DNA of 64,000 bases. It comes from Paramacrobiotus metropolitanus. Taxonomy: Eukaryota; Tardigrada; Eutardigrada; Parachela; Macrobiotidae. Positions within the stretch are counted from its first letter, which is position 1. Every line of letters starts with the position of its first letter. Below the pieces are notes generated by a model. That model worked only from the letters and a program-made list of their open reading frames with translations. It searched no databases and was not told where the DNA came from. This document shows positions 1 to 64,000 of the stretch, piece after piece. The position numbers were made by a program, and so were the translations under genes. The stretch lies in assembly GCF_019649055.1 (NCBI RefSeq), contig NW_026570325.1:1-64000 (forward strand), written 5' to 3'.

Positions 1-763
1 CTATCCACGGCGACAACATCTTCTTTCCGGTTTCGACGTTGCGGAGCCAAGGTTGTTGGGTCCTTTATAGTTGAGTACCGTCCATACTCCATCGTACCGT
101 TCCTTCCTGGTAGGATCCTTGTTGGATACTCTACCAGGACGAGGAGATCTCTCTTCTGGAAGTCCGGTACGGATTTCTTCTTATTGTAGAGTTCGGCTGC
201 TTTCTGGAAGGCTTCGTCGATGTTCGTCTTCGCGATGTCGTGAGCCCTCTGGAGCCGTTCCTTCATCCTTCTGATGTATTGTTCCTTGTCGGTGTAGTGT
301 TCCGGTGCATTGGTTCCGGTGATGACGTCCTGGGGTATGGTCATCTCACGTCCATACAGCATGTAGTAGGGTGAGAACCCGGTGGTCGCATGTTTGGCTC
401 GGTTGATTCCACATACTACGTACTGTAGATTCCGGTGCCATCGGTGACCATCCTTGGCGTCGCATTCCTTCCGATTGCCGTCCAAGATCGTCTGCATGGA
501 ACGTTCGACTTGGCCTTGACCCTCTGGGTGGTAGGCTGTTCCAAAGGTATGCTCGATCCCGAAGATCCTGGCCACTTTGGCGAAGGTCTTAGCCGTGAAG
601 TGGGATCCTTGGTCGGTGTGAAGGTGGGTCGGCATGCCGTATTTTAGACATCACTCCACGAAGAACTTTTCGAACTCCTGCCGAGTTAGTCTTGGTCGCT
701 CGGGCTATGGTGAACTTGGTGAACTGGTCGGTAACGACCGCGATGTATTGGTATCCTTTCGAC
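1..763 (-). pseudogene. Integrase catalytic core, frameshifted and cut by the window start
   Basis: The minus-strand translation contains the retroviral integrase core. A VTDQFTKF-like segment around 690-745 follows the first catalytic Asp region. HTDQGSHFT, with the second catalytic Asp, lies near 600-635, and YHPEGQGQVER, with the catalytic Glu, near 500-540. A frameshift near 640-655 separates the first segment from the rest. Downstream, towards position 1, the frame stays open through an HxW-rich stretch and a basic tail that would lead to the integrase C-terminus. The role in a live element would be insertion of the cDNA into the host genome. The break means this copy cannot make the protein without frameshift correction or an assembly fix. 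Confidence 0.8.
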
Positions 764-2242
764 TCAGTCCGGGTAAAGGTCCTTTAAAGTCCGCGTAGAT
801 TCGGAACCATGGTTCACCGACCTCCATCTTCTGGAGTTTACCGGGTGGTTTAGTCCGGGCTTGTTCACCAAGGTACACCGGGGGCAGTTATCCACGTAGT
901 CGTGAATGTCGGATAGCATCCGGTCCCAGTAGTACCGAAGCTTCGCTGCCTCCAATGTCTTCACACGGCCGAAGTGGTTGCCGGTTTTTCCGTCGTGAAG
1001 TGCTCGGATGATGCCTTTTCGCATGAAGAGCGGGACCACGAACCGTCGTTCCAACTTGGTGTTGTGGGTGGTCAGCCGGTATAATAGACCTCCGCTCATC
1101 TGGTAATGTTCCAACAATGGGGATTTATGGTCCAGCTGATCCTGGTTTTCCAGCTCATCGATCTTCTTCCGGAGGTGGGGGTCCCGGAGTTGCAGTCTGC
1201 GTAACTCCTTGTTGGACTCGATCGGCTTCTCTTCTTCATCCTCGGGTTCGCCTTGTGAACCCGGAGCCTCCGGTCCGTTAACCTCAGTAGTCCGTACTCT
1301 TGCGGTTTCGACCCTCGACTCGCCTTGTGAGCCCGGATCGTCCGGTACGACTACGTTGCTTACCCTTACATATGGGGTAGATAGGTCGTTCCAGTCCGAG
1401 ATGACCTTGCATCCAGGCAGCGGGGTTACTTTTGGGACGGGGCGACGCATATTTGTGGTCTGCCTCCATTCAGCTGCCACTCGGAGAGACCTTATTTTAG
1501 CCTCATCCGTCCAGCCTCCGGGCTCAAGTATGAGGTCCGGATGTCTTCGGCTCTTTTCCTTGATTTCGTGTCGTTGTACCCGGAGAGACCTTATTTTGAT
1601 CTCGTCCTTTAAGTCCTCAAAATTGGGTACCTTGTCCAATTCTTCATGGGGGTCGTTATCGTCGGGTCGTTCAAGGGGCCACCGAGACAGAGCATCCGCA
1701 TTATCGCAGAAAATTCCAGGTTTGTACTCGATGGTAATGTCCTTGCCTTGCAGAGCCAAAGCCCACCGTGTTAACCGGGGGTTGATGCCGGGTCTATTGG
1801 ACTCGCAGCGCATCAAGTTCTGTAAGGCTCGGTGATCCGTTCTGACGGTGAAGGGTCCATGGTCAATGAAGTGTTTAAACTTCTGGACGGCCCAAACTAC
1901 GGCTAGGCATTCCCATTCGGTGACTCCGTAGTTCTTCTCGGCTCCATGGAGAACTCGGCTGGCAAATGCTACAGGGTGGTCTTCTTGTGACAACACCGCG
2001 CCAAGTCCGGCTCCACTGGCATCGCATTCGATTACCGTCTTCTTGGTCGGGTCGAATTTCGCGAGTACTGGGGCTGTAGTTAGAGCCTCTTTGATGCCAT
2101 TGAACTCCGCTGTATGGTCGTCCGTCCAGTCTGTCCGGATGGAATTAGTCTTCCGAAGGAGTTCATAAATCTTCGATGTCCGTTGGGCATAGTTGCGGAT
2201 GAACTTCCGATAGTAGTTAGCCAACCCGAGGAACGACCGCAA
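764..2242 (-). pseudogene. Pol fragment: RNase H and integrase zinc-binding domain
   Basis: This 492-codon frame begins inside Pol with the thumb/connection motif FLGLANYYRKFI. It continues into RNase H, with the catalytic Asp segment VIECDASGAGLGAVLS, then TDHRAL and DALSR. A long charged spacer (about residues 220-380) follows, then the integrase HHCC zinc-binding domain, with His residues near HDGKTGNHFGR and the pair NCPRC. RNase H removes the RNA strand during cDNA synthesis; the zinc domain binds LTR ends. The frame ends early at 764 because the integrase core continues in another frame. Upstream it is separated from the polymerase active site by about 200 bases in which two further frames carry the expected connecting sequence. 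The spacer between RNase H and the zinc domain is longer than usual. Confidence 0.85.
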
Positions 2243-2437
2243 TTGGCATTCTGTTCGCGGGGGTTGGTGTTGCGCAATAGCCGCTACCTTTTCGTCGTCG
2301 GTCTGGACTCCGGCTTTGCTGAGGACATGTCCGAGGAAGGGTAACTATCCGTTCCAACCTCGCACTTCGAGGGTTTGATGGTGAACCCGGCCTCAAGTAG
2401 GCAGTCCAGGGTGGCTCGGAAGGCTTCCTTGAATTCT

Positions 2438-3808
2438 TCAAAGGTCCGGCCAAAAGAAGATGATGTCATCGATGTACGCAAAAACACCTTTCTTGCGGGC
2501 TTTTGCGGTTATCTTATCGACATGCATCTGGAAGGTTGCGGGTCCGTTACAGACTCCGAACGGCATCCGGTTAAACCTGTACATGCCTTCTGGCGTAACG
2601 AAGGTTGTCATGTCCTTCGAGGCTTCGTCCATTGGGATCTGCCAAAAACCGGATTGGCAATCTACCTTGCCGTAATATTCCATCCCGGCGCACTTGTCCA
2701 GTAGTTCATCCGGGTTCGGAAGGGGGTAGTTGTTCTTTTTGGTTACTGCATTCAACTTAATGTAGTTGATGCAGAACCTGGTTCCGACGGAGCCGTCCGG
2801 GTTTTTCTTGGCTGCCAAGACCACGGGAAGCTCCATGCTGCGTCGGAGGTTCGATAACTCCTTGGTCCAGCATCTCTTGGACGTGTTTGGAGATGAATTC
2901 GGACCCTTCCAACTGGTTCTAGTTGGGTTCATCTTTATAGGCTTTGCACCTTGGACGTCGATGACGTGGGTGACTCCCTTGACGTCACCGTAGGGTCGTT
3001 TGAGGTTGGAAAGACAAGCCGATACTCCCACGATGTCCCGTAGAACTTGTCGCTGCTCATCGGTTAAGTTGTCACCGAGCTTCATGGAGTTGATGGCTTT
3101 CTTTTGTTCTTCGACGGTTGCCGGGTCTTCGTCACCTTCTTGGGTAAGTCGGACCCGGGCCTTTTGGTCGTCCGTCATATGTTCGTACGGCTCGACTCGA
3201 CCCATTGGGGTTCCTTTCCGGATGGTTATATCCTTATTAGTGTGGTTAGCCACGAGGATGGTGAACTTCTTCCCGTCATGTGGGGTCGGACCATCCTTCA
3301 TCTCGATACCTTCCGCTAAGGCTTCTTCCGAGCCGAGGTACATCAGGTACTTGTTCTTAGCGGGGTCAACTTCTATGTCGAGGGTTACCGTAACTTCGAC
3401 GATAGCCCTGGGAAGTAGCTGGATCCGTACCGTAGTGGCGTCATATTGTGTCGCCCTCGGTAAGCTGTATGGCCGGTCTCCATTTTGTGAGACCCGGGCT
3501 ACTCCCATCGGGATTTCCCATTCAATCCCTTCATTGTCGGGCTCGAACCCGTAAGTGTCGCTGTAGTGCATGTATCCGATCTTCGCACCCCTTCGGAGTA
3601 CCTGGTTGTACTCAGTCGCGTTTTGGATCTTGATCCATGCAGTATCGCAAGTTGGTCGGATCTCAATGGTGTCTTCGATCGGCCGAACTCCCGGAGTACT
3701 TCCGCCGGAAAGACTCGAATTGGATATCCCGGTGAGGGGCCATACTCTTAAGGGTTCGCACCAGTACGGCGCATGTTGAGAAGGGTGGTAAGGTACACCT
3801 GTTCTCAA
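2438..3808 (-). pseudogene. Pol fragment: pre-RT domain and reverse transcriptase palm/fingers
   Basis: The first about 220 residues form the beta-rich domain commonly found between protease and reverse transcriptase in gypsy elements; the ILVANHTNKDITIRKGT segment is typical. The reverse transcriptase follows, with RFCINYIKLN, YPLPNPDELL, the catalytic Asp region KVDCQSGFWQIPM, FNRMPFGVCNGPATFQ and the active-site YIDDI. The frame fails directly after YIDDIIFF. The next expected residues (GRTFEEF and onwards) are present one frame over, starting at a run of T (A on the plus strand) near 2455. That is compatible with a real single-base indel or with an assembly error in a homopolymer. All visible catalytic Asp residues are present. 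Confidence 0.87.
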
Positions 3809-4343
3809 TGAACACGGGCTGTCGGTCTTCGTCCTTGTCCTCGGTATGGAGCTGAAGACGATTGACGGTTGGGCCTGTAGCTATTGGCTTCAGCCTCCGT
3901 ACCCGTTTCCATGGGTTATAGACGGTCTTCTCGGACTTAGTCTGTCGTACCGAGGCTGCCTTCGGTTTAGCCGAGGCTCCGTCTGGACTTGCATTTTTGT
4001 TGGGTTCAACCGGGTTACCTCCGACGGATGTCGCCTGTTGGGCAATCTGTTCGTCGTCGGTCTGAGATACCCGTTGTCCCGCCGCACGGACGTCATACGT
4101 GGGGCTGGCTTCCGAGGATTCGGCTTCGGAGGTGTTAGGGTCCTGTTCCAGGCCCGTATCGCTGGACGTAGCCGAGGTTACTGGGCTGTCAGCCGGGTGA
4201 AAACCGTAATTGCGGTTAACTCAGCCCGTCGTTGTGAGCCTCCGTTCTGGGGTTGCTGGGCTTCCTTTGAGGTTCGTTGCCGGACGATCCACCTTTTGGG
4301 GTTCGTCCGGGGGTGTGTCGATTCTACCCATTGAACCGAAGGG

Positions 4344-5110
4344 TCAGCCTATGTCGTTATCGTCGTCGTCATCGGAAGTATCCGAGGAGTTATTGTCTGA
4401 GGGGTCGGATGGCTCATTATCGGAGTCAGTGTCCGGTGAGTCACTTGTGCTCTGTACATCCGAGGCTTCCGAATCCCAATCTCCAAATTCGTCGGCTTCG
4501 CCTTCCTCCGCTGTTCCGGCGGATGGTCCAAGTAGACCGTCAGTGACCCTAGTTGGGGTCTGCTGAGTCGGTCCTTCCCGGTTCGGGAGGTCCAGGGGAT
4601 GGTGGCCTACCATGCTCCCAGACTTCTTCGTTTCGAGTTCTGAGGGCTTGGACGATCGCTCCATTGTTTTCATGGCAGATCGGGCATTCTAAGGCCATAT
4701 ATTCCTGATCCGGGGCTTGTGCCCGTGTGTTGGCTAGGCGGCCCCCCGTTTTGTGGGTGCACAGCCTCGGCTAGCCTTACTTTCTTGGCCTGGTGCCAGT
4801 TACAAGGCTCGATCGGAGGTTCAGAGTCCGGTACGACCCTAGTTATGCGGGTGTCTTCGCCGTATCGACTCCAAAAGGAGGCAGTATCCAGGGTACCGAA
4901 GTGGTAAGGGTCCCGGAAGTGCCACATAAGGCGTCGACCCAGTTCATGGGACTGGATTTCCAGTATTGCCGGTATAGGGAGCTGATGTTCCACAAATTGT
5001 GCGTGGAGTACGATCCGCTCTTCTTCCCATTCGATGATCTCCTCTTCTAAGGCTTCGGTTAGGTTAATTACCTCCTGGCATTCCTCCCCTTGCGGCTCGG
5101 ATCTGATCAT
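4344..5110 (-). other. Acidic low-complexity linker ORFs between protease and reverse transcriptase
   Basis: Two abutting minus-strand frames (5110-4670, 146 codons, and 4673-4344, 109 codons) lie between protease and reverse transcriptase. The first is a Glu-rich region followed by a folded-looking stretch with HFRDPYHFGT. The second ends in a long Asp/Ser-rich acidic tail (SDTSDDDDDNDIG). I recognise no known domain. In context they are probably the middle of one Gag-Pol polyprotein. Low sequence complexity means the coding assignment rests on position and on the open frame rather than homology. Confidence 0.5.
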
Positions 5111-6311
5111 CCGTTCTTGCGCCGACTCGGTCGAGTGCGAGTCTTATGCCGATCGTCCGGGTTTCAAGGAGGTGTCGAATGCCGGAAAACCAGGTTCGGT
5201 ACCTTTGGTTAAGTATACCAGAGGCCGATGCCTCTGGTATCGGGATAGACTTTAGTATCCCTCGGACTGGTTCCAATCGGGTCGTCCGTACTTTCGCCAA
5301 GTATTGTTCGATGGCGTTATGGATCTGCAGCTCCGTTACGAGGCTTCGTTCGGTATCCGAGCATTGCGGGCAGACCGAGGGTCCGGGGTTCATCGGGTGA
5401 TCAAGCCGACTTATCCGAGCCTCATTCGCTGCCGTGCCCGATGCCTCTGGTATCGGGATAGGCTGCACTACACCCGAAGATGGGTTCCGCTGACCCTCGT
5501 TGGGGGTCGTTGGCGCTCGGATGAAAACAAACTTGGAATGCAAGTAGTCGCATCCAAGAAGCACAGGAACGTCCGAGTCGTTGGGTTGGACGTGGAAGGT
5601 ATGGGGACTGGTGAATCCTTGCAAAGTTACCGGTTCGGTACAGCAATGGGTCACCATGAAGGCGATTTGTCCGCCAACACCGCGTATTTTGGTGAAGTAC
5701 CCCAGGGATTCGAGTTTAAGATTGTTGGCTCGGCAGAAACGCTCCTCTATTAGGGATGTTTCGGCTCCGGTGTCCAACATGGCCGTAGTTGTGACCGGTC
5801 CAATTTGAACTTCATGTGTCCATGCCCGGACCACCTTCGGTCGTCCGGTGGACTGTAACGGTTGGATCGTTACTTCTCGGATGGTAACTTCGACCGGAAT
5901 TAGGGTTGTCGTTGATTTGCCGGGGACACTATTGGTGTCTACGCGCAGCGGTGATGAAATTCTGTCCCGTCTCGGTAGGTCTACTCCGTCTTGTGGGATG
6001 ACCTCCGAGGGTCGGTGTGGACTTAGTCGTTCTGCCGGGGCTTGTAAGCCTGGTAGCCCGGGTGGAACTTCCATAACCGAGTGACTCGCCTCCGGACGGT
6101 TAGCTACTCCGTCCATTAACGATTCGGCGGTTTCCACCGGGTATATCCGGCTTGCTATCCGTTCTTCCATGGATGGTTGACCTTCTCGTAAAGTTGAGAG
6201 GTTATATTGCATGTTGAAGAACGTCCGCGATCCGGTTACAGTTCGTGCCGGTTGTCGCTGGAAGAGGTCCGCTTCCTGCTGCAGACAGTAGGCGGGTACC
6301 TGTGCCTCCAA
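5064..6311 (-). CDS. Retropepsin-like aspartic protease segment of element 1
   Basis: This 415-codon minus-strand frame contains a retropepsin: strand HEVQIGPVTTTAMLD, the active-site triad in LDTGAETSLI (about residues 180-189), a flap-like IRGVGG, and VLLGCDYL near the C-terminal end of the fold. It would cut the Gag-Pol polyprotein during particle maturation. The N-terminal 150 residues are polar and disordered. After the protease there is a Pro/Ser-rich tail that overlaps the next frame. The listed start is simply the first in-frame start in an open frame; the protein was probably never initiated here but made as part of a polyprotein. This is one of the few element 1 domains uninterrupted across its whole fold. 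Confidence 0.8.
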   Translation of the reverse strand: MEAQVPAYCLQQEADLFQRQPARTVTGSRTFFNMQYNLSTLREGQPSMEERIASRIYPVETAESLMDGVANRPEASHSVMEVPPGLPGLQAPAERLSPHRPSEVIPQDGVDLPRRDRISSPLRVDTNSVPGKSTTTLIPVEVTIREVTIQPLQSTGRPKVVRAWTHEVQIGPVTTTAMLDTGAETSLIEERFCRANNLKLESLGYFTKIRGVGGQIAFMVTHCCTEPVTLQGFTSPHTFHVQPNDSDVPVLLGCDYLHSKFVFIRAPTTPNEGQRNPSSGVVQPIPIPEASGTAANEARISRLDHPMNPGPSVCPQCSDTERSLVTELQIHNAIEQYLAKVRTTRLEPVRGILKSIPIPEASASGILNQRYRTWFSGIRHLLETRTIGIRLALDRVGARTDDQIRAARGGMPGGN

Positions 6312-6473
6312 AGGTACTGCTTCCCAGTCTTCGAAGTACTCCGTTACTTCGTCGGTCGGAAACCTCCGGCCGTCTACCTGGTTGGCCTACCAAGGACGGT
6401 TCAGGCGTCATTCTGACGTCCTGCGAGGTTGCGGGTCGGCGTCCCGATTCTCCGCTTAGCCCGTGGCTCATGC

Positions 6474-6902
6474 CTAATTGGGCACCGAGCCGTCCGGGCA
6501 GCCTGGTGACGTTTCTCGTCCCGGCTGGTCGGGTCCGGTTTCTCCGGCCGACATCCCCGGCTTCACCTTCTGGGCCTGGGGTCCGGGCGTTCTGTGTCCC
6601 GGCTGCCGATCGGATCCAAGTTCCTGGCCGATCCTCCCAGGTACCTGTTCTGGTCCGGGAGCCGCATTTTCGGCGTGGCGAGGTTCGGGTCGATTCTCCG
6701 AGTATCCGAACCGGGGATGTTCGGCGCCGAGTTGGGCTGCCGTCCCCGCCGCTAAAATTCTAGCGGACTCGCTGACCGTTGCGGAGGATAAGTCCTCGTT
6801 GAGGTTCCGAGTTGTGTCCAAGGGGTTATTCCGGTTAGTGGGGTTATCCTTATCCGGTGGTTCCGTTGGATGACAGAGGTCGAATGAGTCACCGGAGCTC
6901 AT
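6474..6902 (-). other. Pro/Gly/Glu-rich ORF between Gag zinc knuckle and protease
   Basis: An open 142-codon minus-strand frame, rich in Pro, Glu and Gly, lies between the Gag nucleocapsid region and the protease. It has no motif I recognise. It overlaps open frames on the other strand, as expected for GC-rich low-complexity DNA. By position it should be spacer within Gag-Pol. Its right end is followed by about 370 bases (6903-7270) that read as another Pro/Gly/Asn-rich segment leading back to the zinc knuckle. Confidence 0.4.
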
Positions 6903-7267
6903 CGACCTTAGACGTTTCCCTGGGATGTACCCGGGACAGGTCCGCCAACTGCCGGTTGGTATCCGCCCGGGCCCCTATTGGGGGCCGGGGACGGCGGCAG
7001 TTGCGGCCGTTGGGCTGGTGGCGGAGTTGCCAATGGGGGTCGACCACCATTCTGGGGGTTCCCTCCATTTCCCTGGCCAGGCTGCCGGTTAGGGCTGCCT
7101 TGGCCGCCGAATCCGCCGGCATTCTGCTGGCGGGGGCGCGGGGGTGGTACGATGTTCGGGTAGTTTTGATTCGCCGAGCCTAATGGCCATCCGTTATCGT
7201 ACCGGTACCTCCAGTCCAGGTACCATCTCCGGTTTGGGTTGTCTTCTAACCGGAGGTTGGCGTAGCC

Positions 7268-7309
7268 ACAACTCGCTTGGTTGTGGTTGCCCCATAGGCA
7301 GTGACCGCA
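7268..7309 (-). other. CCHC zinc knuckle of Gag (nucleocapsid)
   Basis: The minus strand encodes CGHCLWGNHNQASC, which fits C-x2-C-x4-H-x4-C, the nucleocapsid zinc knuckle that binds the element's RNA. It lies just past the Gag ORF, in the frame that reads EAKFFQ, then a TAG codon, then TQDGIFS before the first Cys. The knuckle is therefore separated from upstream Gag by both a frame change near 7420 and an in-frame TAG. Either the copy is decayed or expression uses frameshifting or readthrough. Confidence 0.7.
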
Positions 7310-7343
7310 GGAAAATATTCCGTCCTGGGTCTACTGGAAGAAC

Positions 7344-8939
7344 TTAGCTTCCATCCGATCGACGTAGGTTGCCTGCTGGCGAGCCTCCTGCTGTGGTGTC
7401 CGAGGCTGCCGCTGCATTCTGGGCCTGGCCGCCTCCACCCGCGCGGTTGCCGAAGTTTCCGCGGCCGCGATTCCCGCCGCCACGTCTTCCGCCGGAGCCA
7501 CCATATTGTGAGGCTCCACCGCGTCCATATCCGCCTCCGAAGCCATACCCCTGGTTCTGAGGTTGGCCGTAGCCGGAGTTCTGGCCGTAGCCCTGTTGGG
7601 GCTGGCCGTAGCCGGGGCTCCGAGGCTGGCTGTAGCCCTGTTGGGGCTGGCCATAGCCGGAGTAACCCTGGCTCTGTGGTTGGCCGTAGCCGGGGCTCCG
7701 AGGCTGACTCGGTTGGCCGCTGCTCCCGTAAGCTGGCGGCGTGACCATGGTCCCTGTTGGGGCTCCATTGAGGTTCATCGCCGCCATTGCCGCCCAAGTC
7801 TGTTCAAGTTGACCACGGGCCTGGGGTGGTGGTGTCGCCGGAGGGCTCTGTCGGTGAAGCCCCGGTTGCACATTCTGGTAACCTGGCGAGTTGGGTTGGA
7901 TGTATCCGGGAGCCGGTTGGGTCACAGGAACGGGAGTCGCCGTCCTGACGGTGATGTAGTTGGTGGAGTTGCCACCTTTAACTACCTGATACATCGGCTT
8001 GCCCCGGGTGAAGTCCCGTACATAGTCCCGGAACTCATGCGTCGTCTTCGGCATTCGGACGTCCAGAGCTGCCCGAAGGATTGGCTCCGTGACATTCGTC
8101 CGTAGGTAGAAGACTGCCAGTTCGTCGGTGAGGTTGCCTCGTTGCTTGAGGTTTATGATGGCGTCGTAGTACTGCTCGGGGGTCTCTTGCCCCAGCATGT
8201 ACTTTCTGGTGGTGATGTCCGCGACTGCTGTGACCTGTTTGTCAGGGTCCATGAACCGGGCCGCAAATTGCTGCAGCCAATAATCAACGGTCCATCCGTT
8301 TTCTTCGGGTTCCAGAGTTGATTGGTTCTGGTACCACTCCAGGGCTTGTCCAGTTAGGGCGCCCTCTAGCTCCGTCATAAAGGCGACGTCCGTCATTGCG
8401 ACGCCGTCAGCCTCCGAGCGATAAATTCGCCGGATCTTTGTGATCCAGCCTTCCACCTTGGCCCCGTCGCCGTTAAACTTCGGCAACTCTGCCCGATTCT
8501 TCCGAGCCAAGATCCGGTTGTTCCGCTCTTCGTATCGGCGCCGCCCTTCTTCATAGCCCTCCTGTCGGGCTTGAGCAATGTCTTGCTCATCAGGTGGTGG
8601 GGTCTGACGGTGTTGGACCGCCGGCATCGCCTGTTGGGCTACCGGAGGGTTCCAAGCCACCGGGTAGGCCGCTTGCTGGTTCTGCGCAGCCGGGGCGGAG
8701 GTGGGTGGGTTGAGGTTGAGGCTGTGGTTGGGGTTGAGGTATGGGTTACCAGGGGTGCCGGCTGGGGCTGTCCAGGTCCGGGCGGATTCTGCGCTCCATA
8801 CCCCTGGTTCGGCGGTTGGTTTGGTGCCACATACCCAGGCATCCTCTGGGACTCTGTTGTGGTCGAGCCACATCCCGGTGGTATAACCACATTGGTCGGC
8901 CTGGGGCGCCGGACCTGTGGGTCCATATTTGCCCTGCAA
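7344..8939 (-). CDS. Gag-like structural protein of element 1 with a Gly/Tyr/Gln-rich tail
   Basis: This 531-codon minus-strand frame has three parts. Residues 1-130 are Pro/Ala/Gln-rich. Residues about 140-310 are a Ty3/gypsy Gag capsid-like helical region, with ALEWYQNQ, FAARFMDP and a C-terminal FRDYVRDFTR. Residues about 330-531 are strongly repetitive, built from YGQPQQGY-like units and then an RGG-rich segment. The tail resembles the prion-like and RGG regions of FUS-type RNA-binding proteins and may mediate RNA binding or condensation. Capsid assembly is the expected role. The end of the frame shifts near 7420; the sister frame carries the more plausible continuation towards the zinc knuckle. 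Confidence 0.78.
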   Translation of the reverse strand: MQGKYGPTGPAPQADQCGYTTGMWLDHNRVPEDAWVCGTKPTAEPGVWSAESARTWTAPAGTPGNPYLNPNHSLNLNPPTSAPAAQNQQAAYPVAWNPPVAQQAMPAVQHRQTPPPDEQDIAQARQEGYEEGRRRYEERNNRILARKNRAELPKFNGDGAKVEGWITKIRRIYRSEADGVAMTDVAFMTELEGALTGQALEWYQNQSTLEPEENGWTVDYWLQQFAARFMDPDKQVTAVADITTRKYMLGQETPEQYYDAIINLKQRGNLTDELAVFYLRTNVTEPILRAALDVRMPKTTHEFRDYVRDFTRGKPMYQVVKGGNSTNYITVRTATPVPVTQPAPGYIQPNSPGYQNVQPGLHRQSPPATPPPQARGQLEQTWAAMAAMNLNGAPTGTMVTPPAYGSSGQPSQPRSPGYGQPQSQGYSGYGQPQQGYSQPRSPGYGQPQQGYGQNSGYGQPQNQGYGFGGGYGRGGASQYGGSGGRRGGGNRGRGNFGNRAGGGGQAQNAAAASDTTAGGSPAGNLRRSDGS

Positions 8940-9442
8940 GCTGGCATTCCCGACCAGCAGCCGGGGGGCCAGACCTATTGGGTCACGGTTGTCTGGCCGA
9001 GGCTGCTGTGATGCGTTATCCGGGTACCGGGTCAGCCAATCATGCCCTGCCTGCCGATAGGTTGAACCATCCTCGGCGTGTTCTGGGAACCCGAACGTTG
9101 TCGGTCCCGGTTATTCTGAATGGGTGAGGCCAGGGCGGGGGTCGGGGCCAGGAGTTCAAATCTCAGGGAAGTTCGAGGCTCTCGGGGGTCGTCTGTCCGG
9201 TTGATCGATACTACAGGCCTTGTTCGGTTGAGAACATCGTCGTTGTGGATGTTCCTCCGTACCGTGTAGGTAGTATAAGTGGCCGTAGAGAATTGGGAAC
9301 AGCCGTCGAATGTCATTTCGTTCCGGCTCCGGGGCTGTCGGTACCAACGGCGGCCTCGGCATAGGTCCAACCGAAGGTTCATTCCGAAGCATTCCGACCT
9401 GGTAGGTTTGACTCTCGAGAGCCCCCGTTTGACCTGTTGGGT

Positions 9443-10490
9443 TCAGCAGGGGGTTGTCTCGGCGCAGGTAGTCGTCAATCTGCCGACATTTGTCCTGCTC
9501 TTGGGTAGTCCGGTAGGATGGGGTTGCTCAGTCATAGAGTCCTCAAGGTAGGTCTTTTCCTCCTTCAGGCACGCGACCTCAATACCCAGGTCTTCTCGTT
9601 CCTGGACCAGCTGATTGTACTTATCGCACAGGCCGGTGTACTTGTTGGTCACGTCCGTGGTGTAATCGTAGAGTTCCTGTTGGTACTTTAGGAGACGGTC
9701 CTGGTCTATCTGCAGTTGGGTCTTCTCGGACTCTAACTGTGTGATCCGGGCTCGTTGGGCCTCGATGACTGCAAGATTCTCGACGCGAGCCTGTTCGAAC
9801 CGGGCTGTCTCATTCTGGAGATGAGTGGTGAGGGGAAGAATCTGCTGGCCAATTTGGGCCTGGCATAGCCGAAGGTCTAGGGCTATACCCTCCGGGTCAT
9901 TCTGGTTCTCCCGGAGGTTCGCGTAGGCCGTCCGAAGGAAGTCGAGTTCCGAGTTGAGCTCGTCGATCTCTCCCTCCAGGCCGATAATGCCCTGCTTAAG
10001 GTGATGGTTCTCCTCGCGGTACTCATCCACCCGGTCGAACATCTTATGGAGTTCCGCCGAGCCAGCCTCGGAGTAGCCGAGGGCCTGTAACCGCTGCTCC
10101 AAGTCTTGGCGCAGGGTGGCCACTTCGGCCCGAGACTGCTCCAGCATGTCCTGGAGTCTAGTGACTTCGGCTTGTTCGTGACGGCAGGGCTCCTCAGTTA
10201 CTTGCAACTGGGCCTCTAACCGTTCGATCTCTTGGGTAAGGTCATCAATGACAGCATTCGCACGTTCAAGTTCGTCAGTGAGCCTCTTGCGCTCCTGTTT
10301 GTGCAAAGCCACCGTCTGGGACAGAACATTCTCCGTCGATTCGACGATGTTTTGTCCGGCCAAGAGCTGGTTTTGCAGCTCGTAAATCCGTTGACGGAGG
10401 GCTTGTGGGTTGTCAATCTTCTCCGGAGGGTCTTTGTCAGGTACCGCCGGGGTGTAGTCCGAGGCTCCGATGTGAGCCTGGGTATTGCTT
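9443..10490 (-). CDS. Coiled-coil ORF upstream of Gag in element 1
   Basis: The minus strand encodes about 340 residues dominated by heptad-patterned Glu, Leu, Gln and Arg, for example LTQEIERLEAQLQ and the stretches after it. It is an extended coiled coil, roughly residues 40-300 of the frame. The open frame continues upstream of the first start (10363) to about 10490, where the preceding disordered ORF hands over by a frame change. The Gag frame starts 500 bases downstream. I know of no standard Ty3/gypsy domain with this architecture. It could be an N-terminal extension of Gag that drives oligomerisation, or a captured host segment. Function is inference from structure alone. Confidence 0.6.
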
Positions 10491-11801
10491 CGGTGACGGA
10501 AACCTGAAGCCTTTTCTGCTGTCCGGACGCTCGGTCACCTTATTGGGTAACACAGTTGCGTCGAAGACATCGTCGGTCGGTGATGGAGTTTTACCAGCCC
10601 CGAGGTCCGAGGGTTCGAACATCGGGGGTGTAGCCGGAAGGTCCGAGGTTGGCTTTGCAACCTTCGGTGAAGCCGATTTCGACTTCCGATCAGTCTTTGA
10701 GGCTTCGATCCGGCTGGCTCGGGTCGGCATAGGTTCACTGCCGGGGGTCTTGGGTTTCGGGGATGACGGTCCGCCAACCGAGGTTAAGTTAACCTCGGTA
10801 ACCGAACCCTCAACCTCGCCCGTGGAGGTTGCAACCGACGAAATCCGGAATTTGACCGGGGAAACAGCTTTCTTAGCCGAGGAAGTGGGGGTTGCCGGCC
10901 GGGTCCTGGGTGTTCCAACCTGTTGGGTCGGAGTCCGGACCCCAGTGTTGGGGGTCCGAGCCTCGGTGTCCGAGGCTCGAGCCTCGGTGTTCGAGGTTCC
11001 AGCCGACTGCAACCTTCCCGTTGGTGATTTCGAAGTTCCCGGGGTCGGCTTCGGTGAGTTTGAAGTCCGACTTGAAGTTCCAGTAAGGATCCTCGGGTCC
11101 GGTGTGGTCACCTTCGGAGTCCCCGAGGGTCGCTTCGGGTCCGGCGACGTCGATTTCCGACTGTTGTCCAAAGATTTTGGGTTGTTGCCCGTTGGTTTGG
11201 GGCTTTGAGCCAGGGTCAATGGGGACTTAGTCGGTGAACCCGCCTTGTGGGTCACCCCCCGGGTCGGTGATACCATACCCTTCATCTGGCTCGGGCTCAT
11301 CTGGCCTTGCCTCGGTTTCGGTCCAGCCATGCTGCCCTGTTGGGGCTGCACAGGGTCACCCATGTCCGGTGACGCCTCGGAGCTACTTAGCGCCGGGCTC
11401 GAGGCTCCATGGTCCGGGGTGATGGCCGGGAAGAGGACTGGCGAGGCACCTATTGGGTGCACAAGTCCAGCTGCAGGCTCGGAGTTCGCCTTTCGACCTA
11501 TTGGGTCGTGCAGAACCTCCGGTTCGGCCTGTGGTAGCTCGAGGAACGTCCGGTCGTGGGCGTCCTCGAAGCTATCCTCCGGCGATTGAGTGAAGTCGTT
11601 CGCCAGGATCCGCGCGTCCCGCTTCTCCTTGGCCGACTTGGTCGACTGGTTCGACTTGCCGGACTTACTCGATCGGTTGGAATCCGACGAGTGAGGCTCA
11701 CTACCCGGGCCGGCATGGCGGAAGGTGTACCCGCCTGCGTTGTCTCGTCGGGCGTAGCCTTGGTCGAACTTCCGTTCATACGGGTTCTCTCGACCGGACA
11801 T
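10437..11801 (-). CDS. Disordered Ser/Pro/Thr-rich first ORF of element 1
   Basis: This 454-codon frame starts with an ATG at 11801 after the leader. It encodes a highly polar, disordered protein with short imperfect repeats (NTEARASDTEART, SPKPTPGTSK, and KSDKS-like basic/Ser runs near residues 40-60). No enzyme motif is visible. It ends at a TGA at 10437-10439, while the coiled-coil frame is already open from about 10490, so the two overlap by some 50 bases in different frames. In a working element they may form one product through frameshifting, or this copy may carry an indel. It is not a domain usually described for gypsy Gag. Confidence 0.55.
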   Translation of the reverse strand: MSGRENPYERKFDQGYARRDNAGGYTFRHAGPGSEPHSSDSNRSSKSGKSNQSTKSAKEKRDARILANDFTQSPEDSFEDAHDRTFLELPQAEPEVLHDPIGRKANSEPAAGLVHPIGASPVLFPAITPDHGASSPALSSSEASPDMGDPVQPQQGSMAGPKPRQGQMSPSQMKGMVSPTRGVTHKAGSPTKSPLTLAQSPKPTGNNPKSLDNSRKSTSPDPKRPSGTPKVTTPDPRILTGTSSRTSNSPKPTPGTSKSPTGRLQSAGTSNTEARASDTEARTPNTGVRTPTQQVGTPRTRPATPTSSAKKAVSPVKFRISSVATSTGEVEGSVTEVNLTSVGGPSSPKPKTPGSEPMPTRASRIEASKTDRKSKSASPKVAKPTSDLPATPPMFEPSDLGAGKTPSPTDDVFDATVLPNKVTERPDSRKGFRFPSPKQYPGSHRSLGLHPGGT

Positions 11802-12684
11802 CTTCGGTGGTGGCTCTATTGGAGCCTTGAAGTAGCCTCCGGGTTGACCCTTCAGCCAAGAAGTCGGACTATCCCTATTGGGGACTTGTCCGACGTTGAT
11901 GAGGCTTTTTGCCTATTGAAGGTCCGAGGGTCCGGTGGGGGGGCAAAGGTCCGGTGGGGTGTGGGGTGATGGTGTAGGTGTGCTTGTACTACTTGCAACT
12001 CAGTACTGTTGTCAATACAGGGTACAGCTTACGTACGTCCTATACTACAGCACTGACCGCTATGACGTCACACACCGTTAAGTGGTCTTGCGGATTACTG
12101 CCTACGTCACGATTCTACGCGCCGCGTGCAAAATTCCAAAAAACAGTGACTCACTACGGACTTATAACATAGGGAATCTCCCCGTTATCCTGATTGGTCA
12201 GATTTTAATATGGTAAATCGGCCGTCGTGACGTCACAATTAATTTTTAATTTGAATTAATTATTTTTGCCGTGGGAAAATCGGCGAAAATTCCGGAAAAA
12301 TTAAGAAAAATTATTTTTCACCGACCAAAAATTAATTTAGCCGGGGGAAATTAGCTCCCGTAATTTTCCGTAATTTTAGAAAGGTTGTTAACCGAGGCTC
12401 AGAGGGTCTACACCGAGGCTCGAGGGTCCGGCCTAGTAAGGCTGGCTAACCCTATTTCTACCCTAATTAGATGTTTTTAAGCCCGTTTTTTCGGGTAAAA
12501 ATAAGTTTTAGCCGGCCAAAACTACTTTTAGTCCGGTGAAAATGAAAATTACCCCGCTATATCGGGTCTTTAGAGGCTCTACGAGGCTTACCGAGGGTCA
12601 GTCGACCCTATTTACCGGGTAAGTCCGCGTGAATCCGCTTGTCGATCCGGTGAATCCGCGCTGTTAAAGTTGCGGGTGCCACTT
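11802..12684 (-). other. Untranslated leader of element 1
   Basis: About 0.9 kb without a convincing ORF separates the candidate LTR from the first ATG on the minus strand. It includes an AT-rich block (12230-12340) and the same CGAGGGTCC and CCGAGGCT words seen inside the coding region. On the minus strand TGGCACCCGCAAC (12668-12680 on the plus strand) has the TGG start expected of a primer binding site, but I could not match it to a particular tRNA. Confidence 0.4.
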
Positions 12685-13458
12685 AAGGCAAAGGCGACCC
12701 CGATTGGTGAGGCTGCGAGGGTCCGCGAGGGTCCGCTGAGTCCGTGCCGTCCGTTCCGTCCGGGGATCCGCGGGAACCGCTAATCAACCCGGGCAAAGTC
12801 CGTCCGAGGGTTGTTGCCGCGAGGAACGTTCTGTCCACGCGCAAGGAAGAGGGTCTGCCGAGGCTTTCTGCCCGCAAGAGAGAGAGAAAAGACCAGACCG
12901 TTCTGGCTGGCGGCGATCAGATGGGGATAGGAACCGTTGGTTCTCTCCTTTCTTCACGTCGGCCGTACGGATGTAGGTCTACAGCGTGGTCTCAAGAGGT
13001 TCGCAGAAGGAAAAACTCAACGATCTGCTATCATGTGACAGCAGGCGAACAAAGGCTCACGATCGTGAGAAGAGGCTTTATTGTGGATAGCAATAAAGTA
13101 CAGAGAACCCAAACACAAAGGCTCGATGTGAGCTGTAGATCAGAAATCACCGAATGTCAGCTAGTGAATGAAAAATGAACGGCACATCGAGCCGTAACAT
13201 GGGAAAAAGCCTAATGCGGCACTGGGCAGATCCAACACGAGCGAGCGAACGCTGATAGGCCGAGATGTGGAAAGGAGGCGTGGCTCCGCCTACATCGAGG
13301 CCGATGATTGGCCGAGACGTGAGGCTGGGCGGAAAGCTGCCTGAGTCGAGGCCGATCTAGCGCTCGACAGCGAGTGCGACTCGGTGTGAGTCAGCACACC
13401 GGAAGCGGGACTGTCGCTGGCTGCCTACTCGTAGGCTGCCATAGCGACTGGCCCAACA
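12685..13458 (-). repeat. Candidate 5' LTR of element 1
   Basis: The minus strand begins TGTTGGGCCAGTCGC at 13458. Right of it the composition drops abruptly to the AT-rich host level. An AATAAA signal on the minus strand (plus 13075-13080) sits where a U3-R boundary would be expected. The inner boundary is uncertain because the 3' LTR is outside the window; 12685 is set by the possible primer binding site. Confidence 0.45.
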
Positions 13459-14369
13459 CTATTTCGGATTATTGAAAAATTTTATTTTTATTTTGCGCGT
13501 ATTTCACTTGCAGTGGGGTCGTGAATAACATGTTACAGTTGTCTCGCCGTCAAAACCTAACTTTCAAACTTCGGTATCGGCTAATTTGCAAGCACATTCG
13601 TACAAATATTCTTTCTTGTGTGTAGCTTGTACTAACAATTTCTGAAGTAATAATTGGCGGGGATACCCAGGCACGCGTGTTGAAAGGGTCCACGACTCCA
13701 CGGCTACAAAACAAAAAAAGAATTTTACAAAAAGCCTAAACTGTACCGGTGCAGGAATACTCGTAGTATGTATGTAATACGGTACCATGATTACGTATAT
13801 CCATTTAATTGTAGATTGGCCACATCCTTTAAGCCACTGCAGATGAAATCACTTTTTAAAGCTTACTAGGGCAGTATCCTACCTTTCTCCCAAAATCTGA
13901 AGTTTTTTAACTTATACCTGGAAAATGGGCCCTGGTAAATGTCTACGTTAAAGCAGTACGGTACGAGCTCTTTATTTTATTGTCCATTTAATTAAAGCAG
14001 TTATGGTAAAACATCTAAATCTAAAAAATCAAATGGCACCTGGTTTATACATCTATTAGACTGATTTTTTGTTTTTTTTCGCAAAAATGTATTCTACGGA
14101 TTCAGCTTCTTCAGACGGTACCGGTTCAAATGGTTCAAAGAGTTTAACTGAGCTGAAATACTGCGCTACCCGTTCTAACACGAAAACCCATCAGTTCTGC
14201 AAATTGCAGCTGCAGGGCAAAATAACGGATTCGACAAAGCTGTACTTACCGTGATCGATGAATAAGCACGCACCAACGTCTTCCTTCGCATTCACTGCGG
14301 ACACATTCACTGCCAGTGATTATATACCCTGTGATAGATTACACAGCTGAATTGGCTCAAAACTCGAAT
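13459..14369. other. Intergenic, element 1 to leucine-rich-repeat gene
   Basis: AT-rich host DNA with no ORF I consider real and no clear repeat. It should contain the promoter of the gene starting at 14370, but I see no distinctive core promoter motif. Confidence 0.5.
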
Positions 14370-15782
14370 ATGGAAAAACTGAGATACGGGCTCGTAATTT
14401 TTTGGTTTATTTCGAACATGGAGGGTAAGACATGTAAGTAACAACGGAATTTATAAGTTCTATTATGCGAGACGTTCATCCTCATAAGTCATACCATAGA
14501 ATTTCTAAACGCAACGAATTTCTAAACGAATTTCTTTTTTTCATTTCTATTTCTATTTATTTTTCGCAGTTCTTTTTACTCAAAGTTTCCTCTCCCGAAT
14601 CATTATTATGTGTTTTATGTATGAAGGGTAAAAATATATACGTACTATGGGTGTTAGGTGTTACAAAGTGGTATAGTATGGTTGAAATGATGAACTGCGT
14701 AATTTTGCCTTTAACCTATGTTAATGTGAATAACCCATTAAAAACAACCGTGTTATTATTGTAAACATTCTTAAATTCATGATCTCTATTTTATGAACAT
14801 CTTGCTAGGTGGGATGGCTGACCCGGACCAGGATCTTAGCCATAAAAATTCATCAGCATTCAACGGTATAATTTTTCCAGTCGCAGCAAATCCTTTTCGG
14901 GCAGACTTACTTACATTTGAAGAATGCAATCTTTATTTAAAATATCAACAGGAGCAATCGATATGCATGGTGGTGTTTGGTTACGATCCGTGCAATGTAC
15001 ATGATGACAGTCCTATCAAGGTTATGCTGAACACGTACTTGGATGTATCATGTATATACATGCCGCATGCGCTAGTAGCTAATACCACCAGACATGTGCG
15101 GCAAATTAGCCCGTATCGCGCCGTCCTGCTGAATCTGTTTGAAGGGCAGATAGATCAGGATCCCGTTACCGTTGATGTAGTCGAACCCATTCGTAATCAA
15201 ACCGCGCACCTCGCTGTTTACGATTGCCAATCGCCGAATGCAACCGCCAAAGTATACGCACTGGGGATTTTGCCAAATGTGTACAGTTTCGCGCTCAAAT
15301 ATTGTCCCAACGTGACGATTCAGAAGAAGCACTTCGACGGAATGCCGCAGCTACGGCTGATCACGTTTGAGTTAATTACAATTAGCGCGCTGGAGCCGGG
15401 CACGTTCACGGATTTGATCCATCTGCGTAGCCTGACACTGGAGAGAGATTTCATCGGGGCGTTACTGAATCAAAATAGTCCTAAACCTAAACCCGCCTAC
15501 AGCAGGTTTTCAAACGGCGATTACCTCCACTATTTGCACGATTTGCACTGCGCTTGCTCGTTTGCCTGGTTGCGCAGTTTCCTGAAACAGAAACCGTATT
15601 TGGTAGAAGAAAAGGACCTGGGTGAAGTATTCATAATCGGAAATTATTTATCTCCAAGTGTTAAAAGAAAGGGGAATGAAACGGATGTCTTCAGCGTAGA
15701 CTGTTCCAGAAAAGTAACCCTGGATAATATTTGGACAGGCAGTGAATTCTCCTACAAAGCATGTTGCTCTGATAAGACGTGA
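14370..15782 (+). CDS. Secreted leucine-rich-repeat protein
   Basis: Two exons: 14370-14433 and 14809-15782, joined by a GTAAGT donor and a TTGCTAG acceptor with the frame kept (split Cys codon). The product is about 345 residues. Exon 1 encodes a signal peptide (MEKLRYGLVIFWFIS). The body has weak leucine-rich repeats, clearest at residues 185-255 (LPNVYSFALKYCPNV, MPQLRLITFELITI, FTDLIHLRSLTLE). A C-terminal cysteine cap follows, with LHCACSFAWLRSFL and later VDCSRK and ACC. No membrane anchor follows, so it is probably extracellular or a ligand-binding ectodomain. Several N-glycosylation sequons are present. The unspliced frame would start at 14793 without a signal peptide, which is why I favour the upstream exon. 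Confidence 0.68.
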
Positions 15783-16000
15783 TTTATGTAGGAGATTCGA
15801 TTTTCGCATTACCATGATCTAAATTTTTGGGATATGTCGCAGTTTCTCGCATTTTGAACGCTTTTACAACGCCGCTTCGCATTTTGAACAATCGCAACCT
15901 TGCCGTGTGCTAACTCTGTAAATATATTTATTGCAGCACTCTAAGTCGAGCCTTTTCTGAGCACTGTTTTACTAGTACATATACTAGCGATATAACGTTT

Positions 16001-16417
16001 TTGTTCCGAGAAATTCCGGATTATCGTGACATGAAGTATGATTATGCCGGATCTGGCTCCCCGGGCTATAGTGGCATAAGCTGTGCGTGGCTTATGTATG
16101 AGAATATAGGAACAACGTTACCAATTGGAAGGACATTCAATGTCCGTGCATCAGTTTGCTACAAGGTGCTGTTTGGATATTGCGGATGCGAGTTTGCATG
16201 GTACCGTCAATGGTGGGAAAATAACTCCGCTTTGCTGCATAGTGCGCGTGACACGGGGATTGTGTTTAAGTTTAAAGATTCTATTGCAAGCGATTATATG
16301 TATCCATCTGACATCTATGTACCCATCGATTGTGCTGTGGATATTCCCACGGGAGTTGCGTCGGGCAATCTCAACCAGACGGAGTACTCGACTAATGATG
16401 GCCCTGCTAGTATGTAG
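16001..16417 (+). pseudogene. Partial paralogue: leucine-rich-repeat C-terminal cap
   Basis: An open frame whose first ATG is at 16031 encodes about 128 residues. It aligns by eye with the end of the upstream leucine-rich-repeat protein: CGCEFAWYRQWW against CACSFAWLRSF, and VPIDC against FSVDC at similar spacing. It has the cysteine cap but neither repeats nor signal peptide. It is most simply a tandem duplicate of the last part of the 14370-15782 gene, now diverged and probably non-functional. It could be the last exon of a gene whose other exons I cannot see. Confidence 0.45.
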
Positions 16418-17340
16418 TGGCCCTAGAAGTCCGCGATCGTAATCATGTTTTTCGTTGATTCAGTGACGCATTGGTGAAATGTTATGCGTTTCGCTTGCTA
16501 CGTTCCACAGTTTAGACTCGGTCGCTGACTTATAGCCCCTGCCGAGCATCACGTACATCAAGCAGCAGCGTAGAATGTTAAGCAGAGCTTTTATGATTGT
16601 TTGCTAATTAAGTTAAAGGCTGGAGCTTAAACAAAATCTCGAACAATCCTACTTCTAGTTTTTGCTTATAAAGAAATTTTCTGGGAGAGCAGAGCCACTG
16701 GGCACTGGCGCTCACAATTGTACTTCTTATTAGCTGGTTACAATCTCGAAAAATCGATGTTGGGTCATATTTTCCTGGCCTGTCTGAGTACGCAGATTAC
16801 AGAACCGCAGTAAATTAGAGCGCGTCTCGGATCCATAAGGAAAGAGAGCTGATTCACGTCGGCTGCGAAGTTGCCGGAGACTCTCCGCAGGCAGAGATGC
16901 AAGACCGCAGATTGTGGTCCGCGAAACCGCCTCGAGCGGTGGAAAAAGCGCGGCATAAAATTTTATTACGCACTGCAATGCAGAACCTTCTACTGCTGCC
17001 TTTTAATGCTGACTAAAACAGTTCTCGAATTGATACCTGCATGGACTTCCGACTTCCTGAATAATGGATTAACGGAACTGAATCAAATTATTGAAATTTT
17101 TCATTGTACATAGTTTTTTTTCACTTGATTTGCACACTAGTACTCACAACACCGCATCCGTACGACAGTACAACTGCACAAGTATCGCTGAGTATCGGAA
17201 TATCTATATAATGTCTATATGTATAATTACTTTTACTTTTTTAGCTGTTCTCTAGGTCATATTTATCGGTACAACACACACAATTTAACCGATTTAATTT
17301 TTGTCAGAAGTCAGTGCTCTATGTGATGAATGCTAATTAT
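16418..17340. other. Intergenic, no gene seen
   Basis: About 0.9 kb of AT-rich DNA. Short overlapping open frames on both strands (16730-17113) have no recognisable content and no splice context that supports them. Confidence 0.4.
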
Positions 17341-17425
17341 ATGAATACTAATTATCTGTGCCAGGATTTCGGCCCTCTCATTCGGCCCCGTTGATCTCAG
17401 CTTCGATCTGCTCATCCAATTTGTG
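17341..17425. repeat. Direct repeat copy 1, flanking gypsy element 2
   Basis: About 85 bases starting ATGAATACTAATTATCTGTG are repeated, with roughly 90 percent identity, at 24892-24969. On the minus strand both copies keep an open frame with shared residues (RSKLRS/DEQKLRS, NERAEILAQIISIHI/NKRAEFLAQIISIHI). Before gypsy element 2 inserted, the two would have been about 500 bases apart. They could be duplicated exons of an unknown minus-strand gene or copies of an older repeat. Confidence 0.6.
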
Positions 17426-17616
17426 TTCTTATGTAATTTGTGCGCCATCGATACGCCCCAAAAGGGAAGGAGTAGCCCCAAAAACAAATTGTTGCCATGG
17501 GCCCCCATAGACATACATGGTAAATACATTGTCTGTTTGCGGACCGTTCGGAAAAACCGAGATAGACCGCGGCCTTCGGCATCGGCACGTTACAAAGTAT
17601 TGAAAATTTAAGAAAC

Positions 17617-17756
17617 TGTCAGATATATGTGTGTATACACATGACCTTTCTGCTTAGCAACGTTATGTACATGAGTCAATGTTTTGGTTTTGCTGACAGT
17701 CAGTCAGCGACCTGCGAGTTTGATAATAAATATACGTTTATTATCACGCCACGACA
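17617..17756 (+). repeat. 5' LTR of gypsy element 2
   Basis: 140 bases, beginning TGTCAGATAT and ending CACGACA. It contains AATAAA near its right end. The uninterrupted sequence shows where the 3' copy has been split: GTTATGTAC runs directly into ATGAGTC here. Confidence 0.95.
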
Positions 17757-17809
17757 AACTGGCGTGAAGGCAACACGACCTCACGCGGTCTGATTCCCTA
17801 CACCTCATA

Positions 17810-18802
17810 ATGTCTCTCACGACGTCGACATCGCCTGCTTCGCCATCAGCCCCCACGACGTCCAGCGAGAAGACTGGATCAGGGCTGATCAAATTTGAAC
17901 CCGCGAAGATGACATGGCGGTGGTGGCAATTCCAATATCGGAATTACGTAAAACTCCGGAAGATCACGGACATTGAAGACCAGAAGTGTCTCTTATTGGA
18001 CGCCCTCGGCATCGACGCTGGAGAAATGCTGTTCTCCATGTGTCTTCCGGGCAATCCAGACGACTTCACGGTTGCCCAGATCGTGGACAAGCTTGAGCAC
18101 GCCTACGTGAAAAAGACAAACGCTGCAACCGAGTGGGCCAACTACTTTAAGTTACGGCAAGAGGCCGGCGAGACCTTGCTGGACTTTTCAAACCGCCTGC
18201 GACGAAAGGCGCTTCCCTGCGCATTTCCAGCCGACGTGCTCGAGAAGAACATGTCGGCGACCTTTCTAAACGGAATCTCCAGCGACGCTACGCGCCAGCA
18301 TCTACAGTCGCAAACTTACAACACACTCGAAAAAGCTCTTGAGATATGTGAAGAATATGAGCTGCGCAAGTCCAACAAGAAAGGTCAGACAGCGCCGGAT
18401 GTGACGCGCGTCGACAATGCCCGGAGTGGCGGGGGCGGTGCCAGCAGAGGACGCGGTCGTGGACGCGGCAGCATGCAGAACCGTAGCAGCCGTCCTGACC
18501 GAAAGCCAGCTACCGCGAGAGATGCGTGCGATGGATGTGGCTCCATGCAGCACGAGAGGTCACAGTGCTGGGCGAAAGATCTTGCCTGCAAAAACTGCGG
18601 TAAAAAAGGGCACATCGCGAAGGTGTGTCGGAGCGGAAAGCAACCTGCAGCGCAGCAGCGAAGAGATGGGCGGCGGACATTTCTGGTGGAGGAGGAATTC
18701 GACGTCCTGTCCGTAGACACGACGGATGGACGATCCATCCACGTACCAGTAAAGCTGGATGGCGTGCTGTGTCGCCCGTACTGGATACAGGATCCAGCGT
18801 GA
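17810..18802 (+). CDS. Gag of gypsy element 2
   Basis: 330 codons starting at the first ATG after the 5' LTR. The N-terminal 190 residues are a Gag capsid-like helical domain (MTWRWWQFQYRNYVKL, EWANYFKLRQEAGETLLDF). A basic RGRGRG linker follows, then two zinc knuckles near residues 243-285, the second being CKNCGKKGHIAKVC (C-x2-C-x4-H-x4-C). The expected role is packaging of the element RNA in virus-like particles. The Pol frame starts inside the end of Gag and is offset by -1, consistent with -1 ribosomal frameshifting, a common gypsy strategy. No lesion is visible in Gag. Confidence 0.88.
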   Translation: MSLTTSTSPASPSAPTTSSEKTGSGLIKFEPAKMTWRWWQFQYRNYVKLRKITDIEDQKCLLLDALGIDAGEMLFSMCLPGNPDDFTVAQIVDKLEHAYVKKTNAATEWANYFKLRQEAGETLLDFSNRLRRKALPCAFPADVLEKNMSATFLNGISSDATRQHLQSQTYNTLEKALEICEEYELRKSNKKGQTAPDVTRVDNARSGGGGASRGRGRGRGSMQNRSSRPDRKPATARDACDGCGSMQHERSQCWAKDLACKNCGKKGHIAKVCRSGKQPAAQQRRDGRRTFLVEEEFDVLSVDTTDGRSIHVPVKLDGVLCRPYWIQDPA

Positions 18803-19794
18803 CGATTATCACGGCCGACACGTGGCGATCAATCGGATCCCCGAAGCTGTCACCGTATACGAATACTCTGCGGAGCTTCACGGGGCACACATTAAAGGTC
18901 ATCGGTACTGCAACCGTGGAAGTCGCCCACGCACGCACTTGCAAGTCACTGCCGATTGTGGTGGTGGCCAAAGAAGGCAACGTCCTGGGAAGGGACTGGA
19001 TCCGCGCCTTGGACCTCAGCCGACTGAGTCTGCGGGATTTGCAGTCGACTATGGTGTCCACAGTTTCCGGCACGCTGGAGGTGGAACAGTTGCTGAAGAA
19101 GCGCAGCGCTGTTTTCCGGGACGAACTGGGCCATTGTAAACATTACAAGGCTCACCTGCACTTAAAGCCGGGCGCGACGCCTGTATTCCGGAAAGCCAGA
19201 CCGGTCCCGTTTGCTTTTCGCGAAGCACTGGAGCGCGACCTGGATCGCCTGGTGGAGAGAGGCATCCTTACACCAGTAAAACGGGCCAACTGGGCAGCAG
19301 TGGTGACGGCGCAGAAACGGGCTCGAGACATCCGTACCTGTGCCGACCTTAGCACGGGACTCAACGACGCTCTCGACGTCCAGCAGTACCCACTGCCGAC
19401 GCCCGATGAGCTGTTTGCGAAACTGAACGGAGGAAAGCAGTTCAGTACGTTGGATCTGGCGGAAGCGTACGCCCAGGTGGAGCTCGATGAGGAGAGCAAG
19501 AACCTGGTGGTAATAAACACGCACAAAGGGTTGTTCCGGTACAACCGACTGCCCTTCGGTGTCGCCTGCTGTCCCTCCGTGTTCCAGCAGATCATGGAAA
19601 GCGCCCTCCAGGGATGCGAGGGTGTCGCCGTTTACCTCGATGACATCATCGTCACCGGGGCGACGGAAGAGGAGCACCTCCGGAACCTGGAGAAGGTCCT
19701 CCAACGTCTGGAAGAGCACGCGAGGGTGTCGCCATTTACCTCGATGACATCATCGTCACTGGGGCGACGGAAGAGTAGCACCTCCGGAACCTGA
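18625..19794 (+). pseudogene. Pol part 1 of gypsy element 2: protease and reverse transcriptase, disrupted
   Basis: Protease is recognised by LDTGSSVTII and GRDWI. Reverse transcriptase has CADLSTGLN, QYPLPTPDELF, FSTLDLAEAYAQVEL (catalytic Asp), FRYNRLPFGVACCPSVFQ and the active-site VYLDDII. Directly after this, 104 bases are tandemly duplicated (unit 19616-19719, second copy from 19720 to about 19812). Because 104 is not a multiple of three, the second copy is read out of frame and stops. Removing it would return to the frame that resumes at 19828. I do not give the repaired sequence. Confidence 0.88.
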
Positions 19795-19812
19795 AGAAGG
19801 TCCTCCAACGTC
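19616..19812 (+). repeat. 104-base tandem duplication spanning the reverse transcriptase active site
   Basis: Both copies contain the stretch encoding YLDDII. The copies start GCGAGGGTGTCGCC at 19616 and 19720 and differ at only a few positions. The second copy has an AAGAGTAG difference where the first has AAGAGGAG. The duplication breaks the Pol frame. Confidence 0.92.
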
Positions 19813-19827
19813 TTCCTTCAGGACTCC

Positions 19828-22017
19828 ATGGAGTATCTGGGGTTCGTGGTAAACCACCGAGGTCGCCACATTTACCAAAACCGCGTCAAGGCACTGCGCG
19901 ATATGGCCCGGCCGACCAACATCAGCGAACTCCGAGCGTTCATGGGTCTGGCCAACCATTACGGGAAGTTCGTACGCGACCTGTCCGGGAAGTGTGCGCC
20001 ATTCCACAACCTCCTCAAGGCTGGAGTCCTCTGGTCCTGGTCCAAGGACTGCAAAACGCAGTTCCTTTCTTTAAAGCAGCAGATTGTCCGCGCGACATCC
20101 CTGGTTCATTACGACCCCCGGATGCCTCTGGTCCTCGCCGCGGACGCGTCACAATACGGCATTGGCGCCGTGATCCGCCACCGTTTTCCGGACGGCACGG
20201 AACGACCAATCGCGCACGCCTCGAAGACGCTCACAGCCGCCGAAAAGAACTACGGCCAGATAGAAAAGGAGGCCCTGGCACTGGTGTTTGGGTGCCGGAA
20301 GTTCCATCAATATATCGCTGGGCGCGAGTTCACTTTGTGCACTGACCACAAACCGCTGCTCAGTATGTATGGTCAACGGAAAGGAGTGCCGGTGGGGACT
20401 GCAAACCGCCTCCAACGGTGGGCGCTGATGCTGATGGGATATTCGTTCAGCATCGAATACCGCCGCACCGAGGAGTTTGGCCAAGCTGACGGACTGAGCC
20501 GCCTGCCACTGCATTCGACGCAGCTGGATGGCCTGCCCGCTCTGGGGATGGACAGTGTGGTCAACGCTGTTCACGTCGACAACGTGTCGCGTTTCCCGGT
20601 CTCGGTGGAAGCGATCGCCGAGGAAACAGCCAGAGATCCGGAACTGTCCACCGTGTATGGATACTTTATGAACGGCTGGCCGTCGACGGTAGATACCCTA
20701 GCGCGTTCCTACAAGCGACTAGAGCACGAGCTCGTCACCATCAACGGCTGCGTATGCTGGGGATCCCGGACCGTCGTGCCATCGAAGCACCGGCAGCAGA
20801 TCCTGGATTACCTTCGCAGCGCCCACATGGGAGCGGGGAAGATGAAGGGTGAAGCACGAGGATACTGTTGGTGGCCTAACATGAACAAAGACATCGAACG
20901 AATGTCCAGTGAATGCCGAATTTGCACTGAACGCGCAAAAGAAACGGCAAAGATCCCGCTGGCGCAGTGGGAAGTGCCGGATGCACCTTGGAAGAGGCTC
21001 CACATGGACTTCACCGGTCCATTTCACGGCACAATGCTGCTAGTGATTCTGGACGCCATGTCGAAGTGGCCGGAGGTGATCCAGATGAAACACGCCACGT
21101 CCGACGGCGTTCTGGAGGCCCTCCTGAATCTGTTCAGCCGTTACGGAGCCTGCACCGAAATCGTCACCGTTAACGGTACGCAGTTTACCTCGCAAGAGTT
21201 TCCAAATTTCTGCACGGTACACAGCATCCGACATCTGCGTACACCACCTGGCCACCCACAGCCGAACGACCAGGCGGAGCGCTACGTTCAAACCTTTAAG
21301 GACGGAATCAGCAACCTGATGGCCGACCGGAAGCCATTGCCCACAGCTCTGCGGGAATTCCTGTTCCGATACCGGAACGCGCCACAGGCCACAACTGGCA
21401 AGTCGCCAGCGGAATTGTTTCTGAGCCGCAAACTGCGTGGTCAGCTGGACTTGCTGGTGCCTGTTCTAATGACAACAGTGGAGCGTAACCGGAAGCGTTA
21501 CCAGCGAAATTTCGACCAACGGACACAGGAGAAGCATTTCCAAGTTGGCGATTACGTAATGGTACGGATTACCGTCCGAACCGCGCAGTTGATTGGCAGC
21601 GTGGACAGCTGGTTAAGCGTGAAGGTACCTGCATCTGGGTTGTCGTGGTCAACGAAATTGACCTGCGAAGGCACGAAAATCAGATGCGACCGAGGCATTG
21701 GCTGCACCCAGACGAGCGTGCGCTACCGAATCCACCAGCTGCACCTGTCGTACCTGTCGCACCAAAGATACCGGGTGTACCGAAAGTACCAGTCGCATCG
21801 CCAGCAGCGCCTGCGCAGACGGCTGCACTGCCTAACGATGTCATTCCGGAAGCGATCACAAAGCAGGATGCTGGTGGACAGATCGGTACTGATAAAACGC
21901 CTGAACTTACATTACCGTCTGTCGATAGCGCCAAACCAGCGAAGCCAGCGAATGCGAAAAATGCTAAGAAAACGCTACGCGTTCCTGAAGCGAAAATTGA
22001 TACCAGTTCCCAACTGA
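19828..22017 (+). pseudogene. Pol part 2 of gypsy element 2: RNase H and integrase
   Basis: The frame opens in the reverse transcriptase thumb (YLGFVVNHRG, ELRAFMGLANHYGKFV) and runs through RNase H (VLAADASQYGIGAVI, TDHKPLL, DGLSRL). The integrase zinc domain follows (H and CRICTE), then the core: LHMDFTGPF with the first catalytic Asp, then VTVNGTQFTSQEF, where the second catalytic Asp is replaced by Val, then PNDQAERYVQTF with the catalytic Glu. Near 21567 the frame is lost. The proper C-terminal sequence continues in another frame (21645-22103). With the Asp missing, the integrase would be inactive even without the other lesions. Confidence 0.87.
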
Positions 22018-22103
22018 AGCCACCAGAAGCAGAAGTGCGACGAAGCGGAAGAGACCGAAAAGAACCGGATCGACTGATCGCGGATCCAAAATTCGGACGC
22101 TAA
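21567..22103 (+). pseudogene. Integrase C-terminal tail of gypsy element 2, out of frame
   Basis: In the frame ending at 22103 the sequence reads as the usual end of a gypsy integrase: a WQRGQLVKREG-like barrel, LRRHENQMRPR, a Pro/Ala/Val-rich linker and a basic RRSGRDRKEPDR end. It is shifted relative to the preceding integrase frame by an indel near 21567. No chromodomain is visible. Confidence 0.75.
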
Positions 22104-22337
22104 TTTTATTTTTGGCTTTGGTTGAGTGGGTTTCCCCACTGGGGGAGGTGTCAGATATATGTGTGTATACACCTGACCTTTCTGCATAGCAACGTTATGT
22201 ACTGTATTTTCACGAGTTTAAGGGACACGAAAATGCCTTAGGTCTGCTCGCAGCCACCCGGGGCCTGCAGCTACGTTCAAACTGGTTCACTGACAATGCT
22301 GTTCACAACTGCAGGGAATTTTCAGTTTCGAAAAAAC

Positions 22338-23846
22338 CGTAGTGCATATGAAGCCGCGTATTTAACATACTTGTCTAAGTGCGGACAGAGCCATAAAACA
22401 ATAAACCATGTGCGGGACCAGTGGTCGTGGCCTACCGCTTTGAACATGGAACAGCCGCTTCGTAAGTAAACAGAAGCCGACGAATCAGCGGCCTGTAACC
22501 TTGCATAAGTGTAACAATGGTAACATTTGTGTGTAACAGCGGCATATTAGGGAAACTGTTACTGGTCGATACAACATGCCATTAACAAAACCGTAAACGA
22601 CGAGTCGGTATTCAACATACATAATTATACTGTACTCGTATATCTGTACTGGACTAATTCGTCGTTACTGTACAAAACGGTATTTACTCGTAGTGATCTT
22701 ATTGTTAATTGTGAAATTACTTATGTGCTTTTGCATAGTATAATGAATTAATTTAGGTATTTATGCTGTTATATTCAAGTAAATATGGAAATAACTGCAT
22801 AGTTATTACCATTACTACCTTTATTCATGAAATTAATAAGCCACGACCACACTGACAAACAAACAAAAAGCAAAAAATCGCACACGACATTGATGTATAA
22901 AATTAAACGCAAAAAAATTAAACAAAATTAAAAATTAAATTAAACAAAAAAACAAATCAATAGTTTTCGTCCGAATTTTCTTCAACACTGCTGCCCAAGC
23001 CACCGTAATATTTGATCGCCTGCTTATTTGCATAAGCATGTTTGCTGGCATCGCTTAGAATCGTCTGTTCAGCATTGTTCACGTAAATGCTACCAGTGGA
23101 CATATAACAGTGACCAGCAGACGCCAGATGGAGGTAGCTGCCACTCACGTTACTGTCTTTCCTATTTGAGCTCCGAATGCATTGAACGGAGCTGACTAAA
23201 TAAACAAGCAAACGGTACGGCGGCGAGGAAGCGGTCAAAGGGCCAGTCCCGCACATATTCTTGGTCTGTTCCCTTTCAAATACTTCAATTACGCGGCTTC
23301 ATATGCACTACGGAAAAATATGTACTACTCGAAGTGGAAGTGGCTTATTAATTTCATGAATAAAGGTAGTAATGGTAATAACTATGCAGTTATTTCCATA
23401 TTTACTTGAATATAACAGCATAAATACCTAAATTAATTCATTATACTATGCAAAAGCACATAAGTAATTTCACAATTAACAATAAGATCACTACGAGTAA
23501 ATACCGTTTTGTACAGTAACGACGAATTAGTCCAGTACAGATATACGAGTACAGTATAATTATGTATGTTGAATACCGACTCGTCGTTTACGGTTTTGTT
23601 AATGGCATGTTGTATCGACCAGTAACAGTTTCCCTAATATGCCGCTGTTACACACAAATGTTACCATTGTTACACTTATGCAAGGTAACAGGCCGCTGAT
23701 TCGTCGGCTTCTGTTTACTTACGAAGCGGCTGTTCCATGTTCAAAGCGGTAGGCCACGACCACTGGTCCCGCACATGGTTTATTGTTTTATGGCTCTGTC
23801 CGCACTTAGACAAGTATGTTAAATACGCGGCTTCATATGCACTACG
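22338..23846. repeat. 507-base near-perfect inverted repeat with a 495-base spacer
   Basis: 22338-22844 is the reverse complement of 23340-23846 with only one mismatch seen by eye (CTGTAACC against CTGTTACC). A third, shorter and diverged piece of the arm end (TTACGCGGCTTCATATGCAC) lies at 23290-23310 in the spacer. Any transcript across the region would fold into a hairpin of about 500 base pairs. The spacer has a 99-codon minus-strand frame of unknown content. Confidence 0.95.
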
Positions 23847-24032
23847 ATTTTTCCTTCTTTTTTGGATATCCACTACGAAATTCTGAACGCAATAATTCGG
23901 AAAAACCAAAAGTAACTCCCTCAACTCGGCTTTTGCACAAGCGCTTTGCGACTTGAAACGGCGGCCTAGCTGCTGATAGGACAGGACTGATAGATTTTGT
24001 TCGTGCTGATCACCACACAAAGATTGGCACAA
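23723..24032 (-). CDS. Possible transposase exon inside the nested TIR element
   Basis: The minus strand has an open frame of about 100 codons ending at a strong splice donor (CTTC then GTAAGT, plus 23717-23722). Its second half (KNRSAYEAAYLTYLSKCGQ and on) also exists in the left arm of the inverted repeat, on the plus strand (22330-22461) with the same donor. No downstream exon could be followed. It is probably the start of a transposase gene, but the family is not recognised; there is no visible DDE motif in this fragment. Confidence 0.4.
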
Positions 24033-24635
24033 ACTGATTGAAACGGGCTTACCTCGCTCAAATTAAGAACTCATGCACTCCGAAAACCAAAACAAATGAT
24101 AGAACATAGAGAAAGCCTAAACGATTCTGCAGAAACGCAAAGGAACAATGTTGCCCCTAGTTCCCCCCCCCTGGCCAGGGGTAGTCACTGGCACACAGTG
24201 CAGCAGTCAGTAGAATCATAATTTTGGGCCAATTAGCAAAGCGAATTTGCCATTATAAATTCTGCTAACATAACTTTTTCGATAATCATGGATATCCAGA
24301 AACGAAGAGTACTACGGATTGTGAAACTTCAAACAGTAGCCCGTAATGAGCAATAGCAAATTCAAAAATTAATTTTTAATTTCAGGGCTGAGTGAGCAGA
24401 ACTGAACGTAGCTGCAGGCCCCGGGTGGCTGCGAGCAGACCTAGGGCATTTTCGTGTCCCTTAAACTCGTGAAAATACAGTACATGAGTCAATGTTTTGG
24501 TTTTGCTGACAGTCAGTCAGCGACCTGCGAGTTTGATAATAAATATACGTTTATTATCACGCCACGACAGAAACATGTGAAAAAATTAATCGCAGTCAAT
24601 CCCACCAGCGTGATCGGTATACCTCGTATTCTTTC

Positions 24636-24790
24636 ATATACGATATTTCTTAGATATCTTAGGTTTCTTAGGTTTCTTAGGTTTTCTTAGGTTTCTTAGA
24701 TTTCTTGGGTTTCTTTGTTTTCTTAGGTTTCTTAGGGTTTCTCAAGTTTTCTTAGATTTTCTCTTTCTTAGTTTTCGTAGTTTTCTTAGC
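24636..24790. repeat. Degenerate TTCTTAGG microsatellite
   Basis: About 150 bases of imperfect TTTCTTAGG/TTTCTTAGA repeats just right of gypsy element 2. Nothing else is seen up to the next gene apart from the direct repeat at 24892. Confidence 0.85.
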
Positions 24791-24891
24791 GGCTGGGACC
24801 AACGCAATCAACCGTTGCGAAGTGTGCATTGCGTAACAAACTTGCGCCGCAAAAGTTTGTGTACGGAGGTAGATCCCGTAAACTGGTTTAT

Positions 24892-24969
24892 ATGAATACT
24901 AATTATCTGTGCCAGGAATTCGGCCCTCTTATTCGGCGCCGGTGATCTCAGCTTCTGCTCATCCAATTT
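24892..24969. repeat. Direct repeat copy 2, right of gypsy element 2
   Basis: Partner of the repeat at 17341-17425. The minus-strand frame here is longer (25092-24808) and continues outside the repeat on both sides, which makes this copy the better candidate for a real exon. No function recognised. Confidence 0.55.
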
Positions 24970-25920
24970 TCCTACTTCAAAATGCGTTAGAAACCTCTCG
25001 ATCACGCGGGTGTTCTGAGACCAGTTATTGCTTGCTGTGTGCAGAACCTCATGACCAGTGGTCACTTTAAAGCTTGTTACCATGGATGCCATAAGGCTGA
25101 CAAGGGCGGGTGCTCGCTCTTGTGCTTCTTAATCTGCAGATTTCTAGGGAAACAGCTTATTTCTAACGATGTTGCAACGTACTGCATGATTTGACGGTAA
25201 CAAAATTCTAAAAATAGTCGCAAGCCAATATTCATCCGTGCTCAGCTTGTACTTAATATTTTTGTAATTTGGTTATGAATCAAAACTCACACTAACTTAT
25301 TACTGGTATTGCGCTACAAGTTGAATACAGTACTGTAATAATATGGACATCGAACATATTCGTACTCTTTATTGTTCTGTGGCATTTGGTTTTTTGTTGA
25401 ACCTCCACATTTCCTGGTTTAATCCATCCGCCAGGATTGCGCTTTTTAATAGCTGCAACCTGCCTGTGGCAAATCCGCAAATGTGAATATTTACGATTAT
25501 ATTAAGGTAGAAGAAACTACAGTACACAAAAACAAACGGTGTACCGATCATTTTTTAGCGCATTGAGCCGTACGTAGTAGACGGACTGACGGATGTATTA
25601 AATAATATTAAATCCAGCGCATGAGTCACGCTTGAACTGTGTACTGAACGGATTATCCGCCTCGGGCAAATGTGAACAAACAGCCACCTGCTAGCGCGAC
25701 CACTGATCAAACGACGCTAGATTTTTCTACCGAAAGCCGCAGCCGCTGCGAACAACACAATTGTATGCCAATATGTAATACGATGGCAGCCGCGCGATAA
25801 ACAGGACACGTGTGTTACAGCTATCACAACATTCTTCCGCGCAAACATCCATCAGCAATAATCATCATACAATCATCTGTTGTTGTGCAGCATGTTTTCT
25901 GCTGCATCGTCTCCGGTTCA
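24970..25920. other. Intergenic upstream of the glycosyltransferase gene
   Basis: No convincing gene. The last 200 bases, before 25921, should hold the promoter and 5' UTR of the glycosyltransferase gene; an open frame runs in from 25810 but has no ATG before 25921. Confidence 0.4.
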
Positions 25921-27150
25921 ATGCCTACCCACCGCTGGCGCCTGTTTGTCCTGTGGATGCTTATCATATTCCCCTGTGATTATGCCCTCTCCAAGGCCCG
26001 TCCGAAGAAACCACCCAAGAAGAAGTATTTCCTCACAGCCTGCGCCATGATCAAGAACGAACTGAACGTCGTCCTGGAATGGATTGAATTCCACCGTCTG
26101 CAGGGTGTGGAGCATTTCGTCTTCCTGGACGATGAGAGCACGGACGATATCTACCTGCTCCCGCGGCTGTACGCCGCCATCGGCCATCCCGACATGATCG
26201 AAATCCTACCGCAGAATTATCGTCGTCGTCAGAAACCCAATAATTTCACGTATCTCGAATACATGGACGGCCAGATGGAGGGGCTGAATCAGTGTAATAA
26301 ACGCTTTAAGGGCGTCTCCGAATGGCTGCTGATCAGCGATGTGGATGAGTTTATGTTCTCCCCCAAGTATCCCACCCTGGTGGAGTATATCCGCAGTGAA
26401 GCGAGCGAAGCCATTAGTATTATCTACGCGGAGGCGCTGCGTTTCGGGGCGGGTGGCGTTGTCGATGAGAATCGCGTGCGTTTCACACTGGATCCGTACT
26501 CCCAGCACGTTCTCGTTATCAACGACGTCTTCAACGGGGAGATGCTGCTGACGTCACGCAACCGCTACCGCGCCCCTTTAAATGGTCTGGAAGACGACTG
26601 GGAAGAGAAGTACAACGCGACATGTCTGAAGTTGAAATACCCGGATGATTGTCACCATAACAACGGCAAATCCATCTGGCGACCAGAACGCTGCGGATTG
26701 GCCGGTGTACACTACTGTATGGAGGATCATCTGAACGGTGACTGGCTGGAACCTAGCATCCATGAATTACGCTTGAACCACTACGCGTTCCGCTCGAAAG
26801 AACACATGGAGGAATTGGGAAAAATCGAGATGGGACGGTTGAAGCATTTTGTCTTTAATAAACTGGATAAGGTGTGGTTCTCCACGGTGGAGGATAATTC
26901 CACGGGGATTTTTCGGGAGGCGCTGCTGCAGCGTTTGGAGGTGTTCCCCATGTTGACGCTGTACCATGCGCGTGCCCAGAGCGTGTCGCTGGCCAACTGG
27001 ATTACGTTTTATTTCCCCAGTGCGACGGGGAGGTCGCTGTTCTACGTGGTGTTTTCGCTGTACGGGATGATCGCGGTCGGGTTATGTGTGTTGCTCAGTG
27101 GGATGGTGGCCAGGTTGCTGCTCAATCGACGACGAAAGAGTGTGATATGA
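25921..27150 (+). CDS. Glycosyltransferase family 92 protein
   Basis: A single exon of 409 residues from the ATG at 25921. The open frame extends upstream to 25810 but without an ATG. Residues 1-25 are a hydrophobic signal anchor (WRLFVLWMLIIFPCDYAL), followed by a basic stem. The catalytic region has YFLTACAMIKNELNVVLEWIEFH, VEHFVFLDDESTD and the DxD-type WLLISDVDEFMF (about residues 135-146), typical of GT92 (formerly DUF23). Conserved Cys pairs follow at residues 225-265. A second hydrophobic segment near the C-terminus (VVFSLYGMIAVGLCVLLSGMV) precedes a basic tail. GT92 enzymes are Golgi glycosyltransferases; nematode members add galactose to core fucose of N-glycans. The substrate here is not known, and the C-terminal membrane segment is unusual. 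Confidence 0.88.
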   Translation: MPTHRWRLFVLWMLIIFPCDYALSKARPKKPPKKKYFLTACAMIKNELNVVLEWIEFHRLQGVEHFVFLDDESTDDIYLLPRLYAAIGHPDMIEILPQNYRRRQKPNNFTYLEYMDGQMEGLNQCNKRFKGVSEWLLISDVDEFMFSPKYPTLVEYIRSEASEAISIIYAEALRFGAGGVVDENRVRFTLDPYSQHVLVINDVFNGEMLLTSRNRYRAPLNGLEDDWEEKYNATCLKLKYPDDCHHNNGKSIWRPERCGLAGVHYCMEDHLNGDWLEPSIHELRLNHYAFRSKEHMEELGKIEMGRLKHFVFNKLDKVWFSTVEDNSTGIFREALLQRLEVFPMLTLYHARAQSVSLANWITFYFPSATGRSLFYVVFSLYGMIAVGLCVLLSGMVARLLLNRRRKSVI

Positions 27151-30100
27151 ACGCGCGGCGTATGACATTTTTTTTGTGGATTTTTTTTTCTGTGGTTTTG
27201 TAAGAAATGATGTTTATTTTTTCTGCATGAATCTTGCCATAGAAAGTTCCGGAATAGACGGAATATACTTCCGGAAGTGAACGTTATCTGTCTTTGTATA
27301 ATCTCTGCACAGATCTATAGTATGGTTTACCAAAAATTCATTTTGTTTGGATAGAAGATTTTCGCTTTTGGGAGAGTGAAAGACCGAAAATTAAGAATAA
27401 ACGACTATTTTTGGCATCTTACAGGCGCACAATAAAATGTTGTTATTATTTTGTTTCGGGTGTCGGCAGAATACCAAAATGCGCAACATATAGTAGGGCA
27501 CTAAGTAACCCAGTTAATCAAAGCAATAACACGTCATTTTATCTGGATAACTGAACTTGAACAAATATTTACTTCACACGGTCTAAATCCAGAAATCCGT
27601 GCTTAGCGAAACATGTTTATTACTCCGCAAGCTGTGTGAGTGTGTGGTGCAACCTACACACTGCAGTAAATACACTTCATAATATCATCGATAATTATTT
27701 TTTTATTAGCATTTTATAATAATTACCTATATGCGTATTCAGCCGCATGCATGGTTGATTCAACAACAATTTGTTGGATTCTGTGTTCCTTCTATAATAA
27801 TATGTACATCGCATTATTAATTTAGTAAGTACAATTGTACGTAATGTTAGTCAATATTCGCTATTAACGAACGAATCATTCTAGCCTAAATTTAAATTAA
27901 TTTTAATCCAAAACAAGACAGATGTAGATATATTATAAGCACACTGTACAGTACGTATATTCTAAGGATTTCCCGTTGTTGTTTTCCCATACGTAAATCC
28001 GTAATCAAGCAGGTAAAATGGTTATGTGGCTTGCAACATACCAGATCTCAAAAGTGCAGCAGTAATGTTTTCTTATCGTAAGAAAACATTACAGCTGTGT
28101 GTCCTTCTATAGAAGGTGAATTTATGTCAAAAGACTGTAGGATAGCTACGCGGTAGCTTTAAAGCTTGGGACACTGCCACATGCGGCCAGGAACTAGGAA
28201 GACTATGTACATGTACAATGTGCAGAATGCTTCTGCACACGTGCTATATTCTTGCAAAAAACATCACTTTAACGTGTATACAACCGTATATACAACCGTG
28301 TATGCATTAAGAGATCAAGGATCAGATATAACTGAGCAGTTAATAAAAAACCCGAATTTTTTACTCTCCCCTTTTCCGTAGATTATTATAATTACTCAGT
28401 ACTAGCAATAGGTTTGCAGCCCCCTTGGAATGTTCTCGGCTATAATAGTACACAATAAATCTTTTATATTAGATTGTTTAACATTTATAGAATACTACAT
28501 TAGTGCTTATATATTATGTCATTACGTTGTATACTCGTATAAACTCGTACGATCGTATCTTGTGATTGCGTTAATATAACTGTCATACTTTGTACAATAA
28601 ATTTAAAGGTTATTCTTATTCTTGGATCATATATTATGCATACAACGCGTGTCTATATTCGTATTATCGTACATGCTATGCATTTACTTCCAAGTTCCCA
28701 CATCTGTCAGCTTCTAATTTCAAAATTCGATGCATCTTTTTATTATCTATTAAAGGTCAAGTACATTTATTCCCGCAACTTAAAACTGTAACTTATTATA
28801 AACGTCATAAACGTCGGCAGAAATGGCATAATCATCTTCAAAAAACATACATTTCATCCAAGAATTTGCCCATTGCATGGCGCCCTTCTCAGGATGGATG
28901 CATGCTGCGTTGCCGTTTTCGATTTGTTGAGCTGGCGGAAAAATTCCAAATTTTCTGATGTGACTTTATTTATATAATTATATGCAAATAATTTAAGTCT
29001 TCTTTGTCACCCTACGAGTAGAGTAAACGGCAGTAGTCTAAGTTTTCAAACGCCGAGTAAAATTATTACCTCTGAGGCTCTGCGGTTAATTGATCGAACT
29101 AATTTGTTTTGCCCGATAATAATTATTACTTTTTCTACAGAATCGCCGATCAGCGTAAAATTGCTTCAGTATTATTCAACCCGCTCTTCTAATGGAAGAA
29201 ATTTTTCTGTGCCGACCGGCATTGCACGTTACACAGGTGGGGAAAAATATCAGACAAGTTAAAAAGTACAAACTGTGCACAATTTATTGCTGTAACGGGT
29301 TTAATTTTTGAATATAACTTATAGACAGCAAATTTTGTGATGCCCATGTGCAGTAGTACCTACTTATGGTTAGCTGTTACGGCGTATGTATTCATTGTCA
29401 GTACACGGTACGTACGACGCGCCATGCTCCCGCTTATTTATTTGTTCGACGCCGTATATTTATTTATATATTGTTTTCTGTAAATCTTAAAGTCTAGCGC
29501 GCAATTTTCTTTTCTTGTTAGGCTCATAAGTGTTATTAATTATTACCATTGAGATTATTTTAATTTCGCAGTAGTACTAATATACAGATTTGTTTTATTC
29601 TTAATTTTGACAATTTAACGTATTTCGTAGAAGTACATATTTTAAAATTGCAACAAACATCGCATTTTGCTTACAATGCGAATTTTTTCGTTGGCCGGTG
29701 CGTGTAGTGCGCGACCGGTCTGATTCACATGAGCGGTAGCGATAATCGCGCCATATGCGCAGAGTCGCAAATACTGGGCTATACACCGACACCGCGCGTA
29801 CGTACGTGGGAGTTTCCTTTTTTGGAGTTTCCGCTTCTCCGCGCGCGCTAGCTGCATAACGCGCGTGGATCGATAAAAAGTGGTTGGGTGGCATTTTTAT
29901 GCAGCGTGTGTGAGCGACTTGCGTTTCTCACACACTCACATATTCGCATGGACGTAAACGCGCGGTGTACATTGCGGCAGACAGTGAAAGAACACAGCAA
30001 CAATTTATTGCCACTCGCCAGTTACGTAACCAGCGTCAGTCAAGCGCGTCTGTTCCGACAAACGACCAGTGAATAGTCACGGCGATTCGCACACGGCGGT

Positions 30101-32107
30101 ATTGTGGGAGAAAGTGATCCAATTACGCGTCAACAAGACCAATTTTTTCTTTCGTTAAGCACCGGATAAAAAACCTAAAAAACTGCGTTAGCAGAAAAAT
30201 TTACATATTTTAAAAATGACAATTTTTTACTTTAAAAAAAAAGTTTTCTACAAAAAAATGTTTCTAAAAATTTTTATTTAAAAATTTACACCAGAATTAT
30301 ACAACAACAATATTTAGCAAAAGTTGTTATAAAATGTTGACCTTTCTACGCAAGAATTATATACCATCTGCGTTGCTGAAATTAAACGTAATTTGAATTT
30401 GAAAATAATTTCCCTTGATCTTCCGGTTCTGTTTTGCAGGATTTTTTTTACAAAATGTGAGTTGTATATTCCTCCGGAAATCTTGCGTTTAAGCTTGCAA
30501 AATTGCTTGGAGAAACCCGGATTAGGAAAATATTGAGCGCATAGCTTGTCTGGGTGAATCGATTTGTTGTTGATCGGAAATCGATGTAAAATCATGCAAA
30601 ACACCCGAACCGACCCCAATAAAACATAAACCATAAAAACCAACACACTGCGCAGCTGGTGCAGATACGATGTTTATTTTCATTCCATTTTCAGCATCGC
30701 ACAGCTGCTGTCGTTGTACAACATTCTGCAGGTACGTATCTGTAGTATTTGTACGACCGGCGTTTACAACCGGTTTTAGCCATTAAAAATGCAGTACTGC
30801 ATCTGTATCCGACTGGCGGTGTACGCCGCGCAGCAGCGTCATGTTTTCTCACCAGTCTCCCTCGTCTCAGCAAACATCACGGCAGCGCAGATATCCAGTT
30901 AGTTGGTTTATGTCGGTTTTTGTTCAGACGACGACGAGGGGAAATTTTTTGATCGCCGACCAACGGAGGATTACTGACGGATTACACTGACCATCAAATC
31001 CCATTACTTTATCGCCATTCTGGTCAATCTCCGCCGCCTAATTCACTGTATAAACAGCCGGTACGGTGAGTCGCCGTTGATGCGGCATGAATGGCGTTTG
31101 TTATTGTAAAGGATTTTCATTAAAAACATGCAATAATTTGGAAGCATTTCTTTGCAAACATTTTTCCTTGTAAAAACTACTATTTGATTCGTGTTTAATA
31201 ATTCTATGAACTTCTTCTCTTAGCTGAAATAATTTACATGGCATTTATTACAGTAAACGTTAAGGTGATTTATTGTGCAAATATTTTCGAGTATAAAGTA
31301 AATTCCCGTCTCTAATTTATTAGCTGCCTCATTCTTTAATCGGCACTTTCCCAATAATTAAAACAATCATTACATTAATTATAATAAAGATTGTTTCAAA
31401 TTCAGCCAGATGCTACCATCGAATAGTTTTTGCTGATTATATTTTCTGTTTGTCAATGTATTCATACTGGAAAACCGTCCGTATTATTGTCTTGTAAACA
31501 CCGATTTATTTGCAATTTTAAAGAGAATTTTTGGAAATTTATGCAGTGAACAAGCACAAACGAACGATGGCAAAATTAATCAGTTGCAGTATGTTTATTA
31601 ATCGAAATTCCGGAATCATACTGCATGTTACCTTTTGTACGATCAATATAATATAGTTGTTGAAAGACAATCAATAATCAGTAGGTAAACTGTAATTAAA
31701 TCAGACTGTTTATTAATCCGATCTAGTAAAAATCCAATTATATTACAAGGGAAATAATAATTGTAAAATTTTTCTTTCTTCCCAGCATTTTCTCGAAAAT
31801 TTATAACCGTAATTGGCATATAAACGACAACATTGAATTCATCCGACAGAAAAGGGCGGAAACGTTTTTGACCGTTTAAAAAAAGTGCTGAAAAGCACTT
31901 TTGACTAAAATAGCGGTTATTCACACTGGGCAGCAGTCAGCGAGCGCTGCGATGAATTATTTCTGCCATTACACCGGCAAAAGCAAGAAATCCATGAGTC
32001 GGCAGCGTTAAAAGCGCCGACCGGCTGCGTTTGGCTTTAAATCTGTCATTTAGCGCATCAGCGCATGACTCTTTAATTTGTCTCATCAAGGTTTGTACAT
32101 TTTGCAG
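27151..32107. other. Long AT-rich intergenic region
   Basis: Five kilobases without a credible protein gene; all open frames are short and AT-driven. Features worth noting: a perfect hairpin at 28063-28091; a CpG- and GC-richer patch at 29690-30090 that could be a promoter; and a possible non-coding first exon of the MARVEL gene ending at a GGTGAGT donor near 31066. I see no RNA gene. Confidence 0.4.
28063..28091. other. Perfect short hairpin
   Basis: TAATGTTTTCTTA, loop TCG, then the exact reverse complement: a 13-base-pair stem in AT-rich DNA. No neighbouring gene gives it a function. Confidence 0.6.
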
Positions 32108-32329
32108 CTGACACACACACTGAGTGACCATCTTCATCGTCAGCAACTGATCGGAAGTGAAGCATTTTGGAGGAGAAAGTCTGATTTTGATTTACCAGCC
32201 GGCAAACTGGTTTTCCCACATTTCCATCCGCCATTAACAGCATCGTTTTGCACCCTTCAATCAGCAGCAGCCGCCGCGGTGGACTGCCGGCTTTTTTAAG
32301 GAAACTGCTCGACCAGAAATAACGGACCA

Positions 32330-34812
32330 ATGGCCTATCTCAGCTTTTTGATGTCCCGCACGGGAATTCTCAAGTTACTGGAGACGGTAATTATTTGAGG
32401 GATTTGTTTGAAAATTATAAGATAATCTAGTTTTACAAATTTCTAGTAATACGTACTTTGTGGCAGTTTGTGGGAATTTATCCAAATTTTACATTGCGAA
32501 AAATGCGCAAGTGACCATTTGATTAACAATAATGTATATCGACACCAGCAAAATTTTTCTAAATAATTCCCAAAAGCTGATTATTTTTATTAAAATATCA
32601 GCGCGTTTGGATGCTTTTAATATGCTCAGTATAACGTCCAAATTTGTTTTCTGTTATTTTTACTTGCTTGACTTTTTTCTTAATCGTAAACTAGAGAGGT
32701 TTGTTTTAATACAACGTTCTGCAGTTTATTTTTTGAACTTTTTTAAATAATATTCTTATTCGCGACTTAATTCTTTTTAATCTGTTTCTAATCGTTTTCT
32801 TATTTTTTTAACGCTTTAATTTTGGCAGCTGGTAATACCACTTCCGGTTTATGTATTTCGGCAAAATTTTCCCAAGCATGCTTTGCACAGTGGGAATTTT
32901 GTGCATTCACGAGTTTGTGCATTTACGTGTACACAAAATCTCTCATGCATGTGTAGAAATTTATTTTGGCTCCTCCAAAACATAACATTAGCGTAATAGT
33001 AAATCAAGAAATTAATATCGAATGCAGTTGTATTGTGCTGCAGATTATCGGGATCGTGGTTATCGCCATCGTCTCGCAGTATGGCATCCACGTCTTCCAC
33101 TATCCCGACATGATCCCCGCCAGTTCCTTCCTGTTGGGCGTGGCCGCCGGTGGTTTGATTGTCTCCTTTATCGAACTGGTCACTTTCTTCTACGACGATG
33201 ATACACGCTATGCAGTGCGCAAAAGTCTTTTTGTAAGTACTTATTTTCTGGCAGAGTAATTATTATGCACTAGCGATCAACATGCCTTAGCGGGATTCCC
33301 TACCTTGCGTGTTTGTCTTGGTATAGGAAGTGATGTTCTGTTGCGTAATGTGCGCGCTATACTTAGCGGCGGCCTGCACCATGGTCTACTTTGTACACGT
33401 ACGGGCCCGACTGCACTACGAGACCACCAATCACGAATTCGACATTTATCCGGGATGCATTGCGGCAACGGTACGTATTACGTAACTGTTCAACATCGTA
33501 TAAATGTAACAAGAAATTATTTGGAAATAATGGTTCTGCAATGTATTAATTCTTTTGGTATACTTCGCTTTTACTCGCGTTCCGACCGCTTACAGATTAC
33601 ACTTCCACGTTCCGACCACCGGTCTGCATTAGTAAACCCCCCCAGCGCGCGGTTACATTTGAAAGGTAGCGACGGCAGGCTTTGCCAATGAAAAATTGAA
33701 AATACTGGAATCCACTTTTAATGCTCATCCCTCGTAAACTACGAAGCAAATACGCTAAAACAATACTGTAGTGCCAATTAAATTCCGCACCATTTCGTAA
33801 AGCGTGATGCTCTAAAGCTGTATGTGGGGTTCAGCGTTCGCTGAACGCGCTGAACAGCGTCAGACTGCCAGTAGCAAAGGGCCGAGCGTTGCTCACTCTT
33901 GAAAAATTGTTCCTGCTTCAAAACGGTTCTCTATCGAGATTTATAGACTTGAATCTAATCCAAAATATGCTTTTACAATTTATGTTTACAAAATATGCGA
34001 ATGCGAACTGGTGTGAATATTATCTGACTCGAATAGCTTTGTCGTACCCGCACGTACTACTGAGTATGAATTATTTGAAACTGCTTGTTCAGCCAGTTCA
34101 CGAGCCTGTAGACAGTGAACCCAGTGAACGCTAAAGCCATCCATACAGCGCTTGTCTAGCATGCTGTACGAAAAAGTGCGGAATTCACTTGGCACCACAG
34201 TAATTTAAGATACGGGAAAAAAATTATAAATTTTTCAAGCCTAGGTAAGTGACAATTCATAGAAATCAAAACAAGTTATAGACATCGGCGATCTTTCGTG
34301 CGCTTAAGCATACAATCAACGGCGAAGAGCTACGCAGAGATCCTATGGTCTGTCTACGAGAAAGGAAAATGACTATAACTTTTCTTAATCGCCATAAATT
34401 TCCACTTATTTGGAATCAAAAATATTTTAAATTTTTTCTCCATCTTTTAGTCCATTGATTGAGTGATATTATTCCGTAATGCATGGGGAATGAGCGTTTG
34501 AAGTGAGCGAATGATGCAGATTTAACAGTAAGCGAAAGCTGCGCTCAGCGCTACGTAGAAAAATGTAATCGCGCGCAGGGGGGTTTACTAATGCAGACCG
34601 GTGGACGGAACGTGAAGGTGTATTCTGTAAGCGGTCGGAACGCGAGTAAAACCGAAGTATGCATATGGAAACAATGAATTTTGCAATTTTTGTAGGTTTT
34701 CGCTTTCATAAACATGCTGCTGTATTTGATCGATACAATTTTGGCCTATTCGGACATGAAAGCCACAGTGGCCGGTGGACCGCGATATTTCGAGACGGTG
34801 GTCTACAAATAA
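32330..34812 (+). CDS. MARVEL-domain four-pass membrane protein
   Basis: Four coding exons: 32330-32386, 33044-33232, 33327-33470 and 34696-34812, all with GT-AG borders in phase 0. The product has 168 residues. Exon 1 encodes MAYLSFLMSRTGILKLLET, matching the conserved MARVEL start (Gly-Ile-Leu-Lys-Leu-Leu-Glu). Four hydrophobic segments follow: IIGIVVIAIVS, SFLLGVAAGGLIVSFIELV, VMFCCVMCALYLAAACTMVYF and VFAFINMLLYLIDTILAY. This is the size and layout of small MARVEL proteins (MAL, CMTM and arthropod relatives) that act in vesicle trafficking and membrane apposition. A 5' UTR exon probably starts at 32108 after a TTTGCAG acceptor. The last intron is enlarged to 1.2 kb by nested TIR elements. 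Confidence 0.87.
33563..34657. mobile_element. Non-autonomous TIR element in the last MARVEL intron
   Basis: Terminal inverted repeats of about 100 bases (33560-33660 and 34560-34660, about 90 percent identical) begin CTTCGSTTTTACTCGCG (S marks C in one arm and G in the other). TA lies at both outer ends. There is no transposase ORF. A second inverted-repeat element sits inside it. The insertion leaves both splice sites intact. Confidence 0.8.
33766..34200. mobile_element. MITE-like element nested inside the intronic TIR element
   Basis: Ends are CTGTRGTGCCAAKTRAATTC in inverted orientation, flanked by TA on both sides (33764-33765 and 34201-34202). The inverted repeats are diverged, with similarity over about 55-60 bases. 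The TA target and CTGT start suit the Tc1/mariner group. Length 435 bases, no ORF of note. Confidence 0.72.
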
Positions 34813-35516
34813 TTGTTATCCTGATAAAGCTGCCTCCTGCAGTTCCCGTTTCCTTTACGTGCTTTTATAACTGTTAATTGTCTTCCTCACTTTCCTGCTA
34901 AAAGTACTAATGAAACGCCACTACCATAACTTGAATAATGAGTGGCAGGCGCGTGATTTAAGATTGCCAAATGTCCTGTATGATTGTATCGTCTAACAAT
35001 CACATGGAACATTTTCTAGATTGTTCCGGACTTTTGCAAGGCCACATGAGAATTTTGATATTCCCGTTTCAGTGTGCGCTAATTTACTTCTGGCATTACG
35101 GAACTATTACTGCGGTTTATCAGTAACATTTTTGAAAGCTCGTATTCGAAAACGAAACACACACGAACGACGTTGGGCGTTAATCCATAGTAAGTAAATG
35201 AACGACTGTCGTTCGGTTTGGCACCCGTGAAGTATATTTCCCACAAACCGATTTCCTTCCGGTTTTCTTCTTCGCCTGATTAAGTAAAACGCAACTTTAC
35301 AGAGTACAGTAGTACTTAAAATTTTTAAAAAAAGCTCGAATCGCTATCATGCATACCGAGCCGAGCGACCATAGTACAAGTAGGAAAATACACTCGCTTA
35401 TTGCGATCACTACAATAAAGAAAATACATGAACGATGAATAAAGCGCAGAAAAGAAAAACGGTACCAACATCAGCACTATACGTGTGTGCTGCGTCAAAC
35501 CATTCGAGCTACCAGC
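34813..35516. other. Intergenic after the MARVEL gene
   Basis: AT-rich, with no gene or clear repeat seen. It should contain the 3' UTR of the MARVEL gene. Confidence 0.4.
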
Positions 35517-36026
35517 TGTCAGAGCGGCATCCGCTCTCTATAGGATCGTTCGATAGAATATTTCGATAGATTTGTATGCTTTGCCGATAGCCTAGTGGTG
35601 CCTCTCTCGGCCTTAGAGTATGGAGGTTGTGGGTTCGATTCCCTCAATCGGCAGATTTTTTGCGAGTTTCTGTGCGAGCCTAGCCCAGCCCTTTCATGGT
35701 AGCAGAGCCGTTCGATCTACGGATCCTCCTATTAATTCTATTAAATTATTCGATTAATTAAGCGATTATAAACTACTATTATTAAGCCGATTTGCCGAAC
35801 GTATGACTTAACCGTTGTACGTACAGCCGACTCGATATGAGTATGAGCCGACTCTATCAGTACGGGATTTGGGCTGTATCAGCTCGAGGGACCTCGCTTC
35901 GTAGCGGAGGGGGTGTCAGAGCGGCATCCGCTCTCTATAGGATCGTTCGATAGAATATTTCGATAGATTTGTATGCTTTGCCGATAGCCTAGTGGTGCCT
36001 CTCTCGGCCTTAGAGTATGGAGGTTG
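35517..36026 (+). repeat. Short retroelement-like unit with tRNA-type promoter boxes
   Basis: A 397-base unit starting TGTCAGAGCGGCATCC at 35517 is followed by a second copy of its first 113 bases at 35914-36026. At 35581-35653 there is a tRNA-like sequence: box A TAGCCTAGTGG and box B GGTTCGATTCC match the RNA polymerase III consensus, and the ends TTGCCGA/TCGGCAG pair. The D stem cannot form and position 33 is not U, so it is not a working tRNA. A tRNA-derived SINE is one reading. Alternatively, GCGGAGGGGG just before the second TGTCAG looks like a polypurine tract before an LTR, which would make this a miniature LTR element (TRIM). Confidence 0.6.
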
Positions 36027-36039
36027 CTATAAAAAAAGT

Positions 36040-37800
36040 ACTGTGACAGTAACATCCGGTTGGAAGCGGATAATCACTATATAATAATCGCGTAAGCCTT
36101 TACGAAATTCAAACTCTGTCGAGTTCGCCAGCCCGATTCACTGAACCAAAATCCCCTGTCTACATGTCATTCGATAGCCTTTAGTGTGTAGATTTGCCAT
36201 CGCAAGTCAGTTTTTAGAGAAAAAAAAACGTTTGAAAGAAAACTTTGAAAAACTTTAATATATAAAGCCTATAGGAAATGTCATGTATTGTACGAACGGC
36301 ATAATCTTTTATTATGTCCGCTCGGGACAGCAGCAAACAACCAACTAAACTCTAGACATGGCAACAATAACGGACAACAACAATACCGTTGCTACGGCAC
36401 ATTAGCCATAGGCTATTATCCATTTCACGAGATACTCGTACAACCTTTGTACGAGTACTCACATACACTACAGGAAAAGTCAAGGATCCACCATTGCAAA
36501 ACCGACCATTCCACCACTGTCTCGACAGCCAAAACGCGTTCTTTGCGGGGATTGGGGGCAACTTTGATGTTCTTGATTCTTGAATCATGATCACGTGGTA
36601 TTCCGTAATCTTGAACGAATTAATAAATATTTCATCAATAGTTGCCTGACTTGCCTCCAAAAAAAAGATTTGAGAAGGAAGACCTAACAAAGTCTTCGAG
36701 TATGGAATTTGCTTCTCAAGTAGCTGCTGTTTGCAGTGGTTTGACCAAATTGAAGTTGCAAATTTCCCCGGGCGGCTGCCATTGTTACTGATTTCAGGAA
36801 TTGCCTTTGAAAGCAAAAATTTACTCACCACAACTAATGAGTACCTTTAATTGGTTTTCAGTGGAAAATAATGTCCGAGAAGTAGAGTTCGCAAATCGTC
36901 AAGATTTCAGCAGCGAAACGGAAATTTTTAGCCTTTTTGGAAAACTTGACGAAACTTAACTGTTTGTAAATTTCGAAAAATAATAACGAAACTTCGCGAT
37001 TTTACCAAACCATTTAAGGAAACTTGGCGATAACGGAAAATATTTTGCTGACTAAAAAACGAACGGCGAGAAGGTCACATTTTTAGTTTAAATATAACGG
37101 CAAGCTAGCAGCCGCACATCCACATGAGCTTGGTTTGATAACTCTACAGTTAATGTGTATTAACTGCAACGAGAGCTATAGCTAAAAATTAATTTCTTTT
37201 ATTTTAACGATAACTTAGCGGTCGGTAGGCGCGAACTGCAGTAAGCCAAGGTGGAATCTCCGTTAATGTTATTGAGACCCAGAAATTTTTGCGAAACCTG
37301 AAGCAAATTCTTCACTTTGTCAAAGAAGGCGGAGCCGCAGGCGACGCCGAGCTGCGGCGCGAGCGGAGCTTGCGGAGCAGCAAGCGAGGCAACTTTCTTT
37401 ACACTTCAAGGTTAGCAACTTAGCGGTACATTGAAATTAGAAACATCGCGGCTTAGCGCGCGATGGTAGAAATGAGAAGATAGCATGAATTGTATTTGAA
37501 TTAGTTATGGAGCTTCTGTTTTGAAACTAAGTGAAAAATTCGGCTTTTTACTGTAATGGTGAGGAGGATTAGTGCAGAAGCTGAAGTGAATGAAAGCCGG
37601 CCCTTTTTCGGGAAAATTGAGCACATGGCGGTCATTTTTGCAAGGAAATATTTATCGCTCATTTATTCCGCGAAATTTGCTCTGACCAGTCAGCTAGAAT
37701 ATACCTATGTACAGCTATGTACAACGGACGTTTTCGTTCCGTAATACTGATTTAGCTGGTGAAATTGGTATTTACTATCAATACTTTGCGCAAAACAGCT
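36040..37800 (+). repeat. Diverged duplicate of the 62.5-63.95 kb region
   Basis: From about 36069 (TCACTATATAATAATCGCGTAAG) the sequence aligns in the same orientation with 62517 onwards: the last part of the second kinase-Kelch gene and about 1.3 kb downstream. Similarity is patchy, high in the first 200 bases (36069-36280 against 62517-62720), in the block at 37321-37391 and around 37555-37620. The gene part is only the tail of the last exon, with frame-breaking changes, so it cannot encode a protein. The left boundary abuts the second, partial copy of the short retroelement-like unit. Confidence 0.8.
37325..37391 (+). repeat. Conserved GC-rich block, copy 1
   Basis: About 67 bases, AAGGCGGAGCCGCAGGCGAC and onwards, match 63340-63406 with one or two changes, far better than the flanks. 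It can fold into several GC stems (GCGG/CCGC, GGC/GCC, GCGAGC/GCTTGC with a G-U pair). It stands out from AT-rich surroundings. Function unknown. Confidence 0.75.
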
Positions 37801-38562
37801 AAAACTTTCAAATGATTTCAGTTTTTACCTGACCGGAAAAAAGTAAAGGGAAATTAACGGCACTACTTTTGTCGATCACTGTCTCTTAACAAATCCACCC
37901 AAATTGAGAATACGAAGCTTTAACTGAATCGAAGATATGAATTGACTGCTCACCGCATCATACCCTCGTGAAAATTAAAGTTACAAAAAAGATCTAGTTA
38001 AGAATTCGTGTACTATAGATTATACTACTAAACGTTGTAAAATATTTTGTGAGCAGCCGATTCTATGTCGAAGTTTTATGTAACTTCTCATCTTTGTTTA
38101 CTTACACAGTTACACTTAATGCTACACAAAACTTCCACGACAGTTCAACATTTTCATTATCACAAATCGAGAACAGACACGGCAAAATACTATTCGTAAA
38201 AAAATAAAAAAAACAATCAGAACGTCGCAATTATTTGCTAAAGTCTGTCGTAAATCCTGACTTATTTAAGTAAGCCAGGAGAAAAACAGCGAAGTTATTG
38301 ATGCGAAACAAAAAATCATAGGGTCAAGATGATGACTGTAGGAAATGAGAATCGTCGAAGAGGGTGAGAACTAATCCAGGCAAAGGAAGGGCGCTCGGCT
38401 AATTCGAACCAGAAACACCACAGTCGCAGCGGTCAAGACCGACAGGATGCGTGTCTAAGCCAAAGGAGCATACATCTGGAAACAAAGAACGTAATATTCT
38501 CAACCGAATTAAAATTATCAAGTGAAGTTGGACAAGAAAAATAGATGATTTTGCTTACTTTT
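37800..38562. other. Intergenic left of the palindrome-bearing cluster
   Basis: No gene seen. If the cluster at 38.6-49.2 kb is a mobile element, its left terminus may lie here, but I found no terminal inverted repeat matching 49.2-51.6 kb. Confidence 0.35.
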
Positions 38563-40355
38563 CTACGTGTTGCACAAAATGACGAGCTGAGTACTTCCAT
38601 CCTTCACAGTCTCGTATGTCACCAGCTCGATCAGGTCGTCCGTCAAAGGGATGTTCAGTGGCGGGATGTCGAAAACTGTATGCGGTGGAATCACTCGCTC
38701 CCTCGTGGCCAGCGGTCCGGAAGCCAGAGGACATTCCCGAGCGTTGCATTCAATTGCACGTGCAACGTCACCTTTATAAAAAGGTCCAGACAAAGGAGCG
38801 AAGCAGCCTCGGCATTTCAGATAAAACTGTTTCTGCAGAACAAATACTGTCATCAGCAACAGATTTATTATCCAGAATAACTGGAGTCGACTCCTTAATT
38901 CTTACCGCATGAATCTTCCTCATATGCGTGCTAATATGCAGCCAGTTGATTTTCTCACCGCAGAGGGTACACAAGACGTAATAGAACTCCCCCTTTGACC
39001 TGCATTAAAGCATTCATTACAAACTGTATACCCATTGAAAAAAATGTGAACAATAATAACTACCATTTATGAGCGTGGTTTAAATAAGAACGGACTTCCG
39101 ATCTAATCAGACACATCACGCAATGGCAGGTTGCAGTTTCTGTCCAATGCTTGTGCGGCAAGGACAGATCAAGCCGACGGGTGGCGAGGCGGCAAAGTCC
39201 CACAGAGTCCAGCATACTTTTCGCCGTCTGTTAAATGCGTAAATAAAATGACTGACAGTCGTACAAATTAAGACTTAACCGAACAATTCCTGTACCTCCG
39301 GCGAGTTTGAAAGAAACGGTTTAATCCAGTCGTAGACATAGCACGACACCGACGCCTGGTCTTTAACAGATGGAGGCTTCTGAAGACTGCGGGGTAGGAA
39401 GGCAGAAGAGGCAAGTCTAGGTCGACCTTTGTGTTTTGCCAAGAACTCCGCCCACTCCCGGACCGCCTTTTCCATATCCATTGAGAAGCGAATGTATTTA
39501 TGGAGCTCATTGCCCATCAGCTCACAGTCAACGTCGGAGTTTCTGTAAAACCGGCAGATGCTTGATTATTGATTTAGCGAAAAATTGAATAAATATTAAG
39601 ATCTTTATGTTAGATACAAATACTGAAAATATTTATGCTCTGGGGAATTCTGCAGTACCCGAAAATTGGAACGTTCTGCGTGATCCTGGCGAATATATTG
39701 AGCCGCGTGAGGTCATTACCGCTCAGATAAAACTTCCCCTTGTTTTCATATCCGTCAAAACTTTCTGGAAAAGCGCAGCGGAAAGTATTCAGCGGGAGTA
39801 CAATCGAACTCATTCCCGGAAGAGGAATCTCCGGTGCTATGGTCACCAACGATACGACGGTGTCTAAATTCTGCACCAGATCCGACATCGCAGTGAATCT
39901 CAGAGCTGCAGAAAGCCTCCACCCTTCGCTGCAAACAAGAAAAAAATACAATTAGAAAATGGGTCGACCCAGCATAGACTGCTAAAATACACAAGTATGT
40001 ATTACACGTTGCAATTCGGACAACGACAGACGATGTCGTGATTCTCGTCAGCATTTGCACCCGGCTGTTTTGCAATCCATTCGTCTGCGCATTTATGACA
40101 CACTATTCCACTACAGCAGGGCGAAATCACAAGGCTATGGAACGGACAATCAACGCCAATCATACACTGAACGGAATTCTTCACATCCTGCAAACAAAAC
40201 AGAAAATCATAAAAACAACTTGTAAATGTCCATGGGATAAGTTGAGAATTAATTTTGAAAAATCTTAAGACCTAAATTTTGCATTTAATCCGCTATTTAA
40301 AGATGGCTGAACTTACGTATACTGCCTCTAATAATCTTCTTCGGTGATTTTCCAT
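38563..40355 (-). CDS. RING-like and zinc-finger protein in the palindrome cluster
   Basis: Seven minus-strand exons by splice-site reading: 40355-40317, 40187-40006, 39928-39659, 39542-39296, 39227-39064, 38999-38906 and 38832-38563; phases agree throughout and the product is about 421 residues. Exon 2 is RING-like: Cys pairs in VQCMIGVDC, SPCCSGIVCHKC and VCRCPNC. Exons 5-7 form zinc-finger modules: CVMCLIRSEVRSYLNHAH, CTLCGEKINWLHISTHMRKIH (Cys2-His2) and KCRGCF with ECNAREC. A ubiquitin ligase or DNA/RNA-binding role is suggested, not shown. GTCGAC palindromes lie a few bases before the ATG (40360), in intron 2 (39961), in exon 4 (39419) and in intron 6 (38883). The model needs transcript support; exons 3 and 5 are the least certain. 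Confidence 0.55.
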
Positions 40356-41309
40356 TTTAGGAGTCGACTCCACTAGCAGCGGTATCCTGTAGCGAGAAAT
40401 CCGATTTTCGGTAAATATAGTACCGTAGTAATAATCCAGAATAGTCGCGGCTACAGCTTGCTTAAGGAGAAGCCGTTACTACAAAAATCGATACGAGTAC
40501 CGAAGCCGTCAAGGAAAAATAATCTATAACCTTTTCGCAGTGTAATCCCTTAGGCCACAATGAAGTGCGCCATGCGAGTCTGCTGCCAACCCTGTACAGT
40601 ACTTACCCATAGATAATGCCGATCAAGAAAATGTGCCAAACGCCAGTCCAGAACACAGTTATGATTACGGAAAGTATCAAGCCACCGCATCAAACAACGA
40701 CCTACTGTGATACATTCATATGATGAGAGAGATCTCCCGGCTTCGATCCCGGCCCGGTTGTATTACCGTCCTGTGGCAGCTGCGGCTTGTGCAGGCACGG
40801 ACAGCTGATCGGGGCGCAACAATATCCAAAGAATCTGCAATCAGGAAACAAACTGCAACAACGTTTCAGAATTCCTGAATGCTTCCGATCATGTTACATT
40901 TCACATAAAGCTCAAGCTAAATAATCTCGAATCGCACGCCTACAAATGCTATTTTCGGTACTGAATTTTCTTTTTTCAGTACGGAATTTTCAGTACTGAA
41001 ACCAGGCGTACAGACACATAGGAACCCTGATTCTTGAGATCATAAAGATGCTACTCTACAGAAATTCTCTATCTGGCGCAGCCGGCGATCTATTTCGACT
41101 ACAGTGGCTACACACCGCCACTGTAGCTTAACGGTTACTTGCAAGTTTACGATATCTCGCAGCCCCTTTTCTGTCTGTGGCCCTCCAAACTTGGAGTAGC
41201 ACTTAAAATCCTAGCCTATTGCAAAACTGAATGGTTTTTCAATTTTACATTCTACCGATAAAGACGCACGTAACAACTATTTATTAAATTTAACCCCAGC
41301 AGGCAAAGC

Positions 41310-41560
41310 ACTTACACTACGGTAGGCAATCAGTGACGCGTCGCGCAACCAAGAAACACTTGGATCGTCCACTTGCGTTGTCCACGTGGGTCGTTGGGCG
41401 CTATGATCCGTCTTGTTTCGGCTGTAGAAACCCAATCGCGAAGGCAAGCGCCATTCTGCATTCAGATCATCCGACTCTTCACCGCAATCCACCACACCGC
41501 CGCACTCAACAGAACAAGGAGAACATGAACAAGAGGATACCGCAGTTGCTAATCCAGAAA
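41310..41560 (-). CDS. Possible exon of an unknown gene
   Basis: Minus-strand open frame from a plausible acceptor (CTGGATTAG) to a GTAAGT donor near 41309. It encodes about 80 residues with a Cys-rich start (SSCSCSPCSVECGG) and an acidic then Trp-containing stretch (AEWRLPSRLGFYSRNK). No domain is recognised and no clear partner exons are found. It may belong to a gene interleaved with the palindrome cluster, or be chance. Confidence 0.25.
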
Positions 41561-42340
41561 AATGGGAATATTCGTTACAAGAGGAATGATCAACAATAGT
41601 AATTCTTTAGATCAGTCAACGCTTCACATCACATAATCATAATCGAAGAAACTTTTGAACCGTTGTTCGGGATGCTAAATTAAAAGTTATGAGTGGCATT
41701 TACTTGTCGAAAGGTAAAACTATAAACACTGATATTTTGCGCAACTACTGGTTCTTCTAATTCTCTAATTACCACGTTCTCACAGTTCACTGGAAAAACC
41801 TGTTGTCGGAACCCAGCGTGTGTGCATGCGGCGCGATTCTTTGACATACCGAAAGCGTCTGACGCGCCACCTACCTCTTCTTGACTTGCAACACTACTCA
41901 GTAACGCAGAAGTACTTATAATTGGAACATCTTACTCGGACATTACTTACTATGTTCTTAGTGAATTACTTAGTTTAGTTTAGTTGCGTTTAGTTGTTAA
42001 ACTTGTTTCGTTTATATGTTTAATTTCTCCTTTCTTAACATCGTTCTCTACTTTTATATTTTTGTTAACTTATGCTCTTCCATCACATTTTCAATAAAAA
42101 TTGACAGTGACTACATGAGACCCACGTCAACCTATGGACATCTTTTAGAGCATTTCTGACATCGGGATAATTTTCAGCGCATCTTTCTAATATAGAAACC
42201 ATTTCTCAATATTTTTTTAGAAAAAAAAAATTTCTTACTGCCGGGTCCCATTACGCACCTCGATAACCTTGGGCGGTTCCGATGACGCCACGAACGGAAT
42301 CTTTTATTTATGCGTTTTATCTACTTTTTCTAGGTAAACC

Positions 42341-42495
42341 GATATCGCTGATTCTGAATATGCTGTCAAAAAAACAGTTTAAGCCTAGGAAAAAAAATTT
42401 TTTGTTGTTGAAAACAAATTTTTACATATTCTATCAAAATTTTTCCGTCATATAACAAGCACAATTTGCCTGACAGCATTCAGAATCAGCGGTAT
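42341..42495. repeat. Short inverted-repeat element (hairpin or MITE)
   Basis: ATCGCTGATTCTGAATATGC at the left and its imperfect reverse complement at the right flank a 95-base AT-rich centre with AAAAATTTTTTGTTG. Total about 155 bases, no target duplication identified. Confidence 0.6.
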
Positions 42496-43029
42496 CCAAG
42501 AAATCCAAGAAATTTAGAGATTTAAAGAACCTAAATAGTCTACGAAAACTAAGAGACCAAGTACTCTTAGTAATTTAAAATACGTAAGTAATTTTAAATT
42601 CATGTACTTCTTAATTTAAAATATCTAAGTAATATAACTGATTTGAGTAATTGAGAATCTATTAATTTAATAAATCAAGAAATCCAAGGATAACATACAA
42701 ATTTTTTAAATCACAATCTTTAAAACCATATGTCGGCAATCGCCTAGTACGGGTTAGTATAGCGAGGCCACGCCCAACACTAAGCGTTAGTTTGAAAAGC
42801 CTTTTGCTGCCTAAAATTTGCCGGTCTTTGTCTTGTCTGCAACAATGTTAAGCATATCTGCAGTGTTTGCAAGTTTGTCCCTTAACATTTTTTGATTTTA
42901 TTAATTTATCCTGGTGCTGTTATTGTTGGGTCGACCCGTGTCAAGTGAGAAACGCCTGCGTTATGTTTTGTATGCTGTTGCCAAAAATCAAGGATTTTTG
43001 TTACAAAGTAAAGAGTGTTTGTTTTTAGC

Positions 43030-43533
43030 ATGTCCAGCGATGACGAGTCGTTATTCGAAGGATGCTTTATCATTGATCCCCGACCGTGCAAGTCTCGAGA
43101 AGCAGTCCTCCAAGCCCTGAAAACAGCTACCACAAGGGTTGTGAAAAAACCAAATAAAGAGATGAAAAAGGTCGACCTACCGTCTGAAGAAGAGCCGCGA
43201 GCTCCCGCAACAAGTGATACACCAGAAGATACCTGGGAATCGTTCCCTATTCGAGTAAGTACATTCCCGTAAGATGCCGTGGCGATATACGTGTTCTGCT
43301 CATATGAACAAGTTCTATGTTCGCATAAAGTTGCCCATACATAAGAAACTAATTTTAACTTATTTTATGGTTTAATGCAGTTAAGTAAATTTCAGGTACA
43401 AAAACGTGATGCTCCTATCTTTCAAGAGCCGACCGGACCGAAAAAGAGCAATGAAGAATTCGATGATTTTGACTATGAAAGTTTAGCTTTTGAAGACGAA
43501 ATTGTGCTACCGAAAAGAAAAAAACAAAAGTAA
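43030..43533 (+). CDS. Small acidic protein with a basic C-terminus
   Basis: Two exons, 43030-43254 and 43396-43533, joined at CGA|GTAAGT and TTTCAG|GTACAA in phase 0; 120 residues. A closer acceptor 15 bases upstream would add five residues. The N-terminal half starts SSDDESLFEG and contains a Lys-rich patch. The second exon is acidic (EEFDDFDYESLAFEDE) and ends PKRKKQK, a likely nuclear localisation signal. No known domain. It is convergent with the transposase gene 90 bases away. A GGGTCGACCC palindrome lies 93 bases before its ATG, AGGTCGACCT lies in exon 1, and another GGGTCGACCC lies between the two convergent stops. It may be an accessory nuclear protein of the putative element. Confidence 0.5.
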
Positions 43534-43619
43534 TGATCATAATTACTTTTTAATTCCATCGTGTTGAAAACGCTGCTTGGGTCGACCCGTTTTATTTATT
43601 CGTAAAGATCTGAATTTAT

Positions 43620-46245
43620 TTACATGATAAATCGCTCATTCGGTATACAGACAAAGAATTCAGGATAATTATTATTATGCTTTCCATATATACACACAAC
43701 AGGTCTAAACAGGCTATCGATAGCCACTACATCGCACTTCTGACAATCAAATCGCAAGCATTTTCTTATAAAAGACGGATTTGTACCATCTGGCAGTTTA
43801 ATGGCACTAAACGGCTCAGTTTTTATGTGCTCAACAGCAGCATAAATAGTTCGTACAGCTGATTCAAAAATTACGAATTTTAACAGCTTCAGTATTCTGC
43901 CATCCTCCGTTTGGAACCAGTAGTTGCACCGCACCTCTTTTCTGCTAGTACCGTAACACTCCAGTTCAACGCCATCGCTCCGGATTACTCGGTTCCGGAA
44001 GCTATGTGGACAACCTTCTAGCGCTTCTTGCAAAAGGCCTATCTTTTCCAAAATTTGCAATTCCAAATCCGCATCGTAAATGGGTCGACCCGTTAACTTA
44101 TACGAAAAATAGGGAGTCTTTATGTCATCACTAGCGCCAGCCACTGACTGGTGACAGCGCGAAGCCTCTAAATGCTGATAATTCCGTACAATTTGTGACG
44201 CCACGTCCGTACTGCCATGAACCGATTTCATTAATCCACCCAAAAAGTCTTCAAAGTAAAAGGTCGACCATTGATATGCAGGCCCCCAGTTTTCAAGGGC
44301 TGTAGAAAGATGAATAAGTTGGTGAACGTTAAACAACATCCGCCGCTCTCCGTACAATTGTTGGAATTGCTGGCAATAACGAGAAATTAGGCCATGAGCG
44401 GTAGCAGCGTGGTCACTTAGTGACCCTCCATAATCCAACATGAGATAATGCATAGCCATCACTAAATCTAGCAGATTTTCGTAAAGTACGTGAGGCAACT
44501 GTCCATCCAAAACATAAAACGCTCCATACATGAGAAAATTAAGATATTCAGAGGCGTGATACGACGAACATTCCGATATGGGTGGAATTGTGCGGCTAAA
44601 TTGTGATGGAAAGATGATCCGAGAAATTCTTAGGTCGACCTCGTTCTGAAGATTAGCGGGTAGAATTTTCCTCCTTTTGTTATTAATATTGGTGTAAATA
44701 GGAAGACAGCACATGGGATCCTGCATCCAGTATTTGCATAGCTTTTTGGTTACTCCTAAACCAACAGCGTGGAGAATATCAGGAGGACAATGCACATCGG
44801 GACTGAAAGAGGGAATTCGAAACAATCTGCTTGCACGGATAATTCCATGGAATTGTTTATTGTGCTGCAAAGCAATCCGTGCACTGCGGATATACTCCTG
44901 ACGATCTTTTTTTGCCGAAACACAATCGAAGGGGTACACGCGAACGCCATCAACTACTTTTCCGGTGTGCAGGCACGCAGTGCATCCATATTCTCCGGCA
45001 AAAGATCCGTGACACAAGATGTCATTTCTTGCAATGGTATCAGCCACCCATAATGCCGGCTTTATTGCACTGATTCCGTCCGCTTGGGTCGACCCATTTG
45101 CAGTATCTAAAAGTTCCGCTGCAAGGAGTTGTAAGATAATATCCATGTTCGGTTTCACCTTTCCCACCGCAAGGGCAAACAGAAACCGGTTCCGGTATCG
45201 CTTACGCGTAGGAAGTTCGTTGATTATGTAGCTAACAACTGTAATCGATCCGTTCAAACTTCCATTGAACCCAAATGTTTGTCCGTCGTCCACATGAAAT
45301 GTCAGCGATATATCTCTTCCGCCTATATTCAGCCTTTGATATTCCTTCCCATAAAAAATGTCCAGATCTGTAACGCTGTTCCTGAATGTAAATACATCGC
45401 CTCTTTTGTCCGAGTTTATATATCGTTCGACAGTGCACCTAATCGGAAACGTGTGAAAAATGCTCCCTCGCGTTCGGCTGTCTTTAATGGTTTTATGGGT
45501 CGACCCGCATTCTGCACTGGAACAGCTTATTGGATCCCGAAGATTGCTTTCTTCTTCAATGTAGTTTTGATGCTCAAAGCAAAAATGATGGATATTCGGA
45601 TTCAGTAGATAAGGCGTTAGAAACGAATCAAGATAATACAGATTTCCAGGGAACTCTGAAGTGTCCTTGGGTAGTTTCTGGAAAAAGTGCAACATTGCCC
45701 CCTGTTGAACGCGTGACATTTTGTGCTTCCTGCAGATCCGCACGAACTGCATGACATTCCCTAGGGTGTCGACACCGGGATCACCTCCAGCTTCTTCATG
45801 CGTATCTGAATCCGAGCTGACATCTCCGTTAGTTGTATAAACCACGTCCGAAGCAGTCGCTTTGTCATCCCGGGTGCCGTCGGGAGGCATGCGCTTGAAA
45901 TAAACATTTAACAAAATTAATAACTTTAGTTAATAATAATTGCGGATTATATGAACAAAACATTTGACTTTCCATTTAACATTTTAAAACTAGAACAACT
46001 TATATCACTGATAAGATCTGAGTGTTTAAAACTGTAACACTCGTAGCAAATTAATTTCATGAAATTAATAAATGAAATACCAGGGAGTCGACTCCGTCTG
46101 TCTGCGATTCACTGTCACTTGACTCAACAATTCGAGAGTTGTCCAGTTGTCTGCGGTTTCTCCAGTGAGATGTTTTCGGCAAAAGTCCGTCTTCATACAA
46201 GTACGATCGATACCGTTTTTGGCGCTTGCGTTGTTTTTCTGCCAT
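43620..46245 (-). CDS. EnSpm/CACTA-like transposase
   Basis: Two minus-strand exons: 46245-46081 (55 codons, phase 0 donor CTG|GTATTT) and 45893-43620; 812 residues. The N-terminus is very basic (MAEKQRKRQKRYRSY) and then acidic. The catalytic core resembles EnSpm/CACTA transposases: FHVDDGQTF with a candidate first Asp, a Cys-rich GEYGCTACLHTGKVV, PDVHCPPDILHAVGLGVTK with the next acidic centre, and HQLIHLSTALENWGPAYQ then FYFEDFLGGL with a candidate Glu. The frame has no internal stop or shift over 2.3 kb, so the gene is probably under constraint or young. Seven GTCGAC palindromes fall inside its exons. It shares a divergent promoter region with the plus-strand ORF at 46709. Domestication as a host gene is an alternative. 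Confidence 0.78.
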
Positions 46246-46708
46246 TATCGAAATTATTTTAATGAAAGTTGTAACGAAAAAATTACTTTAGAATAGTTCA
46301 CGGTAAATGTAGCTGCAGAAAATCAAAGACGCCGTCACTATTGTTGTTTCGCTTTATCAAGCCGCGCGCATAAAGAGCCGGTAACCCTAGCTTCCGCTAT
46401 TAATTTTTGGTTGAACTGAACTGTACCTGCTTGTGCACGATAACAGCTGTAATAGATGGGCGTCGCGCGGCGATGGTAAGCAAATCGGCATGTATGTACC
46501 GAAAGCATAAGGGGTCGACCCCTATAAACGTAGATGATAGCGATACGCCCGATTCGTGCCGTCCGCATATTTTCTTTTTCACTCGGCGACACGTTCACGT
46601 AACCTTTATTTGTGCGCTGTGAAGAAGTTGCAGATCTGTGCTCTTCAAATTCTTCGTTTTGTTAGAATAATTTTTTACTTCCTTGGAACTCTGCAGCATC
46701 ACCTCAGG
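46246..46708. promoter_or_regulatory. Divergent promoter region with a central 12-base palindrome
   Basis: 460 bases separate the transposase ATG (minus) from the ATG at 46709 (plus). GGGGTCGACCCC lies at 46511-46522, a little right of the middle. It is the longest G-type palindrome in the set and the only one in this interval. Control of both genes by one bound factor is inference. Confidence 0.45.
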
Positions 46709-46906
46709 ATGTCTGTTCAAAAAGATAAGCCGCCTGCTCAAAAGGGTCGACCGCAGCGTGCCAAGAAGGTTTCCGGATCTTTGAACGAAGACGACACAGA
46801 AATGGATGATCAACAACGCCAGCAGAAAGAAATTCATGTCCGGCATGCCGCTCGAAAAGGTAGTAACCAACTAAAGTTGAAAAGATTTCGGGGAGTCGAC
46901 TCCTAA
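46709..46906 (+). CDS. 65-residue charged ORF between transposase and BEN gene
   Basis: Open from the ATG at 46709 to TAA at 46906: a basic start (KDKPPAQKGRPQRAKK), an acidic middle (NEDDTEMDDQQRQQ) and a basic end. It has two palindromes inside 200 bases: GGTCGACC encoding Gly-Arg-Pro, and GGAGTCGACTCC encoding Gly-Val-Asp-Ser directly before the stop. A GTAGTA donor-like site at 46861 means it could instead be a first exon spliced to something downstream. No homologue recognised. Confidence 0.4.
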   Translation: MSVQKDKPPAQKGRPQRAKKVSGSLNEDDTEMDDQQRQQKEIHVRHAARKGSNQLKLKRFRGVDS

Positions 46907-47291
46907 TCAGTTTTGCAATTTTTCCAACGTTCAGTAGTTGATTCTGCATATATGCAGGTAAAAATGGCGCCAATCACCAAATCAAAATGTTTTGAATTTC
47001 CAACCTAATTTTATCGTTTTGTATGTGAAGAGCTTACTGTTGACAGTGACAGCCGTATTATTTGTCATCGATTTGACACTGCCAAAATTTTAATTTTGGG
47101 CTTTCTAAATGTGGCTGAATGGAGTCGACTCCGGCCCGTTTTGTTAATATTTTACCGGTTGTTTAATTAGATGAAGATAAACGCAAGGGCTTAGAGATTA
47201 GAACGTTTTCAACAACTGCTAAATAAAAGAAAATTTTTCAGATTTTTGTGTTGTTCAATTTGTTGACGACGGACTTGTTCACATTATTTCT

Positions 47292-49171
47292 ATGGAGCGG
47301 CCGTCCAGCAGCGCGGCATGGCGTTTGGAAGAAATGTCCACTTATGAACCACTGCTGAAAGAGGGAGATATTATTAGCGTGAAGGCGCCAAGGAACCAAG
47401 ACGCCCTGCAACGCTTCTTCTCGGCTCGGGTTGTTAAAATTTCTTCAAGCGAAAAAGATGCTGTTTCCGTTGCAAAGAATTTGGATTCGCGAAAGGTAAG
47501 ATAGTGTTGCAAAACGTGCATTAATGCCAATTTTGTTTTTTATTATCGTATTTCGTCACTATTAGAGTCGTCGTGCAGTTTGTCAGCAAAGCAATATTTT
47601 GCAGAAAGGAAAGGGCGCGCGGACGCTGGAGTCGACTCCATCTAAAAAGAAAAGTCAAGAAGACCTGCTTAACGAACTCAGTTCAGAGCCTGAATCCAAA
47701 ACGGATGCTAGCAACACCCGGGATCTCAACTGCAACTGGAAATTTGATCCCTATACCGGAAAGCCCGTTGGACAATGTAGTCCCGTCGCAACCGGTAGCG
47801 GAAGCATGAAAGGAAAGCAATCAGGTACAGAGAAGCTCGGTTGCTGTTTCTGTTTGTTTTATTATTTTAAAAATATTAGTCAATTTAGAGCTGCCGGCAC
47901 ATAAGCGGAAACGACAGGAATCTGAGGAATCTAATGGTAAGTGGTTCCGATTGTTTCGTGGTACAGCAGGTCGACCTTTTCCATGGTGAGCTCAAGATGG
48001 CGTAAGAACGCTTGAATACTGCCACAAGTCAGCAATACATCTGCGAGTTATTAACATGTACTGTACATTCTTGGCAGGAAGTGATGATGACAACTATACA
48101 TGGTACAGGCTGTCTCCACCTACGGGCAAGCCAAAACTGCCGGCAATAGCGGCCCGAGAATTGTTTCCTCAAAAGATTATGCGTAAGTTACCTGTTAGAG
48201 GCCAAAATAATCACATTTGACTATCACGGTGTTAACGTATCATTTAGGAGCCGACAAAGGTGACGAAGCAGATTACCCAGGTTACGACAAGGAGTCGACT
48301 CCACCGATGAAAGGTAACAGAACCGTTTGCATGTAAATATGCTGATTGCTTTCAGCATTCGCTTTTGCCGCTATTTTGCAATGCATCTCTTTTATTCACA
48401 GATTTTGACGCTGAGCAACGTGGCGGCTCATCAAAAGTGGAGAAGCAAGCTAGCGGTACAAGAACTTATTAAGCAATTACCTAACCATTGTACCCAGTAA
48501 AATCATATTTTATAGGCAAAAAAAGTGCTGGGAATGCGAAACATAAAGGTGCGGTATATCCTGTTTCAGCTTTTTTCATACAGATGCTGCACAGATAAGC
48601 TTGGTCTTTTTTCGATAATTTTTAATAAATAACTTATTGGATGAGGTCGACCTTTTCCCGTGAAGTTTTTTTTATGTTTCACTTAGATGCAATCATGGAA
48701 GAGCAAAGAGAATTGGCCGAGACCTGTCGACAGCAGCTGAGATTGAAAACCAAAGAGAAGGTGGAGCTCTATCCGGGATCCGGAGTGTATTTGCCGAAGG
48801 GGCAGTTCATCAATTTCGAGGCCCACTTAAAGCCAAAGAACGCCCTCATGGACGGTGTCAACCTTGCGGTGATGTTTTTCCGCAATACAGAAACGGCAAC
48901 CCGGATCTTTCGAGGAGACCATTATGGCTTGAAATCTGCGCTCGGGACAGATCTGATGGGCGAATTGATGGGTATTAATTAAAATTTCAAAAACCAGTTA
49001 TGACATTATCACCAGAGAAAATTTTTGATCGTAGCTTACATCAATGGATATCATCCAGCTACGGCCGGGAAACAGTTGAAGATCCAGGAAGCAGAGCTGA
49101 TCCGCGCTTTCAGCCGTAAGCTGTACTACCTGCGTAATCATGGGAAGGAGTCGACTCCACGCAAAGATTAA
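47292..49171 (+). CDS. BEN-domain DNA-binding protein
   Basis: Nine exons: 47292-47495, 47566-47824, 47889-47936, 48078-48182, 48248-48313, 48402-48455, 48516-48548, 48687-48971 and 49035-49171. Phases agree at every junction (first phase 0, all others phase 1) and the product has 396 residues. A possible chromatin-reader-like start (LLKEGDIISVKAP, FFSARVVKI) is followed by a disordered, Ser/Lys-rich middle with the basic signal KRKR. Residues about 265-390 resemble a BEN domain: VELYPGSGVYLPKGQFI, LMDGVNLAVMFFRNTETATRIF, LMGELMG and a final helix KIQEAELIRAF. BEN proteins bind DNA, often at palindromic or symmetric sites, and act as repressors or insulators. Three exons carry GGAGTCGACTCC, each encoding Glu-Ser-Thr-Pro. 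Confidence 0.66.
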
Positions 49172-51670
49172 GCGTTTCCAACGAAATCAGTGTTAACATT
49201 GGCGCAATGATGTTTTATTGGCTATTTTACCACCGGCGGAATACGTCCGATTTAGCGTTTTGCATTTATGATACCCCCTAGCATATTTTTGATACCTTAC
49301 GTGAATACCTAAAGTGCACGCGATGTTTTATTTTTATGCACTTTTTGAGTACGTTTTCTGTATCTTTAGTCTCCGAAATGTGCTGCACTGTTACCTACAA
49401 GTGTTACTGGGGAACTTTCAATAAAACTTCTAAAAACGAGTTCCAAATTAAGTTGGTAATTGTAAGTTCTACACTAACTTTTGTGGCACAAAAAGGTATA
49501 GCTGCTGTTCAAAAATTGTTACAAAAAAACTTATACATTTTCACGGGGGATAACGGTTTAAGTACCGCGCAATTTGCGCGGGGTCTACTAGTTGAGATAA
49601 TAACATTTGAAAATTTTAATCACCAACCGGCATCTGGACACTTTTATTATAAACAATTTTATTATAAATACTTTTTTATGGATCGAGCGTCCTTCAAATG
49701 GTAGAAAAATCACCGTACATAAGTACCTGCTTCCGCTGGCAGTGGCCGACCGAGAGGCACAAGTAGGATGCGGCCTGAGAACTTGAGGTAAGGTAAGACT
49801 GTAAGAGTGCCTAAATTAAATTAACCGCCACTGCCTAATTGTACGACAAAACATCATCGTTGCTCTGGCGGCTACAGCACGCACAACGAGGGTAAATCGT
49901 GATGTGTGGGCGTCGGTCACCACCAACTGGTCGACACCAGGTCGACAATTGCAGAAGGATGTTGCTACCATACGCATAAGCAAGTTGGACAACTCCCTAA
50001 ACCGACAGTTGCTTTGCCTTTGATGGGCATTGCACCGCTGCCTTGAACAATGGGCAATGTACAAGTATTCAAAGGGAAATTCTAGAACTTAATAGTACTG
50101 GTTCTGGAAGTGGTTGTGGTACGTAGTTGTGCTGGTAGTGGCTTTGGTGCTTTGCAGGCGTACTGAATGATTTGAAAAGCGAACTCACCAAGTATCACCC
50201 ATCAGAACTATGGAGTATCACCCACTGTGACCTTTCTGTTCCATAAAAAATGCCTCATCAGAGGCCTAACTTCGCTGAAGAAACAAAATTCATTCAGCAA
50301 TGTTCGTTACAGCAGCATTATTTATCACTGCGGTATCATTTCTTCTTTGAAAGTTGGCTTTTAGATTTTTGGGTACCATTATCGATTTGTGCCGTTTTGT
50401 GAGCAAGGTTACCGTGTACAGATCTGTAGTCGTGTATGCTGTACAGCCCCGCTATGTTACGGTAGCCAGTGTTGCCATCACTGACTGCGGTGAGATCATT
50501 GCGATACTTCCGTAACGGATAGAAATCAATCACTGCATTGTCCTGAATTCAGAACCCTAGCTGCGCTCCGGAAGAACTGACCCAGCAATCATTCGTACAG
50601 CGACCGTCAGCCCTGAATCTCAGTATGGATACTTTACTGAACATGAGAAGCGCATCGTTCGGCTGGTTGTGTGTGACGTAGCATGCCGTAGTTTGCGGCC
50701 CTCATCATCCTGGTAATCCTAACCGCGATACGCCGTACATCGAGGAAATTTAATCTTCCATTGTGTATACAGCTATTATGCGAGAAACGCAATAAAGCGT
50801 GGTCCGGTAGGGGTTTCGGATTACAGTAAATTTACGCTAAGTGCAATAGTTTTGTCGCAAACTGCTATTTCCGCTGCGTTCAGGCGATACCAGTTCACAG
50901 CTACGCACTTTTCTTCATATCGATCCATGACGGGAATTAATATAAGCGATAGGCAAGCGCAAAATCAGGTACGGCTGGTACGCTATATCGAACCCGTGGA
51001 TTTGTTGTAAGACTAACGGCTTCGATACTTCCCGCATTCTCATTATTAACCTATTCAGAGCTATTGTTCCATTAGTTATTGCCGCCCGTGATTTTAACAA
51101 GGTAGGAACTTTCGAAACTTATCCTGAATTCTTTCGGGCTGTCAGTCCTTATTGTTATAGTCTTCGCGAGCAGAATACTCGAAATGGCCCTGGATAAGTG
51201 TGCATTGCTGAAGTTCTGTTTGGCACTGGCGATATTGATCCTGAGCTGGTAAGGTCATCGACATTTTTCCTTTGCTTAAGTGCTAGTTATACGGTGCTTT
51301 GAGGTCATTGCATCTGTTTGTGGTTTTTCCGCTCGTTTCGCTAAAGTAACCGCAAGAAATTATACCAGCAGTAATAACGGTATCGCTCGCTATTCGGTTG
51401 GAAGCAAAAAGCTCGTGATCGACACAGTTTGACATCCAGGTTGATTTCGATGGCGTAAGAAGTTTTTGTTTACGGGTCTTCGTTTAGGGTTTTTGATTCT
51501 TTTTGTTTACGGTTATTTGTTTGTGAAACTTGTGTATAGATACTTCTTGATATTGCCAAAATAAAACTTTTATTTCAAACTTGTACAAGTAATGCCATTT
51601 ACACTTAAACTAAGAATGCCACAGTAATGCTTTTTGGAGCCACGAAAATAATTCCACAATATGTTTTCAG
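49172..51670. other. Intergenic right of the cluster
   Basis: 2.5 kb without a convincing gene; a 122-codon plus frame (49336-49704) is AT-rich and has no recognisable content. Two GTCGAC sites 11 bases apart at 49930-49946 lack the full palindromic arms. If the cluster is mobile, its right terminus should be here. Confidence 0.35.
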
Positions 51671-52113
51671 CATAAATCTACGGTTGCGTAATGAGCAAAA
51701 GTCGCTGCTGGAACGACGCATTGCTCTTCGAGAAGCCGCACGCTCTACGATCACACGGAACGGATCTACCGGACCAGATAGTGGCTTTCATGGCACATCG
51801 GAAGCGCTACAGCCAATTACCGAAGAGCGACTGACCCCACCGGTCTCTGACAAAAATCGCCCACGCTTACTGCACCGAATCCTGGGCACTGAACAGCGCC
51901 CGGCCGATCCGTCCGTCCGTTGTTGCCACTGTGGTCATCAAGTTGACTGCATTGGTCGTCATCCCGGGAGTGAAAACGATCGGGAGCTGGCTTAAGCAGT
52001 CCGCGATTGTGGCGCCGGTCATCATCATCCTGTTTGTCCTGGCGGTGTTGGACTTCTGCACCAGGATCATGATACTTATCACCGGCTTCTCTGTCACACA
52101 TACGCTTGATTAG
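51671..52113 (+). pseudogene. Possible membrane protein ORF with a frame change
   Basis: After a TTTTCAG acceptor-like site at 51670, one frame encodes a polar, Arg/Glu-rich segment (LRLRNEQKSLLERRIALREAAR and a Ser/Thr/Pro stretch). Around 51915 a second frame becomes the plausible one, with strongly hydrophobic segments (VVIKLTALVVIPGV and VAPVIIILFVLAVLDF), ending at 52113. The change coincides with three tandem TCCG units; loss of one four-base unit would join the frames. It is either a broken gene, a polymorphic repeat or an assembly slip. No family recognised. Confidence 0.35.
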
Positions 52114-54694
52114 TGGATAACGTATTTTATCAGTCAGCGTCCCTTCGAGAATTACACGCCTACCCCGAAACGAAATTCCTTGCCGTATCGTTATGAACTT
52201 GTATAATTATGCGTATCCGCTACAGTAGTAGTTTACACTCTGCACTATTGTAGAGTGCATGGCACTGAGTGGTTTTATTGTTTTTTAATCGGTACACCTG
52301 GTATTTCTTTACAGAGAGCAGCGATACTGTCGATACATATGTACAGATACGTCTTACTTTTTAGCATGGAAAAGATCGAATAAGAGTTATGCAACCGCTC
52401 GTCCTTTAATCTTGTCGAATCAACCAAAACCTTCCCAAATTAAATAAGAATCTATCTAAAATTCTTACAAAAAAATAGTACCGCTGGGTCAATCGCTAAT
52501 AAAATACGGTGTTTTAAAAGCTTATTGTTCGAACAGAAATCAATAGACTTTAAGTGCTTTTAATCTTCTCGTACCAGCATCAAGTGTGGTGAAAATCTGC
52601 TTGAAAGTGTACTTTTTGGCATTGTGCTAATAAGTATACGCTTGTTGAATCCCTAAAATGCATTGCCATGCATCGCAATTACGCTCCAGAAACGTGGAAA
52701 ATCTGATTTATCCAGAAAGGTCAAGGGTCAAACTTACCATGATACCATTTAATCGGAAAGCATTATTTCCATTCGTACAACAAAATCCTCAATTGTTCAC
52801 CCGCTAGATTACGCCAACTCAACTGCTTTAAAGGTTCCAAAATAAATTTTATTCCGGATTGTGTGCACGCGATAACAAGCGGGCAGACGGCATGACCTGG
52901 ATCCCTGTACGCGATGGCAAAGCGGTTGTATGGGATGCAACATGCTGGGATACTGGGCCGTGTCGCATGTGCATGTCAGCTCGAAAAAAAAGTGGGATTT
53001 GGCTTAAGAAATGAGCGCGGGAAATGGAAGCACAATACGCTTTCGTCAAAAATTTTGGATATCTGCTTTACCTCCTGGCAGTCCAGACGCTCGGGACCTT
53101 CGAAACGGCTTTTTTCAAGCTGATTCGCTTCGTCGGCCGGAAGATCCGCGAAGTCACACAAGTGAGAACCACCGCCTATGGCTTTTTAAGACAATCTCAA
53201 GGTTGCAGCGGCTGTTTTAGGTACACTTAAGTGACTTAACGAACGTTTTAAGAGACACTAACGATTTTGGGTGCTATTAATTTTTATTGTTTAAAAATTT
53301 ATGCTTATATAAGAGTAAACCTCCGCAGGCGAATTTTTATATTTTTTAATAGCCATAATGTTTAAATTCGCGCATATTAACAGCATATGGGGCTAGGCTT
53401 TCGTGTCGTCTCATTTTGTTAACGGGTTTATAGGCACTATATCTTTATCTCATCATCACTAGCAAATTCCTCTTGACCACAATGTTAAGTTTCATCGAAA
53501 GTGCCTCGATTTAAAATGGAGCTAAAAATAAGTGGAAGAAATACTTTATTCCAAAACATTAGAGCAGTTTACTGTAGATGCCGGCAACGCGATAAAATTC
53601 CTATGCAACAGGCTGGTCTGAAGCGAAGTGTTGTTATCATCGTTGGAATCTTGCTAAAAGTTAGTTTGGGCAGCAGCAAATCGGTTTTTGCGCTGGGCAG
53701 GCTGGCAGTGGGGCGATACAGTGCTTAGGCTGCGGTTGCCAAAACAGAAAAGTATGAGAACAGCCGTTATACTTAACATTAAACGAATTTTACAAACAAT
53801 ATTTCACACAAACTAGTATAAAAGTACAAAAACCAGAAACACAGCAGCAACTGTCGCTTTCGGTTTTACTACTTAACTACTGTACTTTCAAAAGCCGCAG
53901 CAGGTGAGTTAGTAAAAAAAATCGCGTAATGGAGCGTTTCTTAATTGTACGGGCGAAATACAAAGGCATATCGTGCAAGTCTGTGAAATTAAAAAACCCG
54001 TTCGTTTTAGATCCGGCGACTACGACGGGCGCTGACCGTATGCGATTCTAGCCCGCTTACGCTGTCAAATGTCAAAATCTACTCTCACCATAATTATTAC
54101 TGTCAAACAGGGTGCACACTGTATTATGCATATGTATAATAAAAAATAAAAGTTTCGTATAATAAACAATTTAAAATGAATAAGAAGTAAGAACAGAGCC
54201 TTGCGCAGTCGGCCTTTTTTAATTTTGTGTCGTAAAAGTAAGTGATTGGCGTGTAAATACCGGCTGCAGTCGTACGTTGTAACTGCAAAGTGCCAGTAAA
54301 GTACTTACGTATTGTAGTTTATGGTAAAAACTAGAAGTAGATACTCGTAAATCACACGTTTTGTACGGGTGGAGTATCTGTAAACGTATCGCAGAATGTA
54401 CGAGATGTAAGCTGCACAACCCGCTGGCTGCAATTAAGGTTGCTTCCGTAATGCTGCAGTGAACGATTGTAAAAGTGATCAGTTACGGTACTAAGCCCAT
54501 ACGTTCGGGCCCAACGTTTGCCCCGGAGGTGTCAGCAACGCTATAAAATACAGTAATTCACCGTCTCCGTGCTATGTACAGGCACATCCACTTATTTTAT
54601 AACAGTTAACCCCTCAGAGTGGCATGCTTTAAGAATCGGTGCATTCCGCACACCGAATTACTTACTTACTTAGACATTTAAAGTGTGGTAGGAA
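52114..54694. other. Intergenic upstream of the first kinase-Kelch gene
   Basis: No convincing protein gene; overlapping short frames at 52850-53230 look like chance. A GTGAGT donor after CAG at 53904 could end a non-coding first exon of the kinase gene. Confidence 0.35.
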
Positions 54695-57304
54695 ATGGAC
54701 CTACCGGCCATTGAAACCGACACAATATGCTTTAGCAATAACAGTGTTGTCAATTGCGTGTACGGAATCCATGATTACATCGCGCGAGGGGCTTTTGGCA
54801 TAGTCCATAAAGGACGCGCTACACTTTGCACACAAAATGCGTCGTCCCCGTGTGTTGACATTGCGGTTAAATCTGTTCATATGGATGACAGAGTGCAGCT
54901 GCAAACCGACTCAGAGCACTTCATGAAAATGCGTAGAAGATTTACAACACTGCTTGGCCTGAAAAACGCCCATGTGGCAACATACCACGAAATCAAAATT
55001 ACGAAAACGGAAGGCGGACCTCTGGTTGAAATTGTCATGGACTATTACGGTGGTACGTTATAAAGCCTCTGAAAAAGGTACGTTATTAATTATTGCTGTT
55101 TCAGGCGGTGATCTGAGTGAACATTTGAGCAGACTGCAGGATGAAGGAAGCTTGCTGGAAGAGCCCTCAGCACTGCGTTATGCGTCCGAAATTGCCAGCG
55201 GTTTAAGCTATTTGCATTGCAACAGAATTTTTCACGGGGATTTGAAGCCAGGAAATCTTTTCATGAAAACAGGCGACGATATTTCTTGGACAGTGGTGAT
55301 TGGTGACCTGGATGACCTCGTTCAAATTCAGCGATCCGTGACACAGGCTCGCGACATTACGCATCATCGCGGGACAACACGTTTCATGTCACCCGAAACG
55401 ATAAAGAGGCTGGCCAGGGCCAGGGGTGTAAACCGACCGGCCGGACGTAAAAGCGATGTCTGGAGTGTAGGATGTATTATGCTGGAACTCGGCTTTTTTG
55501 TAACCGGGCAACACGAAAGATACCTATCACGAAAGATGGGAGAAACTGTTGATTGTAGCACGATCAATGATAACAGATTTATGGAATTAATTACCAAAGG
55601 GTACATTCCCTATGTGCCTCCCTCCACACCACTGAATCTGGCTGGCTGCATTCAGCTCTGCCTATGCAGAGACGCCCAAGATAGAACTGATGCTGAAGAA
55701 CTTGCGCGGCGTTTGCCCAAGAAAAGCGAAAACCCAGCCATTACAGCGAACGATTTTGAACAGCAGCCTGAAATAATAAATTTATTGGGGGGCCCTGAAA
55801 GTTCCGATACTCTTTACACCACCACTAACAGTACTACGCATGATGGTCCAAGTTCCGAAGAAAAACGAGAAGTCTCAAGCGAAACAGCAGGATCACCGGG
55901 GTCGGCTGACACTGCACCGATAGGTCAAGTTGTCTACTTGAATGCACAAGCTCCGGTCGTCGCGGAACGCGCTACACCGAATATTTCAGCTGATCAGTTG
56001 TTAAAACAGTTGCACCAGAAAGACGGGAAATTCCCTGTGGAATCAATTATATTGTTTTGTGCAAACAAAACGATCAGCAAAGGTGCTTCGCTGATCTGCC
56101 TCAAGGTTTTCAATCCTGTAGACTATTCAGTCACGAAGCTGGAGATGCCGCTGAAGCTGGCAAACAAAACATTTTCACTAGAATTTGTGGCCTGGAACGG
56201 TTCAGTGATTTGCCAGTACCAAAACGAAAACCGGCTGCGATTTAACACTGTTGCCTGGGACGTTGCAAAGGGAACTCAGACCGTCCATGGTTTCGCGAAA
56301 CAAGATATTCGTTTCAAGTGTCCCGTTGAGTTAAATGGAGGATAATGTGTGTGGGACTCAAATTATTACCTTCACGGACAACACCCTTGTACAAGTTACT
56401 GGTTCATTGAGGGCGGTCTGGGCTCCACGAATAGTGTTCTGAAGAATTCATTAATAACATCTGCAGATTCACAGAACTATTTGCGAATTTCGCAGTCAGA
56501 ACGATGGTTAGTAAAAAAATTTCAAAAAACTGTACAATGCTGTTAAATTGAGCGCAAGTACAGATACAGTAGTAGGAACTTGAAAGAAAGATTACATAGG
56601 CTAAAAATATCTGAGGATTTTTAGAGGAAGAGAAATATCCAGGTCGGAAACGATTACACAAATCAAGTTTCACGGTTTAATAATTCCGTTGTGAAGCAGC
56701 ACAGGCGTGCTGTGCCTCTTACAGTTCTCACGCATACATATAACATGCTATTTTGTTTCGTAGGATACCTTCCATACACAGCGGGATTAGCTACAAGAAC
56801 AAGATATTTTATTTTGGAAATTCCCTTATGGATCATGGAGAGAGAGACCCCTTTTGTGTGAAATTCGTGATTGATACAAATGTGCCTTGCGTTTTATCCT
56901 ATGAATTTCAATCGCATAGTTTTGGGTTACGCTCATTCGCTCTAGTTCTGCTGCAAAAGCATATTTATATTGTGGGTGGCCGCTACTGCTCATTTCCTTG
57001 TGTCGTGGATAACTGTGGTCACGCTGAAAGCTTATGTGCACGTCTAAATGTTGACAATATGAAACTGGAGAAGACGGCCCCTCTACTGCAACCAAGACAT
57101 TCACATTGCGCGATAATGTGCAATGGGAAGATCTTTGTTTTTGGTGGATGGACTGCGACAGACGATAACCTCGTTACAGGAAAAACGGCAACAGATGTGG
57201 AGATGTACGACAAGGACACGGACAAGTGGTGCAAGGTCACCACCACAGATATGGACGCTGACACAGGATATATGCCTATTTTTGCTTTTAATACGGTTAT
57301 ATAA
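54695..57304 (+). CDS. Kinase-Kelch gene 1, with an in-frame stop between the two parts
   Basis: Exons 54695-55052, 55105-56506 and 56764-57304. The kinase has the Gly loop ARGAFGIVHKG, the ATP Lys in IAVKSV, HGDLKPGNLF in place of the usual HRD motif, GDLDD in place of DFG, and a MSPE activation-segment end. A Kelch-like propeller follows (NTVAWDVAKG, IYIVGGR, HSHCAIMCNGKIFVFGGW). TAA at 56343-56345 stops the protein after 532 residues, yet the frame continues past it to a conserved Trp-splitting intron and a well-formed last Kelch exon, exactly as in the neighbouring gene. The choices are a kinase-only truncated protein, stop readthrough, an early pseudogene or a base error. The first donor is GGTG|GTACGT. 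Confidence 0.75.
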
Positions 57305-58616
57305 TGGAGTAAAGATATATTATATTATGGAGTAAAGACGGTTGCAATACGAAGCCGGCTCTTAAGGGTTTTGTTTACAAATTACAAATAGATTACTTGA
57401 TTACCTGATGTACATTGTACATACTCGTATTAGTCGTATATATATTATAACAACAATCTATCTGACAGGTGTTCTAGTGGAGTGGGGAACAGTCTTTACC
57501 ACGATCATGTAGTTGATGGGAAGAAAGATGGTACGGTCTAGGGCGCTGTTACTACTTCTCAACGCAATGGCTTAGGTGGCTGTGTTTGGAATGACGCTGG
57601 TTCACCATCAGCACTCATGCTTGACAACGGAAGTTCAAGGCATGTTTTATCACAAAGGCTAACAAGAACGTAGCGAGACTGGCGCCAAGGTTTGAGGAAG
57701 CGGAAGCGGAAGCGGAAGCAAGCGTTACAAGACGGGATTCTAGACATTCTGTAGAAGGTCACTTAGGACAGCTAGCCGTCCAAATTTACAAAAAATTCTT
57801 TATGAAATGAATCACCAGATTCACTACTGCGTGGCCTTATGGGTCCTAATGGGAATTGGAAATACCGCCACATACGCATACTGCCGCCACAATATCATTA
57901 TTAATTATCACATACTTAATCTAATTTGTCCGCGTTTTTGGGATTGTTGGTAGACTAGTGCAGCGTGTTCACGGTTCATCATAAATTCTAAAATTACCAG
58001 GTAGGATGGGCATGGTCAATTTAACATCGTACAAATTTGACTATTAGACTCACTGAAATTTTTTGCAGCATTATTAAGTTTGTGATTCGAATGTTTTTCA
58101 TATCTTTGGTGGGACGTTAGCGTTAACTACATACGCACTGCAGACGGGTGTAATATATGTATGCGCTACAGTAACGCTACGTTAGCCTAGTTCAAAATGC
58201 ATGGCAGTCGCAAAGTGTATAAAGTTTTTATACGTATGTACCGTACATGTACATGCAATAATGAAAACAACACAGCTCAGCTACGTAGGTATATGCAGCT
58301 TTTGTCTGCACTGCATTGCGCTGTGACAAGTATTAAACCCATTTTTGTTGCCGGCAACTTAAAACGCATTTACACTTTTGGGCTTAATGCAGTTGAACCT
58401 AACGCGAACCAGATATTACCGCAGGCGTTATTACATAAATGCAAGATTTCTTTGATTGAATTGTGGGCGACTGAGACAAAACTAGGTACAAAAGAAGCGT
58501 GCAAAAATCAGTAAGTTTTAAAAATTATGTAGCGCCCAAAAGTCAATTTTTCAACTTGGTTTCCCGTCTTTGTACGTCAAGAGCAGTTCTGCTACATTTT
58601 TTCTTTTCCAGTGACA
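57305..58616. other. Region between the two kinase-Kelch genes
   Basis: No gene. A GGAAGC-type repeat of about 25 bases lies near 57700. A probable non-coding 5' exon of gene 2 ends at a GTAAGT donor at 58511 and is joined to the TTTCCAG acceptor at 58611, five bases before the ATG at 58617. Confidence 0.45.
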
Positions 58617-61600
58617 ATGAGTGCAAAAGTTGAAAATCTATTTGTTTTCCGCAACGGAAATTTTCACAATTCTTATTCTTACGACATTAATAGAAACTAT
58701 ATTGCAAGAGGCACTTTCGGCATCTTGTGCAAAGCTCCATTGGACAGTGATCCGAGAAATGTAATTGCCGTCAAAGTTATTCATCTTGATAAAAAAGATG
58801 CAGTACTGTCCAAGGGCTCAGAAAAATTTAGTAAGCTTAGGACAAGGTTGCAGGTGTTAGTCAAACTACAACATACAAACTTGGTTGTTTACCATAAAGT
58901 GTCCTTGAATAAAGTTGGAAAAGCGGGTATGATCGAGCTGGCCATGGAATATTGTTCAGGTAAGCCCCCATTGCTTTTATTTCGGCACAGTCTCGTAGCG
59001 TTTTTGTCCTTGCACTGCTTTGATCGTTCAGTAAGCTCGAATAAGAGTGGTTTTCGTTGGGCCGCCAAACGATCAAGCCATAAAATTTTAAAACTCAAAG
59101 CATGGCTTTTTTTTCAAACAGTCTGTGTTCGAAAGCCGTAACTCGTAATTATCGCAACTCGCAAGCTATTGTGAATACTTACCGGTATTCACACCATCTT
59201 TAGCTCACACAGTACGTACGTCATATGCATGTACAGTATGTCTCAATTCCCGGTGACTGCAAGGCGAAAATTCCACTTCTTGCTAAACTGTGAATACCTA
59301 AATCAACCACTAACATTAACGAGAATTAATGGAAGAAAATTTAAGCCCGCTGTACAAGCGAAAATTATCCTAAGCATATCTGCTTCAGGAGGCGACTTGG
59401 AAAAACACCTCAGAAAACTGCAGAACGATCACCGACCACTGGACGAGCCGTTGGCACTTCAGTATTCGATTGATATAGCTAACGGATTGGATTTTTTACA
59501 TGATAATTATATTGTTCATGGAGATTTAAAGCCCGGAAACATCTTTCTGCTGCCAGTTGACGCTGATCGCTGGAGACTGGTCATTGGCGATTTGGATGAC
59601 TTTGTGCAACTGCAGCGGTCTATAACATCGTCGCGCGACATAACCCAGATTCGTGGCACAAAGCACTACATGTCACCGGAGATGTTGAAGAAATTTGTGG
59701 GCGTAGACACAGATGAATTTCCGGGACGTAAAACGGATATATGGAGTCTAGGGTGTATTTTGCTTGAGCTTGCCGGCAGCGTGATTGGGCGAACGGCATG
59801 GCATTCGTGTCTCCTGGATCCACAGTCGGGAAAATTTAGGAAGGGAAAGATATCGGATAATGAGTTTTTTATTTTGATAACCAACGGCTATGTGCCGTAT
59901 GCTCCCGAAATCCTCCCAGACGTGTTCTACCAAGCCATTCGGCAGTGCTTATGTCGAGATCCTAAAGCACGTATTACGGCAGAAAGGTTGTGGATTCTGT
60001 TAAAAAAACAGCATTTACAACTTCCCAGGTCAGGCGAGGCGGTAATGCTATTATGCGCTGACGGGAGCCAGCGTTGGAGCTCAGCTCTCACGGTTAAAAT
60101 TTTCGACACTTTCAAATGCACCGTACAACATTACGATATGCCGGCCGGTTTATGTAGACGATTTTTCTCCACGGAGTTTGCCGTTTACAACAATTTCATT
60201 ATTTGCCAATGCCGGACGGAGCATGACCGCTTACTAGATCGTGAGACGATTGCATGGGATGTGCCCAAAGGAGCGTGGAGATCGATATCACGCCACAGTT
60301 ACAGTAAATATATTCGGCTGAGATGTCCGGTGGTGATCGATAAAATTGGTTATTCACCCCGATTCTCGTTCGATGCAGTGGATTTGACTGTTGGCTCCAT
60401 CTCCTCCTTTGCAGAGATTCCATCGCTCTGTGACGCTACTAAACCAATATGGTACGTCTTATACAAAACCAAGTTAGTCTGCTGTCTGATCATAATTTCG
60501 GCCCAGAAATTTTGTGACAGCAATCTCGGAATTTAGGTACTTTGATGATTCGCATTCCAGGTACAGGGGTGCCGCGCCAAGTTTGGGCAGTTTTTCTTAA
60601 AAATCGCTAAAGGCCACCAACCAAGAATTTACTTACTAGTTATTCGATTTTTTTATAGTCACCGTATGACTGAAGCATCTTTTTCACTACGGGTCACGAC
60701 ATCGAGGGCGTGGCTTGCATTTAAGCACGACTTATATTAAGCAGACCAGGTTAAAAATGCGGTTCGACCCATGAATCATTCTTTCCTACCACCCATTTAG
60801 ATTTTTTTAAGAAATTGCACTACTGCTAAATCCAAAAACTGATTATGTTGGGCTGTCTGCCATTCAAAATTCTTGCTAAATACGTCTGACACCGCTCTAT
60901 TTAAATGAAGACTACGCGACCTTTGCAGTATTACTGGAGGCACTGACAAAATGGAGGATGGTGCCCTTGGCGAGCTCGCACGGCAATCGCTAAAGGTCAG
61001 ACGTGCTCATGATAAGTAAATCTCGCTCGCTAAGCATTAAGGAACAACTGGACTGGACTGTCATTTTCAGACAAGAAAGCCCGCGGCATTCCGTTTAAAA
61101 TATTTTAGCACCAACGAAAACTTTTTTGGCCCTTGCTTTGTCGGCCTTTTCTTCGATTTTTCCGCCTGCTCTATCTTACCGCCTGCCTAACAGATATCAG
61201 AAAAACCACAAAATCATTCTACCTTAATGCATGTCTCATTCATCAAAAACATTATCTCGAAGTCACTTGGCTCTGCGCGCTAGGCAACCGCATTCTTCCG
61301 GAAGCCCTTTTAACATACAAGTCTATGGGAGAAGCAACGTTTTCTGGGGTCACCTCGAGCACCAATCCCGCAAAAGTTCTTACTGACCCACATACCTCTT
61401 AAGCCACTCAGCAGGTTAATGAAAATGTCCATGGAAAAATATCACTTGGATGATTTTCTGGAAGGTGAGTTATAAGCCCTCTAAAAGTGACCACCACCCC
61501 ATCCCGGTTTTAGCCGGTTGGCAACTTATTGCCACTTTTAACATTTTAAATTTTACCCTACTCAATATCCTGATCCGCAATGAAAAAGTTGTACAGGAAA

Positions 61601-62678
61601 AGTGCAAAACGAAAAATAAATCGAAGTATAGATATATTTTTAATTGGATTTAAGCCACTACCCAAACTTAGCGCGGCACCCCTGTACTTGCACAACATAT
61701 CTTCGTAATCCAGATGTCAGAAACATGGAATTTTGCGTGTGTTGTTTCCCTGAAATCAACTTTTGTACAAGCGATAAAACAATAATTATTTGTAACAATC
61801 ATTTGATCTGCGTAACTGATGCGAATTATTGGTACAAGTATGGGCGAAGTTTTTAGCAATCATAACACAGTTCGTGTCAGAGAAGAAACTGAAACATTAA
61901 AATGGAACTGAAATAGTGATGCTTGGTGCCTGTGCATGAATGTATGTGAATTTACTCTGTAAATGTGTGATCAAAAAGCTATTTGCCGGCTGGGTGTTTG
62001 TATTTGCATACAATATAAGGCAGAACTTGAGCAGGTGCGCACTAAAAAGTACTTCACGCTTTTAGGCCCGGATCCATGCATAATGGAGTGCAATACAACA
62101 ACAACTTATTAGTGTACTTTGGGACCTATTTTCCACTGCACGGAAGTCCTGACACTTCCAATCCCGGGGACGTGACATTCGTCGCTTGTTTCGACACCGT
62201 AACCCGTAAATGGGATTCGCTTCCAACATTACCCTTTCGCTGGCGCTCGTTTTCTCTGCTGGTCCTCGGAATGCGCATTTGTGTGTTGGGTTGCCGCTCG
62301 TGTTCTTCCCTGTGCTCTGTAGATGCAATATGCACGCATGCCGTCCGCCGGTGCATGGGTTTGAACATGGACACTCGAACGTGGGAATATATAGCGGATC
62401 TTGTCTTACCCAGGCACTCACACTGTGCCATCACATTGGATGACAAGATGTACATTTGCGGCGGCTGGACACTGGCCAGTGGACGTACTGTTCAAAAGAT
62501 GGACATGGAACAATCATCACTATATAATAATCGCGTAAGCCTTAGCGAAATTCCCACTCTGTCGAGTTCGCCAGCCCGATCCACTGAATCAAATTTCCAT
62601 GTCAACATATCATTCGATAGCCCTTTGTGTGTAGATTTGCCATCGCAAGTCAGTTTTTATAGAAAAACAAACGTTTGA
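58617..62678 (+). CDS. Kinase-Kelch gene 2
   Basis: Exons 58617-58959, 59389-60451 and 62066-62678 in matching phases; 672 residues with no internal stop. The kinase is intact in layout: ARGTFGILCK, IAVKVIHLD, a helix C Glu region, VHGDLKPGNIFLL, VIGDLDDFVQLQ, RGTKHYMSPE and KTDIWSLGCILLELAG. His-Gly-Asp and Asp-Leu-Asp replace His-Arg-Asp and Asp-Phe-Gly, but the catalytic Asp, Asn and metal-binding Asp positions remain, so activity is possible. The second half carries Kelch-type repeats (ETIAWDVPKGAW, FDTVTRKWDSLPTLPF, HSHCAITLDDKMYICGGW). It is a tandem duplicate of the gene at 54695, sharing intron positions. It is probably a cytoplasmic signalling protein; substrate unknown. The last intron holds a TIR element. 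Confidence 0.83.
60564..61684. mobile_element. Tc1/mariner-like non-autonomous element in a kinase-Kelch intron
   Basis: Ends CAGGGGTGCCGCGCYAAGTT in inverted orientation (28 bases, two mismatches), with TA on both sides (60562-60563 and 61685-61686). Length 1.12 kb. The only open frame of note (61133-61402) has no transposase motif. It lies wholly in the last intron and leaves splice sites intact. Confidence 0.8.
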
Positions 62679-64000
62679 AAAAAAACTTCAAAAAACTTTA
62701 ACATAGAAAGCCAATAGGAAAAGTTTTGAATCCACCACTGCCAAACTGTCCACCCCACCACTGCCTGGACAGCTAAAACGCGTTTTGGCCAACTTTGCTG
62801 ATGGACTGGGGGAAAGTTCTTGAATTAGGAGCACGTACTGTTCCTTAGTCTTGAATGAAATTATGAATTTTTAATCAAAAAATCGCTTAAAAAAATAAAA
62901 TTTTCTGGAGTCTTCGAGTATGGAACTGCTCAAATCTGTTCTCAAGGAGCTGTCGTTCGCAGTGGTTCGACCAGTTTATAGCTGCAACTTTTCCACGGGC
63001 GGTTGCCATTGGTAGTGATTTGTCATTGAAGGAAAAATTAACTACGGTATGTACGACTTGCAGCTCGCAAGTTGCGAGTACTGCTTTCCGTAGAAAATGA
63101 TGTCCGACAAAGGCGGTATTGCAAGTTTGGGCTGATTTAAAGGATAGCAATTAGCAAGCTGGCTGCTGCATATCGGCCATGTCGACATGAGCTTAGTAGA
63201 TGTGTAACAGCTACTGCAGGGTAATAGCAAACGATAAGTTTTCTTATTTCGGTGATTGCTTAGCGATCGTTCGTGAGGCTTCATTATTGAGAGCGAGAGA
63301 TTCTGGGAAACTCGAAATAATTTCGTCGCTTTTTCATAGAAGGCGGAGCCGCAGGCGACGCCGAGCTGCGGCGCGAGCGGAGCTCGCGGAGCAGCAAGCG
63401 AGGCAAGCGGCTTCACATTTCCGGCATAATAAGCGATGAACAAAATATTACAGTAGTTTGAAATGGCTGTTTGTTTTTCGAAAAAAGTAAGTTACCAATA
63501 GTCGCGGACCAGAAGGCGGGGCGAACCTGCCTTATCATAACAATATTTGGAAATGACTATTTATTTTTTTTGCAAAGTAATTTACCATCAGCTGAACTGA
63601 GAACAAAAAGCAACAGGGAATTAACTGATTGATGCATACTGTGATTGTAAAACAGGAGTTTTGGATTCAATGACAACCAGTGTGTCCGGACTGCAAAGCT
63701 AACGGTAAACTGAAATTTTAAAAAAGCGCGATGGTTAAAATGAGCGGGGAACATAAGTTTTACTTAAATTAAACACCTACTATTTTACAATTGGGCTAAA
63801 ACTTTGAATGACTGTGATTTACCATTATGGTGCGAAGGATTTGTTCTGGAACCGAACTGAAGCCGGTCCCGTTCCGGGAAGAAAACTTGAAAAAATTCAT
63901 ATAGTCATGTCTAAGGTTGTCCTAGCAGTCGACGGTTTGAAAAAAGAACCAGTGGTGGCAGCATACTATCATCAGTTCTTAAAACGGCTATTGTTGACTA
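62679..64000. other. Downstream of kinase-Kelch gene 2, duplicated at 36-37.8 kb
   Basis: No gene seen. Most of it is the source or sister of the repeat at 36040-37800. It contains the second GC-rich block (63340-63406) and CATGTCGACATG near 63178. Confidence 0.55.
63340..63406 (+). repeat. Conserved GC-rich block, copy 2
   Basis: Partner of 37325-37391. Here the stem GCGAGC/GCTCGC is perfect. The position change relative to copy 1 (C to T) keeps pairing as G-U in RNA. Confidence 0.75.

Follow-up and report, generated by a model that had tools for sequence, protein, structure and literature searches.

Why does GTCGAC recur at the centre of perfect palindromes through one part of the window (the whole 64-kb stretch of DNA analysed here)? 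The window contains 37 GTCGAC in total, of which 24 fall in 38,886-49,155, bearing out the number that the first-pass annotation gave for 38,883-49,158. Within this cluster 22 of the 24 are the centres of perfect palindromes of at least 10 bp, the remaining two (44,263 and 46,746) reaching 8 bp; the remaining 52 kb of the window has 13 GTCGAC, two of them in palindromes of at least 10 bp. The sites are single and non-tandem, with different flanking DNA at each, as had been described. The proposed spacing of 80-530 bases holds approximately (core-to-core distances are 80-542 bp) apart from one gap of 2,567 bp (40,363-42,930), and the 'five genes' said to be covered are inexact: what can be defined is a single complete gene with its splicing, a long ORF resembling a transposase, a small gene and, on the left, a gene available only in pieces (Table 1).

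Across the genome, probably that of a tardigrade, GGAGTCGACTCC occurs 74 times and its reversed word 4 times, and GGGTCGACCC occurs 109 times against 64 for its reversed word, but AGGTCGACCT is not enriched (352 against 435). Two of the three words are therefore enriched, and AGGTCGACCT is notable only through its concentration at the window locus. GTCGAC is scarce in the other stretches read, with 9 distinct occurrences in 29 loci (102 kb, overlaps included). Together with the 13 in the rest of the window, these counts show that the DNA read does not have the similar density throughout the genome about which the first-pass annotation had cautioned.

The carrier element and its genes

The palindromes stop abruptly outside the cluster, as claimed, because they are confined to a mobile element with ends at 37,963 and 49,549. 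This element is a DNA transposon: it has 13-bp terminal inverted repeats, and a target duplication of fixed length (3 bp) is found in three copies, being ATA in the window, TAT in C46 and ATT in C82. C46 and C82 are full copies that align over the whole window element (87.6% and 88.0%, respectively), and a further copy, at C214, was seen in part, through its right end and transposase. There are also 15 other places with the element's right end (16 stretches were aligned, two of them being the same place), where the final ~920 bp keep as many as four GTCGAC; a site ~394 bp from the end corresponds to the window element's final one. At these places several sites are not fully symmetric at the third arm position in the majority of aligned rows, and breaks in one arm stay unrepaired.

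For the 764-aa candidate transposase, Pfam scans gave nothing above cut-off (CACTA/EnSpm, KDZ or other named superfamily). It has one homologue outside this genome, from Ramazzottius; a profile search for homologues returned zero, missing even this known one, and was hence a limited search. The 442-aa product of the ten-exon gene had no Pfam match above cut-off, no PDB match and no match to a DNA-binding family. By eye only, its C-terminal part resembles BEN-domain proteins, which bind short motifs, e.g. CATG or unmethylated CGCG, with BANP oligomerising (PMC11472053). A BEN-domain identity was not supported, as the Pfam and PDB searches gave no BEN profile or structure match. Four pieces of the left gene were scanned against Pfam and none was above cut-off, a Cys/His-rich piece near 40,002-40,190 being RING-like by eye, and the first piece of the small acidic protein had no Pfam match.

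Table 1. Features of the window element. C46 and C82 are full copies; C19, C57, C116 and C76 are relatives.
Feature	Position	Strand	Basis or remark
Large DNA transposon carrying the palindromes	37963..49549		end-to-end alignment with copies, ends, duplications
Target-site duplication ATA, left	37960..37962
Target-site duplication ATA, right	49550..49552
Left terminal inverted repeat CCCTCGTGAAAAT	37963..37975	+
Right terminal inverted repeat, minus-strand reading CCCCCGTGAAAAT	49537..49549	-
Left multi-exon gene, pieces only	38560..40190	-	open frames
Gene for a small acidic protein, apparently of two exons	43030..43533	+	open frames
Candidate transposase, 764 aa, of a family not named in Pfam	43620..45914	-	copies, relatives
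Ten-exon gene, 442-aa protein, candidate trans-acting factor	46709..49171	+	spliced frame
Palindrome GGAGTCGACTCC	38883..38894		window scan, copy alignment
Palindrome AGGTCGACCT	39419..39428		window scan, copy alignment
Palindrome TGGGTCGACCCA	39960..39971		window scan, copy alignment
Palindrome GGAGTCGACTCC	40360..40371		window scan, copy alignment
Palindrome GGGTCGACCC	42928..42937		window scan, copy alignment
Palindrome AGGTCGACCT	43169..43178		window scan, copy alignment
Palindrome GGGTCGACCC	43579..43588		window scan, copy alignment
Palindrome GGGTCGACCC, coding	44082..44091		homologous column also palindromic in C19/C57/C116
8-bp short palindrome GGTCGACC, coding	44262..44269
Palindrome AGGTCGACCT, coding	44632..44641		homologous column palindromic in C19/C57/C116
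Palindrome TGGGTCGACCCA, coding	45085..45096		relatives: one 6 alignment columns off, gapped stretch
Palindrome GGGTCGACCC, coding	45497..45506		homologous column palindromic, different arms, in C19/C57/C116
Palindrome GGTGTCGACACC, coding	45765..45776		C76 has GTGTCGACAC at same column
Palindrome GGAGTCGACTCC	46084..46095		window scan, copy alignment
Palindrome AGGGGTCGACCCCT, intergenic	46510..46523		window scan, copy alignment
8-bp short palindrome GGTCGACC, exon 1	46745..46752		lost in C46 and C82; possibly chance
Palindrome GGAGTCGACTCC, intron	46892..46903		window scan, copy alignment, spliced frame
Palindrome GGAGTCGACTCC, intron	47121..47132		window scan, copy alignment, spliced frame
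Palindrome TGGAGTCGACTCCA, exon	47627..47640		window scan, copy alignment, spliced frame
Palindrome AGGTCGACCT, intron	47968..47977		window scan, copy alignment, spliced frame
Palindrome GGAGTCGACTCC, exon	48291..48302		window scan, copy alignment, spliced frame
Palindrome AGGTCGACCT, intron	48644..48653		core 35 nt upstream of exon starting 48,687
Palindrome CTGTCGACAG, exon	48724..48733		window scan, copy alignment, spliced frame
Palindrome GGAGTCGACTCC, last exon	49147..49158		other right-end places: site at about equal distance from end

Constraint, spacing and coupled arms

Between the window element and C46, the 12-mers at the 24 sites differ at 7 of 288 positions compared with 329 of 2,580 in the flanks, and between the window element and C82 at 10 of 288 compared with 355 of 2,559; in both comparisons 0 of 2,000 random draws were as low. 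Divergence at the sites is four to five times below that of the flanks, and GTCGAC is intact in 21 of 24 cases, compared with 101 of 202 for other 6-bp palindromes. The codon-preserving control that had been proposed also came out in favour of the palindromes: six coding sequences contain 5, 4, 5, 4, 3 and 3 palindromes of 10 bp, each number being matched by 0 of 5,000 shuffles (in C19, C116 and L063 the coding sequence was taken to be the longest frame between stops). The sites are evenly spaced, with a coefficient of variation of 0.36 for 20 sites in the window element and 0.26 for 17 sites in C19 (0 of 20,000 random sets in each case).

C19 is a 44%-identical relative in which all 17 GTCGAC are centres of perfect 14-20 bp palindromes with differing arms; judged from its sequence, what is kept there is self-complementarity, not one word. 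Counting outward from GTCGAC, the arms in C19 are complementary at 17, 17, 17, 17 and 16 of the 17 sites (dealt-out expectation 5.5, 7.5, 5.6, 13.2 and 16.0) and then at 2 of 17, and in the window at 24, 22 and 13 of the 24 sites (expectation 10.4, 12.3 and 7.6) and then at 4 of 24. Arm length depends on the family, with palindromes of 10-12 bp in the window family and 16 bp in the C19 family, and just past these limits there are fewer matches than expected (9 of 63 versus 19.3).

With nucleotide identity at about 52%, sites keep their positions both at homologous codons and ahead of a shared exon; the C19 counterpart of the 48,644 site is an other-armed palindrome 22 nt upstream of where the homologous exon appears to start. 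Diverged relatives retain the palindrome at homologous codons with both arms changed together, e.g. TGCGG/CCGCA in C19 and C57 versus TGCAG/CTGCA in C116, and a double change is also found in piggyBac elements (GAG/CTC in L060 versus GGG/CCC in L063). In another relative, C76, a transposase of the window-element kind is accompanied by only three GTCGAC, two of them in 10-bp palindromes, which indicates that the transposase can exist almost without palindromes. The N-terminal part of the plus-strand gene is present in C76, its C-terminal part lying beyond the stretch read; C19 has both parts, with an in-frame stop, and its copy is therefore at least not a source of any factor.

piggyBac lineages and other places in the genome

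A dispersed, twofold-symmetric signal at the level of DNA, as the first-pass annotation proposed, is supported: coding sequence, introns and intergenic DNA all carry it, and this locus with its copies is where it is concentrated. It is, however, not private to the locus, as it recurs in unrelated piggyBac elements. A PF13843 search of the genome gave 38 matches, and six piggyBac lineages were read (L059-L061 located via the palindromes, L063-L066 via the profile): palindromes are present in three (L059/L061, L060 and L063), and L064, L065 and L066 have no such palindromes. The frames of L059 and L060 are above the Pfam cut-off for the DDE_Tnp_1_7 transposase, as are the genome places of L059, L060, L061 and L063, and a TTAA target duplication was found at L059 and L061. 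At the 11 sites of the L059/L061 pair, 0 of 110 positions differ in the 10-mers compared with 124 of 1,210 in the flanks (6 of 5,000 draws as low), 1 of 132 in the 12-mers (22 of 5,000) and 0 of 66 in the hexamer cores (101 of 5,000).

The piggyBac loci have no translated similarity to the window element, though words are common to both, and no gene like the 442-aa candidate was seen in the piggyBac stretches read. When 72 listed sites of the 74 for GGAGTCGACTCC were allocated by coordinates, the window element in its four copies accounted for 26, the stretch up to about 1 kb inward of its right end at other places for 15, piggyBac transposase matches for 14 and loci similar to L063 in translation for 4, leaving 13 without assignment. 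The words in piggyBac, the self-complementarity in C19 and the coupled arm change at homologous codons are all new beyond the first-pass annotation.

What the palindromes may be for

The marks sit in mobile elements of two unrelated classes, where they are evenly spaced, are kept above the level of flanks and codon choice, and have co-varying arms. This suggests that transposons mark themselves with a signal so far unrecognised, and we give a probability of about one half to the palindromes being recognition marks kept by natural selection along the full length of several kinds of DNA transposon. A trans-acting, twofold-symmetric factor would bind the double-stranded sites at intervals of a few hundred bases, one complex each, and would thereby decorate the entire element. 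As arm length and vocabulary are particular to each family of large elements, the factor would most likely be encoded by the large elements and co-evolve with the marks, the best candidate being the plus-strand gene, and piggyBac elements would borrow it. The benefit would most likely be that silencing is countered, or chromatin opened, over the whole element in the manner of VANC, with coating or looping that joins the element ends as second choice.

The site for a symmetric, dimeric factor proposed earlier needs amendment, because one fixed homodimer site does not predict arms whose sequence varies between sites while their complementarity persists. A single homodimer with tolerant arms would not explain this either, since it would allow independent arm variation, contrary to the 17 of 17 matched sites in C19; arms that vary among the sites of one element and still match require several dimers or another coupling. 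Only tentatively do we suggest that symmetry rather than sequence is the signal, i.e. that unrelated transposons share a fixed GTCGAC core flanked by arms free to change in sequence but obliged to stay complementary, their length set by the family, and that this self-complementarity code, evenly spaced through genes and introns, is read by a common factor, licensing or protecting the transposons. We know of no reading mode that requires variable bases six to ten apart across the centre to stay complementary in duplex. A conserved cis-signal spread along whole elements of unrelated transposon classes would lead to a shared trans-acting factor, offer a direct route to its isolation and bear on the ways in which animal DNA transposons evade or exploit host chromatin, and co-varying arms would be a new type of DNA signal.

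It is possible, if unlikely, that the palindromes are cis-sites for transposition, bound along the element by the transposase or an accessory protein that synapses the ends, much as TNPA does at the subterminal motifs of En/Spm. The sites kept at the 15 other right-end places would fit this, as would four ordered 16-bp palindromes in another repeat at C3 and C4 (see below), but the palindromes fill the whole coding interior, beyond the ends; moreover, words are shared by elements without translated similarity, and three other piggyBac lineages lack palindromes. A self-pairing stem of any sequence would make the arms co-vary, in line with the double changes at homologous codons (C19/C57 versus C116; L060 versus L063) and the excess of complementarity over expectation in C19 and the window. 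Reading as a single-stranded or cruciform hairpin with a constant TCGA loop is nevertheless quite unlikely, as the window family couples only two to three pairs past GTCGAC, too short for a stable hairpin, and to our knowledge DDE elements have no single-stranded stage. An RNA hairpin is disfavoured by the near absence of G-T pairs at coupled positions (0/85 in C19, 0/48 in the window, 0/22 in L059, 1/27 in L060, and 4/33 in L063 with its asymmetric sites counted in).

Strict symmetry within sites would also be accounted for by several paralogous homodimeric host proteins, exploited by the transposons, with a shared GTC half-site core and one arm class each, and arm classes do recur (left arms GGA at 8 and TGG at 6 of the 24 window sites, the same classes appearing in piggyBacs). 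We consider this improbable, as C19 has eleven three-base arm classes within one element and the class at one site switches between relatives. That a host repressor finds transposons through the palindromes agrees with their marking certain transposons and being scarce in other stretches read; it is very improbable, however, as transposons would be expected to lose such sites, and these lineages keep them far above the flanks. Hardly credible is an origin of the palindromes as side effects of mutation or insertion, through template switching, the opening of hairpins or small palindromic insertions: symmetric arms of any sequence would be expected, but C76, palindrome-free at columns 458, 1350 and 1909, shows no gap within the shared coding sites, the lengths are sharp and family-specific with a deficit of matches just past them, and one-armed breaks in other copies go unrepaired.

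The statement that no described element carries such a signal was too strong, as VANDAL21 of Arabidopsis has a dispersed motif read by its own VANC protein. In these elements a short motif is repeated in the transposon and read by a VANC protein, both being family-specific, with escape from silencing as the proposed benefit; the VANC21 motif, YAGTATTAY, is non-palindromic, mainly non-coding, in one orientation, in tandem-repeat arrays and rare in other transposons (PMC5735166). Compared with this description, the likeness is a short motif densely repeated within a transposon family and its copies, whereas the window-element sites are palindromic, single, evenly spaced, present in coding DNA too and co-varying in their arms, and the same words recur in three piggyBac lineages. 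En/Spm (CACTA) elements have repeated 12-bp sites for TNPA, an element-encoded protein needed in transposition, but these are subterminal rather than interior and are not variable-armed palindromes. The DNA uptake sequences of Neisseria and Haemophilus and the PATC tracts of C. elegans are short signals, scattered over coding or intronic DNA, by which that DNA is singled out for special treatment; unlike the present sites, they have no variable coupled-arm palindromes and are not confined to transposons.

As a separate observation, another repeat is present at C3:1,969,978-1,971,672 and C4:24,108-25,903 with an identical order of four perfect 16-bp palindromes, all different, at distances of 546-631 bp.

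Distribution of the palindromes and selection on them

The first-pass annotation had described 24 GTCGAC palindromes dispersed over one gene cluster, and this count was reproduced: 24 of the 37 GTCGAC in the window lie within 38,886-49,155, i.e. inside a large DNA transposon (37,963-49,549; the window element). Twenty-two of the 24 centre perfect palindromes of 10-14 bp and two centre palindromes of 8 bp. Outside the cluster, two of the 13 GTCGAC centre a palindrome of at least 10 bp, and 29 other loci (102 kb, overlaps included) hold nine distinct GTCGAC. Both a tandem array and a longer repeat, which had already been dismissed from the sequence, were rejected. The palindromes occupy all three reading frames as well as introns and spacers, and therefore the constraint acts on DNA.

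We compared the window element with its copies on contigs C46 and C82. Across the 24 12-mers, 7/288 positions differ from the C46 copy compared to 329/2,580 in the flanks, and 10/288 from the C82 copy compared to 355/2,559; in each comparison 0/2,000 random draws were as low as the sites. Intact in C46 are 21/24 GTCGAC, as against 101/202 of the other 6-bp palindromes. The comparison with codon-preserving shuffles that the annotation had proposed was made for six coding sequences, and the observed number of 10-bp palindromes was reached in 0/5,000 shuffles of each. The window counts, the divergence of the copies and these shuffles rule out chance or codon choice. As judged from such comparisons, the sites are maintained by selection at the DNA level, in transposon lineages and along the whole element.

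Occurrence in unrelated elements and at homologous positions

Across the 169.8-Mb genome the palindrome GGAGTCGACTCC occurs 74 times, compared to 4 times for its backwards control; AGGTCGACCT showed no genome-wide enrichment. Among the 72 occurrences listed of the 74, 59 were placed by coordinates (26 in four copies of the window element, 15 inside other right ends, 14 at piggyBac hits and 4 in loci like the piggyBac locus L063) and 13 were unassigned; two sites on C35, close to a right-end match but on its outer side, were for that reason not assigned.

Clusters of palindrome words on contigs C24, C7 (two places), C48 and C195, and sites on C153, coincide with hits to piggyBac transposase. 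The profile PF13843 (DDE_Tnp_1_7) gave 38 hits in the genome, and six lineages were read, L059-L061 having been fetched via their palindromes and L063-L066 picked from the profile hits. Palindromes are present in L059 and L061 (11 and 12 GTCGAC, respectively, within the aligned element, which is flanked by TTAA in both), L060 (9) and L063 (11), and absent from L064 (one asymmetric GTCGAC), L065 (0) and L066 (0). The catalytic Val-Asp-Glu stretch of the piggyBacs contains a GTCGAC (L060 2428, L063, L064) that is asymmetric and therefore serves as a built-in control. No DNA similarity to the window element was found in L059-L062 and L001-L003, where one 28-bp match fell outside the element only, and nine such loci gave no translated match at E 1e-6. 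By these searches, the palindromes are common to unrelated elements. In a repeat at C3:1969978-1971672 and C4:24108-25903, four perfect 16-bp palindromes, each different, follow one another in a fixed order at distances of 546-631 bp; three of the four were seen at C5:2082899-2084692.

In a codon alignment of the candidate transposase with relatives on C19, C57 and C116 (51-53% nucleotide identity to the window), GTCGAC falls in the identical column at three sites (458, 1350 and 1909), and a fourth shared GTCGAC is 6 columns off in a gapped stretch. Neither the first C19/C57 site nor the window sites at columns 189 and 1730 have a partner in the other family. The palindromes themselves vary: column 458 reads GGGTCGACCC in the window and GCGAGTCGACTCGC in C19, and column 1909 reads GCGGGTCGACCCGC in C19 and C57 and GCAGGTCGACCTGC in C116. 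At one piggyBac codon position L060 has GAGGTCGACCTC, L063 GGGGTCGACCCC and L059 GGGTCGACCC, with no palindrome there in L064 or L065; another site is shifted by one base in L059, so that its frame differs, and correspondence between the piggyBac lineages is partial. In the window copy of the ten-exon gene, AGGTCGACCT precedes the exon at 48,687 by 35 nt; in C19, TTGATGTCGACATCAA precedes the homologous exon by 22 nt, measured to where that exon appears to start. The least similar alignment row, C76, is nearly without marks (three GTCGAC in 9 kb), with one palindrome common to the window (column 189) and one more; in L069, which is more distantly related, the single GTCGAC within 3 kb is asymmetric. 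An origin as small palindromic insertions was rejected, as C76 is ungapped within the three shared coding sites.

Arm complementarity, spacing and a possible reader

In the C19 relative, whose transposase is 44-46% identical, each of the 17 GTCGAC centres a perfect palindrome 14-20 bp long, and eleven three-base arm sequences occur among them. Arm positions 1-5 are complementary in 17, 17, 17, 17 and 16 of the 17 sites, compared to 5.5, 7.5, 5.6, 13.2 and 16.0 expected if the arms are reshuffled between sites, and the next position in 2/17. The corresponding numbers for positions 1-3 of the window element are 24, 22 and 13 of 24 (10.4, 12.3 and 7.6 expected), and 4/24 for the next. Summed arm lengths of C19 and the window element exceeded all 20,000 shuffles; those of L059, L060 and L063 were reached by 17, 16 and 33 of 20,000. 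In L063 the first arm position is complementary at only 7/11 GTCGAC. Over the whole genome, TGCNNGTCGACNNGCA was counted 74 times (control 27), with the NN pairs complementary in 42 and not in 8 of the 50 listed, and TGNNNGTCGACNNNCA 363 times (control 236), with full complementarity in 23 and not in 27 of the 50 listed (1/64 expected for equal base use), many of these occurrences being repeats of one family and hence not independent. On these counts, the arms co-vary. A palindrome of 18 bp with a different centre, CGCATCCAGCTGGATGCG, occurs in the transposase regions of C19 and C57 (L067 5850-5867, L070 261-278) and is absent from the C116 listing.

The sites are also spaced more evenly than chance. 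The coefficient of variation was 0.36 for all 20 sites at 42.9-49.2 kb of the window and 0.26 for the 17 of C19 (0/20,000 random sets as even for either), 0.24 for L060 (16/20,000; eight of nine sites), 0.23 for L063 (12/20,000; eight of 11) and 0.45 for L059 (193/20,000). For the window set analysed beside C19, the sites at 46,746 and 48,726 were dropped from the right block, which left 18 of 20. Helical phasing of the spacing gave no clear signal (Rayleigh values ≤0.31).

The simplest reading is that the sites would be bound by a symmetric trans-acting factor, for which the ten-exon gene is a candidate. The marks are common to transposon classes, and the factor would therefore act in trans; family-specific palindrome lengths suggest co-evolution of the factor with the large elements. 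The marks could then act in anti-silencing, with VANC as precedent (PMC5735166); synapsis or coating is the alternative. The dispersed, symmetric signal first proposed is supported, but the arms do not fit an ordinary binding site, as their bases vary freely and yet remain complementary. Coupling by base pairing in a hairpin or cruciform would explain this, although the window sites are short for either, and an RNA hairpin was rejected on wobble pairs (none in C19, the window or L059, 1/27 in L060 and 4/33 in L063). A set of homodimers reading the arms would also explain it, but about eleven would be needed for C19. The part of the literature surveyed held no description that we recognised as such a palindrome system.

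The window element, its genes and its copies

The inverted ends of the window element are CCCTCGTGAAAAT and CCCCCGTGAAAAT, with 3-bp target duplications of ATA (window), TAT (C46) and ATT (C82). Over aligned bases the C46 and C82 copies are 87.6% and 88.0% identical to it, and a C214 copy was seen by right end and transposase only. Its last 130 bp recur in at least 16 further places; these are taken to be short non-autonomous copies because a left-end match was seen ~2 kb away at L004, one of these places.

Genes of the window element
Feature	Position	Strand	Description
Left gene			minus	in pieces
Small gene	
Candidate transposase	43,620-45,914	minus	764-aa protein
Ten-exon gene	46,709-49,171	plus	442-aa spliced frame

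For the 764-aa protein a single outside homologue was found, in the tardigrade Ramazzottius. A search for homologues of the 442-aa protein found none, and a BEN domain in it was not confirmed. Every part of the element scanned against Pfam was below the cut-off, and the search for a superfamily gave no assignment.

An inverted-repeat sequence at 42103-42497, with dozens of further matches across the genome, falls in the only long palindrome-free stretch of the element (40.4-42.9 kb) and may be a nested insertion. The C82 copy is flanked by an inverted pair of 44 bp, and directly adjoining it is a self-inverted stretch of ~700 bp (L037 1336-2032, C82:586336-587032) whose identity to its reverse complement is 80%. 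An in-frame stop interrupts the ten-exon gene in its C19 copy (L067 1957-1959, minus strand), and the C82 transposase (C82:592579-594810) matches in pieces with stops; both copies are decaying. A fragment at C18:1424242-1426485 matches window 40,430-41,677, the remainder of the element being unmatched there, and is perhaps a piece of another relative. Elsewhere in the window, an isolated perfect 18-bp palindrome, CCGAGGCTCGAGCCTCGG, lies at 10970-10987, and G+C is 53-59% over 1-12000, 49-51% at 16-24 kb and 37-44% in the remaining 4-kb blocks.
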